Origin: a virus
Virus record (IMG/VR): IMGVR_UViG_3300031951_000331
Coordinates: 1-44,652 of that record
Reading direction: 5' to 3' (one strand)
DNA length: 44,652 nt
The notes below the pieces were generated by a model. The model saw nothing but the letters and a program-made list of their open reading frames with translations. It did not search any database and was not told where the DNA came from. Shown piece after piece: positions 1-44,652 of this stretch. The stretch's first letter is position 1. Each line of letters opens with the position of its first letter. The position numbers and the translations under genes were made by a program.

Positions 1-49
1 CTCGTCCCTGGTGACCGTCCCGTTGCTCAACACTGCGGCGGTGACGAAC
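1..49. repeat. Terminal direct repeat, left copy
   Basis: Bases 1-49 are identical to bases 44604-44652. The same 49 bases also occur at 44460-44508 and 44532-44580, because they form part of the 72-base protein repeat. The overlap keeps the reading frame, so closing the contig here gives one continuous gene. It is most likely an assembly overlap of a circular or circularly permuted genome, and the true repeat count cannot be fixed from this sequence. Confidence 0.7.
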
Positions 50-502
50 ATGCAGAGCATGTTCAGCGGCTGCTCCTCTCTCGTCACCGTCCCGTTGCTC
101 AACACTGCGGCGGTGACGACCATGCAGCTCATGTTCAACAGCTGCTCCTCTCTCGTCACCGTCCCGTTGCTCAACACTGCGGCGGTGACGACCGTGTCGA
201 GCATGTTCAACGGCTGCTCGTCCCTGGCGACCGTCCCCGCCATGAACTTCGCGGGACCAACCGCGTCTAGCGGTTACACTACACTCTTTCTCAGCTGCAC
301 CTCGCTCTCCTCGATCAAGGCTACCGGCATCCGTTTCACCTTCAGCGTCACAGGCTGCAACCTGTCGAGCGCGGCTCTGGACGCGCTCTACACCTCGCTG
401 CCAACGGTGACGGCGCAGACGATCACGGTGACGAACAATCACGGCAACGCGGCCGACACCCCGGCGATCGCGACTGCCAAGGGATGGACGGTGACAGGAT
501 GA
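1..502 (+). CDS. BspA-type leucine-rich-repeat tail protein, C-terminal part
   Basis: This is the 3' end of the gene that starts at 43117 and runs off the right edge; its start codon is not here. The frame is open from base 2. It holds three 24-residue BspA/DUF285-type repeats (72 bases each, bases 2-217) built on SSLVTVPLLNTAAVT followed by a variable MxxMFxxC stretch. A diverged repeat (218-298) and a tail ending in ATAKGWTVTG follow. Joined through the shared 49 bases, the protein would be about 662 residues, although repeat number may be under-counted in assembly. BspA-like repeats occur in bacterial surface and adhesion proteins; its place at the end of a head/tail operon suggests a virion receptor-binding or decoration role, which is inference. 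The stop overlaps the next start as ATGA. Confidence 0.75.
   Translation, partial: SSLVTVPLLNTAAVTNMQSMFSGCSSLVTVPLLNTAAVTTMQLMFNSCSSLVTVPLLNTAAVTTVSSMFNGCSSLATVPAMNFAGPTASSGYTTLFLSCTSLSSIKATGIRFTFSVTGCNLSSAALDALYTSLPTVTAQTITVTNNHGNAADTPAIATAKGWTVTG
2..217 (+). repeat. 72-base tandem repeats, left-end array
   Basis: Three direct repeats of exactly 72 bases (2-73, 74-145, 146-217), each encoding 24 residues of the BspA-like protein. The first half of each unit is almost invariant. The second half differs at the codons for MQSMFSGC, MQLMFNSC and VSSMFNGC. They continue the array that ends the window at 44317-44652. Confidence 0.9.
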
Positions 503-690
503 GCGACGGCTTCTACAAGCTCGACGGCGACATGCTGCTGCACGGGCCGAATTACGTCTACGCGCCGACGTTCACGCTGCTGCGGGAACTGAAAGACGGC
601 TACCAATACCCGATCGACGGCTGGCGCTGGTTCGACACCGAGGCCGAGGCGCGGGCGTTCCACGGGCTGCCGGCGGTCGAGCCGGACTGA
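499..690 (+). CDS. Small hypothetical phage protein, 63 residues
   Basis: I do not recognise this family. The ATG at 499 overlaps the stop of the BspA-like gene (ATGA), which favours it over an upstream in-frame start at 484. The protein is short and rich in aromatic and acidic residues (FYKLDGDMLLHGPNYVYAP, then WRWFDTEAEARAFHG), with no signal peptide, membrane segment or cysteine. The WFDTEAEARAF segment resembles the end of small tail-fibre accessory or assembly proteins that sit just after a receptor-binding gene. Its position immediately after the BspA-like gene makes a chaperone or cap role possible but unproven. Confidence 0.7.
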   Translation: MSDGFYKLDGDMLLHGPNYVYAPTFTLLRELKDGYQYPIDGWRWFDTEAEARAFHGLPAVEPD

Positions 691-693
691 TCT

Positions 694-1434
694 ATGACCG
701 GGTTCCTGCCTATTGCCGGCGGCCCGCTGGCGACGGCGACGAGGCCGGCGGCGGGAGCGGACACCGCGCTGGAGGGCGCGGCGCTTGTCGAGGCGACGGC
801 GACCGCCGACCTGACGACGCAGATCGCGCTTGCCGGCGCGGCGCAGGCCGAGGCGACGGCGACAGGCGACCTGACGAATGTCGGGGCCATCGACCTCGAG
901 GGTGCCGCGGTCGCGGAGGCCACCGCGACCGGAAGCTTGACCACAGCGATCGCGCTAGCGGGCGACGCGGTAGGCCTGGCGACGGCAACCGCCGACCTGA
1001 CGACGGCGATCCCGCTGTCCGGGTCCGCGCTTGCCGAGGCGACGGCTGCGGCCGACCTGACCACGGCGATCGCGCTGGCCGGATCCGCCGTAGCCGAAGC
1101 AACGGCTACCGGCGATCTGACCGCTGGTGGCGTGATCGCGCTCGAAGGCTCCGCCCTTGTCGAGGCAACCGCGACTGCCGCGCTGACGACGCAGATCGCG
1201 CTGTCCGGTTCCGCGCTTGCTGAGGCCACCGCGACCGGCGTGTTGACGACGGCGATCCCGCTGGCCGGCGACGCGGTCGGCCTGGCGACCGCGACCGGCG
1301 ACCTGACGACCGCGATCGCGCTGGCAGGCGACGCGCTGGTCGAGGCGAGTGCGACCGGCGACCTGACGGGCGGCGGCGCAGTCAACGACAACTCCGACTT
1401 CATCATCCGGCAGCGCCGGCGGCGCATGAGGTGA
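694..1434 (+). CDS. 20-residue-repeat structural protein, 246 residues
   Basis: Family unknown. After a short N-terminus (MTGFLPIAGGPLATATRP) the protein consists of about ten tandem repeats of 20 residues (two are 22). The consensus is TAIALAGxAxxEATATxDLT, with small and beta-branched residues at regular spacing. The C-terminus breaks the pattern with NDNSDFIIRQRRRRMR, a strongly basic tail. Such regularity suggests a beta-solenoid or other fibrous shaft; this is inference. It sits between the BspA-like gene and tail tubular protein A, so a tail or fibre component is likely. The DNA repeats are about 60 bases and more diverged than those of the BspA-like gene. No strong ribosome binding site precedes the ATG, so translation may be coupled to the gene ending at 690. 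Confidence 0.75.
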   Translation: MTGFLPIAGGPLATATRPAAGADTALEGAALVEATATADLTTQIALAGAAQAEATATGDLTNVGAIDLEGAAVAEATATGSLTTAIALAGDAVGLATATADLTTAIPLSGSALAEATAAADLTTAIALAGSAVAEATATGDLTAGGVIALEGSALVEATATAALTTQIALSGSALAEATATGVLTTAIPLAGDAVGLATATGDLTTAIALAGDALVEASATGDLTGGGAVNDNSDFIIRQRRRRMR

Positions 1435-1437
1435 GCT

Positions 1438-2052
1438 ATGCCTTCGAAGGTCTCGATCTGCAACATGGCGCTGGGCTACCTCCAGCACGGCATCCGCATC
1501 GCCGCCCTCGACGAGGGCTCGAACGAGGCGGACCAGTGCAGCCTCTACTATGAGCCCGCGCTGCGGTCTGCCCTGCGGGCCGGGCCGTGGTCGTTCGCGA
1601 CGCAGTACGCCACGCTGGCCAACCTCGGAGCGCCGGCGGCGCCGGGATGGACGCTGATGTACGCCTACCCTGCCGACGCCGTGGCTATCCGGGCGATCCT
1701 GCCGGTCATCCGCGGCACGCCGCCGCATCGGTTTCGGGTGGCCCGTTCGGCTGTGCTCGGACGGGTGATCCTCTGCGACGTGGGCGACGCGGTCGCGGAG
1801 TACACCGCCTATGTCGACGACCCGAATGCCTACGACCCGCAGTTCGTCACCGCGCTGGCGTGGCAGTTGGCAAGCGAGATGGCGCCGGTCCTCACCGGAT
1901 CGCCCCAGGCCAAGGCTGCGGCGGATCAGCAGCTCGCGCGCGCGATCAACGCGGCCTTCGTGTCGAACGGCTCTGAGGGGGTCGGCGAGCCCGCCGTCGA
2001 GGCCGAGTGGGTCCGCGCGCGGTTCGAGACGTCCGTGATGGACAACGAGTGA
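1438..2052 (+). CDS. Tail tubular protein A (T7 gp11-like)
   Basis: This 204-residue protein matches the tail tubular protein A family, the ring joining the portal to the nozzle in T7-like tails. Supporting features are the N-terminal ICNMALGYLQ segment, the characteristic YYEPALRSALRAGPWSFAT region near residues 38-57, the normal family length of about 190-200 residues, and a tubular protein B gene directly after it. A GAGGTGA ribosome binding site overlaps the preceding stop. The stop TGA shares its last base with the ATG of the next gene (TGATG), so the two tail-tube proteins are translationally coupled. Confidence 0.9.
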   Translation: MPSKVSICNMALGYLQHGIRIAALDEGSNEADQCSLYYEPALRSALRAGPWSFATQYATLANLGAPAAPGWTLMYAYPADAVAIRAILPVIRGTPPHRFRVARSAVLGRVILCDVGDAVAEYTAYVDDPNAYDPQFVTALAWQLASEMAPVLTGSPQAKAAADQQLARAINAAFVSNGSEGVGEPAVEAEWVRARFETSVMDNE

Positions 2053-4634
2053 TGCCCGCAATCCTGAAGCCATCGTTTGCCGGCGGCGAGATCGCGCCGG
2101 CGCTGCATGCCCGTGTCGACCTGTCGAAGTACCAGACCGGCCTCGCCCTGGCCCGCAACTTCTTCGTGCAGGCTCACGGGGGCGTGTCGAACCGCGCTGG
2201 GCTGCGGCTTGTCGGCGAGGCGATCGGCGACGCCGTCCTCGGGACGTCGGACGGGCGGCTGATCCCGTTTCAGTTCAACACGACCGACACCTACGTCCTG
2301 CTGTTCCAGCCGCTGACCATGCGCGTCATCCGCAACGGCGCCTTCGTGCTCGAGGCTGCGGCGTCGATCTCGGCCATCACGCAGGCCACTCCTGGCGTCG
2401 TCACGACGTCGGCCGCGCACGGGTACTCGAACGGGCAGGAGGTCTATCTGTCCGGGCTCGGCGGCATGACCGCGCTGAACGGGCGCAACGTGATCGTGAG
2501 GAACGTCACCTCGACGACCTTCACGATGGAGGACCGGAACGGCAGCGCGATCTCGACGGCATCTCTGCCGGCCTACACGTCCGGCGGCAGCGTCGCCCGG
2601 ATCTATCAGATTTCGACGCCGTATGCGGCGGCCGATTTGCCGCTGCTGAAGTTCGTGCAGTCGGCCGACACGATGACCATCACCGTTCCGAGCGCGCAGC
2701 CGCGGACGCTGCGGCGGTCGGCCCACAATTCGTGGCAGCTCGTCGTCCTGAACTTCGTGCCGGACATCGCCCAGCCTTCTGCGCCAACGGTCACGCCCAA
2801 CACGACCGGGACAACGACGTACCGCTACAAGGTCGTGGCGGTTTCTACCAGCGGCGAGCAGTCTGATCCCTCTCCTGCGACGACGATCACCAACGGCAAC
2901 GCGACGGCGAACAACACCGTGACCTGGACGTCGGTGAGCGGGGCGGCATCCTACAACGTCTACAAAGAGGGGTCCGGGCTGTACGGGTTCATCGGTCGCG
3001 CGACCGGCCTGTCGTTCTTGGACAACAACATCAAGCCCGACGAGACCGACACGCCGATCATCCTCTCGCAGCCCTTCATCACGGCGAACAACTATCCGGG
3101 ATGCGTGGCCTACCATGAGGACCGGATCGTTTACGGTCGCACGAATGCCGAGTTGCAGACCCTGTGGTTCTCGCAGCCGGCCGCGTATGGCAATTTCTCG
3201 TCGTCGATCCCGACCAAGGACGACGACGCGATCAAGATCGCCTTGCTATCGCGGCAGGTAAACGAGATTCGGCACATCGTGTCGGTCGGTGACCTCCTCG
3301 TCCTGACGAGTGGCGGCGAGTGGGTGGTCAAGGCCGGGCAGCAGTCAGACGTCATCACGCCCGCCTCGATCAGCGCGAAGGCGCAGTCCGCGCGCGGGTC
3401 GTCGCACATCGCGCCGATCGTCGTCGGCACCATGGTCCTCTACATCCAGGAGCGCGGCCAGATCGTGCGAGACCTCGGTTATCAGTTCGAGGTCGACAAC
3501 TACACCGGAAACGACCTCACGCTGCTGTCGCGCCACCTGTTCGAGGGGCGAACGATCAGGGAGTGGGGCTATGCGCAGGCGCCGTATTCGCTGATCTGGT
3601 GCGTCATGGAAGACGGCGCGCTGCTGTCGCTGACCTACCTGCGTGAGCATGAGGTCTGGGCGTGGTGCCGGCACGACACGGCCGGCGAGTTCCGGTCGGT
3701 GACCGTCATCTCGGAGGGCGGCGAGGACGTCGCGTACTTCTGCGTGCGACGCACGATCAACGGGCAGTCGCGCGTCTTCGTCGAGCGCATGGCCTCGAGG
3801 CTGGTCCTCGACGTCCAGGACAGTTTCTTCGTCGACTGCGGCCTGTCTCTCGACAACCCTGTCGGGGTCCAGTCTGTCGGCCGGCTGTCGACGGCGACGG
3901 TGACGGTCGCGCCTGGGCACGGGTGCGTGGTCGGCGACCTGGTGGACATCTCGGGCGTGCTGGCCATCAACCCGGCCTACCCGGCGACGTCGGACAAGTG
4001 GGAGGTGGCGCATCCGGTAAACGGCCGCTGGCGCGTCCTGTCGGTCGTCGACACCTCGACCATCACGATCGGCGATCCGGTGACGGGCGTCCCTGTCAAC
4101 GGGACGGCGTGGCCGGCTCACGTCAATTCCTCCCCGGTCTACGCTTTCGCGCAGCAGGGCAAGCTGCGCAGGGCGGTCAGCGTGGTCGGTGGCCTGCACC
4201 ATCTGGAGGGCCAGCAGGTCGCGGTCCTGGCGAACGGCGACGTCCAGCCGACCGCGACGGTGACCAACGGCCAGGTGAGCCTGACGCGGCCCGCGTCCCG
4301 GATCCATGTCGGGCTGCCCTACACCAGCGACATGCAGACGCTGCGCATCGACGCCGCCGGCGAGCTGCAAGGGCGCAAGAAGGCGATCCCCTACGTCACG
4401 ATCCGCATGGAGGCCACCCGCGGGCTTGCCGGGGGCCCGCGCGAGGGCACCCTCTACGAGCTCAAGCAGGGGCCGGTGGCCTACGACACGCCGACCGGCC
4501 TTCTGACGGGGGACTATCGGCTGTCGGTCCCCGGCGACTGGGGCACGGGCGGGCAGTTGTTCTTCCGGCAGTCCTATCCCCTGCCGGCGACGATCGTCGG
4601 ATTGATCCCGGAGGTGGTCCTTGGCCAGCACTGA
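2052..4634 (+). CDS. Tail tubular protein B / nozzle (T7 gp12-like)
   Basis: The 860-residue product begins MPAILKPSFAGGEIAPALHA, typical of podovirus tail tubular protein B, which forms the tail nozzle. An upstream in-frame start at 2007 exists, but 2052 is preferred because it overlaps the gp11-like stop (TGATG) and matches the family N-terminus. Two inserted beta domains share an AHGYSNGQEVYLSG / GHGCVVGDLVDISG signature (about residues 125-185 and 630-690). The same domain type recurs in the BspA-like protein, which suggests exchange among virion proteins. A fibronectin-III-like stretch (TTYRYKVVAVSTSGEQSD) lies near residues 255-275. The next gene starts inside its last 14 bases. Confidence 0.92.
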   Translation: MPAILKPSFAGGEIAPALHARVDLSKYQTGLALARNFFVQAHGGVSNRAGLRLVGEAIGDAVLGTSDGRLIPFQFNTTDTYVLLFQPLTMRVIRNGAFVLEAAASISAITQATPGVVTTSAAHGYSNGQEVYLSGLGGMTALNGRNVIVRNVTSTTFTMEDRNGSAISTASLPAYTSGGSVARIYQISTPYAAADLPLLKFVQSADTMTITVPSAQPRTLRRSAHNSWQLVVLNFVPDIAQPSAPTVTPNTTGTTTYRYKVVAVSTSGEQSDPSPATTITNGNATANNTVTWTSVSGAASYNVYKEGSGLYGFIGRATGLSFLDNNIKPDETDTPIILSQPFITANNYPGCVAYHEDRIVYGRTNAELQTLWFSQPAAYGNFSSSIPTKDDDAIKIALLSRQVNEIRHIVSVGDLLVLTSGGEWVVKAGQQSDVITPASISAKAQSARGSSHIAPIVVGTMVLYIQERGQIVRDLGYQFEVDNYTGNDLTLLSRHLFEGRTIREWGYAQAPYSLIWCVMEDGALLSLTYLREHEVWAWCRHDTAGEFRSVTVISEGGEDVAYFCVRRTINGQSRVFVERMASRLVLDVQDSFFVDCGLSLDNPVGVQSVGRLSTATVTVAPGHGCVVGDLVDISGVLAINPAYPATSDKWEVAHPVNGRWRVLSVVDTSTITIGDPVTGVPVNGTAWPAHVNSSPVYAFAQQGKLRRAVSVVGGLHHLEGQQVAVLANGDVQPTATVTNGQVSLTRPASRIHVGLPYTSDMQTLRIDAAGELQGRKKAIPYVTIRMEATRGLAGGPREGTLYELKQGPVAYDTPTGLLTGDYRLSVPGDWGTGGQLFFRQSYPLPATIVGLIPEVVLGQH

Positions 4635-5085
4635 AATCAGGCCGGCGCGGCCGGAGGACGTCGAGCCGATCGCCGCGGACATGCGGGAGGCTGACCGCCG
4701 CGAGGTCTGGGCCTCGAGCCTGGCGACGCCCCGGCTGGCCCTGGAGCGGTCTCTCGCCGCGTCGGCGGTGGCCTGGACGGGGCTGGTGGACGGACGCCCG
4801 GCGGCCATGTTCGGGGCGGCGCCGTTGTCTGAGCTGAGCGGGCGGGGATCTGCGTGGTTGCTTGGTGCCCGCGCCCTTGCGATAATCCCAAGGGATTTTC
4901 TCCTTCGCAGCAAGGACATGGTCGGCCTCATGCTGGAACGCTTCCCGGTCCTGACGAACCTGGTCGACGCGCGCAACGCGGCTTCGCTGCGGTGGCTGCG
5001 CTGGCTGGGGGCTCAATTCGGTCCGGCGCGGCCATACGGGCCGCTCGGGGCGCTCTTCGTCCCGTTCGAGCTGGGGAGGCGCTGA
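4621..5085 (+). CDS. Internal virion protein A-like (T7 gp13/DUF2833 family)
   Basis: The 154-residue protein opens IRPARPEDVEPIAADMREAD, the N-terminus of a GNAT-like acetyltransferase fold seen in the phage gp13/DUF2833 family. It ends with the NAASLRWLRWLGAQFG helix-strand that follows the acetyl-CoA site in that fold. Its place directly after the nozzle gene and before gp14-like matches T7 order. The start is taken as TTG 4621, preceded by GGAGGTGG at 4610-4617; no ATG fits as well. An exact copy of a 16-base regulatory-looking box lies inside the gene at 4877-4892. The stop overlaps the next ATG (TGATG). In T7 gp13 is dispensable for structure, and the exact role here is unknown. Confidence 0.82.
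   Translation: MASTEIRPARPEDVEPIAADMREADRREVWASSLATPRLALERSLAASAVAWTGLVDGRPAAMFGAAPLSELSGRGSAWLLGARALAIIPRDFLLRSKDMVGLMLERFPVLTNLVDARNAASLRWLRWLGAQFGPARPYGPLGALFVPFELGRR
4877..4892 (+). promoter_or_regulatory. 16-base regulatory box within the gp13-like gene
   Basis: TTGCGATAATCCCAAG is identical, base for base, to the box at 36515-36530 and oriented with transcription. No convincing -10 element lies 16-18 bases downstream of its TTGCGA, unlike the other copies. It may therefore be a binding site without a promoter, comparable in concept to the stoperators of mycobacteriophage L5. Confidence 0.45.
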
Positions 5086-5618
5086 TGTGCGACATGATCT
5101 CGATGGCGATCGCGGGGGTGGCCAGCACGGCGCTAAGCGCCTACGGGCAGATCCAGGCCGGCCAGCAGGCGCAGGCGGCGGCGGACTACAACGCGGCGGT
5201 CGCGCGGAACAACCAGATCATTGCCGACCGGCAGGCCGAGGACGCGGTCAAGCGCGGGCAGGTGGCCGAGGAGGAACAGCGCCGGCGGACGCGGGCGATC
5301 GCGGGCACGCAGCGCGCGGCGCTGGCGGCCAGCGGCGTGCAGCTCGATCAGGGCTCTCCGGCCGACATCCTGGCCGACACGGCGCAGTTCGGCGAGCTCG
5401 ACGCCCTGACGATCCGCAACAACGCGGAGCGCGAGGCCTACGGCTACCGCGTGCAGGGTATGAACTTCGGGGCCGAGGCGGGCCTCCAGCAGGGGCGGGC
5501 GTCGTCGGCGATGACGGGGGCCTACCTTGGCGCTGGGTCGACGTTGCTGTCGGGCGCGACGTCGGTGGCTGACCGCTGGTACACGCAACGGCGGCTGAAC
5601 GCGCCGAGGACCACCTGA
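5085..5618 (+). CDS. Internal virion protein B (T7 gp14-like)
   Basis: The 177-residue protein has an N-terminal hydrophobic helix (ISMAIAGVASTALSAYGQ). A long alanine/glutamine-rich helix follows (about residues 25-90), then a conserved RAIAGTQRAALAASGVQLDQGSPADIL region, and a glycine-rich hydrophobic C-terminal segment. This is the standard architecture of gp14-like proteins, which line the outer-membrane end of the ejectosome channel. The ATG at 5085 is chosen because it overlaps the previous stop and follows GGGGAGG; the longer open frame upstream is a shadow of the gp13-like gene. The stop overlaps the next start (TGATG). Confidence 0.88.
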   Translation: MCDMISMAIAGVASTALSAYGQIQAGQQAQAAADYNAAVARNNQIIADRQAEDAVKRGQVAEEEQRRRTRAIAGTQRAALAASGVQLDQGSPADILADTAQFGELDALTIRNNAEREAYGYRVQGMNFGAEAGLQQGRASSAMTGAYLGAGSTLLSGATSVADRWYTQRRLNAPRTT

Positions 5619-7930
5619 TGCCCCGCGTCCCGGTCGTGCAGGGCCAGGGGGTGATGCCCCAGGCCGTCGCCAATCCCTTCCTGCGGGCGCAGGCCTCCCC
5701 CTCCGATTTCGGCTCCGGCGAGGCGCTGGCGCGGGCGGGCCAGCAGCTCGCCTCTGCGGCCGACCGCATGGCGCAGCGGTTCGAGGTCATGCAGAAGGAG
5801 GACGACGCGCTCAAGGTCGAGTCTGCCTATGCGGCGTGGTCCGACCGCGAGCGGGCGGCGTTCTCGGACCCCGAGCGCGGCATCTACGCGCGCAAGGGCG
5901 CGAGCGCGATGGGCGCCTACGATGACGCGCGGGCGTGGTGGGACGACAACGCCAAGCGCGCGGTCGAGGGCATGGAGACGCCGCAGCAGCAGCGGCTGAT
6001 GCAGCAGATGCTCCTGCGCCGGCGCGACGCGGCGCTCGACGGGGTGGCCCGGCACGTCGCGCGCGAGCGCCAGACGGCGATGGGCGAGGCGTGGACGGCG
6101 CGCATCAAGGGCATCGAGCAGGACGCGGCGGCGGCCTACAACGACGACCGCAAGATCGCGGGGCTGATCGAGGAAGCGGACGGCGGCACGGTGTTCTGGG
6201 GCCAGCGGCAGGGCCAGACGCGCGAGGTGATCGACTTCAACCGGCGGGCGGTTCGCTCGCAGATCCGCGCGACGGTGATCGGCCGGATCGCCGAGACGGA
6301 CCCGGTGGCGGCGAAGGCGTACCTCGAGAAGCACCGCGACGAGCTGGACGGGGCGACGCAGGCGACGCTCGACCGCGCGCTCAAGGCGGGCGTGACGCAG
6401 CAGACGGCGCGCGAGGCGGTGGCGGCGGTGATGCCCAAGCCCGGCGAGCCGGTGGCGGTGGGCGACCTGCGCGATCGCATCTGGCGGGTCGAGGGCGGCG
6501 AGGCGCGCAATCCAGCACCGGGCCAGACCGCGCGCGGCGGCGGCATCACCGACCAGACGTGGCAGGAATACTCCAGGCGCCTCGGCCTCGACGAGAGTAC
6601 GCGCGGCACCCGCGAGGCGTTCGACAAGGTCTGGGTCGCCTACCAGCAGGATGCGACCGCTCGCATCGGTCGGGCGCTGTCGCCAGGCGAGCAGTACACC
6701 GCATGGTTCCTCGGGATCGAGGGCGCGCGGGCGTTTCTGTCCGCGGATCGGGGCGCTGACGCGCGCGAGGTCTACGGCCGGGTCGCGGGGGATCGGATCG
6801 CCGACCAGGCGTTCGCGGTGAACGGGAAGATGATGCAGCCCGGCATGACGGTCGGGCAGGTGCTGGATCAGATCACGGCCAAGGCTGGATCTGGGACGGC
6901 GGCGCCGTCCGAGGGAACCGTGCGCGGATCGCTCCAGCAGCGGCAGGCCGAGCTGCGCCAGCGCCTGGTGGGGCAGCCGCCGGAAGTGGTCGAGCGCGCC
7001 GAGGCCATGTTGCAGGCCGAGTTCGCCCAGCGCCGGCAGGCCGAGGACGACCAGCGCAACGCCGCGCTGCGGGCCATCCGCGAGAAGGTCTACAGCCTCA
7101 AGTCCCTCGACCAGCTCTCGCCGTCCGAGCTGGCGGTCCTTGACGGCGAACCGATCGAGCGCGAGCGCCTCGAGCAGTTCGTCTCGCGCCGGGGCAAGAC
7201 CGAGACAGACCCCGAGGTCTACGCCAAGCTGCGGCTGATGGACCCGGACGATTTCGTCGAGGTCGACCTGCTCGCGCCGGAGTACCGGACGCGCCTGTCG
7301 GAAAACGACTGGAAGCGGGAGGTCGATCGGCAGGCGACGATGACGCAGTCGGCGGATCGGCGCGCGGCGGCGGCCGAGAAGAGCGGCGAGCGCAACAGGG
7401 TGCAACTGGTCTCGGACGCGCTGCGCGAGGCCGGGATCGACCCGACGCCAAAGGAAAGCGACAAGAAGACTGCGGCGAAGGTCGCGTCGTTCAACCGCGC
7501 GCTGGATGGCCGGATCGACGGCTGGAAGGCCGAAAACAAGGGCAAGCGCATGACGTCGGCGGACATGCGCATGATGATCGACGAGCTGCTCGTCAACGGC
7601 GAGGTGCTGACCGGAAGCTGGTGGCGCAATGACGTCGACCGGACGGCGTTCCAGATGGCGACGGCGCCGGCAGAGGATCGGGCGCGCTTCGACGTGCGCG
7701 CCTTCACCTCCGACCCGGTCGATCGCGCGCGCCTGTCGCGGGTGACCGGCGTGCCGGTCGAGCAGCTCGACGGCGCCGTCGCGGCCCTCAAGCGGCTCGA
7801 GCTGCCGGTGACGCCCGAGACCCTGCGTGTCCAGCCCCTCGACAGCTACGTCGCCGCGCTGCGCCAGGCGGGCGTGCCGGTGACGGCCGAGAACCTCTCC
7901 ACCCTCCACAAGCGAGCCAACCGTCGATGA
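5618..7930 (+). CDS. Ejectosome protein with lytic-transglycosylase-like domain (gp15 position)
   Basis: This 770-residue, largely helical protein occupies the T7 gp15 slot between gp14-like and the giant gp16-like gene. Residues 1-270 are rich in coiled helices and resemble other podovirus internal virion proteins. Around residue 292 the RVEGGEARNP segment, followed by GITDQTWQEYSRRLG and YTAWFLGIEGARAFLSA (to about residue 380), matches the layout of phage lytic transglycosylases. In those enzymes an ESGG-like motif carries the catalytic glutamate, so E292 or E295 is the candidate here. In T7 that activity is in gp16, so its position in this protein is a rearrangement. It probably opens peptidoglycan during DNA injection. 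The stop overlaps the next start (ATGA). Confidence 0.8.
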   Translation: MPRVPVVQGQGVMPQAVANPFLRAQASPSDFGSGEALARAGQQLASAADRMAQRFEVMQKEDDALKVESAYAAWSDRERAAFSDPERGIYARKGASAMGAYDDARAWWDDNAKRAVEGMETPQQQRLMQQMLLRRRDAALDGVARHVARERQTAMGEAWTARIKGIEQDAAAAYNDDRKIAGLIEEADGGTVFWGQRQGQTREVIDFNRRAVRSQIRATVIGRIAETDPVAAKAYLEKHRDELDGATQATLDRALKAGVTQQTAREAVAAVMPKPGEPVAVGDLRDRIWRVEGGEARNPAPGQTARGGGITDQTWQEYSRRLGLDESTRGTREAFDKVWVAYQQDATARIGRALSPGEQYTAWFLGIEGARAFLSADRGADAREVYGRVAGDRIADQAFAVNGKMMQPGMTVGQVLDQITAKAGSGTAAPSEGTVRGSLQQRQAELRQRLVGQPPEVVERAEAMLQAEFAQRRQAEDDQRNAALRAIREKVYSLKSLDQLSPSELAVLDGEPIERERLEQFVSRRGKTETDPEVYAKLRLMDPDDFVEVDLLAPEYRTRLSENDWKREVDRQATMTQSADRRAAAAEKSGERNRVQLVSDALREAGIDPTPKESDKKTAAKVASFNRALDGRIDGWKAENKGKRMTSADMRMMIDELLVNGEVLTGSWWRNDVDRTAFQMATAPAEDRARFDVRAFTSDPVDRARLSRVTGVPVEQLDGAVAALKRLELPVTPETLRVQPLDSYVAALRQAGVPVTAENLSTLHKRANRR

Positions 7931-10900
7931 GCGATCTCCTGCTGACCGAGGCGCTGCGGCTCAAGTCCGACCTTGAGCGCCAGCGTCAGGCGCCGAGCGC
8001 GGCGGACCTCGAGGCCGAGGCGAAGCGGATGCTGGCCGAGCAGAACGCGCAGGCGGTCCGGCAGGCGGCGCAGAAGGTGGGCGACGTCGAGCCCGATCAG
8101 GCCGCGCGCGCGCAGGCGCTGGCGGCGCAGACGGGGCTCCCCGCGGGCGTCGTCGAACGCAACGTGAACGAGGTCGAGCGCCGCGTGCGCATGCAGGCCT
8201 TTGATCGGGTCGCGGAAGACCCGGCGATGGCGGCGTTCTACTCTGACCCGTCCAATCTGGCGGTGGCGTCCGACGATATCGACGTGCTGCGCAGCGTCGC
8301 GGACGTGGTGCGATCGTTGCCGGCTGGCGCAATGAAGGGCGCCGGTGCGGGCCTCAAGGGCCTCGGCGAACAGATCGACGCCGGCGCCCGCATGATCGAC
8401 CGCGGGGTGCGCGGGGTGCTTGGGAACCGCGTCGCAGACGCATTCTGGTTCGACTACGGACCCAACCCAGCGACGCTGCTGATCGATGCGGGGCGGGCAG
8501 CTAAGGGGGCAGGCGCTGAGATCGCCGCGCCCGTCGAGCGGCAGAACATGGCGACAGATGTCGGCGAAGGGATTGGTCAGCTCGGCGCGCAGATATTCGC
8601 GATGCTCGTTTCGCGAGGCATGCTGGGATTGCCGATGCTGCTGGGGCAGGGCGCTGACCAGCAGGCTGAGAAGCAGGAAAAGGTTGGGGCCAAGGGGACG
8701 GTCGAGGGCGACGCGGCGATCTTCGCCGGCGCCGCGGTGACGGCGCTGACCGAGCGGTTCGGCCTCGACATCCTGATGCGCAAGGTGCCGGAATCCGTCC
8801 GCTCGTCCATCCTCAAGAAACTGGCGGACGTGTCGGTGCGGTTCGGCGCGGAGTACGCGCAGGAGGTCGTCGAGGGCATCCTCCAGAACGTGGTCGAGTA
8901 CGCCTTCTACAACCCCAACGCGGAAATCTTCGAGGACTTCACCTACGAGGCAACGGTGGCCGGGACGTCGGCCGCGATCGTGCGGTCGATCATCCTGACG
9001 GCCAGCGGCGGCAAGGCGGCGGCGCGCGCGCGGCAGGCCTCAGAGAAGGCCGAGAAGCAGGCCGAGCAGCTCAAGACGATCAACCAGCTCGCCGAGCAGT
9101 CCAAGCTGCGCGAGCGCAGCCCGGACAAGTTCCGCGCCTTCGTCACCGGCCTGATGAAGCCGGACCAGGCGGTCGAGATCGACGCGCAGACGGCGGTGAC
9201 GCTGTTCCAGGAACAGCCCGACCTCGCTCAGTTCATGTCGCCGGAAGAGGTCGAGCGGCTGGCCCGCGACGTGGCGGTGGCGCAGGAGACGGGCGCTGAC
9301 GTCCGCATGCCGCTGTCGACCTTCGTCAACGCCTTCGTCGGCACGCCGGCCTTCGACACGCTGGCGGAGAACGTGCGGCTGAGCGACGACGGTGTCACCG
9401 CGCGCGAGGCGGCGGAATGGACGCCCGAGCAGGTCGAGGAGCAACTCGGCCGGATGCGCGACGAACTGGGCGACGTCGTCAGCAAGCAGGACCAGATCCG
9501 CACGATCTACGACGATATCTTCGGCCAGCTCAAGGCGGCGGCGCTCGACGACGTGGCGGCGACGCAGTACGCGGCGCTGGTGACCGCGCGGGTGCGCACG
9601 CGCGCGGATCGCCTCGGGCTCGACCCGGTCGACGTCTACCTCGAGAACCGGCCGCTGGTGCGCCGCCAGCTCACGGGCGGCAAGATCGACCAGCTCGACC
9701 TGACGCTCGACGACCTGCGTTCGCCGGCGAAGATCACGTCGCGGCGCGCGTTCGGCTCGTCGCTGCTGGAGTTCCTCTCGCAGCGCGGCGGCCTGATCGA
9801 CGCGGGCGGCGAGCTGAAGGGCATGGACGCCGACAAGTGGCACCGGGGCCAGAAGGGCCGGCGGCGGCTGGTCGTCGAGACGCGCAACGCGGCGGCTGGC
9901 GAGAAGCTCACGCCGGGGACGGTCGACGCGACCGAGGCCTCGAAGCTCTCGCTGGACGAGGCGGCGCGCGCGGCCTGGGAGGAAGGCTACTTCCCCGAGT
10001 TGCCCGATCGGGCGACGCCGGAAGACCTGCTGTCGGCGATCGAGGCCGAGCTGCGCGGCAATCCGGTCTATTCCCCGCGCAACCGCAACGAGGCGCTGGC
10101 GCAGCGCCTGGACGCCATGGGGCAGCTCGACGAGGTGCTGAACACGCTGGGCCTCGACGTCAAGGCGGTGACGGGCGAGCAGGTCCGCGAGGCCATGGAC
10201 CGCTATGCGGCGGGGCAGGACGTCAACGCGGACGGCGAGCGGACGCTGGAGCAGGGCGATAATCTGCCCGCCGGCGAGGGTTCTGGGCAGACCGCTACTC
10301 AGGCAGGGGGTGGCCAAGCTCCGGCCGCCCAGGCCGCGCAGGACGGGCAGCCAAAGGTGTCTTTGGGGGCAGAGAGGACCGCGACTGTCGAGAAGGCCGC
10401 GGCGCTTGATGGCGAAGCGACCCGGATCAGCAAGTCCAAGGCCTGGGCTACCGGGCGCGACCTAAAGTTGGCGTTCCAGGAGTCTGTGCAGAATGCGGCC
10501 AAGGCCGCCGGCGTCGACCTGACCTCAGACTCGCCCGAGACGATAGCGTTCCTAACGCGCATGGCTGTGCGCGACGCGATCGAGGCGTTCAAGACAAACG
10601 CCAACGCGGTCGGATGGTACGACCTCAAGACGCGCCAGGCGCTGGCGGTCATGTCGTTGGTGCATCCCGAGATCGCGACTGACGAGCTCGCGCGGTTCCG
10701 GTTCACTTGGGCGCTGGCGGTAACCAGCAACGGGCTGAAGGTCGACAAGAACTTCGAGCTTGCCGAGCAAGTCTACCGGAGGATGAAAGGGAACAGCGTC
10801 GCGCCGGGCGAGATGCCGACAGACATCGAGGCGGGTAACGCGCAGGCGGCGATCAACAATTCGCTGGGACTGTTCAACCGCTTGCAGAAGCTGTGGGGCA

Positions 10901-13900
10901 TCGACAATCTGCGCCGCTTCATGCTGACCGATTTCACGGTCAGCGAGATCACGGCTATCGACAAGGATCTGAGCCCGACCGGCGAGTTCTCGACCGAGAC
11001 CGTCCGCGGCGCCGCGATCATTGGGCCCAAGATCGGCAACGGGTTTTTCTCGAACCTGTATGGGTTCTTCGACGCGCTTACCATGGACCGATGGCTCGTC
11101 CGGTCCTGGGGGCGCTGGACCGGCACTCTGATCCAGGTCGACCAAGAGGCGGCATCGCGGGGGCGCACACGACTACGGGCTGCGCTGGGCGGGCTGGACG
11201 TTGAGGCGTTTGCGCGCGAGCTGCGCAGGATCACCAGGAAGGGCGCCAAGGGGCAAGACCTTGAGGTGAACCGCGCTGACCGCGAGCGCATGATTGCCGC
11301 GCTGGAGGCGCGCGCCGGGGCTGGCGCAGAAGTCGTGACCGACGCCGACCTGGACCAGGTCGCGCTTGCTGTTGGCAAGGGATCGGCGACGCCTCAATTC
11401 CGCGCCATAATGGACAGGGTCGGCGATGACGGCGGCGCCGCCGCATCGGCATGGGTTGCTGCCTACGAAGAGGGGCTGGCGAAGTTCTCTGGCGAGACGA
11501 AAAGCGAGGGTCTGGCGACCAAGTACGCAAACGATGCCGTCCCGGCGCCCGATAGCAGCTACGGGAAAGGGCTTCGCAACGCCGCCAACAACCTGGCGAA
11601 ACAACTTGACGGCCAGAAGGAGCAGCCCGCGGGGCCTGCCGAGCGCCAGAAGATCCGCGCGGTGTTTCGCCTTGCGCTGGCCGAGTTGCAGAAGCGGCCG
11701 GAGTTTGCGTCGCTCAACATGAGCGATTTGCAGGCGCTGCTCTGGTACGCGGAAAAGCGCCTCTACGAGACCGCAAAGGAAGATGTCGTTCTTGCCGAGA
11801 AGCCGGACGAGGCCGGCAAAGGAAGTGCGAAGACCAAGGTTGAGCCCGTCGACATCGGGGGGTATGATGACGACGAGGCCCCGGACTACGCCAACGCCGC
11901 CGCGGCAGTCGCGCGCGCGCAAGGCGTGTCGGAGCGTCGCATTAAGGCGGCGCTGACCAAGGAGGAAAAAAATGGACGCGCAGCAGCAGCACGACCTGGA
12001 GATGGCGGACTACAAGCCGGCGCCGGGCAGCCGCCAGCGGCTCGAGGCTTTGCTGGCTCAGAAAAGCGCCGCTTCGTCGGAGACGCTGCCACCCGGCGCG
12101 TCCGATCCGATCGCGGTCGCAATGCGGAACCATCCGGGTCTTACCAGGGAAGAGGCCGAAAAGATGGCAGAGGCGTTCGGCTTCTAAAGCCGGCAGACCT
12201 TGGTGTAACCGCGGTCGAGCGGTGGGAGGCGGGGCGCTACCTCAAGCAAGTTTTCAACCGAAATGGCGTCGAGACGCCGGCGTTTTTTGAACTGGCGCCT
12301 GGCGACGAAAAGAACGCGCAGGCTTTTGCGGCAGCAATTACCGCCGCGAAAGAACGGATGGGCGCCGTTGGGGCCGCCGTCTTTGTCTATGACCCGGCGG
12401 ACTATGCCGGCATGCGCCTGTTTCTGTCTGAGAACGGCCAGGCCGGCGTTGCGATCAAGCCGGACGGCGACATTGTGTCGGTGTTCGGCGGTGGCGGCAC
12501 AGGCCGCGCGGTCATGGAGCTGGCTGTCGCCGCAGGCGGTCGGAAGCTCGACGCATTCGAGACCATTCTCCCAGAGTTCTACGCCGCGCATGGCTTCCGC
12601 GCTGTTGCCCGTTTGACGTGGGATGACAGTCAGGCTCCTGCCGGATGGGACAAGGCGGCATTCGCCAAGTTCAACAACGGCGAGCCCGACGTCGTCTTCA
12701 TGGTTTACGACCCGGCCCACACCGGCCGGCACTCGTTGCGAGATGGGGTCAGGCTGAAGGGCGAAGGAAGCTACGACCGCGCCGTCAGGGCGCAGGCCCG
12801 CGAGATGAAGGCGATCGCCAATCGTGCCGGCGAGGGGCGAACCCTAGAACAGCCCGCACGCCCGCGCATCGCCACCTGGTTCTCGGGCGCGCGAACGCTC
12901 GAGGCCGCGATCGGCGCCGTCGATAGCACGATGGCGGTTGAGTACGACGCCGAGATCAACGAGTTCGCCAACACGGCCTTCGGCACCGCCTTCGTGACGC
13001 GCGGTGTCGGCGACGTCGACCCGCAGGAGATCGCGGACGCGGACGTCACGCTGTTTCACGCCAGCCCGGTCTGCAAGAACTTCAGCGCGGCCAAGACGCT
13101 GCGCGGCGCAAACGAGCTGGACCGGGCCAGCGCGCAGGCCGTGGCGCGCGCGATCACGGTGGCCAAGCCGCCGGTCGTCACGATCGAGAACGTGCCGCAG
13201 TACGCCGAGACGGCGCTGTTCAAGGAGATCACCGACGCGCTCAACGCGGCCGGGTACACCTGGGACATCGTCATCCACGACGCGGCAGACTACGGCGCGG
13301 CGCAGACGCGCAAGCGCATGCTGTTGCGCGCGGTGCGTGACGGCGAGTTGCCGCCGCTGCCGGAGAAGGTGGGGCCGAGCGACTGGTACGAGGCGCTGTC
13401 CGACCTGATCGAGGACGCGCCGGACGGGACGATCCCGCCGGTCGAGCGCCAGCGCCTCGACGACATGATCGCGAAGGGGCGCCTCGACGCGGGCCAGCCG
13501 ATCATCACCATGGGCGGGTCCGGGTTCCGGGGTAGCTGGTCTGCGGCGAACGCCGGCGGCGCGGCGCCGACGCTCAAGGCGGCGAACGAGAAGCCGCGGA
13601 TCATCCTGCCGGACGGCCGGGTGAAGGTCGTCACGCCGCGCATGATGGCCCGGCTGATGGGCCTGCCCGACACATACCCCGTGCCGGACTCGGCGACGCT
13701 GGCGAAGACGGTGCTGGGCAACGGCATCGAGGGCAACGTGACGCGCTCGCTGATCGCGCCGCTGCTGGAGACGGCGGGCGAGGGGCGGACGCTGGAGCAG
13801 CCCGCACGCCAGGACCGCGGCCCGCTCGCGACTGTCGAGGCGCAGCTCGCTGACCTTGCGGATGACATCGACGGGATCCGCGACGGCGAGTTCGATCCCG

Positions 13901-16900
13901 CCGCCGCGCGCAAAGTGCTGGACAAGCTGAGCGAGGGCGAGCGCGCGGACTATCGCGCGCGCATGCTGGACCGCGCACTGTTGTGGCTGGACGGACAGAT
14001 CGACGCCGATCAGGACGCTGTCGCGGAGGAGATCCTTGCGGTCCTGAACCGGTCCCAGCAGGTGGCCGAGATGCGTGGCCGGATGGCTGCGGCTGTCGAG
14101 CGCGGCGACACGCTGGAGCAGGGCGACGCGCGCGCGCCGGGCGCGACATTGCAAGTTCCAGCCGACATGGTTGGAAACCGCACATACGATGACCCAAAGG
14201 CTTTTGAAGAACTGCAACAAAACATCGCCGACTTTATCGGCGCAAAAATTGACGCGCGCGGCAAAAAATACATTCGGTCTAATCGGCACGATGGGTTCGT
14301 TGTGTCCGAGGATGGATTTTCCAGCGTTTATTTAAAGACGCCCGACAATCTTTTGCTTCGCGTTTCAAATCACAGGCCCAAAAACAAGCTGAGCGGCGCG
14401 TTTTCGGACATATATGTAACGATTGATAATCTTTGGGCCACGATAGAGCTGGGCAAAGAAAAGACGTTTGTGCCTGTAAACTTTCAGGACGAGTGGGACG
14501 AATATGTAGATCCCACTTTTGGCGACCGTCTTGGCGCTGCCTTGTCTGATGTAATTGCCAAGGCGCGAGCTGCGAAGAAGCAAGATTTCAATCAGCGCGA
14601 AGGCTCCATGCCCCGCGGCTCCATCCGCCTGCTTCCCGGCGGGCGGTCGATCATCACGCTGACCGAGAAGGCCGACCTCTCGACTTTCCTGCATGAGCTG
14701 AGCCACGGCTGGCTCGAGGAGCTGCGCGCCGACGCCCAGCGCCCCGACGCGCCGGCCGAGATTGTCGCGGACTGGGAGCGGACGGCGGCCTATCTCGGGA
14801 TTGCCCCGGACGTGGCCGAGATCCCGGTCGAGGCGCATGAGACCTGGGCGCGCACGGGCGAGGCGTACTTCCGCGAGGGCAAGGCGCCGGCGCAGGATCT
14901 TGCCTCGGTCTTCCAGCGGTTCAAGGCGTGGCTGACCCGCATCTACAAGACGCTGACCGAGCTGCGGGTGCCGATCAACGACGAGATCCGGGGCGTGTTC
15001 GACCGCCTGATCGCGAGCGACGAAGAGATCGCCGCGGCGCGGCGCGAGTACGGGCTCGACGCGCTGTTCTCGACGGCGCAGGCCGCCGGCATGACCGAGG
15101 CCGAGTTCAGGGCCTACGCGGACCTGGCGGCGCGCGCGCGGCTCGAGGCCGAAACCGAGGTCGCCGAGGCGCTCCAGCGCGACGCTGAACGCGAGCAGAC
15201 GGAGCAGTATCGCGAGGCGCGCGAGGCGATCGCCAACGAGGTCGAGGCGCAGGTCCGGGCCGAGCCGGTGCATCAGGCCATTGCGTTCCTGACGGCCGGG
15301 CGGCTGCCGGACGGCTCGACGGTCGACGCGCCGGTCAAGCTGGCGCGCGGCCTGCTCAAGGACGCCTACGGCGCGCGCGTGACCAAGCGTCTGCCGCGGG
15401 GCGTGACGGCCGACGAGGGCGTGCCGGCGGACATGGTCGCGTCCATGTTTGGGTTCACCTCTGGCGACGAGCTGGTGCAGGCCATGCTGGCCGCGCCGCC
15501 GATCGAGCAGGAGATCGAGCGCCGGACGCAGGCTCAGTTGCGCGCGCAGTTCCCCGACGCGCGGACGGACGGCCGGGCCTACGAGGCGTCGATCGCGGCG
15601 CTGCACGGCGACGGGCAGATGCGGGTTCTGGAGGCCGAGTTCCGGGCGCTGAAGCGGCTGGGCGCGGGCCAGATGGTCGACGCGGCGGTCCGGCGGACGC
15701 TGGCCGGCCAGAAGGCGCCGAGCGCGGCCGACGTGACCGACGCCGACGTGACGCAGCAGGAATCCGAGGCGGTGCGCATGTCGCCCGGCGCGGGGCCGCA
15801 GGGGCGCGCGGACGCGGCGCTGGGGCGGGCGCGCGTGCAGGCGACGGCCAAGGCGGCCAAGGACATGCGCGGCGACCAGGCGGCGGCCCGGCGCATCGCC
15901 GTCGACGCTCTGTCGGTCGACCGCGAGGCGATCGAGCGGGCCGTCGACCAGTTGAATGCGACGACGCAGGTCCGCGAGATCATGGACACGCAGCGGTGGC
16001 GGCGGGCCGAGAAGGCCGCGGCGAAGGCCGTGGTCGACGCGGTCGCCGGGCGCGAGTGGGCGGCGGCAGCCTGGCACCAACGCCAGCGCATCATCGCGGC
16101 GCACATGGTCAGGCGCTCGACCGAGGCCCGCAAGGAGATCGAGACGGCGATCGAGCGGTTCCGCAAGTATTTGTCGAAGAAGCCGGGCGCGATCGACTGG
16201 GACTACCTCCAGCGCGCGCGGGCGATCCTTGAGGCGTACCAGTTCGGCTCCGAGATGTCGGACCGCCGGCGGGCGGTGCTTGAGCTGCGGCAGATCGAGC
16301 GGTGGAAGGCCGCGCTGGCCGAGGACGAGCAGGCGAGGCTGGAGATCGCGCCGGAGATCCTGGCGGCGGATGGCACGACGCACTACCGCGACCTGACGCT
16401 CGAGGAGTTCATCGCGCTGCGCGACACGGTCGAGAACATCGTCGCGGTCGGCCGGACGAAGACGCGGCTCCTGCGCAACAAGGCCGAGCGCGACCTCAAC
16501 CGGACGGCGGCGCTGGTCGCCGAGACGATCCTCGACAACCTCAAGGTCAAGGCGCGGCGCTCGCGCGACGCAATCGAGAAGGGCGTCGGCTACGGGCTCG
16601 AGCGGTTCAAGAACCAGTTCTTCGCCTCGCACCGCAAGATCGAGAACCTGGTGCGGGAGATGGACGGCTTCGCGCCGCTGGGGCCGGTGTGGCAGGCGCT
16701 GTTCAAGCCCTTGCAGGACGCGCAGAACGACGAGACGCGCATGTCGATCGAGGCCACGGCCAAGATCAAGGAGCTGTTCGAGCGGTTCCCCGAGGACGGG
16801 CGCCGGACGTGGCGCACGCGCACGACCTACCATCCCGAGATCGGTCAGCCGCTGAGCAAGGCGACGGTGATCTCGCTGGCCTTGAACTGGGGCAACGAGG

Positions 16901-18519
16901 GCAACCGCGAGGCCATCCGCAAGGGCTTCAAGTGGTCGGACGCGCAGGTCGACGCGGTGTTCGCGCGGTCGATGACCGAGGCGGACTGGCAATTCGTTCA
17001 GTCGGTCTGGGACTACATCGACACGTTCTGGCCGGCGCTGGCCGCGCTTGAGAAGAAGGTCAAGGGCGTGGTGCCGGTCAAGGTGGACGCGGCGGCGGTC
17101 GCGACGCCGTTCGGCGAGTTCAAGGGCGGCTATTACCCGCTGAAGTACGACCCGGACATGAGCGAGCGGGCCTACTCGCACCAGGTCGACAAACTGGCGC
17201 AGCAGCTCATGAGCGGCGCCGTGGCCAAGGCCTCGACGCGGACGGGCGCGGCGATCGAGCGCGTGGGCTCCGGCGGCATGCCGGTGCGCCTCGAGCTCGA
17301 CGTGCTGTTCGAGCACGTCGCCGAGCTGATCCACGACATCAGCCACCGCGAGGCGATCCTCGACGTTGCCCGCCTGCTGGACCACCCCGAGGTCAGGGGC
17401 GCGATCCTCGACGTCAAGGGGCCGCAGTTCCATCGCGTCATGAAGGAATGGGTGCGCGACATTGCGGCTGGTGACGTTCCGGCCCTGAGCCCGTTCGACA
17501 AGGTGGTGCAGCACCTGCGGTCGGGCATGTCGATCTCGGCGATGGGCTGGAAGCTCACGACGGCGATGGTCCAGCCGACCGGCTTCTTCTCGTCGGCGGC
17601 GGCGCTGCCCAAGGGCGTGCTGGCCAAGCATGTCGCCAGCTTCTACGGCGCCCCGCAGGGGATGAAGCAGAAGGTCGCCTTCGTCTATGAGCGGTCGGTC
17701 GAAATGCGCACGCGCGCCAAGAGCCTCGACCGGGACATCCGCGACACGCTGCGGCAGCTTGGGCCGGAAGGCAAGATTGACGCGGTCAAGCGGTCGTTCT
17801 TCTACCTGACCGGCATGATGGACATGGGCGTCGCAGTGCCGACGTGGCTGGCCGCCTACGAGGTCGGCATGGAACAGTTCGACGGGGACGAGGCCAAGGC
17901 GATCGACTACGCGGACCAGACCGTGCGCACGACGCAGTCCTCGGGGCTCCAGAAGGATCTGGCGCAGATCCAGCGCGGCGACCCGCGCATGAAGATGTTC
18001 ACCGCGTTCTATTCGTTCTTTTCGGCCAGCTACAACATGATGGTCGACCAGGCGCGCGGCGTGCGTCGGCCGGCCGACATGCCAAAGTTCGTGGCCAACA
18101 TGGCGCTGCTGACGTTCCTGCCGGCGATCGCGTCCGAGCTGATGATGGGGCGCGGCCCGGAGGACGACGAGGAGCCGGAGGGCTGGGCGAAGTGGATGGC
18201 GGCGACGACGCTGAAATACGCGCTCAGCGGCTTCGTTGGGGTCCGCGACGTGGTCAACGCGCTGGGTTCCAATTTCGGCTACGCCGGCTCGCCGGTCGGG
18301 TCGGCGGTCGAGAGCCTCGTCCGGCTGGGCAAGCAGATCGGGCAGGGCGAGGCCGACCGCGGGCTGGTCAAGGCGGCGGTGGACACGGCGGGGCCGGTCC
18401 TGCACCTGCCAAGCCGGCAAGCCTGGATCACGGCCGAGGGCATCTACCTGTGGGCCGAGGGCGCCGACATCACGCCGTTCGAGATGTTCGTCACCCGCGA
18501 CCCGGACAAGTTTCGTTGA
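7927..18519 (+). CDS. Giant polyvalent ejection protein with embedded C5 methyltransferase (gp16 position)
   Basis: At 3,530 residues this is far larger than T7 gp16 (about 1,300). Modules in order are: a helical/hydrophobic N-terminal region (1-480); a conserved phage module with FLSQRGGLIDAGG and WEEGYFPEL (about 600-760); a module of unknown function (about 830-1345); an R/G-rich segment overlying a nested gene (1350-1421); a GNAT-like module (about 1422-1640); a cytosine-C5 methyltransferase (1643-1954); an AT-rich-coded module (2066-2220); a zincin-like segment HELSH at 2256-2260; long helices; and an LPD38-like C-terminus (about 3150-3530). The methyltransferase shows SPVC with Cys1716, IENV at 1753-1756, QTRKR at 1793-1797 and LGNGIEGNV at 1930-1938. 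TLEQ occurs at 773, 1639, 1955 and 2062. Injection with the DNA, where it could modify or protect the genome, is inferred from its position and from what is known of polyvalent proteins. Confidence 0.85.
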   Translation: MSDLLLTEALRLKSDLERQRQAPSAADLEAEAKRMLAEQNAQAVRQAAQKVGDVEPDQAARAQALAAQTGLPAGVVERNVNEVERRVRMQAFDRVAEDPAMAAFYSDPSNLAVASDDIDVLRSVADVVRSLPAGAMKGAGAGLKGLGEQIDAGARMIDRGVRGVLGNRVADAFWFDYGPNPATLLIDAGRAAKGAGAEIAAPVERQNMATDVGEGIGQLGAQIFAMLVSRGMLGLPMLLGQGADQQAEKQEKVGAKGTVEGDAAIFAGAAVTALTERFGLDILMRKVPESVRSSILKKLADVSVRFGAEYAQEVVEGILQNVVEYAFYNPNAEIFEDFTYEATVAGTSAAIVRSIILTASGGKAAARARQASEKAEKQAEQLKTINQLAEQSKLRERSPDKFRAFVTGLMKPDQAVEIDAQTAVTLFQEQPDLAQFMSPEEVERLARDVAVAQETGADVRMPLSTFVNAFVGTPAFDTLAENVRLSDDGVTAREAAEWTPEQVEEQLGRMRDELGDVVSKQDQIRTIYDDIFGQLKAAALDDVAATQYAALVTARVRTRADRLGLDPVDVYLENRPLVRRQLTGGKIDQLDLTLDDLRSPAKITSRRAFGSSLLEFLSQRGGLIDAGGELKGMDADKWHRGQKGRRRLVVETRNAAAGEKLTPGTVDATEASKLSLDEAARAAWEEGYFPELPDRATPEDLLSAIEAELRGNPVYSPRNRNEALAQRLDAMGQLDEVLNTLGLDVKAVTGEQVREAMDRYAAGQDVNADGERTLEQGDNLPAGEGSGQTATQAGGGQAPAAQAAQDGQPKVSLGAERTATVEKAAALDGEATRISKSKAWATGRDLKLAFQESVQNAAKAAGVDLTSDSPETIAFLTRMAVRDAIEAFKTNANAVGWYDLKTRQALAVMSLVHPEIATDELARFRFTWALAVTSNGLKVDKNFELAEQVYRRMKGNSVAPGEMPTDIEAGNAQAAINNSLGLFNRLQKLWGIDNLRRFMLTDFTVSEITAIDKDLSPTGEFSTETVRGAAIIGPKIGNGFFSNLYGFFDALTMDRWLVRSWGRWTGTLIQVDQEAASRGRTRLRAALGGLDVEAFARELRRITRKGAKGQDLEVNRADRERMIAALEARAGAGAEVVTDADLDQVALAVGKGSATPQFRAIMDRVGDDGGAAASAWVAAYEEGLAKFSGETKSEGLATKYANDAVPAPDSSYGKGLRNAANNLAKQLDGQKEQPAGPAERQKIRAVFRLALAELQKRPEFASLNMSDLQALLWYAEKRLYETAKEDVVLAEKPDEAGKGSAKTKVEPVDIGGYDDDEAPDYANAAAAVARAQGVSERRIKAALTKEEKNGRAAAARPGDGGLQAGAGQPPAARGFAGSEKRRFVGDAATRRVRSDRGRNAEPSGSYQGRGRKDGRGVRLLKPADLGVTAVERWEAGRYLKQVFNRNGVETPAFFELAPGDEKNAQAFAAAITAAKERMGAVGAAVFVYDPADYAGMRLFLSENGQAGVAIKPDGDIVSVFGGGGTGRAVMELAVAAGGRKLDAFETILPEFYAAHGFRAVARLTWDDSQAPAGWDKAAFAKFNNGEPDVVFMVYDPAHTGRHSLRDGVRLKGEGSYDRAVRAQAREMKAIANRAGEGRTLEQPARPRIATWFSGARTLEAAIGAVDSTMAVEYDAEINEFANTAFGTAFVTRGVGDVDPQEIADADVTLFHASPVCKNFSAAKTLRGANELDRASAQAVARAITVAKPPVVTIENVPQYAETALFKEITDALNAAGYTWDIVIHDAADYGAAQTRKRMLLRAVRDGELPPLPEKVGPSDWYEALSDLIEDAPDGTIPPVERQRLDDMIAKGRLDAGQPIITMGGSGFRGSWSAANAGGAAPTLKAANEKPRIILPDGRVKVVTPRMMARLMGLPDTYPVPDSATLAKTVLGNGIEGNVTRSLIAPLLETAGEGRTLEQPARQDRGPLATVEAQLADLADDIDGIRDGEFDPAAARKVLDKLSEGERADYRARMLDRALLWLDGQIDADQDAVAEEILAVLNRSQQVAEMRGRMAAAVERGDTLEQGDARAPGATLQVPADMVGNRTYDDPKAFEELQQNIADFIGAKIDARGKKYIRSNRHDGFVVSEDGFSSVYLKTPDNLLLRVSNHRPKNKLSGAFSDIYVTIDNLWATIELGKEKTFVPVNFQDEWDEYVDPTFGDRLGAALSDVIAKARAAKKQDFNQREGSMPRGSIRLLPGGRSIITLTEKADLSTFLHELSHGWLEELRADAQRPDAPAEIVADWERTAAYLGIAPDVAEIPVEAHETWARTGEAYFREGKAPAQDLASVFQRFKAWLTRIYKTLTELRVPINDEIRGVFDRLIASDEEIAAARREYGLDALFSTAQAAGMTEAEFRAYADLAARARLEAETEVAEALQRDAEREQTEQYREAREAIANEVEAQVRAEPVHQAIAFLTAGRLPDGSTVDAPVKLARGLLKDAYGARVTKRLPRGVTADEGVPADMVASMFGFTSGDELVQAMLAAPPIEQEIERRTQAQLRAQFPDARTDGRAYEASIAALHGDGQMRVLEAEFRALKRLGAGQMVDAAVRRTLAGQKAPSAADVTDADVTQQESEAVRMSPGAGPQGRADAALGRARVQATAKAAKDMRGDQAAARRIAVDALSVDREAIERAVDQLNATTQVREIMDTQRWRRAEKAAAKAVVDAVAGREWAAAAWHQRQRIIAAHMVRRSTEARKEIETAIERFRKYLSKKPGAIDWDYLQRARAILEAYQFGSEMSDRRRAVLELRQIERWKAALAEDEQARLEIAPEILAADGTTHYRDLTLEEFIALRDTVENIVAVGRTKTRLLRNKAERDLNRTAALVAETILDNLKVKARRSRDAIEKGVGYGLERFKNQFFASHRKIENLVREMDGFAPLGPVWQALFKPLQDAQNDETRMSIEATAKIKELFERFPEDGRRTWRTRTTYHPEIGQPLSKATVISLALNWGNEGNREAIRKGFKWSDAQVDAVFARSMTEADWQFVQSVWDYIDTFWPALAALEKKVKGVVPVKVDAAAVATPFGEFKGGYYPLKYDPDMSERAYSHQVDKLAQQLMSGAVAKASTRTGAAIERVGSGGMPVRLELDVLFEHVAELIHDISHREAILDVARLLDHPEVRGAILDVKGPQFHRVMKEWVRDIAAGDVPALSPFDKVVQHLRSGMSISAMGWKLTTAMVQPTGFFSSAAALPKGVLAKHVASFYGAPQGMKQKVAFVYERSVEMRTRAKSLDRDIRDTLRQLGPEGKIDAVKRSFFYLTGMMDMGVAVPTWLAAYEVGMEQFDGDEAKAIDYADQTVRTTQSSGLQKDLAQIQRGDPRMKMFTAFYSFFSASYNMMVDQARGVRRPADMPKFVANMALLTFLPAIASELMMGRGPEDDEEPEGWAKWMAATTLKYALSGFVGVRDVVNALGSNFGYAGSPVGSAVESLVRLGKQIGQGEADRGLVKAAVDTAGPVLHLPSRQAWITAEGIYLWAEGADITPFEMFVTRDPDKFR
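11972..12187 (+). CDS. Nested small gene, 71 residues, inside the giant gene
   Basis: An open frame one base out of register with the giant gene begins MDAQQQHDLEMADYKPAPGS and ends GLTREEAEKMAEAFGF. It has its own strong ribosome binding site, AAGGAGG at 11959-11965, six bases before the ATG. Roughly 80% of its third codon positions are G or C, as in real genes here. In the giant frame over the same bases only about half are, and the encoded sequence becomes R/G-rich and featureless. Small proteins ending in a PGLTREEAExMxExxGF motif are familiar to me from phage and prophage loci, but I know no function. It is either expressed as an overprinted gene or is a relic of a gene boundary absorbed into the giant frame. 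Confidence 0.6.
   Translation: MDAQQQHDLEMADYKPAPGSRQRLEALLAQKSAASSETLPPGASDPIAVAMRNHPGLTREEAEKMAEAFGF
14128..14580 (+). other. AT-rich coding module within the giant gene
   Basis: GC content falls to about 40-48% in the 60-base rows I counted (14161-14220 and 14401-14460), against clearly higher values on both sides. The encoded residues (about 2066-2220) include KKYIRSNRHDGFVVSEDG and FSDIYVTIDNLWATIELG. The segment lies between a TLEQ motif at 2062-2065 and an FNQ motif at 2221-2223. It looks like a recently acquired cassette. Confidence 0.6.
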
Positions 18520-18527
18520 CCGGATGC

Positions 18528-18557
18528 TTGTGGAAATCCCAAGGCATTCGGGATAGA
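18528..18557 (+). promoter_or_regulatory. Putative promoter with regulatory box before the tail fibre gene
   Basis: The intergenic stretch 18520-18584 holds TTGTGGAAATCCCAAG (18528-18543), three mismatches from the genome's 16-base box. Its first hexamer can serve as a -35, with GATAGA (18552-18557) 18 bases downstream as a -10. The predicted start near 18564 precedes an AAGGGGA ribosome binding site and the ATG at 18585. Both hexamers are weak matches to the sigma-70 consensus. Confidence 0.4.
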
Positions 18558-18584
18558 TTGGCGTAACCGCAAGGGGATCTCACG

Positions 18585-19832
18585 ATGACTGTCGCGAGCG
18601 CAGTATCCAGGTCGGGGCCGTACACCGGGAACGGAACGCAGACCGTCTTCGCCTACGGGTTCAAGGTGTTCGCGGCGTCCGACCTCCAGGTGGTCCTGCG
18701 GTCGTCGAGCGGCATCGAGACCGTGCAAACGCTGTCGACGCACTACACCGTGAGCGGGGTGGGGTCAGACGCGGGCGGCAACGTCACGATGGTGAGCGCC
18801 CCGGCCTCGGGCCAGACGCTGACGATCGTGCGGTTGGTCCCGCTGACGCAGGAAACGGACCTGCGCAACCAGGGGGGCTTCTACCCCGAGGTCCATGAGC
18901 GGGCGTTCGACCGACTGACGATGCAGGTGCAGCAGGTCGACGAGGAGCTCGAGCGGTCACTTTCGTTCCCGGTGTCCGACGCGGCGCTTGAAGCGACGCT
19001 GCCGTCGTCGGCGATCCGCGCGAACAAGGTGCTGGTGTTCGACGCGACCGGGGCTCCGGGCGTGACGGACGTGGCCGGGCTGGCCAGCGTGACCGCGACG
19101 GCGTTCGTCAACGTGCAGGAGTTCACCGGCAACGGCGTGGCCGTTTCGTTCACGCTCCAGAACGCGCCGGCATCGGCGAACGCGATCACGGTCTCGATCG
19201 GCGGGATCGTCCAGTCGGCGGTCTCGGACTATTCGCTCGCAGGCAACGTCCTGACCTTCACCGCTGCCCCGCCCAATGGGCAGCTCATCATCGTGCGGTG
19301 GATCACCGCGGCGGGTGCCGGCACCTATGTGCCGATTTCCGCGACGGTGGCGGGCACGTCAGAAGTGCGGGCGAACGGCGGCGCGCTCAACGTGCAGGGG
19401 GTTGGATCTGGTAGCGGCGCGGTGTCGGCCATCAACCAGTATTCCTATTACGGAGCGTCGCAGAACGTATTCGGCAACCTTGGCCGCGCGTACACCGCAG
19501 GTGGAACTCCGACATCGCCGGCCGCGAGCGGGGGCCTTACTGGGTTTGAGACGCGAGAGTGGTACGGCCACGACGGGTCTAATTTCGTGCGGGGGGCGCT
19601 GTTCGCCGCTCGCGCCACGGCGGCCCCGAGTACGGGCTCCGTGCCGATGGAATTGGGATGGGGTATCGGCTCGGGCAGCGCGCTCAACGTCGTTCTGCGC
19701 TCCGGCGGACAGTGGCGCTTCGTCCCCATGGCCAGCGCGCCAGCCTCGCCGCTGGCCGGGGATGTCTACTACGACAGTGGCACGAACAAGCTGCGCTGCT
19801 GGAACGGCAGCACCTGGAACGACCTGTTCTGA
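18585..19832 (+). CDS. Tail fibre protein (T7 gp17-type N-terminus)
   Basis: The 415-residue protein starts with the podovirus tail-fibre anchor domain: YTGNGTQTVFAYGFKVFAAS, then TVSGVGSDAGGNVTM, QTLTIVRLVPLTQETDL and FDRLTMQVQQVDEELERSL (residues about 10-135). This domain docks fibres onto the tail tube. It is followed by a beta-rich shaft with a second FTGNGVAVSFTLQNAP copy of the same fold (about 180-240). The C-terminal GDVYYDSGTNKLRCWNGSTW motif is common at phage fibre ends. It follows the giant ejection gene, as gp17 follows gp16 in T7. It probably carries host specificity, alone or with the BspA-like protein and the 20170 gene. Confidence 0.9.
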   Translation: MTVASAVSRSGPYTGNGTQTVFAYGFKVFAASDLQVVLRSSSGIETVQTLSTHYTVSGVGSDAGGNVTMVSAPASGQTLTIVRLVPLTQETDLRNQGGFYPEVHERAFDRLTMQVQQVDEELERSLSFPVSDAALEATLPSSAIRANKVLVFDATGAPGVTDVAGLASVTATAFVNVQEFTGNGVAVSFTLQNAPASANAITVSIGGIVQSAVSDYSLAGNVLTFTAAPPNGQLIIVRWITAAGAGTYVPISATVAGTSEVRANGGALNVQGVGSGSGAVSAINQYSYYGASQNVFGNLGRAYTAGGTPTSPAASGGLTGFETREWYGHDGSNFVRGALFAARATAAPSTGSVPMELGWGIGSGSALNVVLRSGGQWRFVPMASAPASPLAGDVYYDSGTNKLRCWNGSTWNDLF

Positions 19833-20173
19833 TGGCCCGCGTCGTCTACTCCGACTTCCTGCTGCCCGCCTGGGCTGACGGCCGGACCCTCGGGCCGATC
19901 GTCCAGATCCGGCCATCGGCGCGGAACGACGCTGGCCTGCTAGCCCATGAGCTTGATCACGTCCGGCAATGGCGCGAGGCGCCGATCCGGTTCTATCCCC
20001 GCTACCTGTTCTCGCGCCGCTGGCGGCTGCGCTACGAGGTCGAGGCGTTCCGCGCGCAGCTCCGGCTTGACCCGGCCGCGCTGGACACCTGCTCGGCGCT
20101 GCTGGCCACAAAGTACCGCCTCGGCATCTCGTTCCGCGACGCGCTCAACCTCCTGGAGGATTTCGCGCCATGA
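19832..20173 (+). CDS. Small HExxH protein, putative zinc peptidase
   Basis: The 113-residue protein contains AHELDHVRQWR, with HELDH at residues 39-43, the zinc-binding motif of zincin metallopeptidases. A glutamate-containing helix (RYEVEAFRAQL) some 30 residues later could give the third ligand. No signal peptide is visible. Similar short HExxH proteins are often found beside phage fibre genes; whether they are active peptidases is not known to me. The ATG is chosen because it overlaps the fibre gene stop (TGATG), and its own stop overlaps the next start (ATGA), so it is tightly coupled to both. Confidence 0.75.
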   Translation: MARVVYSDFLLPAWADGRTLGPIVQIRPSARNDAGLLAHELDHVRQWREAPIRFYPRYLFSRRWRLRYEVEAFRAQLRLDPAALDTCSALLATKYRLGISFRDALNLLEDFAP

Positions 20174-20730
20174 CGACGTTCGTCAACCCGGCCATGATGG
20201 CCGAGCCGTTCGATATGAGCGGGCGCACGCTGACGGTGCCGGCAAACAGCGTGGGGCAATCGGCCGTCGCGGCCGGGGTGGTGGTGCAGGTCGTCTCTGC
20301 GATCACAGGGGCGGTCGCTACGGGGACGGGGACGATCTCGTTCGCCGACTCGGTCCCGACCAGCACGGCCGGCAACGAGTACCTGACCGCGACGATCACG
20401 CCCAAGGGCGCCAGCAACATCCTGATCGTCGACGTGTCGGTCATCCTGTCGACGTCGTTTGTCGGCACGACGGCGATGACGGCGCTCCTGTTCCGCGACG
20501 CCGGGACGTCTGCGATCGCCGCCGGCACCCAGTTATCCCCGGCGGCCAACTCTCCGGTGACGGTCTCGTTCCGGTTCCAGACGACGGCCGTATCGCTTAG
20601 CGCGACCACGTTCCGGGTGCGCGGCGGAGCGAGTGGGGCGGGGACCACGACATTCAACGGCAACGCCGGGACGCGAGGTCTGGGCGGAGTGCTGTGCTCG
20701 TCCATTGTCATCACGGAGGTCAAGGCCTGA
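20170..20730 (+). CDS. Probable tail fibre/receptor-binding accessory protein
   Basis: The 186-residue protein is rich in threonine, serine and alanine, with alternating hydrophobic strands. It includes YLTATITPKGASNILIVDVS and MTALLFRDAG, a pattern I associate with jelly-roll head domains of phage fibres. There is no signal peptide or membrane helix. Lying just after the fibre and HExxH genes and before the lysis cassette, it may form the fibre tip or a separate receptor-binding piece; this is inference from composition and context. It starts in ATGA overlap with the previous stop and ends in TGATG overlap with the next gene. Confidence 0.65.
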   Translation: MTTFVNPAMMAEPFDMSGRTLTVPANSVGQSAVAAGVVVQVVSAITGAVATGTGTISFADSVPTSTAGNEYLTATITPKGASNILIVDVSVILSTSFVGTTAMTALLFRDAGTSAIAAGTQLSPAANSPVTVSFRFQTTAVSLSATTFRVRGGASGAGTTTFNGNAGTRGLGGVLCSSIVITEVKA

Positions 20731-21002
20731 TGCGCGAGCTGTACCAACCAGGGCCGCAGGCCGCGATCGACCATGCGATGCTGGCCCATGCGGCCGAGAT
20801 CGGCGCGCTCAAGGCCGAGATGGCCAACATGAAGTCGCGCCTCGAGAACATCGACGAGAAGCTGGGCAGCCTGGTCGCCGCGGCGAACATGGGCAAGGGC
20901 GCCTGGTGGCTGTCGGTCAAGATCGGCGGCGCGATTGTCACGATCCTAGCCGGGCTCGCGTGGCTTTGGCAGCACGTCCTGGCCATGGTGCCGGGACGAT
21001 GA
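20730..21002 (+). CDS. Putative holin, single membrane segment
   Basis: The 90-residue protein has an N-terminal coiled helix (AEIGALKAEMANMKSRLENI) and one C-terminal hydrophobic segment (about residues 64-86, including GGAIVTILAGLAWLWQHVLA). This layout occurs in small phage holins or pinholins, and the gene directly precedes the endolysin. The ATG at 20730 is preferred to the upstream in-frame start at 20694: it overlaps the preceding stop and has ACGGAGG at 20713-20719. It could instead be an accessory membrane protein, since a second holin-type gene follows the endolysin. Confidence 0.6.
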   Translation: MRELYQPGPQAAIDHAMLAHAAEIGALKAEMANMKSRLENIDEKLGSLVAAANMGKGAWWLSVKIGGAIVTILAGLAWLWQHVLAMVPGR

Positions 21003-21418
21003 CGGGGCTGGGCAAGGTCAGCGTCGAGCGCCTCGCCACGGTCGACGCGCGGCTGCGCGCGGTGGTCGAGGCGGTCGCGGCGCAGATGCCGATCATGGTC
21101 GTGTGCGGCCATCGGTCGCGGGCCGAGCAGGACGACGTGGTCCGGCGCGGCCTGTCGAAGACGCCGTGGCCTCGGTCGAGGCACAACTCCATGCCGTCGC
21201 TGGCGGTCGATCTGGCGCCGCTCAAGGGCGGGCGGATCGACTGGGCCGACACCGCTGCGTTCGTCGCCGTGGCCCGAGCCGTGCTGGCGGCGGCGGCGGC
21301 GCAGGGCGTCGCCATCCGCTGGGGCGGCGACTGGGATCGCGACGGCAAGACCCGAGCGGACGGCGACCGCGACGAGCGGTTTGTGGACCTGCCGCATTTC
21401 GAGCTGGTGGAGGCGTGA
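20999..21418 (+). CDS. Endolysin, M15-type L-alanyl-D-glutamate peptidase
   Basis: The 139-residue protein matches the compact VanY/M15 peptidases used as phage endolysins. It shows VVCGHRSRAEQD near residue 40, the zinc motif HNSMPSLAVD (H62 and D71) and a closing DLPHFEL with H133 as third ligand. Such enzymes cut the L-Ala-D-Glu bond in the peptidoglycan stem peptide. No signal peptide is visible, so release should depend on a holin. The start overlaps the end of the preceding putative holin gene, and a 3TM-type holin follows directly. Confidence 0.88.
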   Translation: MTGLGKVSVERLATVDARLRAVVEAVAAQMPIMVVCGHRSRAEQDDVVRRGLSKTPWPRSRHNSMPSLAVDLAPLKGGRIDWADTAAFVAVARAVLAAAAAQGVAIRWGGDWDRDGKTRADGDRDERFVDLPHFELVEA

Positions 21419-21419
21419 C

Positions 21420-21812
21420 ATGGCGTTCGGCGTAGGCGAGGCGGTCGCGGCCGGCCTCAAGGTTCTCGACAAATTCATCCCGGACCCGGCGGCGCGGGCG
21501 AAGGCCGAGGCCGAGTTGCGCGACGCGCTGATGGCGAGCGACGCGGCGCAGCTCGAGGTCAACAAGGCCGAGGCGGCGAGCGGGTCCGTGTTCGTCGGCG
21601 GATGGCGGCCGGCGATCGGCTGGGTCTGCGCGGCGGCGGTGGCGTACACCTACCTGCTGGTGCCGATCGGGATGTGGCTGGCCTTCATCATCGGCAAGCC
21701 GCTGGCCAAGCCGCCGGTCCTCGACAGCAACCTGTGGGAGTTGATGTTCGCCATGCTGGGCCTGGGCGGACTGCGAACGTATGAGAAGTTGAAAGGCGTC
21801 GCCGCGAAGTGA
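21420..21812 (+). CDS. Holin of the GTA_holin_3TM type
   Basis: The 130-residue protein has an N-terminal amphipathic region (VAAGLKVLDKFIPDPAARAK), then GGWRPAIGWVCAAAVAYTYL and LVPIGMWLAFIIG hydrophobic segments, and a final weakly hydrophobic LMFAMLGLGGLRTYEKLKG. This is the signature layout of the 3TM holins described in gene transfer agents and many phages. The ATG at 21420 shares a base with the endolysin stop. As the last gene of the rightward operon it would form the membrane lesion that frees the endolysin. Confidence 0.85.
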   Translation: MAFGVGEAVAAGLKVLDKFIPDPAARAKAEAELRDALMASDAAQLEVNKAEAASGSVFVGGWRPAIGWVCAAAVAYTYLLVPIGMWLAFIIGKPLAKPPVLDSNLWELMFAMLGLGGLRTYEKLKGVAAK

Positions 21813-21838
21813 ACAGGGGCGGAACGGGCTGGGCGAAA

Positions 21839-21853
21839 TTGGGACAATCCCAA
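21839..21853. promoter_or_regulatory. Palindromic TTGGGA-CAA-TCCCAA site
   Basis: A perfect inverted repeat with six-base arms lies in the 109-base gap between the late operon end (21812) and the integrase stop (21922). Each arm matches the core of the genome's regulatory box, in opposite orientations. A TTGCGATT sequence follows at 21865-21872. The gap has no convincing gene and could also hold the phage attachment site, but I cannot identify a core. Confidence 0.4.
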
Positions 21854-21921
21854 CGCACAACCCCTTGCGATTGCTGCCGATCCGCTTAACAGGTGGAAAC
21901 TCTAAACGGCTGCGGCATCAG

Positions 21922-22848
21922 CTACTTACGCTCCGTTTTCCCGGCGTTTTCCAGGCGAAAGATCGCCGCCGTCGCGCGCCGCTTCTGGTCGGCGTCGCGG
22001 GTGTAGAGCTCGATCATGGCGAGGGTTCTGTGCCCGGTGATCGCGGCGATCTCATGCGTCGAGCATCCAGCCTCGGCGAGGCGGGCGGCAGCGGTCTTGC
22101 GCAGCCCGTGAAACGTCACGCCGCGCAGGGCCGGGATCTGGCCGGCGGCCATGGCGAAGCGGGTGGACAGGACGCGGCCGGACCGCCACGGGCGACCGTG
22201 GATCGTGGCCAGCATGGTGACGGCGGCGCGCGGCCAGGCGTCAAGCTCAGCGCGCAGGGCAGCGTGCGCCGGCACCCATAGCCTGGCGCCGGTCTTCTGC
22301 TGCACGACCTCGATGCCCTGGCCGTCGTAGGCCGACCATGTCATGCCGGCGCAGTCGCCGATTCGCTGGCCGGTGTAGAGGCCGAGCACCGCGGCGCGGC
22401 GCAGGTTCTCCGGCAGCTTGCCGATCGCGGCGACCTGCGCCTCGGTCCAGGCGCGGCGCTCCCCGCCGGGCAGGTTCTTGAAGCCGATCAGGACGTTGTA
22501 TTCCAGCAGGTCGTCCTCGACCGCGAAGGCGAGGATCGTGCGGGCCAGCTTGGCGACGGCGTTCGCGACCGCAGGCGTGGCGACGGCCAGCTCGTCGCGG
22601 ATCGCGCGGATATGACGGCGCTTGATCTCGGCGATGGGCACCTCGGCGAGCGGGCGCAGGTGCTCAAGGTAGTGCAGATAGGCGGTTTTTGTCGCGGGGG
22701 CCAGCCCGGCAAATCGGGCGGACCGGCGGTAGCTGGAGATCACCCGGCCTAGGGTCCAGACGGCGTCCTGCCGCGGGGCGCTGGAGTAGGTGTAGGTCTT
22801 GACGGTCCCGTCAGCGAGCCGCCGCGTTACGCGCTTTTCTGATGGCAT
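21922..22848 (-). CDS. int: Tyrosine recombinase integrase
   Basis: The 308-residue protein has a SAM-like core-binding domain (about residues 30-115) and a catalytic domain. Its conserved residues are all visible: R162 in GQRIGD, H247 and R250 in HGLRKTA, H273 in GHRTL and the nucleophile Y282 in IELYTRD. An N-terminal TVKTYTYS strand may form an arm-binding region. The ATG at 22848 is preferred over a longer frame because that extension overlaps the excisionase gene and shows no domain. It overlaps the upstream gene by 38 bases. As the last gene of the leftward operon it mediates site-specific integration and, with the upstream protein, excision. Confidence 0.95.
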   Translation of the reverse strand: MPSEKRVTRRLADGTVKTYTYSSAPRQDAVWTLGRVISSYRRSARFAGLAPATKTAYLHYLEHLRPLAEVPIAEIKRRHIRAIRDELAVATPAVANAVAKLARTILAFAVEDDLLEYNVLIGFKNLPGGERRAWTEAQVAAIGKLPENLRRAAVLGLYTGQRIGDCAGMTWSAYDGQGIEVVQQKTGARLWVPAHAALRAELDAWPRAAVTMLATIHGRPWRSGRVLSTRFAMAAGQIPALRGVTFHGLRKTAAARLAEAGCSTHEIAAITGHRTLAMIELYTRDADQKRRATAAIFRLENAGKTERK

Positions 22849-23053
22849 TGACCGCTTGCTCCGTGGCCTGGTCCGCGCTGACACGATGCGCGGCGCTGAT
22901 CCGCGACGCAAGCCATGCGTCGAGGGCTGCGACCGGCCAGCGCGCCAGCCGGCCGATCTTGATGGGTTTCGGGCCGTGGCGCCGCAGGCTCATGCGGGAC
23001 AGGCCAAGGTATGCGGCGGCGTCGCCTTCGCGCAGCAAGGTGGGGGTCATCAT
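22811..23053 (-). CDS. Excisionase-like HTH protein
   Basis: The 80-residue protein carries a MerR/AlpA-like winged helix: LLREGDAAAYLGLSRMSLRR, then PIKIGRLARWPVAALDAWLA. This fold is typical of excisionases and of directors of recombination. A flexible tail follows. The start at 23053 forms an ATGA overlap with the stop of the upstream 55-residue gene, with GGAAG eight bases before it. It directly precedes and overlaps the integrase gene, the usual xis-int arrangement. A role only in transcription is also possible. Confidence 0.8.
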   Translation of the reverse strand: MMTPTLLREGDAAAYLGLSRMSLRRHGPKPIKIGRLARWPVAALDAWLASRISAAHRVSADQATEQAVNAIRKARNAAAR

Positions 23054-23217
23054 GATGGTCGCTTCCGACTGTAGTCGAGCACCCAGCAGAGGCGGTCGAC
23101 GGTGTCCTGGGAGAATTGCTGGCTGCCGCAACCGAGGCGCCGGACCTCCTCGAGCGCCCGGTCGCAGTAATAGCAGGGGTCGGTAATGCGGACGCCTGGC
23201 GGGATGATCAGCGTCAC
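23050..23217 (-). CDS. Small CxxC protein, 55 residues
   Basis: A short gene reading MTLIIPPGVRITDPCYYCDR and ending in WVLDYSRKRPS. It starts with GTG at 23217, in GTGA overlap with the upstream stop, and ends in ATGA overlap with the excisionase start, which strongly supports it. Residues CYYC, plus C30 in RLGCGS and C44 in RLCW, could bind a metal ion. No function is known to me. It belongs to a run of very small, tightly packed leftward genes between recT and the integrase. Confidence 0.7.
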   Translation of the reverse strand: MTLIIPPGVRITDPCYYCDRALEEVRRLGCGSQQFSQDTVDRLCWVLDYSRKRPS

Positions 23218-23588
23218 GGCCGGGGGGGCCGACGCATGGAGCGCACCATCCCCATCGCCCGACCGAGCTCCTCCGCGCGCTGGTTGAGGTGACGCTGCGA
23301 GCGCGTGTCCTCCTTCATCTCGCGCGCCGCAGCGTAGAGCGCGTTGACCCGGTCCGACATCATCTGCTCGATGTCGCGATAGACCGAGAACAGCTCAGCC
23401 TTGAGCTGCGCGTTGCTCTCGCGCAGCTTGGCGGCGGGGTCGTCGCCGATCGTTGCGAGGACCGCCTTTGCTGCGGCGGTCCAGCGCGCGCGGTCTTTGG
23501 GCGGCGCTTCCAGCCAGTCTAGCCGCGCGGCGGCCTTGTCGGCGTGCCGCCATAGGGCCTCGGCGATCTTGTCGAGGGGTGGGGTCAT
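23214..23588 (-). CDS. Hypothetical helical phage protein, 124 residues
   Basis: The product opens PPLDKIAEALWRHADKAAAR and includes PPKDRARWTAAAKAVLATIG, a pattern recurring in small early proteins of phages from GC-rich hosts. The middle (residues about 55-105) is predicted coiled helix. No enzymatic motif, cysteine or membrane segment is visible. The start follows closely on the end of the upstream 59-residue gene, and its stop overlaps the next start (GTGA). Function unknown. Confidence 0.7.
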   Translation of the reverse strand: MTPPLDKIAEALWRHADKAAARLDWLEAPPKDRARWTAAAKAVLATIGDDPAAKLRESNAQLKAELFSVYRDIEQMMSDRVNALYAAAREMKEDTRSQRHLNQRAEELGRAMGMVRSMRRPPRP

Positions 23589-23764
23589 CGTCCATCCTCC
23601 GCTTCTACTAGGGTGAGGCCTGCGTCCCGGCAGGCTTGGAGCCAGACCTGCGCGTCCTTGACCAGCAGCGCGCGCCCTGGATAGTCCTCATACCGGCCCC
23701 AGCGGCCGGGCGCGTGGCGCTCGTAGTGGGCTCGAGCGAGCCGGTCTGCGTGCGCGGGGTCCAT
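23585..23764 (-). CDS. Hypothetical protein, 59 residues
   Basis: The small acidic/aromatic protein starts MDPAHADRLARAHYERHAPG and continues with RWGRYEDYPGRALLVKDAQVW. The ATG at 23764 is chosen over the longer upstream frame because it overlaps the preceding gene's stop (TGATG), and the extension would lie inside that gene. The final codons overlap the next gene's start. No recognised domain; it is one of the accessory early proteins. Confidence 0.65.
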   Translation of the reverse strand: MDPAHADRLARAHYERHAPGRWGRYEDYPGRALLVKDAQVWLQACRDAGLTLVEAEDGR

Positions 23765-24210
23765 CACCGCGTATCCGCGCACATGGCCGCTGCGCACCCG
23801 GTGATCGATCGCACGGGTTGGGTTTGGGAGAGGCGGCCAACAACGCGCGGGGCGTTGACGCTGCGCGGGTCGTCCTCGTAGCGGTCGATGCACGATGCCG
23901 TGGCGGCATTCCATGCTCGCGTGGCCGCGTCGTAGTCGGGATACTCGGACGCGCCGCTTCGGTACTCCATGACCTCTGGGCTAACGAAATATCGCGTCGG
24001 CCGCTCGGTGCGAGCGTAGACGCTGCCGCGAACGAGTGGATTTAGCCACCTGTTGCGGACACCCGTCTGGATCGCGGATCGGATCTGCTGTGGCTTCGCG
24101 AGGCCGGCGAACTGAGCGAGGATCTGCTCTGTGGTTGCGGTCCGGTCCGGCTGCTCCTCGACGAACTGCGAGACCGCGGTCGACAGGGATCCGCTTTTCA
24201 GGATGGTCAT
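23764..24210 (-). CDS. Hypothetical protein with winged-helix-like N-terminus
   Basis: In this 148-residue protein residues 15-55 (VEEQPDRTATTEQILAQFAG, then KPQQIRSAIQTGVRNRWLNP) resemble a small winged helix, and VRGSVYA could be the wing. It may therefore bind DNA. The remainder is acidic with no motif I know. It starts at a repeated junction sequence (GGAGGCCCAGCCATGA) that also begins two other small genes in this run, and it ends in TGATG overlap with the next gene. Confidence 0.65.
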   Translation of the reverse strand: MTILKSGSLSTAVSQFVEEQPDRTATTEQILAQFAGLAKPQQIRSAIQTGVRNRWLNPLVRGSVYARTERPTRYFVSPEVMEYRSGASEYPDYDAATRAWNAATASCIDRYEDDPRSVNAPRVVGRLSQTQPVRSITGCAAAMCADTR

Positions 24211-24731
24211 GGCTGGGCCTCCGGTACGGCCTGCCGCGCGGCCTCGAACAACGCCCCCTGCAATCTCCAGAAGGGGTCGGCGAGCCGGCGCGCAGCCTCA
24301 TGCACCCGCTCCAGGACCACAAGGCGGTCTTGAAGCCGCTGGTTGGCCTCGGCCAGCCGCGCTCTGGTTTCCCGCTCGTCGGCCAGCGCATCCTCCAGCA
24401 TCCTGACACGCATTGCGACGTAGGTAGCGTCGAGCTGCGAGCGCAGCGACAGGATTTCCAGGCGGGCGTCGAGCAGCAGCCGGACGCACACCTCTCGCAT
24501 CGCCCGCGCAAGCGGCGTCCCGACTGAATCCATCCGGATCAGCGCATCGACCCGCGCAACGATGTCGTCGGGCACCACGACGGGAGGGTGGTTTGGACTG
24601 GTCATGGCGTCGATGGCCGCACAAGCCAGATCGAGCCAGTCTGGATGATCCGGCGCTGGCCAGGGATGGCGAGAACTGATCAAGGCCCGCTCGGCTATGG
24701 CCCGCGCAACTCTCGTGATCTCGTCGTTCAT
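24207..24731 (-). CDS. Hypothetical coiled-coil early protein, 174 residues
   Basis: Residues 1-45 (ITRVARAIAERALIS, then DWLDLACAAIDAM) look like a short helical domain repeated in many phage early proteins. Residues about 80-150 form a long coiled coil with heptad leucines (LRSQLDATYVAMRVRMLEDA). It begins and ends at copies of the same 16-base junction sequence, and its C-terminus EAQP is encoded by that junction. No catalytic motif is visible. Confidence 0.7.
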   Translation of the reverse strand: MNDEITRVARAIAERALISSRHPWPAPDHPDWLDLACAAIDAMTSPNHPPVVVPDDIVARVDALIRMDSVGTPLARAMREVCVRLLLDARLEILSLRSQLDATYVAMRVRMLEDALADERETRARLAEANQRLQDRLVVLERVHEAARRLADPFWRLQGALFEAARQAVPEAQP

Positions 24732-24994
24732 GGCTGGGCCTCCTTAAGCGCGGCTCGAAACACCTCTAACTCTGCTTCCCGATCCCATTTCCTTTCGGTA
24801 CGGCAATCGCACCCGTTAGCGTCCGACATTGCCATGTCGGCGACAGACACTGCGTCGCGCAGGTGCTGCTCCAGCACCTCGACGCGGGCGCGGAGTCGGG
24901 TGATCGCCTGCGCCATTTTCATCTCCGCTGCGGTTGGGCCTGCATATCGAGTACGCAAGAAATCGACCTCGAACTCCTTGTAGACGTCGCTCAT
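24728..24994 (-). CDS. Hypothetical coiled-coil protein, 88 residues
   Basis: The product begins MSDVYKEFEVDFLRTRYAGP and contains a coiled coil (QAITRLRARVEVLEQHLRDA) and a CDC pair (NGCDCRTERKW). The ATG at 24994 is chosen because it sits in the repeated GGAGGCCCAGTCATGA junction; the longer frame upstream is a shadow of neighbouring genes. It shares the coiled-coil-plus-EAQP ending with the 174-residue protein downstream, so the two may be related accessory proteins. Function unknown. Confidence 0.7.
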   Translation of the reverse strand: MSDVYKEFEVDFLRTRYAGPTAAEMKMAQAITRLRARVEVLEQHLRDAVSVADMAMSDANGCDCRTERKWDREAELEVFRAALKEAQP

Positions 24995-25167
24995 GACTGG
25001 GCCTCCAGTTCCGCCGCTTTGCGCTCGTACTGCGCGGCGAGCATGAGGTGGCGCCGCCGCGCGTCGCTTTGCGACGGGTGCTCCGCTGCCTCGGCGACGC
25101 GGATGCTGGCCGCGCCGCGCCACCAGCCCGCGAGGCGGGCCAGCCGGGGGAGAGGATCGGTGGTCAT
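24991..25167 (-). CDS. Hypothetical protein, 58 residues
   Basis: The small basic protein begins MTTDPLPRLARLAGWWRGAA and ends ERKAAELEAQS. The ATG at 25167 overlaps the stop of the membrane mini-protein upstream. Its last codons lie in the conserved junction that starts the next gene. RARRRHLMLAAQYERKA-like helices suggest a small helical bundle. No known function. Confidence 0.6.
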   Translation of the reverse strand: MTTDPLPRLARLAGWWRGAASIRVAEAAEHPSQSDARRRHLMLAAQYERKAAELEAQS

Positions 25168-25280
25168 GTGAAGGCCACCAGAAGGGCGTAGAAGAACACC
25201 GATGCCAGCACGCAAGCGAGCGCGTCGCCGGCCAGGTGGAGGCGGCGCTGGGCCGCCTCCGACTGAAACCATGCACGCAT
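25164..25280 (-). CDS. Membrane mini-protein, 38 residues
   Basis: This very short gene encodes MRAWFQSEAAQRRLHLAGDA followed by one hydrophobic segment (ALACVLASVFFYALLVAF), so it should be a single-pass membrane peptide. It lies in TGATG overlap with recT upstream and overlaps the next gene by four bases. The tight spacing on both sides supports translation. Its role is unknown; small membrane peptides in early operons can act in superinfection exclusion, which is only a possibility. Confidence 0.55.
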   Translation of the reverse strand: MRAWFQSEAAQRRLHLAGDALACVLASVFFYALLVAFT

Positions 25281-26158
25281 CAGATCAGATCCTCCCCGCG
25301 CGAGCTGGCCGACGTCGTGTCGGTGCCGTAGTCGTCCGGCGAGGCCGGCGGCGGCGGCTCGTCGATCGGGAGCGGGGCGACCTCGTTGGCCTTGGCCTCG
25401 ATGATCGTCGACGCGCGGGTCCGGCGCTTGGCCGGCTGGGCCGCCGGCTCGGGCTGGACCTCGGGCTCCGGCTCGGCGGGCTGGTAGAGCTCGTCGTCGC
25501 GCTCGACGACGCGCTGCACCTCGTCCTCGTCGCGGTCGGCGGCGCTGGGCAGGTACTTGGCCAGGCGCCGGATGACGGTCTTCTTCGCCATCTCGTCCCA
25601 CCATTGCACCCACGGGCCGCCGTCCTTGGCCCGGCTGACGGCGCGCACGCGCTCGATTTCGGCGACCGTCATGATGGCGCGCTGCTTGCCGCCGTCCTTG
25701 AAGGTCGCGACGGCGTAGACCAGCATTGGCTTGCCGCGCTCCCCGGTCAGGCAGGGCTTGTGCTCGATCTTCTCGTCGTCGCCCAGCGTGTAGTTGAAGG
25801 TGTCGTTGCTGTAGACGACATGCGCGCTGATCGTGCTGATCTCGCCGCTGTTGCGGGCCTTCTTGAGGATGCCAGCGACCATCGGCATATACTGGCACTG
25901 GTCGCCCGCCTTGCTGCGGAACCGGACCAGCGCGGCCTCGCGGCCGTCCAACACCAACCCGTCTTGCGCGGCCTTCATCACCGCGCCGTAGATCGACCGC
26001 CGATCGCAGTCGACGATGTCGGGGTTCATGTTGAGCGCCGTCTGCGCGGTGCGGATGAACCGCTCCGGCGTGATGTGCGCGGGCAGGGCGGACCTGAATT
26101 CCGGTGCCATGGTGGCGAGCGTCGAGCGGATCTCGACGAGGGCGGTGCTCTTCGACAT
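25280..26158 (-). CDS. recT: RecT-family single-strand annealing protein
   Basis: The 292-residue protein fits the RecT family. Conserved stretches are PERFIRTAQTALNMNPDIVD, SIYGAVMKAAQDGLVLDG, CQYMPMVAGILKKARNSGEI and KTVIRRLAKYLPSA (residues about 28-205). The C-terminal 80 residues are acidic and proline-rich, probably disordered and available for partner contacts. RecT pairs single-stranded DNA for phage recombination and repair, acting with the exonuclease encoded directly upstream (26166-27101). An AAGGAG sequence precedes the ATG. Confidence 0.93.
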   Translation of the reverse strand: MSKSTALVEIRSTLATMAPEFRSALPAHITPERFIRTAQTALNMNPDIVDCDRRSIYGAVMKAAQDGLVLDGREAALVRFRSKAGDQCQYMPMVAGILKKARNSGEISTISAHVVYSNDTFNYTLGDDEKIEHKPCLTGERGKPMLVYAVATFKDGGKQRAIMTVAEIERVRAVSRAKDGGPWVQWWDEMAKKTVIRRLAKYLPSAADRDEDEVQRVVERDDELYQPAEPEPEVQPEPAAQPAKRRTRASTIIEAKANEVAPLPIDEPPPPASPDDYGTDTTSASSRGEDLI

Positions 26159-26165
26159 GGTAGGT

Positions 26166-27101
26166 TTACTCCTTCACATTGAGATTGAGGCGGAAGTTGC
26201 GGTAGCCGGCGCGCGCGCCGACGTAGGTGCCGATCATCTCGGGGACGACGAGGGTGCCGGGCGAGCCCTTGATCTCGCCGCAGGACAGGGTCCAGCCGTT
26301 GCCGATCACCTTGCTGGCGTTGCCGATCAGCGTCAGGATTTCGGCGCGCGCGGCGTCCTTGCGGGCTTCGGCGTCCTTCTCCATGCGCGCGGCGGCGTTG
26401 TAGGCGAGGGCGAGGCTGTGCAGGTAGTTGTCGCCCTTGGCGACCTTGACCTCGCCGCTGCCGTTGCTGTGCAGGCGCTTGATCGCGTCGGCGTCGCGGG
26501 CGTAGTCGGGCGACGGCGGCGACTTGGCGTCGACGCGCGCCCAGAAGGCGGCGATCGCTTTGCGCAAGCCGGCACCGACCTCGCGGTCGCGCTCGACGCG
26601 GAGGGTCTTCACGGTGTTGCCGCCGACCAGCGCCACGATCAGCGCCCAGCCGCGGTTCGCGACCTCGAGCTGGTGTTGCACTTGGACTTCGATGTGAGAC
26701 GGCGCCTCGTCATCCGACCAGGTGTCCTTGAAGACGCCGTAATCGACGCACTTGATTTCCATGATGCCGGGGCCGTCAGCGTGGTCGATGACCTCGAAGT
26801 CGAAGCTGGCACCCATGCGCGGCTCTTCACTGTGCCGCCAGTAGGTGTTGATGCGGCGGACGCGCAGGCCCATGTCCTGCGCGACGCCGAGCGCGACGGC
26901 GTCCTGGAGGCGCGTGCCCCAGGTCATGCGCTCGTTGGCCTGGATCTCGTCGGTGAGCGCGCCCAGCTTCTGCTGGTACAGCTCGTACTCGGTGCAGTAC
27001 GGGCTAAGCCCGAACAGCGCGGCGGACTGCGTCGAGGTGACGTCCTCGCGGCGCAGGGCGAGCCAGTCTTCGCGGCTCGCGGGGTTGATGATCTTGGGCA
27101 T
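26166..27101 (-). CDS. YqaJ-family viral exonuclease
   Basis: The 311-residue protein matches YqaJ/lambda-exonuclease-like nucleases. It has an N-terminal DWLALRREDVTSTQSAALFG, then ERMTWGTRLQDAVA with the metal-binding glutamate region, and ASFDFEVID and GIMEIKCVDY with the D-x(n)-ExK active-site pattern. HIEVQVQHQLEV, the conserved glutamine helix, follows (residues about 5-150). It would resect double-stranded ends to feed RecT. The C-terminal half is helical and unassigned. It lies just upstream of recT in the leftward early operon. Confidence 0.88.
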   Translation of the reverse strand: MPKIINPASREDWLALRREDVTSTQSAALFGLSPYCTEYELYQQKLGALTDEIQANERMTWGTRLQDAVALGVAQDMGLRVRRINTYWRHSEEPRMGASFDFEVIDHADGPGIMEIKCVDYGVFKDTWSDDEAPSHIEVQVQHQLEVANRGWALIVALVGGNTVKTLRVERDREVGAGLRKAIAAFWARVDAKSPPSPDYARDADAIKRLHSNGSGEVKVAKGDNYLHSLALAYNAAARMEKDAEARKDAARAEILTLIGNASKVIGNGWTLSCGEIKGSPGTLVVPEMIGTYVGARAGYRNFRLNLNVKE

Positions 27102-27103
27102 GG

Positions 27104-27400
27104 TTATTCTCCCTTGGCTTGGTCGATCTGGTTGCGGGCGTTGAAAATCAGCTCGTCGAGCTGCTCGTTGATGCAGTCGACGGAGAAGTTGAAGTAGTTG
27201 TCGCAGATCGCAATGCCGGTCGTCACTTTGTCGTGTTCGTTGCGCGTCGTCTCAACAAGCTCGCGCACGGCGGCGAGGATGCGCTCGGCCGCCTTGTTGC
27301 GAGCGGCCTCGATGCGCTCGAGTGCGAGCAGGTACGGGCACTCGTCAGCCGCCTCGGCGGCGCGGTCGTCGGCGATGCTGGTGCCGGGGAAACGGTCCAT
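27104..27400 (-). CDS. Hypothetical helical early protein, 98 residues
   Basis: The product starts MDRFPGTSIADDRAAEAADE and is mostly amphipathic helix (ALERIEAARNKAAERILAAV). The C-terminal part is FNARNQIDQAKGE. No enzymatic motif is visible. The ATG at 27400 follows a good sigma-70-like promoter (27445-27473), so this is the first gene of the recombination transcript. The longer frame upstream runs through that promoter and is not a gene. It sits directly before the exonuclease and may be an accessory recombination protein, by context only. Confidence 0.7.
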   Translation of the reverse strand: MDRFPGTSIADDRAAEAADECPYLLALERIEAARNKAAERILAAVRELVETTRNEHDKVTTGIAICDNYFNFSVDCINEQLDELIFNARNQIDQAKGE

Positions 27401-27444
27401 CGTCGGGCTCCCTTGGTTGCGGCCACGTCGTCGGCCGGTGTTGG

Positions 27445-27496
27445 GTTTATGACAACACACTTTCGAGCCGTCAAGCGCAATCTTGGGATTTTCTGG
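27445..27496 (-). promoter_or_regulatory. Leftward sigma-70-like promoter with regulatory box
   Basis: On the minus strand TTGACG (27468-27473) and CATAAA (27445-27450) are separated by 17 bases, the best sigma-70 match in the window. Just upstream lies CCAGAAAATCCCAAG (27481-27495), sharing the AATCCCAAG core of the genome-wide box in the same orientation as transcription. The promoter would drive the 27104-27400 gene, exonuclease, recT and possibly int. Confidence 0.6.
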
Positions 27497-27500
27497 TACG

Positions 27501-27836
27501 TCAGGAAAGCGGCGCGAGGTCGTCCTCGGACCGCGCCAGGATGGCGATGCCGCCAGCGCGGCGGACGAAGTCGAGGAAGTGCGCCTGGTCCTTGCTGACC
27601 TTGCCGGTCGGAACCTTGACCTCGATCGCCACGAAGACGGCGACACGCTTGCCGACCATCTCGGGCGTGACCGTCACCGAGCGCAGCCCGATCAGGTCGC
27701 TGCCGCCGGGGTTGGCGACGCCGTAGCGCACGACGCTGCCGTCAGGGTACGTCGCGACGCCGGAGTTGTTGCGCCAGACCGTGGCCCGGCCGGCGACCGC
27801 CAGCATCAGGCGGTGCATCAGGCTGCGCTCTTTCAT
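27501..27836 (-). CDS. VRR-NUC domain nuclease
   Basis: The compact 111-residue protein has the VRR-NUC layout: VWRNNSGVATYPDGSVVRYG with the active-site region, GGSDLIGL with its conserved aspartate, AVFVAIEVKVPTGKVSKDQ giving the E-x-K motif, and HFLDFVRRAGGIAILARS. Stand-alone phage VRR-NUC proteins are thought to cut branched DNA such as Holliday junctions. The ATG at 27836 is four bases inside the end of the helicase gene, so the two are coupled. It may resolve replication or recombination intermediates. Confidence 0.88.
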   Translation of the reverse strand: MKERSLMHRLMLAVAGRATVWRNNSGVATYPDGSVVRYGVANPGGSDLIGLRSVTVTPEMVGKRVAVFVAIEVKVPTGKVSKDQAHFLDFVRRAGGIAILARSEDDLAPLS

Positions 27837-29215
27837 GCCGCCCTCCCGCGCGCCATGCGCGCCGTGTAGACGTGGCCGGCCCATGCGGCCGGGTTCTTGT
27901 AGTTGCGCGCCTTTGCCAGCGCGATCAGCTCGTCGAGCGTGCGGGCGCTGGCCTGCTCCTGCGCGCGCGCCTTGCGGATCGCGGCCGGGTCGATCTCATG
28001 CAGTTCGCCGTCGATCTCCTCGAGCTGGCGCGGCTTGCCGGCGTAGACGTGCCCGCAGGTGGGGCAGGCCGGGGCCGGCCGGTGGACCGTGTAGCAGGTT
28101 GGGCACTGCCGGATCGCGTCGCTCCCCTCGTCCGCCTTCTGCTTGGACTTCTCGCGATCGGCCAGCGTCCAGTCGCGGTCGTCGTCCGGCAGCCCGTGGG
28201 TGCGCGTGTTGGCGGCGTGGTCGAGGATGATCGCCGCCGTCTTGCCGGGGTATGGTCGCAGCGCGCGGCCGACCTGCTGGAGGTACAGCGCCAGAGACTT
28301 CGTGGGGCGCAGCAGGATCGCGGCCTCGATCGCCGGCAGGTCGAAGCCCTCGCCGAACAGGTCGACGTTGCACAAGACCTGGATGTGCCCGTCGCGGAAC
28401 GCCTGGAGCGCGGCGCGGCGCTCCTCGCGCGGCGTCGAGCCGTCGAGGTGATGCGCAACGTAGCCCGCGCCGCGGAACTGGGCGGCGACCTGCTGCGAGT
28501 GCTTGACGCTGACGCAGAACGCGACCGCGCGCTTGCCGCTGGCCAGCCGCCGGTAGTGCGAGATGGCGTCGCCGACGATCGCCGACTTGCCCATGACCTC
28601 GGCAAGCTCGTCCTGGACGTAGTCGCCCATGCGGGTCTTGAGCCCGTGCAGGTCCGGGCTCGAGGGCGCGAACGCGCGGTAGGGCGAGAGGTAGCCCTGC
28701 TCGATGAGCCACGCGACGGACGGGCCGCGGACCATGCGCTTGAAATGCGCGCCCAGCCCGGTGCCGTCGAGGCGCCACGGCGTCGCCGTCAGGCCGACGT
28801 GCTTCGCCTCGGGGCACGCCGCCATGACGCGCGACCAGCCGGCGGCGGCGACGTGGTGGCACTCGTCCCACACGCAGAGCGCCGGGCGCTGGACCTTGTC
28901 GAGGCGGTTTTTCAGCGTGTCGATGCTGGCGATCTGAACGGGCGCCAGCGGGTCCGGCTTCGTGCCAGCGGCGATGATGCCGTAGGCGATGCCGACCTGG
29001 CGGAACGTCGTCGCGGCCTGCTCGACCAGCTCCGCGCGGTGACAAACGAACCAGCTCCGGTGCCCGCGCGACGCGGCGGTCCCGAGCATGGCTGCGGTCA
29101 GTGCGGTTTTTCCGGCGCCGGTCGGGGCCTGGATCAGTACCGAGCCGACTTGGCGCAACTGCTCGCGCGCGCGGTCGATGATCTCGGCCTGGTAGGGGCG
29201 AAGGGCGAAGGTCAT
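27833..29215 (-). CDS. SF2 DEAD/DEAH-type helicase
   Basis: The 460-residue helicase has LRPYQAEIID at the N-terminus, Walker A APTGAGKT at residues 30-37, DECH at 117-120, GLTATPWR as motif III, and C-terminal domain motifs including QVLCNVDLFGEGFDLPA and YLQQVGRALRPYPGK. A zinc-finger-like segment, CPTCYTVHRPAPACPTCG, lies near residue 385. It belongs to the phage RAD25/SSL2-like helicases common in early operons. The ATG at 29215 is preferred because it overlaps the stop of the upstream mini-gene and begins at the family N-terminus. Likely roles are replication initiation or recombination. Confidence 0.92.
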   Translation of the reverse strand: MTFALRPYQAEIIDRAREQLRQVGSVLIQAPTGAGKTALTAAMLGTAASRGHRSWFVCHRAELVEQAATTFRQVGIAYGIIAAGTKPDPLAPVQIASIDTLKNRLDKVQRPALCVWDECHHVAAAGWSRVMAACPEAKHVGLTATPWRLDGTGLGAHFKRMVRGPSVAWLIEQGYLSPYRAFAPSSPDLHGLKTRMGDYVQDELAEVMGKSAIVGDAISHYRRLASGKRAVAFCVSVKHSQQVAAQFRGAGYVAHHLDGSTPREERRAALQAFRDGHIQVLCNVDLFGEGFDLPAIEAAILLRPTKSLALYLQQVGRALRPYPGKTAAIILDHAANTRTHGLPDDDRDWTLADREKSKQKADEGSDAIRQCPTCYTVHRPAPACPTCGHVYAGKPRQLEEIDGELHEIDPAAIRKARAQEQASARTLDELIALAKARNYKNPAAWAGHVYTARMARGRAA

Positions 29216-29325
29216 GGTCCGCCCCACATGGCCAGCGCCGCGGCGATGAGCAGCGACCAGCCAATGCCGGACGCCGCCAGCGCGATCGCTAGGCCGATCA
29301 GTGGGTCGGAGTCGCGCGGGGTCAT
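29212..29325 (-). CDS. Membrane mini-protein, 37 residues
   Basis: A short frame encodes [20 protein letters not shown] followed by further hydrophobic residues (IGWSLLIAAALAMWG), so nearly the whole peptide could span a membrane. Its start overlaps the end of the methyltransferase gene and its stop overlaps the helicase ATG (ATGA). This tight packing is the main evidence that it is translated. Like the 38-residue membrane peptide at 25164-25280, its role is unknown. Confidence 0.5.
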   Translation of the reverse strand: MTPRDSDPLIGLAIALAASGIGWSLLIAAALAMWGGP

Positions 29326-30260
29326 TGGCCGGCCTCGCAATCCGCATAGGCCCGAATTACTTCGGCCGCGACCTGCGGGACGATTGCGTTGCCGTAGGCG
29401 CGCAGGCGTCCCACTCGGCCGGGTATCCCATGAGCCAGCGGGAATGTGCCGGGTTCAACTGGCCTGGATTTTCCGTCGCGGCAGGGGAGCCAGTCGACCT
29501 CGGCCCAATGGCTTCGCGCGCGTTTGGCTGCCGTCCCTTCTGGAAATCCTCGCTTCGCATCTTCTCGTTTGCGGTCGGTGTCGCCCAAGCCGACCGCGCC
29601 GCGTCCGTCAGCGTCATGAAGTTCTGGCCGCCGTAGCCCAGCGCCCGGCTCGCCTTCGCGTCCGTGGTGGTGGTGGTGGGCCAGTGCGCCTGCGCTGCCA
29701 TCCCCGGCAGCCGATCCGTGCCCTGCGACGGCCCGCCCTTTGGCTCGTCCTGCGTGCATGGCGTCGGCCATGAACCAGAGTCGCTGCCGAATGTGCGGGG
29801 CGCCGACGCCCGCAGCGCACAGATCCGCCGCCCGGACGGCGTAACCCGCTCCTTCCAAGTCAGCGTAAACAGTGTCGAGCCAAGCGAGGCCGTCCTTGCT
29901 CGCAACCTGCTCGCCCATGACGACTCGAGGCCGGACGGCTGCGATAAGACCGAAGAAGACGGGCCACAAGTGCCGGTCGTCGCCGACGCCCTTTCGCTGT
30001 CCCGCCGCCGAGAACGGCTGGCAGGGGCAGCTCCCGGTCCAGATGGGCTGGTCGTCGGGCCAGCCGGCGAGGCGGGCGGCATGGGACCAGCCCCCGAGGC
30101 CGGCGAAGAAATGGCACTGGGTGAACCCGCGCAAGTCATCAGGTCGAACATCGACAATTGAACGGGTGTCGACTTCGCCTGGCGCGATGTGCCCGGCCTC
30201 GATGAGGTTGCGGAGCCATTGGGCAGCATAGGGGTCGATCTCGTTGTAGTAGACGGCCAT
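29322..30260 (-). CDS. Cytosine-C5 DNA methyltransferase
   Basis: The 312-residue enzyme has the core motifs of the family: [11 protein letters not shown] (motif I, residues 49-59), [11 protein letters not shown] with catalytic C80, GEQV with E117 in the ENV position, RQRLWF at 158-163 and a closing [16 protein letters not shown] (motif X). The variable region between motifs VIII and IX (about residues 165-265) is the target-recognition part and is composed of odd, histidine- and glycine-rich stretches. It lies in the early operon, so it would methylate replicating phage DNA, probably to evade restriction. The same bases also carry a second-frame reading with family-like motifs. Confidence 0.9.
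29357..30229 (-). other. Second reading frame inside the methyltransferase gene
   Basis: A 290-codon open frame, offset from the methyltransferase frame on the same strand, reads [59 protein letters not shown] and [20 protein letters not shown] recognise this pattern from many annotated phage and bacterial proteins, so the frame itself appears conserved. It may be a real overlapping gene. It may equally be a shadow that recurs because the methyltransferase DNA is conserved: bases encoding A-D-T in one frame give W-P-T-P in another. I cannot decide between these from one sequence. Confidence 0.35.
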
Positions 30261-30499
30261 CAGAACAGCGCCTCCTGCGCCGGGGCAGGGGCGGGGCGGT
30301 TGGGCCGGTGCGCGCCGCAGTACCAGCGCCCGAGGCGCCGATATCCTTCCTCGCGCTTGCCGGCGAGGATCAGCGCCAGCCCCTTCGTCGGGTAGCAGTC
30401 GAACCCGAACGGGGCAGGGGCCGTGCAGCCCGGCTCCTCGCAGGTCTGGTGCCAGAACACCGCGCCGGTCTCTCGCGACCGCGTGAGCCGGACCGGCAT
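30260..30499 (-). CDS. Hypothetical protein, 79 residues, cysteine-containing
   Basis: The product starts MPVRLTRSRETGAVFWHQTC and contains four cysteines and histidines (HQTCEEPGC, DCYP, WYCGAHRP) that could bind zinc. The GPAPFGFDCYPTKG-like middle resembles small zinc-ribbon proteins found in phage early regions, but I do not know a function. The ATG at 30499 overlaps the stop of the Cro-like gene (TGATG), which favours it over a GTG one codon earlier. Its stop overlaps the methyltransferase start. Confidence 0.65.
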   Translation of the reverse strand: MPVRLTRSRETGAVFWHQTCEEPGCTAPAPFGFDCYPTKGLALILAGKREEGYRRLGRWYCGAHRPNRPAPAPAQEALF

Positions 30500-30702
30500 C
30501 ACACGACCAGGTCAGCGTGCTTCAGCGCGACGCGCCGCGCGCGCGCCTCCTCGAGCAGGCGGCGGTGGTGCTGCGCTGGCACCGACGTCCAGCGGCAGAC
30601 GGTCGATTTGTCGCGCCCGACGATTCGGCCGACCTCGGCCAGCGTCCCGAACCGTTCGACCAGCCGGTCGAGCACCGGCGACCGCTTGGGGTTTTGCGCC
30701 AT
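30499..30702 (-). CDS. Cro-like HTH regulator
   Basis: The 67-residue protein has a helix-turn-helix at residues about 12-45 (LVERFGTLAEVGRIVGRDKS, then TVCRWTSVPAQH), the YdaS/Cro style of small phage regulators. It is the first gene of the leftward transcript and lies back to back with the CI-like repressor across a 171-base control region. A GGAG ribosome binding site lies eight bases upstream of the ATG. It probably competes with the repressor at the shared operators to favour lytic growth; this is inference from the classic arrangement. Confidence 0.82.
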   Translation of the reverse strand: MAQNPKRSPVLDRLVERFGTLAEVGRIVGRDKSTVCRWTSVPAQHHRRLLEEARARRVALKHADLVV

Positions 30703-30873
30703 GGCGAATCTCCATCTTGGGAAACCGCAGCATGTATACCCTAGATGTTGGGATTAAGGCAACGCGCGCGTCGCGCTATGCGGGGATCAGCGCGTTGCCG
30801 GGTTGGCTTTTCTGCAACGTCTGATAGAGTGAGCCCGTGTAACTTTTCGCGAAACCCCTTGGATTCTCGACCC
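30703..30873. promoter_or_regulatory. Divergent immunity control region
   Basis: This gap separates the Cro-like and CI-like genes. Leftward, TTGCCT (30757-30762) and TATACA (30733-30738) are 18 bases apart and form a good promoter. Its -35 lies inside GTTGGGATTAAGGCAA (30747-30762), a close match to the reverse of the genome-wide box. A second half-site, CTTGGGAAACCGCAG (30716-30730), covers the expected start. A CGTTGC/GCAACG inverted repeat lies further right, toward the repressor gene. The repressor promoter itself is not clear. Confidence 0.6.
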
Positions 30874-31443
30874 ATGAACGCACAATGGTTTCGAGCGCGG
30901 CTCAAGGACCAGCACAAGTCTCAGCGCGCCCTGGCGCAGGTGTTGGGAGTTGACCCTGCGCAGGTGACCAACATGTTCAAGGGGCGCAGGCGCATGCAAT
31001 TGACCGACGCATCTCTCATTGCGAGCTTCCTCAACGTGCCGGTGGAAGAAGTCCTCCGGCAGGCGGGCCTCCCCGTCTCGCCCGCAGGCCGCCGCGTCCG
31101 TCTCGCCGGCACGGTCGACGAACACGGCGAGATCCACCTGTCGGACAGCCCCGAGGCGGACGTCGATGCCCCGGCCTCGGCGCCGGAAGGCACGGTCGCC
31201 GTGCGCGCGACCTCGTCGGCGCAGCTCATGCGCCACGCGCTGGTGTTTTTCCGCCCCGCGGCCGGCGTCGATCCCTCCGCGATCGGGCGTCTGGCGATCT
31301 GCCGGATCGGCGAGGGGCCGTGGCTCCTGCGGTCGGTCACGCCGGGCGTCGAGCCGGGAACCTACGACCTCGCCGCGCTGGCCGGGGACATTGTCGGAGC
31401 GACGCTATCGGCCGCCGTGCCTGTGCTCTGGATACGGCCCTAA
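30874..31443 (+). CDS. CI-like phage repressor
   Basis: The 189-residue protein has an N-terminal helix-turn-helix (LKDQHKSQRALAQVLGVDPA, then QVTNMFKGRRRM). Its C-terminal domain is laid out like the LexA/S24 fold (TVAVRATSSAQLMRHALVFF, then WLLRSVTPGVEPGTYDLAAL). The usual catalytic GDSM serine motif is not visible, so RecA-stimulated self-cleavage is doubtful. The start at 30874 begins the HTH domain; the longer upstream frame lies in the control region. It is the only rightward gene among the leftward early genes and should bind the operators to its left to keep the prophage silent. Confidence 0.85.
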   Translation: MNAQWFRARLKDQHKSQRALAQVLGVDPAQVTNMFKGRRRMQLTDASLIASFLNVPVEEVLRQAGLPVSPAGRRVRLAGTVDEHGEIHLSDSPEADVDAPASAPEGTVAVRATSSAQLMRHALVFFRPAAGVDPSAIGRLAICRIGEGPWLLRSVTPGVEPGTYDLAALAGDIVGATLSAAVPVLWIRP

Positions 31444-31450
31444 AGCAGAA

Positions 31451-31524
31451 CGCCGGCGCGATGTTCTGCGCCGGCGCCTGACCAGGGAGGACAATGTGCT
31501 CTCGCGCGGGTGCCCGCCCGCGCG
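31451..31524. terminator. Two GC-rich hairpins between convergent genes
   Basis: Between the repressor stop (31443) and the primase stop (31531) are two strong inverted repeats. CGCCGGCGC/GCGCCGGCG is at 31451-31459 and 31468-31476 (eight-base loop). CGCGCGGG/CCCGCGCG is at 31503-31510 and 31517-31524 (six-base loop). Neither is followed by a T-run, so they are not canonical intrinsic terminators, but their position suggests bidirectional termination. Confidence 0.5.
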
Positions 31525-31530
31525 CCCGCA

Positions 31531-34239
31531 TCATAGCGGGATCTCGTCCTGTCGGGGGGATTTTTTTCCGGCCTCCTCTCCGTCGTCGTCGGCAGGCATC
31601 TCGACCAGCGACCACGGGATCAGCGTCGCGCGGCTCTTGAGCCCCGCGTGGAAGTGGGTCACGTCCAGCTTCTGCGCCCCTTCCAGCTCGCGCAGCGGGC
31701 GGCTCCAGTCGCTCTCCCACTGGGTGCCTTTCAGCACCTCGCGCCCGAGCCGGCCGGCGCTCGACGCGATGACGACGCCTTCCTTCCATGCGCGCAGCCC
31801 GAGCGGGCCGAGTGCGTCCTTGGCGTCGGACTGGTCGATGCCGATCCGGTCCCAGAAGCTGCCGCGGGCGGACCCCAGCAGCAGCGCGATCGTCACCGAC
31901 TTGGTGGCGCCGCGCGACGTGACCAGCAGCCGGTGCGCCATGATCCGCTCGAGCAGGCGCTCCTTGTCGGCCCGCGCCGCAAGCCCGGCGTGCTCCGTCC
32001 AGTTGTAGCGCCGGACAAACTCCGCCGCCTCGTCGAACGTTATCCGGCGCGGCGTGTGGAGGCTGACGTAGCCCGCGATCAGCGTGCCGATCTGGTCGGC
32101 CGCGCGCCGGTCGCGCAGCTCCTGCGCCGCCGCGTCGACGCAGGTGTCGATGTTGGCCAGAAGCGCGTCGATGTTGGCCCAGGTGCGCAGGAACAGGCGG
32201 CTCGCCATGTCGTTGCCCAGCAGCGCGCGGATGTCGCGCATCAGCGCCTTGTAGTCGGCGTTCGCCGCCGCGTCGGTCCTCTTGCGCAGGACCAGCTTCG
32301 TGATGCGGGTCTCGTCCGCGTGCTGCTTGATGCTGTGCTCGATCGACGAGAAGCAGAACGCGCTCCTCACCGTGAACCGGATCGCCTGGCCGGACGTCGT
32401 GCCCTTGCTGACCGTCGCCCCGGACGACGCCAGCCGGGCGAGGTCGAGGATGCCGGTCATCCTGAGCTGGGCGCGCTCCGTCTCGGCCTCGGCCTCGTCG
32501 AGCACGACCGGCAGCGCGTCCGAGCCCAGCGTCTGCCGGATGCCGGCCTCGGTCGTGCTGCCCTCGAACCTCTGTCCGAACGGGGCCAGCATGCGCCAGA
32601 CGACGTCGAGCAGGACGGTCGTCTTGCCGGACCCGGCGCCGCCCGTGATCCAGATATGGGGCCGCCAGTTGAACGCCCCGCAGAACGGCGCGATTGCGAT
32701 CCAGCCGGCCAGCGCGACGGCCGATAGCGGGTTCTCCCAGGATAACCGCGCGCAGATGTCGGCCAGCGCCTTCGCGTCGCCGGCGGTCGCCGGCTCGGCT
32801 TCGAGCGCGAGGCCTTTCATCGGCCGCGTCGCCGGGTAGATGTGGTCGGTCGACACGGACCACAGGTCGAGGCGCTCGTCGCCGCGCAACGCCTGCTGGC
32901 CGAGGTGGTAGACCGGCCCGCCGTCGTCGAGCCATGCGCCGCGCCCGCGCATGCGGTCAGGCCACCAGGTGCCCTTTCGGTGGGCCTCGTTCATCAGCGC
33001 GTTGGCGGCGGCGAGCTCGCCGGCCTTCCCGTCGCCAAACTCGCGCTCGAGGTAGTCAAGCGGGGCGAGCTGGATCAGGCTCTTCCAGGTGTGCGCGCTC
33101 GGCGTCAACGCCACGACCTGTTTCGTGCCCTCCGGCAGGTAGTAGTAGCTGCCCTCGTCGTGGCCCAGCACGCGGAACGGACGGCCCTCCGGCGCCTTCG
33201 CCTCGGGCTCCTGGGGCGGCGTCCACGGCTCGGCCGGCTCGGCGTCCGGCGCCTCGTCGCGGGGCGGCTGCGGGTCGGTCGGCGGGGTAGTCGAGGACCG
33301 CAGCCACGCGATCGTGCGCTCGCGGTCCCAGCCCTCGGCCTCGGCGTCGGCCGCGTCCCAGCCTCTGGCGACGCCCTCGGGCGGCCGCGCGACCTTGACG
33401 GTGCAGCCGATCGCCTCGAGGCGCTGGGCGATATCGGCGGCGGCCTCGAGGCCCGCGTCGTCCGCGTCCGGCCAGATCACGACGCTGCGCCCGGCCAGCG
33501 GGACGAAATCGGCATGTTTCGTCCCCTGCGTCCCGCCGGGCCACGTCACGCAGGCCAGCGGCACCAGGCGCGCGGCGGCGTCGGCGGCCTTCTCGCCCTC
33601 GACCAGCAGCACCTGGCCGGCCTTCATGCGCGACCAGTAGAGCGGGCGCGGCTTGTCGAAGGGCACGACGGCCCATGTCTCGCGGCCGTCCGCCAAACGA
33701 ACCCATCGCAGGGCCGGCGTCACTTTCTTCCCGTCGTCAAACTCGACGCGCACGACGTAGCCGATCAGCTCGCCGGCGGCGTCGCGGTAGGGGAACACCA
33801 TGCTCGGCCGCATGCGCCAGACCCGCTCCTTGCGCGGGTTCCATGCCTCGATCTCGACGCCGGCGCGGAACATCTCATGGCTGTCGGGGATGTCGGCAGG
33901 CTCGATACCGGCATAGGGGTCGTAGGCGGCCTCGGGCGCCGCGGACGGTGCGGACGCCGCGGACGGCGTCCATTCCCCGTCCAGCAGGCGCACGGCGTCC
34001 TTGATCGACACGTTCTCGGTGCGGGCGACGAAGTCGACGACGTCGCCGTGCTCCCCGCAGCCATAACAGTGGAAGAACCCCTTCGCCGCGCTCACGGTGA
34101 AGCTCGGGGTCTTCTCGTTGTGGAAGGGGCACAGCCCCTTGAACTCGCCCTTGCCGGCGCGTCGCAGGGTCACGCGGCGGGCGATGACGGTGGCGATCGG
34201 GTGGCGCTGGGCGAGCGCGTCGAAGTCGATTTCGGGCAT
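31531..34239 (-). CDS. Primase/helicase replication protein
   Basis: The 902-residue protein has a CHC2 zinc finger (CPFH at 37-40, FHCYGCG with C58 and C61), then a Toprim-like domain with VLLVEGEKAADAA and VVIWPDADDAG. A proline-rich linker follows, then an ATPase domain with Walker A GGAGSGKTT (K539) and PVVLDEAEAE as Walker B. It would prime and unwind DNA at the nearby origin-like region. The ATG at 34239 is preferred: GGAGG lies five bases upstream, and the longer upstream frame runs through the promoter. No DNA polymerase gene accompanies it, so host polymerase must complete replication. Confidence 0.9.
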   Translation of the reverse strand: MPEIDFDALAQRHPIATVIARRVTLRRAGKGEFKGLCPFHNEKTPSFTVSAAKGFFHCYGCGEHGDVVDFVARTENVSIKDAVRLLDGEWTPSAASAPSAAPEAAYDPYAGIEPADIPDSHEMFRAGVEIEAWNPRKERVWRMRPSMVFPYRDAAGELIGYVVRVEFDDGKKVTPALRWVRLADGRETWAVVPFDKPRPLYWSRMKAGQVLLVEGEKAADAAARLVPLACVTWPGGTQGTKHADFVPLAGRSVVIWPDADDAGLEAAADIAQRLEAIGCTVKVARPPEGVARGWDAADAEAEGWDRERTIAWLRSSTTPPTDPQPPRDEAPDAEPAEPWTPPQEPEAKAPEGRPFRVLGHDEGSYYYLPEGTKQVVALTPSAHTWKSLIQLAPLDYLEREFGDGKAGELAAANALMNEAHRKGTWWPDRMRGRGAWLDDGGPVYHLGQQALRGDERLDLWSVSTDHIYPATRPMKGLALEAEPATAGDAKALADICARLSWENPLSAVALAGWIAIAPFCGAFNWRPHIWITGGAGSGKTTVLLDVVWRMLAPFGQRFEGSTTEAGIRQTLGSDALPVVLDEAEAETERAQLRMTGILDLARLASSGATVSKGTTSGQAIRFTVRSAFCFSSIEHSIKQHADETRITKLVLRKRTDAAANADYKALMRDIRALLGNDMASRLFLRTWANIDALLANIDTCVDAAAQELRDRRAADQIGTLIAGYVSLHTPRRITFDEAAEFVRRYNWTEHAGLAARADKERLLERIMAHRLLVTSRGATKSVTIALLLGSARGSFWDRIGIDQSDAKDALGPLGLRAWKEGVVIASSAGRLGREVLKGTQWESDWSRPLRELEGAQKLDVTHFHAGLKSRATLIPWSLVEMPADDDGEEAGKKSPRQDEIPL

Positions 34240-34585
34240 TGGTCCTCCGGTGGGCAGGGAGGTCAGGATGCCGAAAGGTTGGGAAAAACGCAAGCCCAAG
34301 GTTACACGTTACGGGCGCGTAACTGGTAAGTCATTGAAAACAAACGAAGGTGACGAGTTACGCTTTTTCCCCCCTATACATACATATATAGACACATAGT
34401 GTGCGTGCGTAAGACATACATACGGACAGACACTATACGATATATATATATATATGTTACTTATGTAACTATCTATCTATCTAGAGGGCAAGCCCTTGGA
34501 CGACAACGAAAATACCCGGTTACGAGATCCAGTAACGAAGCGTAACGGGCGATACCGCTTGCCGGACGGCGAAGGCGTTGGCAAA
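34240..34585. other. AT-rich intergenic island, candidate replication origin
   Basis: No gene is evident here. In an otherwise GC-rich genome it holds a long TA alternation (34440-34455), CTAT and CATA runs, and eight GTTAC/GTAAC words. These lie at 34301, 34308, 34319, 34357, 34456, 34465, 34519-34523 and 34532-34536, with another CGTAAC at 34541-34546. Some are paired as inverted repeats, for example GTTACG-GGCG-CGTAAC at 34308-34323 and GTTAC-TTAT-GTAAC at 34456-34469. Iteron-like words plus an easily melted tract beside a primase gene fit an origin. A binding region for another protein is possible. Confidence 0.55.
34265..34293 (-). promoter_or_regulatory. Putative primase promoter with regulatory box
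   Basis: On the minus strand TTGCGTTTTTCCCAAC (34278-34293) matches the genome-wide box at most positions. Its TTGCGT hexamer is 17 bases upstream of CATCCT (34265-34270), a weak -10. Transcription would start near 34257, before the GGAGG and the primase ATG at 34239. Confidence 0.4.
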
Positions 34586-35071
34586 ATGCCAAGCATGGCC
34601 AAGACCAAAGCCAAGCGCCGCCCCGGCCGTCCGTCCAGCTACACGCCCGAGCTGGCCGCGAAGATCTGCGCGCGCATTGCCGGCGGCGAGAGCCTCCGCT
34701 CCGTCTGCCGAGACCCGGCCATGCCGGACCTGACGACCGTCTTCCGATGGATGCCCAAGCGCCCGGAGTTCCACAAGCAATACGACGAGGCTTGCGACGC
34801 CCGCGCCCAGGCCATGTTCGACGAGCTGGTCGAGATCGCCGACACGCCCATGCAGGGCGACGTCATCACCGAGTTCGACGACGGCCGGCGAGAGATCAAG
34901 CGCGGGGACATGCTGGGGCATCGTCGCCTCCAGGTCGACGTCCGCAAGTGGGCGCTCGCCCGCATGTCGCCCAAGCGGTTCGGCGACAAGGTCGGCGTCG
35001 AGCATACGGGCACGGTCAGCCTCGAGGCGCTGGTGCTGGGCAGCCTCAAGCGCGAGGGCGACGGCGAGTGA
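34586..35071 (+). CDS. Terminase small subunit
   Basis: The protein (161 residues from ATG 34586; ATG 34595 is an alternative) starts MPSMAKTKAKRRPGRPSSYT. It carries a helix-turn-helix region (AAKICARIAGGESLRSVCRD, then TVFRWMPKRPEF) typical of small terminase subunits. The DEACDARAQAMFDELVEIAD helix and WALARMSPKRFGDK follow, matching a widespread phage small-terminase type. It recognises phage DNA to start packaging. GAAGG ten bases before 34586 supports that start. It begins the rightward late operon, and its stop overlaps the large subunit start (GTGA). Confidence 0.88.
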   Translation: MPSMAKTKAKRRPGRPSSYTPELAAKICARIAGGESLRSVCRDPAMPDLTTVFRWMPKRPEFHKQYDEACDARAQAMFDELVEIADTPMQGDVITEFDDGRREIKRGDMLGHRRLQVDVRKWALARMSPKRFGDKVGVEHTGTVSLEALVLGSLKREGDGE

Positions 35072-36492
35072 CATCCGCGGTCGCATCCGATCGCATCCGA
35101 CTCTGGCGCGAGAAGCCGCAGGCGTTCGTGCGCGAGTGCCTCGGCGTCGTGCCGGACCCGTGGCAGGACTACGTTCTCGAGGCGTTCCCGCACAACCAGC
35201 GCGTGGCGCTGAAGGCGTGCAAGGGGCCGGGCAAGACGGCGCTGCTCGCCATGCTGGCCTGGAACTTCCTGCTGACCCGGCCACACGCCAACATCGCCGC
35301 GACGTCGATCACCGGGGACAACCTCAAGGACGGGCTCTGGAAGGAGATGGCCAAGTGGCAGAAGCGATCGCCGCTGCTGACCGCGGCCTTTGAGTGGCAG
35401 AAGCAGCGCATCGTCTGTCGCGAGCATCCCGAGACGTGGTTCATGTCGGCGCGCTCCTGGTCGAAGGGCGCGGACTCGACGCAGCAGGCGGACACGCTGG
35501 CCGGCTTCCACGCTGACTACCTGCTGTTCCTGCTCGACGAGGTCGGCGGCATCCCCGACGCGGTCATGGCGGCGGCCGAGGCCGGCCTCGCCTCGGGCGT
35601 CGAAACGAAGCTGATGATGGCGGGCAACCCGACGCATCTCGAGGGGCCGCTGTGGCGCGCGTCGACGACCGAGCGCCATCTCTGGTTCCTGCATGAGATC
35701 ACCGCCGACCCGGACGATCCGCTGCGCACGCCGCGCGTGTCTGTCGAGTGGGCGCGTCAGCAGATCGAGAAATACGGGCGGGACAGCCCATGGGTGCTGG
35801 TCAACGTGTTCGGCCGGTTCCCGCCGTCGAGCCTCAACGCGCTGATCGGGCCGGACGAGGTGCGAGAAGCCATGCGCCGGCATCGGCGCGAGGACGAGTA
35901 TTCCTTCGCGCCGCGCGTGCTGGGCGTCGACGTGGCGCGTGAGGGCGACGATCGCAGCGTGATCTTCCCGCGTCAGGGGCTGGTCGCGTTCGAGCCGATC
36001 ATCCTGCGCAACGTGAACTCGGTGCAGGGCGCCGGCGCGGTCGCGCGCAAGATCACCGACTGGCGGGTGCAGGCGACGTTCGTCGACAACACGGGCGGGT
36101 TCGGCGGCGGCTGGATCGACCAGCTCCAGTTGCTGGGCCACGCGCCCCTGCCGGTTCACTACGCCGGCCGGCCCAACGACGCGCGGTATCTGAACAAGCG
36201 CGCCGAGATGTGGTTCGAGCTGTGCGACTGGATCAAGGGCGGCGGGACGCTGCCTCCGGTAGACGAACTGGTGGCCGAGCTGACGACGCCGACCTACACG
36301 TTCCGGGGCGACAAGCTGCAAATCGAACCCAAGGACCAAGTGAAGGAGCGGCTGGGCCGCAGCCCCGATCTGGCCGACGCGCTGGCGCAGACCTTCGCCG
36401 AGTTCGTGGCGCCGCCGCCCGCCATTGACCGCGCCGGCGATCGCCGCGCGCCCGTCGCCAAGGGCGTCGACTACAACCCGTTCGCGTTGTAG
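35068..36492 (+). CDS. terL: Terminase large subunit
   Basis: The 474-residue protein shows PWQDYVLEAF, a Walker A-like ACKGPGKT (residues 50-57, K56), Walker B LLFLLDEVGG with D157 and E158, MMAGNPTH as the coupling motif, and a nuclease domain starting GVDVAREGDD with D288. It is the ATPase/nuclease motor that fills the capsid. The start is GTG at 35068, sharing bases with the small-subunit stop; the longer frame upstream is a shadow of the small subunit. The stop is followed by a 59-base gap holding a promoter-like box. Confidence 0.95.
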   Translation: MTSAVASDRIRLWREKPQAFVRECLGVVPDPWQDYVLEAFPHNQRVALKACKGPGKTALLAMLAWNFLLTRPHANIAATSITGDNLKDGLWKEMAKWQKRSPLLTAAFEWQKQRIVCREHPETWFMSARSWSKGADSTQQADTLAGFHADYLLFLLDEVGGIPDAVMAAAEAGLASGVETKLMMAGNPTHLEGPLWRASTTERHLWFLHEITADPDDPLRTPRVSVEWARQQIEKYGRDSPWVLVNVFGRFPPSSLNALIGPDEVREAMRRHRREDEYSFAPRVLGVDVAREGDDRSVIFPRQGLVAFEPIILRNVNSVQGAGAVARKITDWRVQATFVDNTGGFGGGWIDQLQLLGHAPLPVHYAGRPNDARYLNKRAEMWFELCDWIKGGGTLPPVDELVAELTTPTYTFRGDKLQIEPKDQVKERLGRSPDLADALAQTFAEFVAPPPAIDRAGDRRAPVAKGVDYNPFAL

Positions 36493-36514
36493 AAAAGCCA
36501 ACCTACTGAAATCG

Positions 36515-36550
36515 TTGCGATAATCCCAAGCCGGGGCTATCATCCCCGGC
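36515..36550 (+). promoter_or_regulatory. Late promoter candidate with regulatory box and hairpin
   Basis: TTGCGATAATCCCAAG (36515-36530) is identical to the box at 4877-4892. Its TTGCGA serves as a -35, 17 bases from TATCAT (36538-36543), a strong -10. The -10 lies in the loop of a hairpin, GCCGGGG/CCCCGGC (36530-36536 and 36544-36550). Expected initiation is at about 36550, next to the ATG at 36552. Confidence 0.55.
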
Positions 36551-36551
36551 C

Positions 36552-36761
36552 ATGTGCATGTCCGCCCCGAAGATGCCGGCCCCGCCGCCGGTCCCGCCTC
36601 CGCCGCCCGAAGCGCCGCGCGCGGTCGACGAAGCCGTGATGCGCGCGCGCGGGGACGAACGCCGGCGCCAGCGCGCCATGCAGGGCTACGGCTCGACGAT
36701 GCTCGGCGGCGCTGGTGCCGCGCCGGCCATGGTGGCCGGCAAGACGCTGCTCGGTCAGTGA
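36552..36761 (+). CDS. Small proline-rich pre-portal protein
   Basis: The 69-residue protein begins MCMSAPKMPAPPPVPPPPPE and ends YGSTMLGGAGAAPAMVAGKT plus LLGQ. Short proteins with a proline-rich start and a TILGGxG...KTLLG ending are common directly before portal genes in podoviruses with this capsid type. I know no assigned function. The ATG has no ribosome binding site: the bases before it form a GC hairpin, and the predicted transcript start is within a few bases. It may be read from a leaderless transcript. It ends one base before the portal ATG. Confidence 0.72.
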   Translation: MCMSAPKMPAPPPVPPPPPEAPRAVDEAVMRARGDERRRQRAMQGYGSTMLGGAGAAPAMVAGKTLLGQ

Positions 36762-38452
36762 TGGCTTCCGTCCCCGGCACGCCCAAGCGCCAGTTCGAGC
36801 GGCGTCTGTCGGCGCTGCGGGACGAGCGCGCCCAGTGGCTGTCGCACTGGACGGACCTGTCGGAGATGATCGTCCCGCGCCGCGGGCGCTTCCTGCGCAA
36901 TCAGACCGACGACGCGAACAAGGGCGACCGCCGGAACGGGCGGATCATAGACCCCACCGGCACGCTCGCCGCGCGGACGCTGGCCTCGGGCATGATGGCG
37001 GGGATCACTTCGCCGGCCCGCCCGTGGTTCAAACTTCAGACGCCTGACCTCGAGATGATGGACTACGGCCCGGTCCGGTCGTGGCTGGAACAAGTCCAGA
37101 ACAGGCTGATGACCGTGTTCTCGCGGTCGAACCTCTACAACGTCCTGCCGGTCATCTACGAAGAGCTCGGCGTGTTCGGGACGGGCGCGATGGTCGTCCT
37201 CGAGGACGACGAGGACATCATCCGCTGCTACCCGTTGACGGTTGGCGAATACATGGCCGCGAACTCCCCGCGCCTGGTCGTCGACACGCTCTATCGCGAG
37301 CTTCAGCTCACGGTCGGCCAGCTCGTCTCCGAGTACGGCCTCGACCGCGTCACGGCCAGCACGCGCCAGTTGTACGAGACCGGCGCGGTCGATCGCTGGG
37401 TCAACGTCGTGCATGTGATCGAGCCCAACGACAGGCGCCTGGCCAACACGCCCGGCGCGCGCGGCATGCGATGGCGCTCGGTTCACTACGAGGCCGGGTG
37501 CGGCGACGACGAGTACCTGCGGGTCAGCGGCTTCGAGGAGTTCCCGGCGATGGTGCCGCGCTGGCACGTCACCGGCACCGACGTCTACGGTCGCTCGCCC
37601 GGCATGGAGGCGCTGCCCGACATCCGCCAGTTGCAGGTGATGGCCAAGCGCAAGGGCCAGGCGATCGACAAGATGGTGAACCCGCCCATGATCGCGCCGT
37701 CCTCGCTGCGTCAGCAGGCGGCTTCGATCCTTCCGGGCGCGATCACCTACGTCGACATGGCTGCGGCCTCCGGCGGCCAGCCCGCGTTCCGGCCGGCCTA
37801 CGAGGTCAACCCGCGCGTCGGCGAGCTGATGGCGGACATTCAGGCCAAGCAGAACGACGTCAAGTCGGCCTTCTACGCGGACCTGTTCCTGATGCTGGCG
37901 AACAGCGACCGCCGGCAGATCACCGCGCGCGAGATCGACGAGCGGCACGAAGAGAAGCTGCTCATGCTCGGCCCCGTGCTGGAGCGTTTGCACGACGAGC
38001 TGCTCGACCCGCTGATCGACCGGACGGTCGCGATCATGGCGCGCGGCCAGCTTCTGCCGCCGGCGCCGCCGGAGCTCCAGGGCGTCGAGTTGCGCGTCGA
38101 ATACATCTCGATGCTGGCGCAGGCGCAGCGCGCGGTCGGCACGTCGTCGATCCGCGACTACGCCACGTTCGCGATCGGGCTCGCGGGCGCGAACCCCGAC
38201 GTCCTCGACAAGGTCGACTTCGACAAGGCGGTCGACAACTACGGCATGATGATCGGCGTCCCGTCCGACCTGATCCGCACCGACGACCAGGTGGCCGAGA
38301 TCCGCGCCCAGAAGGCGCGACAGGCGCAGCAGGCGCAGGCCATGCAGATGACCGCAGCGGCGGCCGAGACGGCGCAGACGATGGCGAACACGCCGATCGG
38401 CGACCAGAACGGCCTCGAGCGCGTGCTGGCGGGCATGGGTGTCCCGGCATGA
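36761..38452 (+). CDS. Portal / head-tail connector protein (T7 gp8-like)
   Basis: The 563-residue protein matches the podovirus head-to-tail connector family. Characteristic stretches are LSHWTDLSEMIVPRRGRFL, GTLAARTLASGMMAGITSPA, RPWFKLQTPDLE, YEELGVFGTGAMVVLED, YGRSPGMEALPDIRQLQVM and MLANSDRRQITAREIDERH. Its length is close to the family's usual 500-550. The C-terminus is glutamine/alanine-rich (QKARQAQQAQAMQMTAA). It forms the dodecameric ring at the packaging vertex. The ATG at 36761 follows the pre-portal stop and matches the family start; the longer upstream frame is a shadow. Confidence 0.94.
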   Translation: MASVPGTPKRQFERRLSALRDERAQWLSHWTDLSEMIVPRRGRFLRNQTDDANKGDRRNGRIIDPTGTLAARTLASGMMAGITSPARPWFKLQTPDLEMMDYGPVRSWLEQVQNRLMTVFSRSNLYNVLPVIYEELGVFGTGAMVVLEDDEDIIRCYPLTVGEYMAANSPRLVVDTLYRELQLTVGQLVSEYGLDRVTASTRQLYETGAVDRWVNVVHVIEPNDRRLANTPGARGMRWRSVHYEAGCGDDEYLRVSGFEEFPAMVPRWHVTGTDVYGRSPGMEALPDIRQLQVMAKRKGQAIDKMVNPPMIAPSSLRQQAASILPGAITYVDMAAASGGQPAFRPAYEVNPRVGELMADIQAKQNDVKSAFYADLFLMLANSDRRQITAREIDERHEEKLLMLGPVLERLHDELLDPLIDRTVAIMARGQLLPPAPPELQGVELRVEYISMLAQAQRAVGTSSIRDYATFAIGLAGANPDVLDKVDFDKAVDNYGMMIGVPSDLIRTDDQVAEIRAQKARQAQQAQAMQMTAAAAETAQTMANTPIGDQNGLERVLAGMGVPA

Positions 38453-38772
38453 GCGCGCCGCGTCCCCGCCCCGCGCCGTTCAACGCCGGCGATCCGGCGG
38501 ACGTCCGCGACCGCGAGACCGCGGCGCGGCGCGAGCGCAACCGGCAGCTCGACGACCTGCGCGACGTCCTGGCCACGCCGGCCGGTCGCCGCGTGATGTG
38601 GCGGCTGCTCGACCACTGCGGCGTGTTCCGCAGCACGTTCACCGGCCACGGCGGCCGTGACGCCTTCAACGAAGGCGGGCGCAACGTCGGGCTGTTTGTC
38701 CTGAACGAGCTGACCGACGCCGACGCCGACGTGTTCACCACCATGCTCAAGGAGAGCAAAACGAATGTCTGA
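38449..38772 (+). CDS. Bbp19-like phage protein
   Basis: The 107-residue protein has the Bbp19-type pattern: RQLDDLRDVLATPAGRRVMW, RLLDHCGVFRSTFTGHG, DAFNEGGRNVGLFVLNELTD and a final FTTMLKESK. The family is known from Bordetella phage BPP-1 and relatives, where it lies in the capsid operon; its precise function is unknown to me. The ATG at 38449 overlaps the portal stop (ATGA). Its last eight bases overlap the scaffold gene, so the head genes are tightly coupled. Confidence 0.85.
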   Translation: MSAPRPRPAPFNAGDPADVRDRETAARRERNRQLDDLRDVLATPAGRRVMWRLLDHCGVFRSTFTGHGGRDAFNEGGRNVGLFVLNELTDADADVFTTMLKESKTNV

Positions 38773-39439
38773 CCCGACCACCGCACAGGCTTCATCCGAC
38801 GCGGGTGCCGGACAGGCTGCGGCCGACCAGGGCAAGCAGGGCCTCGACGCGCCTGCTTCCGCTCTGTCTGCCGCTGCTGCTGCCCCATCCACGGCAGACG
38901 CTGGAAAACCCGACGCCGCCGGCGGCGCCGAGGCCAAGCCCGAGGGCAAGGCCGAGGCGAAGGCCGGAGCGCCGGAGAAGTACGAGCTCAAGGCCCCCGA
39001 GGGCATGGAGCTCGACGCTGCCGCGCTCGAGGCCGCGACCCCGATCTTCAAGGAGCTGGGGCTAACGGGCGAGCAGGCGCAGAAGCTGAGCGACGTCTAC
39101 GCTGCCCAGATGGCGGCGGTCGCGCAGCGCCAGCGCGAGGCGTGGACGAAGCAGCACGAAGGCTGGGTCTCGACCATGAAGTCCGACGTCGAGTTTGGCG
39201 GCGAGAAGTTCACCGCCAGCATCGGCACGATCGCGAAGGCGATCGATGGGCTCATGGGCTCCGAGGCCAAGGCCTTCAGGGAGATGCTGGACCTGACGGG
39301 GGCGGGCAACCACCCCCAGATGGCGAGGCTTCTCTTCCGCGTCGGAAAAGCCCTCGGCGAGGACGGCCTGGTGCGGGGCGATGCCGCCGCTCAGCCGCGA
39401 TCCGCCGCCGAGATCCTCTACCCTGTGCGAAAGGACTAA
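38765..39439 (+). CDS. Capsid scaffolding protein
   Basis: The 224-residue protein has a disordered, alanine/glycine/glutamate-rich N-terminus (residues 1-70). A conserved helical part follows: PEKYELKAPEGMELD, FKELGLTGEQAQKLSDVYAA, KQHEGWVSTMKSDVEFGGEK and a closing AAEILYPVRKD. This is the standard layout of podovirus scaffolds placed directly before the major capsid gene. It guides capsid assembly and then leaves. AAGGAG lies ten bases before the ATG. The start overlaps the end of the Bbp19-like gene. Confidence 0.9.
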   Translation: MSDPTTAQASSDAGAGQAAADQGKQGLDAPASALSAAAAAPSTADAGKPDAAGGAEAKPEGKAEAKAGAPEKYELKAPEGMELDAAALEAATPIFKELGLTGEQAQKLSDVYAAQMAAVAQRQREAWTKQHEGWVSTMKSDVEFGGEKFTASIGTIAKAIDGLMGSEAKAFREMLDLTGAGNHPQMARLLFRVGKALGEDGLVRGDAAAQPRSAAEILYPVRKD

Positions 39440-39442
39440 CCC

Positions 39443-40438
39443 GTGCCAACCATCGGAAACCTCAATCCGACCTATGTCGATTGGGCCAAGCGAACGGACG
39501 CGACCGGCAAGATCGACACCATCGTCGAGCTGCTCTCGCAGACCAACGAGATCCTGACCGACGCGACGGTTCTCGAGGCGAACGAGCGGACCGGCCACCG
39601 CACGACCGTGCGCACCGGCCTGCCGTCGAGCGCGTGGCGCATGCTGAATTACGGCGTGCCGAACAGCAAGTCGACGACCGCGCAGATCACCGACTCGATC
39701 GGCATGCTCGAGGCCTACGCCGAGATCGACAAGGATCTCGCGGAGCTCAACGGCAACTCGGCCGAGTTTCGGCTCACCGAGGACCGCGCGTTCATCGAGT
39801 CGATGAACCAGACGATGGCGTCGACCATCTTCTACGGCAACACGGCGTCGAACCCCGAGCGGTTCCTCGGCCTGGCGCCGCGCTACTCGAGCCTGTCGGC
39901 GAACAACGGGTCGAACATCATCGACGGCGGCGGCACCGCGTCGGCGAACACCTCGATCTGGCTGGTGACCTGGTCGCCGAACACCTGCCACCTGCTGTTC
40001 CCGAAGGGCTCGCAGGCGGGCCTCTCGCACCGCGACCTCGGCGAGTGGACGTTGCAGGACGGCGCAGGCGGCCAGTATCAGGGCTACCGCACGCACTACC
40101 AGTGGAAGTGCGGCCTGACCCTGCGCGACTGGCGCTTCGCGGTTCGCATCTGCAACATCGACACGACGTCGAACGCCGGCGGCCTCCAGTCCTCGACGCC
40201 GCCGAACCTCATCCGCCTGATGGTGCGGGCCATGAACCGGCTGCACGCCATGGGCATGGGGCGCACGGCGTTCTACGCGAACCGCACGGTCAAGACGTGG
40301 CTCGACATCCAGGCCATGGACAAGACCAACGTCCAGCTCCGCCTCGACGAGTTCGATGGCAAGGCCGTGACGACGTTCCGGGGCATCCCGATCCGGCTGA
40401 CGGACGCGCTGCTCAACACCGAAGCCCGCGTCATCTGA
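39443..40438 (+). CDS. Major capsid protein
   Basis: The 331-residue protein starts with GTG (AAGGA seven bases upstream). It contains NPTYVDWAKRTDATGKIDTI, ILTDATVLEANERTGHRTTV, EAYAEIDKDLAELNGNSAEF and a C-terminal RTAFYANRTVKTWLDIQAMD, then RGIPIRLTDALLNTEARVI. This matches the capsid proteins of Bordetella/Burkholderia-type podoviruses (HK97 fold) rather than T7 gp10. It follows the scaffold gene and precedes the Bbp16-like cement gene, as in those phages. It should be one of the most abundant virion proteins. Confidence 0.93.
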   Translation: MPTIGNLNPTYVDWAKRTDATGKIDTIVELLSQTNEILTDATVLEANERTGHRTTVRTGLPSSAWRMLNYGVPNSKSTTAQITDSIGMLEAYAEIDKDLAELNGNSAEFRLTEDRAFIESMNQTMASTIFYGNTASNPERFLGLAPRYSSLSANNGSNIIDGGGTASANTSIWLVTWSPNTCHLLFPKGSQAGLSHRDLGEWTLQDGAGGQYQGYRTHYQWKCGLTLRDWRFAVRICNIDTTSNAGGLQSSTPPNLIRLMVRAMNRLHAMGMGRTAFYANRTVKTWLDIQAMDKTNVQLRLDEFDGKAVTTFRGIPIRLTDALLNTEARVI

Positions 40439-40460
40439 GCCGGCTGAGAGGAGAACAACC

Positions 40461-40892
40461 ATGATCTTCGATCGTCAGAACCTGTTCACCGGCGCCTCGT
40501 TCGCCGGGCAGGCCATCACGACCACGGCGGTCTCGACCGACGTGATCGACCTGTCGCAGTCCCGCGACATCGGCATCGGCACGGAGATGGACATCTGGGC
40601 GCAGGTGGTGACGCAGTTCACCGGCGGCACCTCGCTCCAGATGGAGGTCCAGACGGCGACCGACGTGGCGTTCACGTCGCCAATCACGCTGGTCGCCGGT
40701 CAGGTCGTGCCGCTGGCGTCGCTGACCGCGGGCGCCGACATCTCGCGCATCTCGGTCCCGACCGGCGTGCTGCGGGCGCTTCGCCTGCGGTTCGTCGTCG
40801 TCGGCACGATGACCGCGGGTGCGGTCGTCGCCGGGCTGGTCCTCGACCGGCAGGCGAACGTGCCCTACCCCCGCGGCTACTCCATAGCCTGA
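40461..40892 (+). CDS. Bbp16-like capsid cement protein
   Basis: The 143-residue protein is beta-rich and fits the Bbp16 family of capsid decoration proteins: MIFDRQNLFTGASFAGQAIT, STDVIDLSQSRDIGIGTEMD, SLQMEVQTATDVAFTSPITL and a final DRQANVPYPRGYSIA. Such proteins bind the outside of the mature capsid and stabilise it. A GAGAGGAG ribosome binding site eight bases upstream supports high expression alongside the capsid protein. Confidence 0.88.
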   Translation: MIFDRQNLFTGASFAGQAITTTAVSTDVIDLSQSRDIGIGTEMDIWAQVVTQFTGGTSLQMEVQTATDVAFTSPITLVAGQVVPLASLTAGADISRISVPTGVLRALRLRFVVVGTMTAGAVVAGLVLDRQANVPYPRGYSIA

Positions 40893-40911
40893 CCCTGAGA
40901 GGAGGTGATCC

Positions 40912-41094
40912 GTGGCCCGTTTCATCGTTCGCGAGCGGTCGTTCATCGACAATCGTCTGGTCGAGCCTGGTGAGGAGATCGACTACGACGGCGAGGCGTC
41001 CGCGAACCTCGAGCCCGTGGGCAAGCCTGTTCGCGGCCGGCAGCGTCCGGTCGCCGAGCCGGTCGAGCCCGAGGGCGACAAGGAGCTGATCTGA
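40912..41094 (+). CDS. Small head-module protein, 60 residues
   Basis: The acidic protein starts with GTG and reads MARFIVRERSFIDNRLVEPG, then EEIDYDGEASANLEP. The RSFIDNRLVxPGEEIxYDGxPxxNLEP pattern is common in short proteins following capsid genes, but its role is not established. Its ribosome binding site is remarkable: AGGAGGTGATCC (40900-40911) directly precedes the GTG and matches the full complement of the conserved 16S rRNA 3' end. This suggests strong translation. A hairpin follows the gene. Confidence 0.75.
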   Translation: MARFIVRERSFIDNRLVEPGEEIDYDGEASANLEPVGKPVRGRQRPVAEPVEPEGDKELI

Positions 41095-41099
41095 CGGGC

Positions 41100-41123
41100 G
41101 GGGCGGCTCTTCGGGGCCGCCCC
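41100..41123 (+). terminator. GC hairpin after the capsid genes
   Basis: GGGGCGGC (41100-41107) and GCCGCCCC (41116-41123) form an eight-base stem with an eight-base loop containing TTCGG, between the 60-residue gene and the next head/tail gene. There is no T-run, so it may attenuate transcription or protect the upstream RNA rather than stop transcription fully. Confidence 0.45.
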
Positions 41124-41146
41124 ATCCCTCTGCAACGGAGACCGAC

Positions 41147-41515
41147 ATGCCGACGCGAACCCCGACCATCACCCAGCCCGACGCTGACCGCCTGCCCGGC
41201 AACTGGGCGGTGATCCAGTGGGCCGGCCTGCTCAACACCGACGACGGAGCGCCGGTCGACCTGGTGCCATATGCCGACCGCTCGATCCAGGTGACGGGCA
41301 CGTTCGGCACGGGCGGCAACTGCCGGATCGAGGGCTCGATCGACGGCACCAACTGGGCCACGCTGACGGACCCGCAGGGCAACAGCCTCGACGTGGCTGT
41401 GGCCAAGATCGAGGCAATCACCGAGCTGGTGCGGTTCATCCGCCCGCGCATCACGGGCGGCGACGGGACGACCGCGCTGGTGGCGACGCTGCTGGTCCGG
41501 GGGACGCTGCGATGA
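41147..41515 (+). CDS. Head/tail structural protein, 122 residues
   Basis: The beta-rich protein contains GNWAVIQWAGLLNTDDGAPV, RSIQVTGTFGTGGNCRIEGS and RFIRPRITGGDGTTALVATL. The pattern (WAGLLNxDDG, IQVxGTFGxGGxxxIEGSxDGxNW) recurs in phage structural modules near capsid genes and may be a decoration or head-completion protein. I cannot assign a precise role. ACGGAG lies seven bases before the ATG. The stop overlaps the next start (ATGA). Confidence 0.72.
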   Translation: MPTRTPTITQPDADRLPGNWAVIQWAGLLNTDDGAPVDLVPYADRSIQVTGTFGTGGNCRIEGSIDGTNWATLTDPQGNSLDVAVAKIEAITELVRFIRPRITGGDGTTALVATLLVRGTLR

Positions 41516-42006
41516 GCAAGAGTTCGGCTGAACTGTTCAAGGCGTCGGACGACGTCGCGACCTTCCTGCGCCAGCTTCGCGGGCTGCTCGAGGTCGGCGA
41601 GATCCTGCGTGACCATGCCTCGCTGCTCCAGGCGGCGGACGAGGCGACCCGCGCGCACGCGGACGCGATCACCCAGCGCGACGCCATGCTGGCCGAGATG
41701 TCGATCGCAAAGGCAAGCCTGGAGGCCGTGAAGGCGCAGGCGCATGCGATTGCCGAGAAAGCCAAGGCGGCAGCGGCGGGCGTAATGGAAAAGGCCGAGA
41801 CTGCGGCGCGCGAGACGATGGAGCGGGCGAAGGAGGCCGAGCGCAAGATGCTGGCCGACGCCGGCGACAAGGTTGCGGCCGCAAGGGCTCAGCTCGAGGC
41901 CGCTGCGGACGAACGGCTCAAGGCCGCGCGGGAGGTTGAGGCGCTGGATCAGCGCAGGCGCGCGCTGACCGACGAGATCGCCGCCATCCGCGCCAAACTG
42001 ATGTGA
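41512..42006 (+). CDS. Coiled-coil structural protein, 164 residues
   Basis: This is an almost fully helical protein. A short N-terminal region (LFKASDDVATFLRQLRGLLE) is followed by about 110 residues of alanine/glutamate/lysine coiled coil (AEKAKAAAAGVMEKAETAAR) and a C-terminal EALDQRRRALTDEIAAIRAK. No catalytic motif is visible. The ATG at 41512 overlaps the previous stop; the longer upstream frame is a shadow. Helical proteins at this position in related phages are unassigned; a tail-assembly or internal role is possible. Confidence 0.7.
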   Translation: MSKSSAELFKASDDVATFLRQLRGLLEVGEILRDHASLLQAADEATRAHADAITQRDAMLAEMSIAKASLEAVKAQAHAIAEKAKAAAAGVMEKAETAARETMERAKEAERKMLADAGDKVAAARAQLEAAADERLKAAREVEALDQRRRALTDEIAAIRAKLM

Positions 42007-42013
42007 GGAACCA

Positions 42014-42454
42014 ATGGCAGCCCTGACGAACTTCGCGGAGAACAAGATCGTCGACGCCTTGCTGCGTGGCCAGTCTCTCGCCGCGCCCGCGACCTGGTAC
42101 ATCGCGCTCTTCACCGTAACTCCCGGCGAGGCAGGCGGCGGAACCGAGGTGAGTGGCGGCGGCTATGCGCGCGTCGCGGTCAACGCGAGCCTGGCCGCGT
42201 GGGCCGGCACGCAGGGGGCCGGCACGACGGCGGTGTCGTCTGGCACCAGCGGCACGACCAGCAATAATGCCTCGGCCACCTTCCCAACTCCGACCGCAAA
42301 CTGGGGCCTCGTCAACTCCTGGGGGCTCATGGATGCCTCGACCGGCGGCAACCTGTGGATCTACGCCGCGCTCACCACGTCGAAGAACGTCAACAACGGC
42401 GACCCGGCTCCGAGCTACGCGGCTGGCGCGCTGACCTTCCAGATCGACAACTAA
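42014..42454 (+). CDS. Tail/fibre-module protein, 146 residues
   Basis: The product begins MAALTNFAENKIVDALLRGQ and continues with PATWYIALFTVTPGEAGGGT and SGGGYARVAVNASLAAWAGT. This is a widespread phage protein type found next to fibre genes and usually annotated only as a tail fibre or structural protein. The second half is threonine/serine-rich beta structure (NWGLVNSWGLMDASTGGNLW). A GAGGAA ribosome binding site is present. Together with the next two genes it leads into the BspA-like gene, so it is likely part of the adsorption apparatus. Confidence 0.75.
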   Translation: MAALTNFAENKIVDALLRGQSLAAPATWYIALFTVTPGEAGGGTEVSGGGYARVAVNASLAAWAGTQGAGTTAVSSGTSGTTSNNASATFPTPTANWGLVNSWGLMDASTGGNLWIYAALTTSKNVNNGDPAPSYAAGALTFQIDN

Positions 42455-42456
42455 CC

Positions 42457-42789
42457 GTGGCCAAGCTCGTCAACCGCGCGCGGATGACGACGGCGACGAC
42501 CGGCACCGGCACGATCACGCTGGGGTCGGCGTCGTCCGGGTTCCAGACGTTCGCAGCCGCCGGCGTCGCGAACGGCGACATCGTCCAGTATGTGATCGAA
42601 GACGGCGCGGCCTGGGAGATAGGAACCGGCACCTACACCGCGACGGGCACGACCTTGTCTCGGTCGCCGACACAGAGCAGCAGCGGCGGCGCGGCGATCA
42701 ACCTGTCTGGGTCTGCGGTCGTGTTCATTGCCGCCGTCGCTGCCGATTTCCCTGGGTTCGAGCAGCCGATGCTTCTGATGGGAGCCTGA
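42457..42789 (+). CDS. Tail-module protein, 110 residues
   Basis: The protein starts with GTG and reads MAKLVNRARMTTATTGTGTI, then SSGFQTFAAAGVANGDIVQY and AAWEIGTGTYTATGTTLSRS. This pattern is common in phage tail-fibre neighbourhoods and forms a small beta domain; the function is not known to me. It begins two bases after the previous stop and ends one base before the next ATG. The longer upstream frame is a shadow of the preceding gene. Confidence 0.75.
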   Translation: MAKLVNRARMTTATTGTGTITLGSASSGFQTFAAAGVANGDIVQYVIEDGAAWEIGTGTYTATGTTLSRSPTQSSSGGAAINLSGSAVVFIAAVAADFPGFEQPMLLMGA

Positions 42790-42790
42790 G

Positions 42791-43117
42791 ATGCCGAGCG
42801 ACTACAAGGTTCTGGGCCAGTCGGCTCCGGCGGCGAACACCGACACGACGCTCTACACCGTGCCGTCTGGCCGATCTGCGGTCACCAGCACGCTGTCGAT
42901 CTGCAACCGTGGGGTTTCAACCACCTTCCGCGTCGCGGTGCGGCCGGCCGGCGCGGGCATTGCGAACCAGCACTACCTGGTCTTCGACGCCGCGATCAAC
43001 GCCAACGACTCGGTTTTCCTGACGCTGGGCGCGACCCTCGCCGCGACCGATGTCGTCACGGTGCGCGCCGGCACAGCCGACGTTTCGTTCAGCCTGTTCG
43101 GCACCGAGGTCACCTGA
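42791..43117 (+). CDS. Tail-module protein, 108 residues
   Basis: The product begins MPSDYKVLGQSAPAANTDTT and contains LYTVPSGRSAVTSTLSICNR and VFDAAINANDSVFLTLGATL. This fits a recognisable small beta-sandwich phage protein (VLGQxxPxAxTxTxLYTVPxGxxAVxSTLxxCNRG) that often precedes receptor-binding genes. It may trimerise or decorate the tail; the role is inferred only from context. The stop shares a base with the ATG of the BspA-like gene (TGATG). Confidence 0.78.
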   Translation: MPSDYKVLGQSAPAANTDTTLYTVPSGRSAVTSTLSICNRGVSTTFRVAVRPAGAGIANQHYLVFDAAINANDSVFLTLGATLAATDVVTVRAGTADVSFSLFGTEVT

Positions 43118-44652
43118 TGGCTGTCGCGCGGGTTTCCTCGTCGCCCGCCCGCGCGACTGGGCGGGTCGACAACCGCAGGCTGGCCGCTGATCCAGCGCGG
43201 CCAAGCGTCGCCGCCTGGAAACGCAATCCAAGCTGGCTTGCGCTGACCGCGCCGGCGTCGACGGATCAGAAGTTCGTCGGGCTGCATGCCGTGTGGCCAG
43301 AGAGCAACTTCTGCGCGATCCAGGCGGCGGGGAACTACACGGTCGACTGGGGTGACGGCAGCGCACCGGTCAACGCCAATAGCGGGGTGGTCTCCTACTA
43401 CGAGTATTCGTTCACGGACCCAGACCTAGCGGGCACCGACCGGCCCGTCACGTTGCAGGGCGGCGCGGACACGGTCACCCGCACGGCGCATGGATACGTC
43501 AACGGCGACGTGGTGGAGCTCTTCAACATCGTGACGACGACCGGGATCACCGAGGGCGCGCGGTATTTTGTGCGCGACGCGGCGACCGACACGTTCAAGA
43601 TCGCGACGACGCCGGACGGCGCGGCGATTGACCTGGTCAACGATGGCAGCGCGACGCTGTTGCCCTACAAACAGGTGATCGTGACGGTCACGCCGCAGTC
43701 GGGGCAGAACCTGACGCAGCTTGTCCTGCATGTGAAGCACAACAAGACCGGCCTCCAGACGTACCAGAGCGGGTTCCTTGACATTGCACTTGCGGGCTCG
43801 TCGCTGACGGATTTGCGCCTGGGCGTGCAGACGCCGGGCGCGACGACGCAGACCATCCAGTTCCGAAATCTCGAGCGGGTCAACATTGTCAAGTCTGACT
43901 TGCGGAACCTTGCGGGCCTGTTCACCAGTTGCTCCAAGCTCCAGAGCATCGTCGGTCTCGACTTCTCGACGGTCGCGGCGACTTCGCAAGCGGTGACGTT
44001 CCAGGATGCCGGCGACACCGTGACGTTGACCGCTCACGGTTTCCGAAACGGCGACAGGGTTTCGTTCTCGTCGATCATCTCGACGACCGGAATAACAGTC
44101 GGCACGACCTATTACGTTGTGGGGTCGGCGGCCAACACGTTCCAGGTCTCGACTACCTATGGCGGCACGGCAGTTGCGCTTACGACGAACGGCAGCGGAA
44201 CGGTCGTGCATGGGGTGACGTTTCGAGAGTTGTTTTCAGGCTGCACAACGCTGCGCGATGTCCCGGCGTTGAGCTCAGGCAATGTGAGGGACATGGAGTC
44301 TCTGTTCCTTAACTGCCGGTCCCTCGTCACCGTCCCGTTGTTCAACACGGCGGCGGTGACGACCATGAGCAGCATGTTCAGCGGCTGCTCGTCTCTCGTC
44401 ACTGTCCCGTTGTTCAGCACGGCCGCGGTGACGACCGTGTCGAGCATGTTCAACGGCTGCTCGTCCCTGGTGACCGTCCCGTTGCTCAACACTGCGGCGG
44501 TGACGAACATGAACAGCATGTTCCAAAGCTGCTCGTCCCTGGTGACCGTCCCGTTGCTCAACACTGCGGCGGTGACGAACATGAACAGCATGTTCCAAAG
44601 CTGCTCGTCCCTGGTGACCGTCCCGTTGCTCAACACTGCGGCGGTGACGAAC
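43117..44652 (+). CDS. BspA-type leucine-rich-repeat tail protein, N-terminal part
   Basis: The frame is open for 512 codons to the window edge and continues in frame at the left end. Residues 60-90 include YTVDWGDGSAPV, a PKD-like motif. Two copies of a beta domain, HGYVNGDVVELFN...TGITEGARYFV and HGFRNGDRVSFSS...TGITVGTTYYV, lie near residues 115-185 and 305-365. A similar domain occurs in the nozzle protein. From about residue 390 BspA/DUF285 repeats begin, starting diverged (VRDMESLFLNCRSL) and becoming near-identical 24-residue units. The scaffold SSLVTVPLLNTAAVT is fixed while MxxMFxxC positions vary. A virion adsorption protein is the most likely role; this is inference. Confidence 0.78.
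   Translation, partial: MAVARVSSSPARATGRVDNRRLAADPARPSVAAWKRNPSWLALTAPASTDQKFVGLHAVWPESNFCAIQAAGNYTVDWGDGSAPVNANSGVVSYYEYSFTDPDLAGTDRPVTLQGGADTVTRTAHGYVNGDVVELFNIVTTTGITEGARYFVRDAATDTFKIATTPDGAAIDLVNDGSATLLPYKQVIVTVTPQSGQNLTQLVLHVKHNKTGLQTYQSGFLDIALAGSSLTDLRLGVQTPGATTQTIQFRNLERVNIVKSDLRNLAGLFTSCSKLQSIVGLDFSTVAATSQAVTFQDAGDTVTLTAHGFRNGDRVSFSSIISTTGITVGTTYYVVGSAANTFQVSTTYGGTAVALTTNGSGTVVHGVTFRELFSGCTTLRDVPALSSGNVRDMESLFLNCRSLVTVPLFNTAAVTTMSSMFSGCSSLVTVPLFSTAAVTTVSSMFNGCSSLVTVPLLNTAAVTNMNSMFQSCSSLVTVPLLNTAAVTNMNSMFQSCSSLVTVPLLNTAAVTN
44317..44652 (+). repeat. 72-base tandem repeats, right-end array
   Basis: Direct 72-base units start at 44317, 44389, 44461, 44533 and 44605 (the last cut by the window edge at 48 bases). 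Units 44461-44532 and 44533-44604 are identical; the others differ mainly in the second half. The array continues at bases 2-217. Confidence 0.92.
44604..44652. repeat. Terminal direct repeat, right copy
   Basis: These 49 bases are identical to bases 1-49. They lie in the 72-base repeat array and keep the reading frame across the contig ends, which supports a circular or circularly permuted genome. Confidence 0.7.

Follow-up and report, generated by a model that had tools for sequence, protein, structure and literature searches.

The window analyzed here is the whole 44,652-nt stretch of IMG/VR virus record IMGVR_UViG_3300031951_000331. The genes around a giant ORF follow a T7-like order: after tail tubular proteins and a gp14-like internal virion protein, the slot of gp15 is taken by an endolysin-like gene and that of gp16 by the giant ORF itself, with a tail fiber gene next (Table 1). 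The giant ORF contains LPD22, a C5 cytosine methylase, an acetyltransferase-like region and a HELSH motif and, judged by these sequences, its product is a polyvalent protein with several disparate domains in one polypeptide. Proteins of this kind have been predicted to be injected (PMC5512222), and the gp16-like position of the giant suggests that it is probably injected into the host with the DNA. The giant also repeats TLEQ at window positions 10243, 12841, 13789 and 14110 (residues 773, 1639, 1955 and 2062) and has a zincin-like HELSHGW motif at 14692 (residue 2256); these may possibly represent self-processing sites of the polyvalent protein.

Table 1. Window coordinates of the nested gene, its signals and the surrounding features.
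Feature	Position	Strand	Basis or remark
Internal virion protein, gp14-like	4854..5618	+	phrog_418
Giant ORF, 3530 aa, polyvalent protein, T7 gp16 position	7927..18519	+	LPD22, C5 DNA methylase, phrog_9880, T7-like neighbors
Conserved upstream module (LNMSDLQALLWYAEKRLYE...GYDDDEAPDYANAA...GVSERRI)	11581..11970	+	In relatives, nested gene starts a fixed distance behind
TGA in small frame	11954..11956	+	Five codons before ATG; closes frame upstream, frame open from 11957
Shine-Dalgarno AAGGAGG	11959..11965	+	Sequence; within the giant gene no other such site precedes a start codon
Giant-frame linker under nested gene, residues 1349-1420	11971..12186	+	Mostly low-confidence model, one helix
Nested overprinted gene, 71 aa	11972..12187	+	+1 frame of giant; homologs and constraint
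N-terminal motif MDAQQQHDL	11972..11998	+	Most widely common part of nested family
C-terminal motif HPGLTREEAEKMAEAFGF and stop	12131..12187	+	Common to relatives with acetyltransferase-like module downstream
Acetyltransferase-like module of giant	12313..12702	+	phrog_2563; phage relatives annotated acetyltransferase or minor capsid protein
Tail fiber gene after giant, gp17-like	18585..19832	+	phrog_1640

Within the 3530-codon giant ORF, in its +1 frame, lies a 71-codon ORF that begins with ATG at 11972 and ends with TAA at 12185-12187. The Shine-Dalgarno sequence is separated from this ATG by a 6-nt spacer and is the only AGGAGG, AAGGAG or GGAGGT inside the 10.6-kb gene with a start codon 3-12 nt downstream. 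The preliminary description had placed a nested frame with its own AAGGAGG at 11972, in another frame of the giant gene; these coordinates were exact, and the giant frame is open throughout.

The third-position GC content (GC3) over the nested ORF is 0.82 in the small frame and 0.48 in the giant frame, the latter below the lowest value, 0.51, of any other 71-codon window in the giant. These values agree with the figures of about 80% and about half on which the preliminary description had relied, although its reasoning largely reflected frame geometry: GC3 was rejected as proof of coding because the third positions of the +1 frame are the first positions of the giant, and the +1-frame baseline in the giant gene is 0.70 +/- 0.08, with 7.7% of windows reaching 0.82. 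The length of the ORF was also rejected as evidence, as chance ORFs of up to 281 codons occur in the giant gene. In addition, 93.5% of synonymous recodings of the window giant leave the small frame open. In this GC-rich window alone the nested ORF would prove little, and it is the comparison across phages that settles the matter.

Homologs of the nested ORF

Relatives were collected from IMG/VR via the small protein and via the conserved upstream module of the giant, which ends APDYANAA...SERRI and directly behind which the nested gene begins. The upstream module was present in 232 loci from IMG/VR, public records and the window (counted again as L001), some of which share a contig; without L001 they comprise 117 distinct 90-nt anchors. 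A script scored the nested ORF in 217 of the 232 loci, giving 103 distinct proteins, with doubtful starts in five of the scored loci (L172, L179, L214, L225 and L236). Fourteen of the 15 unscored loci show the nested reading frame by eye in the +1 translation, although one of them, L202, is truncated where its contig ends; L053, whose module is divergent, is the sole one with no visible nested frame. The nested proteins found include one from an isolate, Limnohabitans phage DC33.

The register of the nested ORF was constant (+1) in all loci that carry it, and the giant frame was open over the nested ORF in 102 of the 103 distinct cases. The exception was a single haplotype (L079/L086, identical to L140/L141) with an in-frame giant TAA near 5216, at the nested 3' end, in which the nested ORF extends ten codons longer. 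In DC33 the nested ORF has 48% identity to that of the window and lies in the equal relative frame within a 9378-bp CDS. The isolate records of DC33, MW202722 and MW202640 annotate one giant CDS here, without the nested gene. Among 50,697 phage records the only homolog of the nested protein was that of DC33, nested there too, and a search of plasmids for the upstream module found none. The DC33 record (PQ492659.1, L002) is filed under Inoviridae, though DC33 has dsDNA of 39 kb (PMC12195039) and carries a relative of the giant gene.

An AT-rich marine family (L163, L203-L217 and L246-L305) carries a nested ORF of about 124-133 aa in the equal place, within an open giant frame in all 52 scored loci; eight more were unscorable by the motif used. 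These ORFs have an AQEE motif near the start, often behind AGGAGGTAGACA, and a 129-aa version had no homolog in the 50,697 phage records. Two further loci (L041:6344-6532 and L042:6344-6532) have a 62-aa nested ORF with a near-perfect AGGAGGT Shine-Dalgarno, a different downstream module and no HPGLT...FGF tail. A candidate relative in a Lacunisphaera MAG (L040:7001-7114) was rejected as only a decayed fragment: it retains an incomplete part of the nested gene, in which stops soon interrupt both frames, near an apparent tRNA 3' end.

ATG is the start codon in 86 of the 103 distinct nested proteins, and an in-frame stop lies a median of five codons upstream of the nested start. Compared with the other ATGs in its locus, the nested one has the strongest Shine-Dalgarno in six lineages, and in about half it ranks in the top 10%; several lineages have none before the nested ORF. 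Five loci (L175, L179, L184, L214 and L225) have ACG where relatives start the nested ORF with ATG, yet beyond this codon the nested frame is retained. In these loci the giant codon is, for example, GAC for GAT, which is synonymous.

A motif of the AQ(Q/D/E) type is common to the N-termini of the nested proteins, and their C-terminus tracks the downstream module of the giant: HPGLTREEAEKMAEAFGF or close variants precede the acetyltransferase-like module, and other or shorter tails are found elsewhere. The module after the nested gene in L160, for instance, is ART-PolyVal. The C-terminal motif had been attributed to a recurrent small phage protein; it does recur, but in homologs of the nested gene and not in any catalogued family. 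Scans of 15 members against Pfam, PHROGs and the PDB gave nothing above noise, and no significant match was found in BFVD. The predicted structure of the window protein has four helices and no fixed fold (pLDDT 75, pTM 0.31). Direct reading of the sequence, which is hydrophilic and modeled as helical, revealed no lipoprotein signal and no transmembrane or hydrophobic segment. An Rz1-like nested lysis gene was rejected on these grounds, and the product is most simply read as not being a lysis protein because it has no such signal or segment.

Constraint on both frames

Pairwise divergence at the third positions of the giant was 0.20-0.44 in the overlap versus 0.50-0.74 outside it. The first positions of the giant in the overlap, which are the third positions of the small gene, change about as much as first positions elsewhere and not like free third positions. 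A synonymous-conservation scan of approximately 6.6 kb of the giant peaked at 11968-12180 (z 8.6), and the best window outside the nested ORF reached z 2.1. In the reverse test, small-frame codons that keep their residue were identical in 0.69 of cases versus 0.48 expected (z 8.1). When codons were recoded synonymously so as to preserve the small proteins, chance rarely left the giant open (summed log10 P -65 for 34 representatives), and the converse test, of an open small frame given the giant, gave a summed log10 P of -20 and was strong in the AT-rich phages; the 34 representatives are related, and the summed probabilities are to be read as indices, not p-values.

Within the aligned region, conservation is lowest in the overlapped segment of the giant. 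The codons of this segment are nevertheless constrained and it keeps a conserved stretch, GFTxxEKRxF...RxRSxR, so that the R/G-rich filler of the preliminary description is not pure filler. AlphaFold modeled the giant linker under the nested gene mostly with low confidence, except for one helix, and Foldseek of the giant fragment returned no significant match.

Together, the synonymous peak in the giant and the codon conservation in the small frame indicated that both frames are constrained, and homology and constraint across phages place the nested ORF above chance. The ORF lies wholly inside the giant gene in a different frame and is conserved in place and frame. We infer from the sequence comparisons that it is very likely a real gene with independent initiation, an old overprint on a linker, that is translated into a stable product.

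Origin and possible role of the nested gene

Two alternative readings involve the A7 run. The giant frame might be an assembly or sequencing artifact that hides two genes, and a homopolymer A7 does lie at the start of the overlap; however, the equal layout recurs in metagenomes that are independent of one another, the complete genome of an isolate has it within one 9378-bp CDS, and the giant-frame codons are constrained inside the overlap, so that this reading is almost certainly wrong. Alternatively, programmed frameshifting or slippage at the A7 run could yield a truncated fusion of the upstream half of the giant with the small frame, for which the window offers GGAAAAAAATG with a strong Shine-Dalgarno just upstream. 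At least six A residues just before the start are present in only 13% of loci, though, and the upstream closure of the small frame and the prevalence of ATG starts noted above also count against a fusion. With no conserved slippery site and no open frame upstream, the frameshift product was rejected as very improbable.

A different question is how the overlap arose. The preliminary description proposed that a former junction between two genes had been absorbed into one reading frame. In such a history the flanking modules were separate genes with the small gene between them, loss of a stop fused them, and the small frame would be the older here. Consistent with this are the GC3 of the giant over the overlap, its lowest in the gene, the weak conservation of the overlapped giant segment, the more genome-like codon usage of the small frame in 25 of 34 representatives, and the one haplotype with a giant stop at the nested 3' end. 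The codon-usage ranking flips in AT-rich genomes, however, where the giant frame is the more genome-like, and codon usage was rejected for dating the frames as ambiguous, since it flips with genome GC. A different downstream module brings a different nested C-terminus, the nested gene is present even in shorter giants that stop soon behind it, and among internal overlaps the newer frame is usually the +1 (PMC8227390). Moreover, a search via the upstream module found no relative in which separate flanking genes have the small gene between them. With the register fixed and the giant open over the nested ORF in all but one haplotype, the evidence does not support an absorbed junction, which would have to be a very old event and which we regard as unlikely. 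The overlap is old in either case; it predates the sampled clade, as no locus has separate flanking modules with the small gene between.

Based on these observations, we propose that ribosomes probably initiate independently at the nested Shine-Dalgarno and ATG on the mRNA of the giant, a late phage gene. The overprint occupies a linker between two giant modules, with a start fixed behind one and a 3' part that varies with the next. Its product would be a small helical partner of the giant, made from the shared transcript and consisting of an AQQEHD helix conserved at the N-terminus and a C-terminal helix that differs between lineages; this partner might help to assemble the giant or to load it into the virion core, or might be ejected with it. 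Position and motif conservation point to such a role, the most likely of those considered, which we propose tentatively. More speculative still is the proposal that a large T7-like clade shares a near-obligatory overprinted gene as the dedicated partner of its giant injected protein, and that module exchange rewrites the C-terminus of the partner, because the nested gene at its 3' end runs over the beginning of the following module.

The small protein might instead be a host-directed factor, for example against a defense, that is encoded inside the giant gene by happenstance and plays no part in the virion. Viral proteins that arose de novo by overprinting often suppress host defense (review PMC8227390), small proteins of phages frequently target the host (PMC11323111), and the C-terminal part of the nested protein varies by lineage. 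However, the N-terminal motif is common to phages with a locus GC of 33% to 70%, probably with different hosts, which fits a partner among the phage proteins better, and the nested gene lies within a block of virion-structural genes. We consider a host-directed factor rather unlikely.

Comparison with known systems

In its LPD22, C5 methylase, acetyltransferase-like region and HELSH motif, the giant resembles the polyvalent proteins described by Iyer et al. 2017 (PMC5512222). A search of the text of that paper for overlapping, nested and small-protein yielded nothing about nested genes, and the DC33 paper (PMC12195039) makes no mention of overlaps. No published description of the nested family was found in the open-access literature, which is not proof of absence. 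Overprinted genes nested wholly in another gene are already known from phages, and the present family is absent from the libraries searched.

Small virion proteins that are ejected are represented in T7 by gp6.7 and gp7.3, which are encoded by free-standing genes. The likeness to the present case is that these are small phage proteins linked to the virion core and that the giant occupies the T7 gp16 position; the difference is that the present gene is nested, and PHROGs gave no sequence link of the nested protein to gp6.7 or gp7.3. If the nested gene is translated, it would tie a small protein to the way in which giant injected effectors are loaded or used, a connection that can be tested.

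Fully nested overprinted genes are represented in phages by lambda Rz1 in Rz and by phiX174 E in D and B in A. As in those pairs, a complete small gene, here with a predicted start of its own, shares a strand with a longer gene and is read in a different frame within it. Unlike them, the nested gene here is unrelated in sequence and encodes no lipoprotein signal or hydrophobic segment, its host is a 10.6-kb polyvalent gene, and its 3' part differs according to the next module of the giant. The overprinting sits on a linker of a modular protein, where double coding should cost least, and if translated it would constitute a broadly conserved overprinted gene in dsDNA phages.

Follow-up and report, generated by a model that had tools for sequence, protein, structure and literature searches.

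In phage lambda, the operators cluster at OL and OR, and the late genes use antitermination. Regulons with scattered operators are already known from epsilon15, P1, and L5. The closest structural relative of the regulon described here is that of the Salmonella phage epsilon15 (Uetakevirus, repressor gp38), whose GenBank record carries seven scattered repressor sites of 16–17 bp upstream of the small terminase gene, gp3/portal, the tailspike gene, and the early operons. A pattern search of epsilon15 (L054) found 13 copies of its palindrome compared with the seven annotated, including those at 24703, 26881 (near int), 33340, 33357, and 35968. In phage P1, a single repressor, C1, acts at 22 operators spread across the genome (PMC8546580). 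Mycobacteriophage L5 has more than 20 dispersed repressor sites, some of them away from promoters, and these 13-bp sites are asymmetric and monomer-bound, and their orientation matters (PMC9283540).

The window analyzed here is an entire IMG/VR virus record of 44,652 bases, with roughly 69% GC and with 4.3% of its length intergenic. It represents a temperate podovirus-like phage that encodes epsilon15-type portal and capsid proteins (about 52% for the portal-type protein in comparison with epsilon15) and resembles epsilon15 in its virion genes and gene plan. RecE/RecT, a Dcm-like methylase, an integrase, and a divergent CI-like/Cro-like pair are also encoded. The CI-like repressor (30874..31443, plus strand, 189 aa) has an N-terminal HTH_3 domain and is the proposed binder, whereas the Cro-like HTH protein (30499..30702, minus strand, 67 aa, weak HTH_23 match) is the first gene of the leftward early operon. 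The tyrosine-recombinase-like integrase (21922..22911, minus strand), identified by eye from its translation, is consistent with a temperate lifestyle and is kept in the related phages G2, G3, and C70. Within the window, genes and intergenic regions were delimited by hand, and annotations of the reference phages were used as deposited. The protein encoded at 7927–18519 has 3530 residues, including a C-5 cytosine methylase domain and an LPD22 domain, and can be likened to the giant proteins (DarB-like or methylase) of Bcep22-like phages.

The relatives used for comparison were few (five records), with G2 close to G3 and G1 close to the window. The CI proteins of these relatives stood at 93% (G1), 65% (G2), 63% (G3), and 65% (the MAG phage, C70 and L028) relative to that of the window. 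The MAG phage is about 45 kb long and lies on two contigs (G005 C255 and C70; L028 and L046/L047) of an Azospirillum-labeled MAG, which suggests a Rhodospirillales-type host for the group.

An earlier note on this DNA had described a recurrent 16-base box, and the recurrence proved to be real. The 16-mer TTGCGATAATCCCAAG gave six strand-specific matches (4877 counted on both strands) against 0.07 expected, with no more than two in 100 shuffles; the copies at 4877 and 36515 were exact, and those at 18528, 21839, and 30747 (minus strand) had three mismatches. An exact 16-mer scan of viral contigs found it in 20 contigs, including three known relatives. However, the box is not an asymmetric operator, as had been proposed, but a 15-bp imperfect inverted repeat, TTG-N9-CAA, with the core TTGSS-AT-rich-SSCAA. 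The copy at 4877 matches TTGCGATAATCCCAAG on the opposite strand too, and spacing 9 stood out among the TTG...CAA pairs of the window and four related records. The asymmetric reading arose because only the CCCAA halves had been compared. In an unbiased dyad scan of the intergenic DNA of the window (all trimers, spacings 3–20, about 1150 dyad types), TTG-N9-CAA ranked first, with 10 occurrences compared with 0.49 expected (Poisson p = 1.4e-10). When the trimer scan was run over the whole genome, coding periodicity swamped the signal, whereas the intergenic restriction worked. The consensus of 52 sites consists of TTG, two mostly G/C positions, a five-base center, and the mirror image, and the three middle positions of the center are strongly A/T despite the high GC content of the genome (roughly 69%).

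This palindrome resembles FNR-type boxes, and the phage might therefore be using sites of a host transcription factor (FNR/FixK- or LacI-like). FNR-type boxes have spacing 8, whereas the spacing enriched here is 9. Alphaproteobacterial phages do use the host regulator CtrA (PMC9437464). In the MAG, however, 6 of the 13 matches to the strict pattern fell on the two phage contigs (about 1% of the genome), and the half-site letters vary with the CI homologue, as described below. We consider a host factor very improbable.

A site matrix was built from the five records of related phages only, with the window excluded, and was then applied to the whole window. The top of the ranking comprised exactly 11 positions, from 24.3 to 15.4 bits (in order: 36515, 4877, 34279, 30748, 21839, 27441, 34578, 18528, 30803, 36487, and 18558), and the next position reached 7.9 bits; the maximum in Markov simulations of the window averaged 11.1 bits. 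Ten of the 11 sites were intergenic, although so little of the window is intergenic (p = 2e-13), and the eleventh (4877) was inside a late gene. Together, the sites span early and late units: cro, cI, early-left, primase, terminase, portal, tail fiber, the int/holin gap, and the intragenic place. The copies listed in the earlier note at 4877, 18528, 21839, 30747, 34278 (minus strand), and 36515 were full sites, whereas that at 27481 was only a half-site, and the list was incomplete, as five full sites picked by the matrix (18558, 27441, 30803, 34578, and 36487) had been missed. G1, G2, G3, and the MAG phage have sites at the same genes as the window.

Promoters were scored with a sigma70-type matrix, for which random windows gave a mean of 4.4, an SD of 2.6, and a maximum of 11.4. 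In the immunity region, the operator TTGCCTTAATCCCAA (30748..30762, minus-strand sequence) covers the cro -35 (TTGCCT-18-TATACA; score 10.5 at 30762), and TTGGCTTTTCTGCAA (30803..30817) covers the probable cI -35 (TTGGCT-16-TAGAGT; 8.3 at 30803); both sites have equivalents in G1, G2, G3, and L028. The copy noted previously at 30716 was confirmed as a half-site, TTTCCCAAG (30717..30725, minus strand), just upstream of the cro start and not a full dyad. The idea that two copies flank the Cro promoter thus holds loosely, with a full dyad over the cro -35 and a half-site near the cro start, but the other full dyad lies over the cI promoter instead. In the early-left region, TTGTCATAAACCCAA (27441..27455, minus-strand sequence) lies over the -10 of a leftward promoter (TTGACG-17-CATAAA; 11.4 at 27474) upstream of g27104/recE/recT, with equivalents at G2 8963, G3 3518, and C70 4661. 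The half-site AAAATCCCAAG (27483..27497, minus strand) lies upstream of the -35 of this promoter and is possibly a weak second operator; a similar half-site was found in records L006 and L007.

The true site TTGCGTTTTTCCCAA (34279..34293, minus-strand sequence) lies some 40 bp 5' of the primase gene, has equivalents at G1 6974, G2 15809, and L028 3789, and showed no clear promoter in register with the sigma70-type matrix. The primase-terminase gap at 34340–34520 is strongly AT-rich and of low complexity (CATACATATATAG, ATATATATATAT, and CTATCTATCTAT) compared with the rest of this GC-rich phage, and could be a candidate replication origin. Directly upstream of the putative small terminase gene (34595), TTGGCAAAATGCCAA (34578..34592) lies over the -10 of TTGCCG-17-CAAAAT (10.3 at 34559), with equivalents at G1 7269, G2 17519, and G3 12247. 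Because the random maximum reaches 11.4, the promoters at 30762, 34559, and 30803 are only suggestive. Upstream of the 69-aa ORF/portal gene, the pair TTGTAGAAAAGCCAA (36487..36501) and TTGCGATAATCCCAA (36515..36529) is kept in G1, G2, and G3, and the second member lies over the -35 of TTGCGA-17-TATCAT, the best promoter in the set (13.3 at 36515). The tail-fiber promoter (12.2 at 18531) carries TTGTGGAAATCCCAA (18528..18542), followed by TTGGCGTAACCGCAA (18558..18572) just 5' of the tail-fiber gene (18585); a site pair is also found upstream of this gene in G2 (268 and 291), and a single site in C70 (13512).

The earlier note had placed the TTGC end of the box at the -35 position. This was good at 36515 and 30747 and weak at 34278, whereas the top-scoring promoter at 18528 has a different -35 within the box. 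Similarly, the box covers the -35 and spacer at some sites, including cro, cI, and portal, but the dyads at 27441, 34578, and 4877 lie over the -10, and that at 21839 has no promoter. That the copies read with transcription reflects which of the two halves also serves as the -35, and it has an exception in G2, where the TTGCGATAATCCCAA copy at 8872 precedes recE, a leftward gene, and has its TTGC end directed to the right. If the box were a conserved promoter element recognized by a particular sigma factor or activator, TTGC at the -35 of several sites would be accounted for, but a fixed element would hold its register, and the highly symmetric copy at 21839 has no promoter; we regard such an element as extremely improbable. 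The varying register is as expected for a steric operator.

Two sites lie away from the 5' ends of genes. The intragenic operator, again TTGCGATAATCCCAA (4877..4891), is inside a gp13-like (acetyltransferase-type) late gene (4621–5085) and overlaps the -10 of a possible internal promoter (TTGCTT at 4858, 17-bp spacer, GATAAT at 4881–4886; score 12.5). The window and G2 have the site at codon offset 256, C70 has it at the corresponding aligned position, and the residues over it differ (LAIIPR, LVKIAR, and IAKIPR in the window, G2, and C70, respectively). The codons used at 4877 are rare in the late genes of the window (CTT 7%, ATA 2%, CCA 6%, and AGG 5% of the codons for their amino acids). The constant offset with differing residues and the rare codons point to selection on the DNA and not on the protein. 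The dyad TTGGGACAATCCCAA (21839..21853) is perfect apart from three central bases and sits in the gap where the late operon (holin-like end) and the integrase converge; no promoter was found there (best score 5.9, near null). Equally symmetric dyads were present at G2 4945 (L034) and C70 9303 (L046), such that three phages have a promoterless symmetric dyad near int at the matching place between convergent operons. One guess is that dyads of this type act as a roadblock or a looping anchor or lie near the attachment site.

These two sites, one intragenic and one promoterless between convergent operons, would fit stoperators that mainly halt elongation, as in L5. However, L5-type sites are asymmetric, orientation-dependent, and bound by monomers (PMC9283540), whereas the window sites are dyads, and at G2 8872 the TTGC end opposes transcription. 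Most window sites, the intragenic one included, also coincide with promoter-like sequences. A main function as stoperators thus appears decidedly unlikely.

To the question of the binder, the earlier note had answered with a CI-like or Cro-like protein, and the comparison of phages narrows this to CI as the likely candidate. Remote CI homologues were found in phages of Burkholderia, Pseudomonas, Klebsiella, Serratia, and Erwinia. In Bcep22-like and allied podophages, the identity was 27–30% (E 5e-13 to 1e-24) across most of the protein, including the HTH and the C-terminal part. Unbiased intergenic tetramer scans showed that these phages have scattered, odd-centered dyads of the same 17-bp geometry as in the window, with different letters. 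The rank-1 dyads (p 3e-7 to 8e-9) were TGGT-N11-ACCA (GGT-N11-ACC) in BcepIL02 and JC1, GTTT-N9-AAAC in Itty13, GTTG-N9-CAAC in SopranoGao, and TGTT-N11-AACA (GTT-N11-AAC) in Parlo; in Stean and PEp14, TGTT-N11-AACA was second, after the terminator-like CCCC-N8-GGGG. An identical 17-mer, GTTGCGATTGTAGAAAC, occurs in three genera (SopranoGao 41321, Parlo L051 4201, and PEp14 L052 37), and its position in SopranoGao and Parlo is immediately 5' of the small terminase gene. The Cro-slot proteins of the CI-homologue phages showed no similarity to the window Cro, and TTG-N9-CAA was absent from the intergenic DNA of epsilon15 and BcepC6B, both of which are without a CI homologue. Because the dyad geometry tracks the CI family where the Cro-slot protein is unrelated, the window CI-like protein is the likely binder of the dyads.

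The 67-residue Cro-like protein could instead be the main binder, with the boxes serving as switch-off sites in the lytic phase. In lambdoid phages, Cro shares the CI operators, and the window Cro is conserved alongside CI in G1, G2, G3, and L028. However, the geometry persists where CI is kept and the Cro-slot protein is non-homologous, and no dyad enrichment was found in G4/L032, which shares only a short Cro-like HTH stretch and was set aside. We judge Cro unlikely as the main binder, although it may also bind or compete at the same sites as CI.

Features of CI were also compared with the half-site letters. HTH residue 28 (lambda Q44 by alignment) varies with base 2 of the half-site, being Pro in phages with GTT half-sites, where base 2 is T, and His in the two phages with GGT, where it is G. 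The His phages belong to one genus, so this link represents a single evolutionary event. A second link, between residue 33 and base 4, was noted before three more phages were tested and held partly, with PEp14 mixed. The CI N-terminal domain had a weak match to the lambda repressor in the PDB (E 0.005), and in the AlphaFold model the N-terminal part was good, whereas the C-terminal part had a pLDDT under 50. Pfam gave no match to an S24 peptidase domain in the C-terminal part at E ≤ 0.1, and induction may thus bypass RecA-stimulated self-cleavage.

Taken together, the sequence comparisons strongly support the earlier proposal that one operator family places these promoters in a single regulon controlled by a regulator of the phage itself, and the boxes are very probably operators of the CI-like repressor. 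In the proposed mechanism, a repressor dimer would bind each 15–17-bp imperfect dyad, (G)TTGSS-AT-rich center-SSCAA(C), and a higher oligomer would occupy the paired sites. Dyads over the -35 (cro, cI, and portal) or the -10 (early-left, terminase, and intragenic) would exclude RNA polymerase; the primase and tail-fiber genes have sites at the 5' end. Early as well as late units of the prophage would thereby be silenced directly, with autoregulation of cI. That CI binds and represses at these sites, and that Cro competes for them, is inferred from the comparative evidence.

Silencing of early and late genes by one protein is a known kind of control, whereas this repressor and its docking sequence have most likely not been described before. 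The P1 operators are asymmetric 17-bp sites (ATTGCTCTAATAAATTT), unlike the dyads of the window. The Bcep22-like and allied podophages (Lessievirus, Ittyvirus, Lastavirus, Parlovirus, and Pavtokvirus) resemble the window in having a CI homologue divergent from a small regulator and scattered intergenic dyads of the same span, but differ in half-site letters, an unrelated Cro-slot protein, and genomes of 60–63 kb. For the operators of this CI family, no description was found in the accessible literature, with subscription papers mostly outside the search. The window thus provides an operator sequence and a target promoter list for a family that spans phages of alpha-, beta-, and gammaproteobacteria. 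As in lambda, cI and cro are divergent with operators over both promoters; unlike in lambda, the late promoters carry operators, and direct repressor control of late genes would depart from the lambda scheme. With epsilon15, the window sites fall at genes equivalent to those with repressor sites, although epsilon15 has no intragenic site corresponding to 4877. The window CI is not detectably homologous to the epsilon15 repressor (gp38/SPC32H Rep family), as the blastp match of 20.8 bits (E 0.011 or 0.18 with different search sets) fell outside the HTH. The epsilon15 palindrome is ATTACC-N5-GGTAAT, unlike TTG-N9-CAA, and TACC-N5-GGTA occurs 0 times in the window compared with 13 times in epsilon15. 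Equivalent target genes with a non-homologous repressor and palindrome indicate that the two phages share the wiring but not the repressor-operator pair. It is about as likely as not that, in two groups of epsilon15-like phages, a complete repressor-operator system with some ten sites was exchanged or arose twice, while the wiring (operators at the terminase, portal, tail fiber/spike, recombination, and cI/cro units) was retained. The comparison with epsilon15 makes it testable how immunity specificity changes in a phage whose dispersed operators, ten or more in number, have to change in concert.
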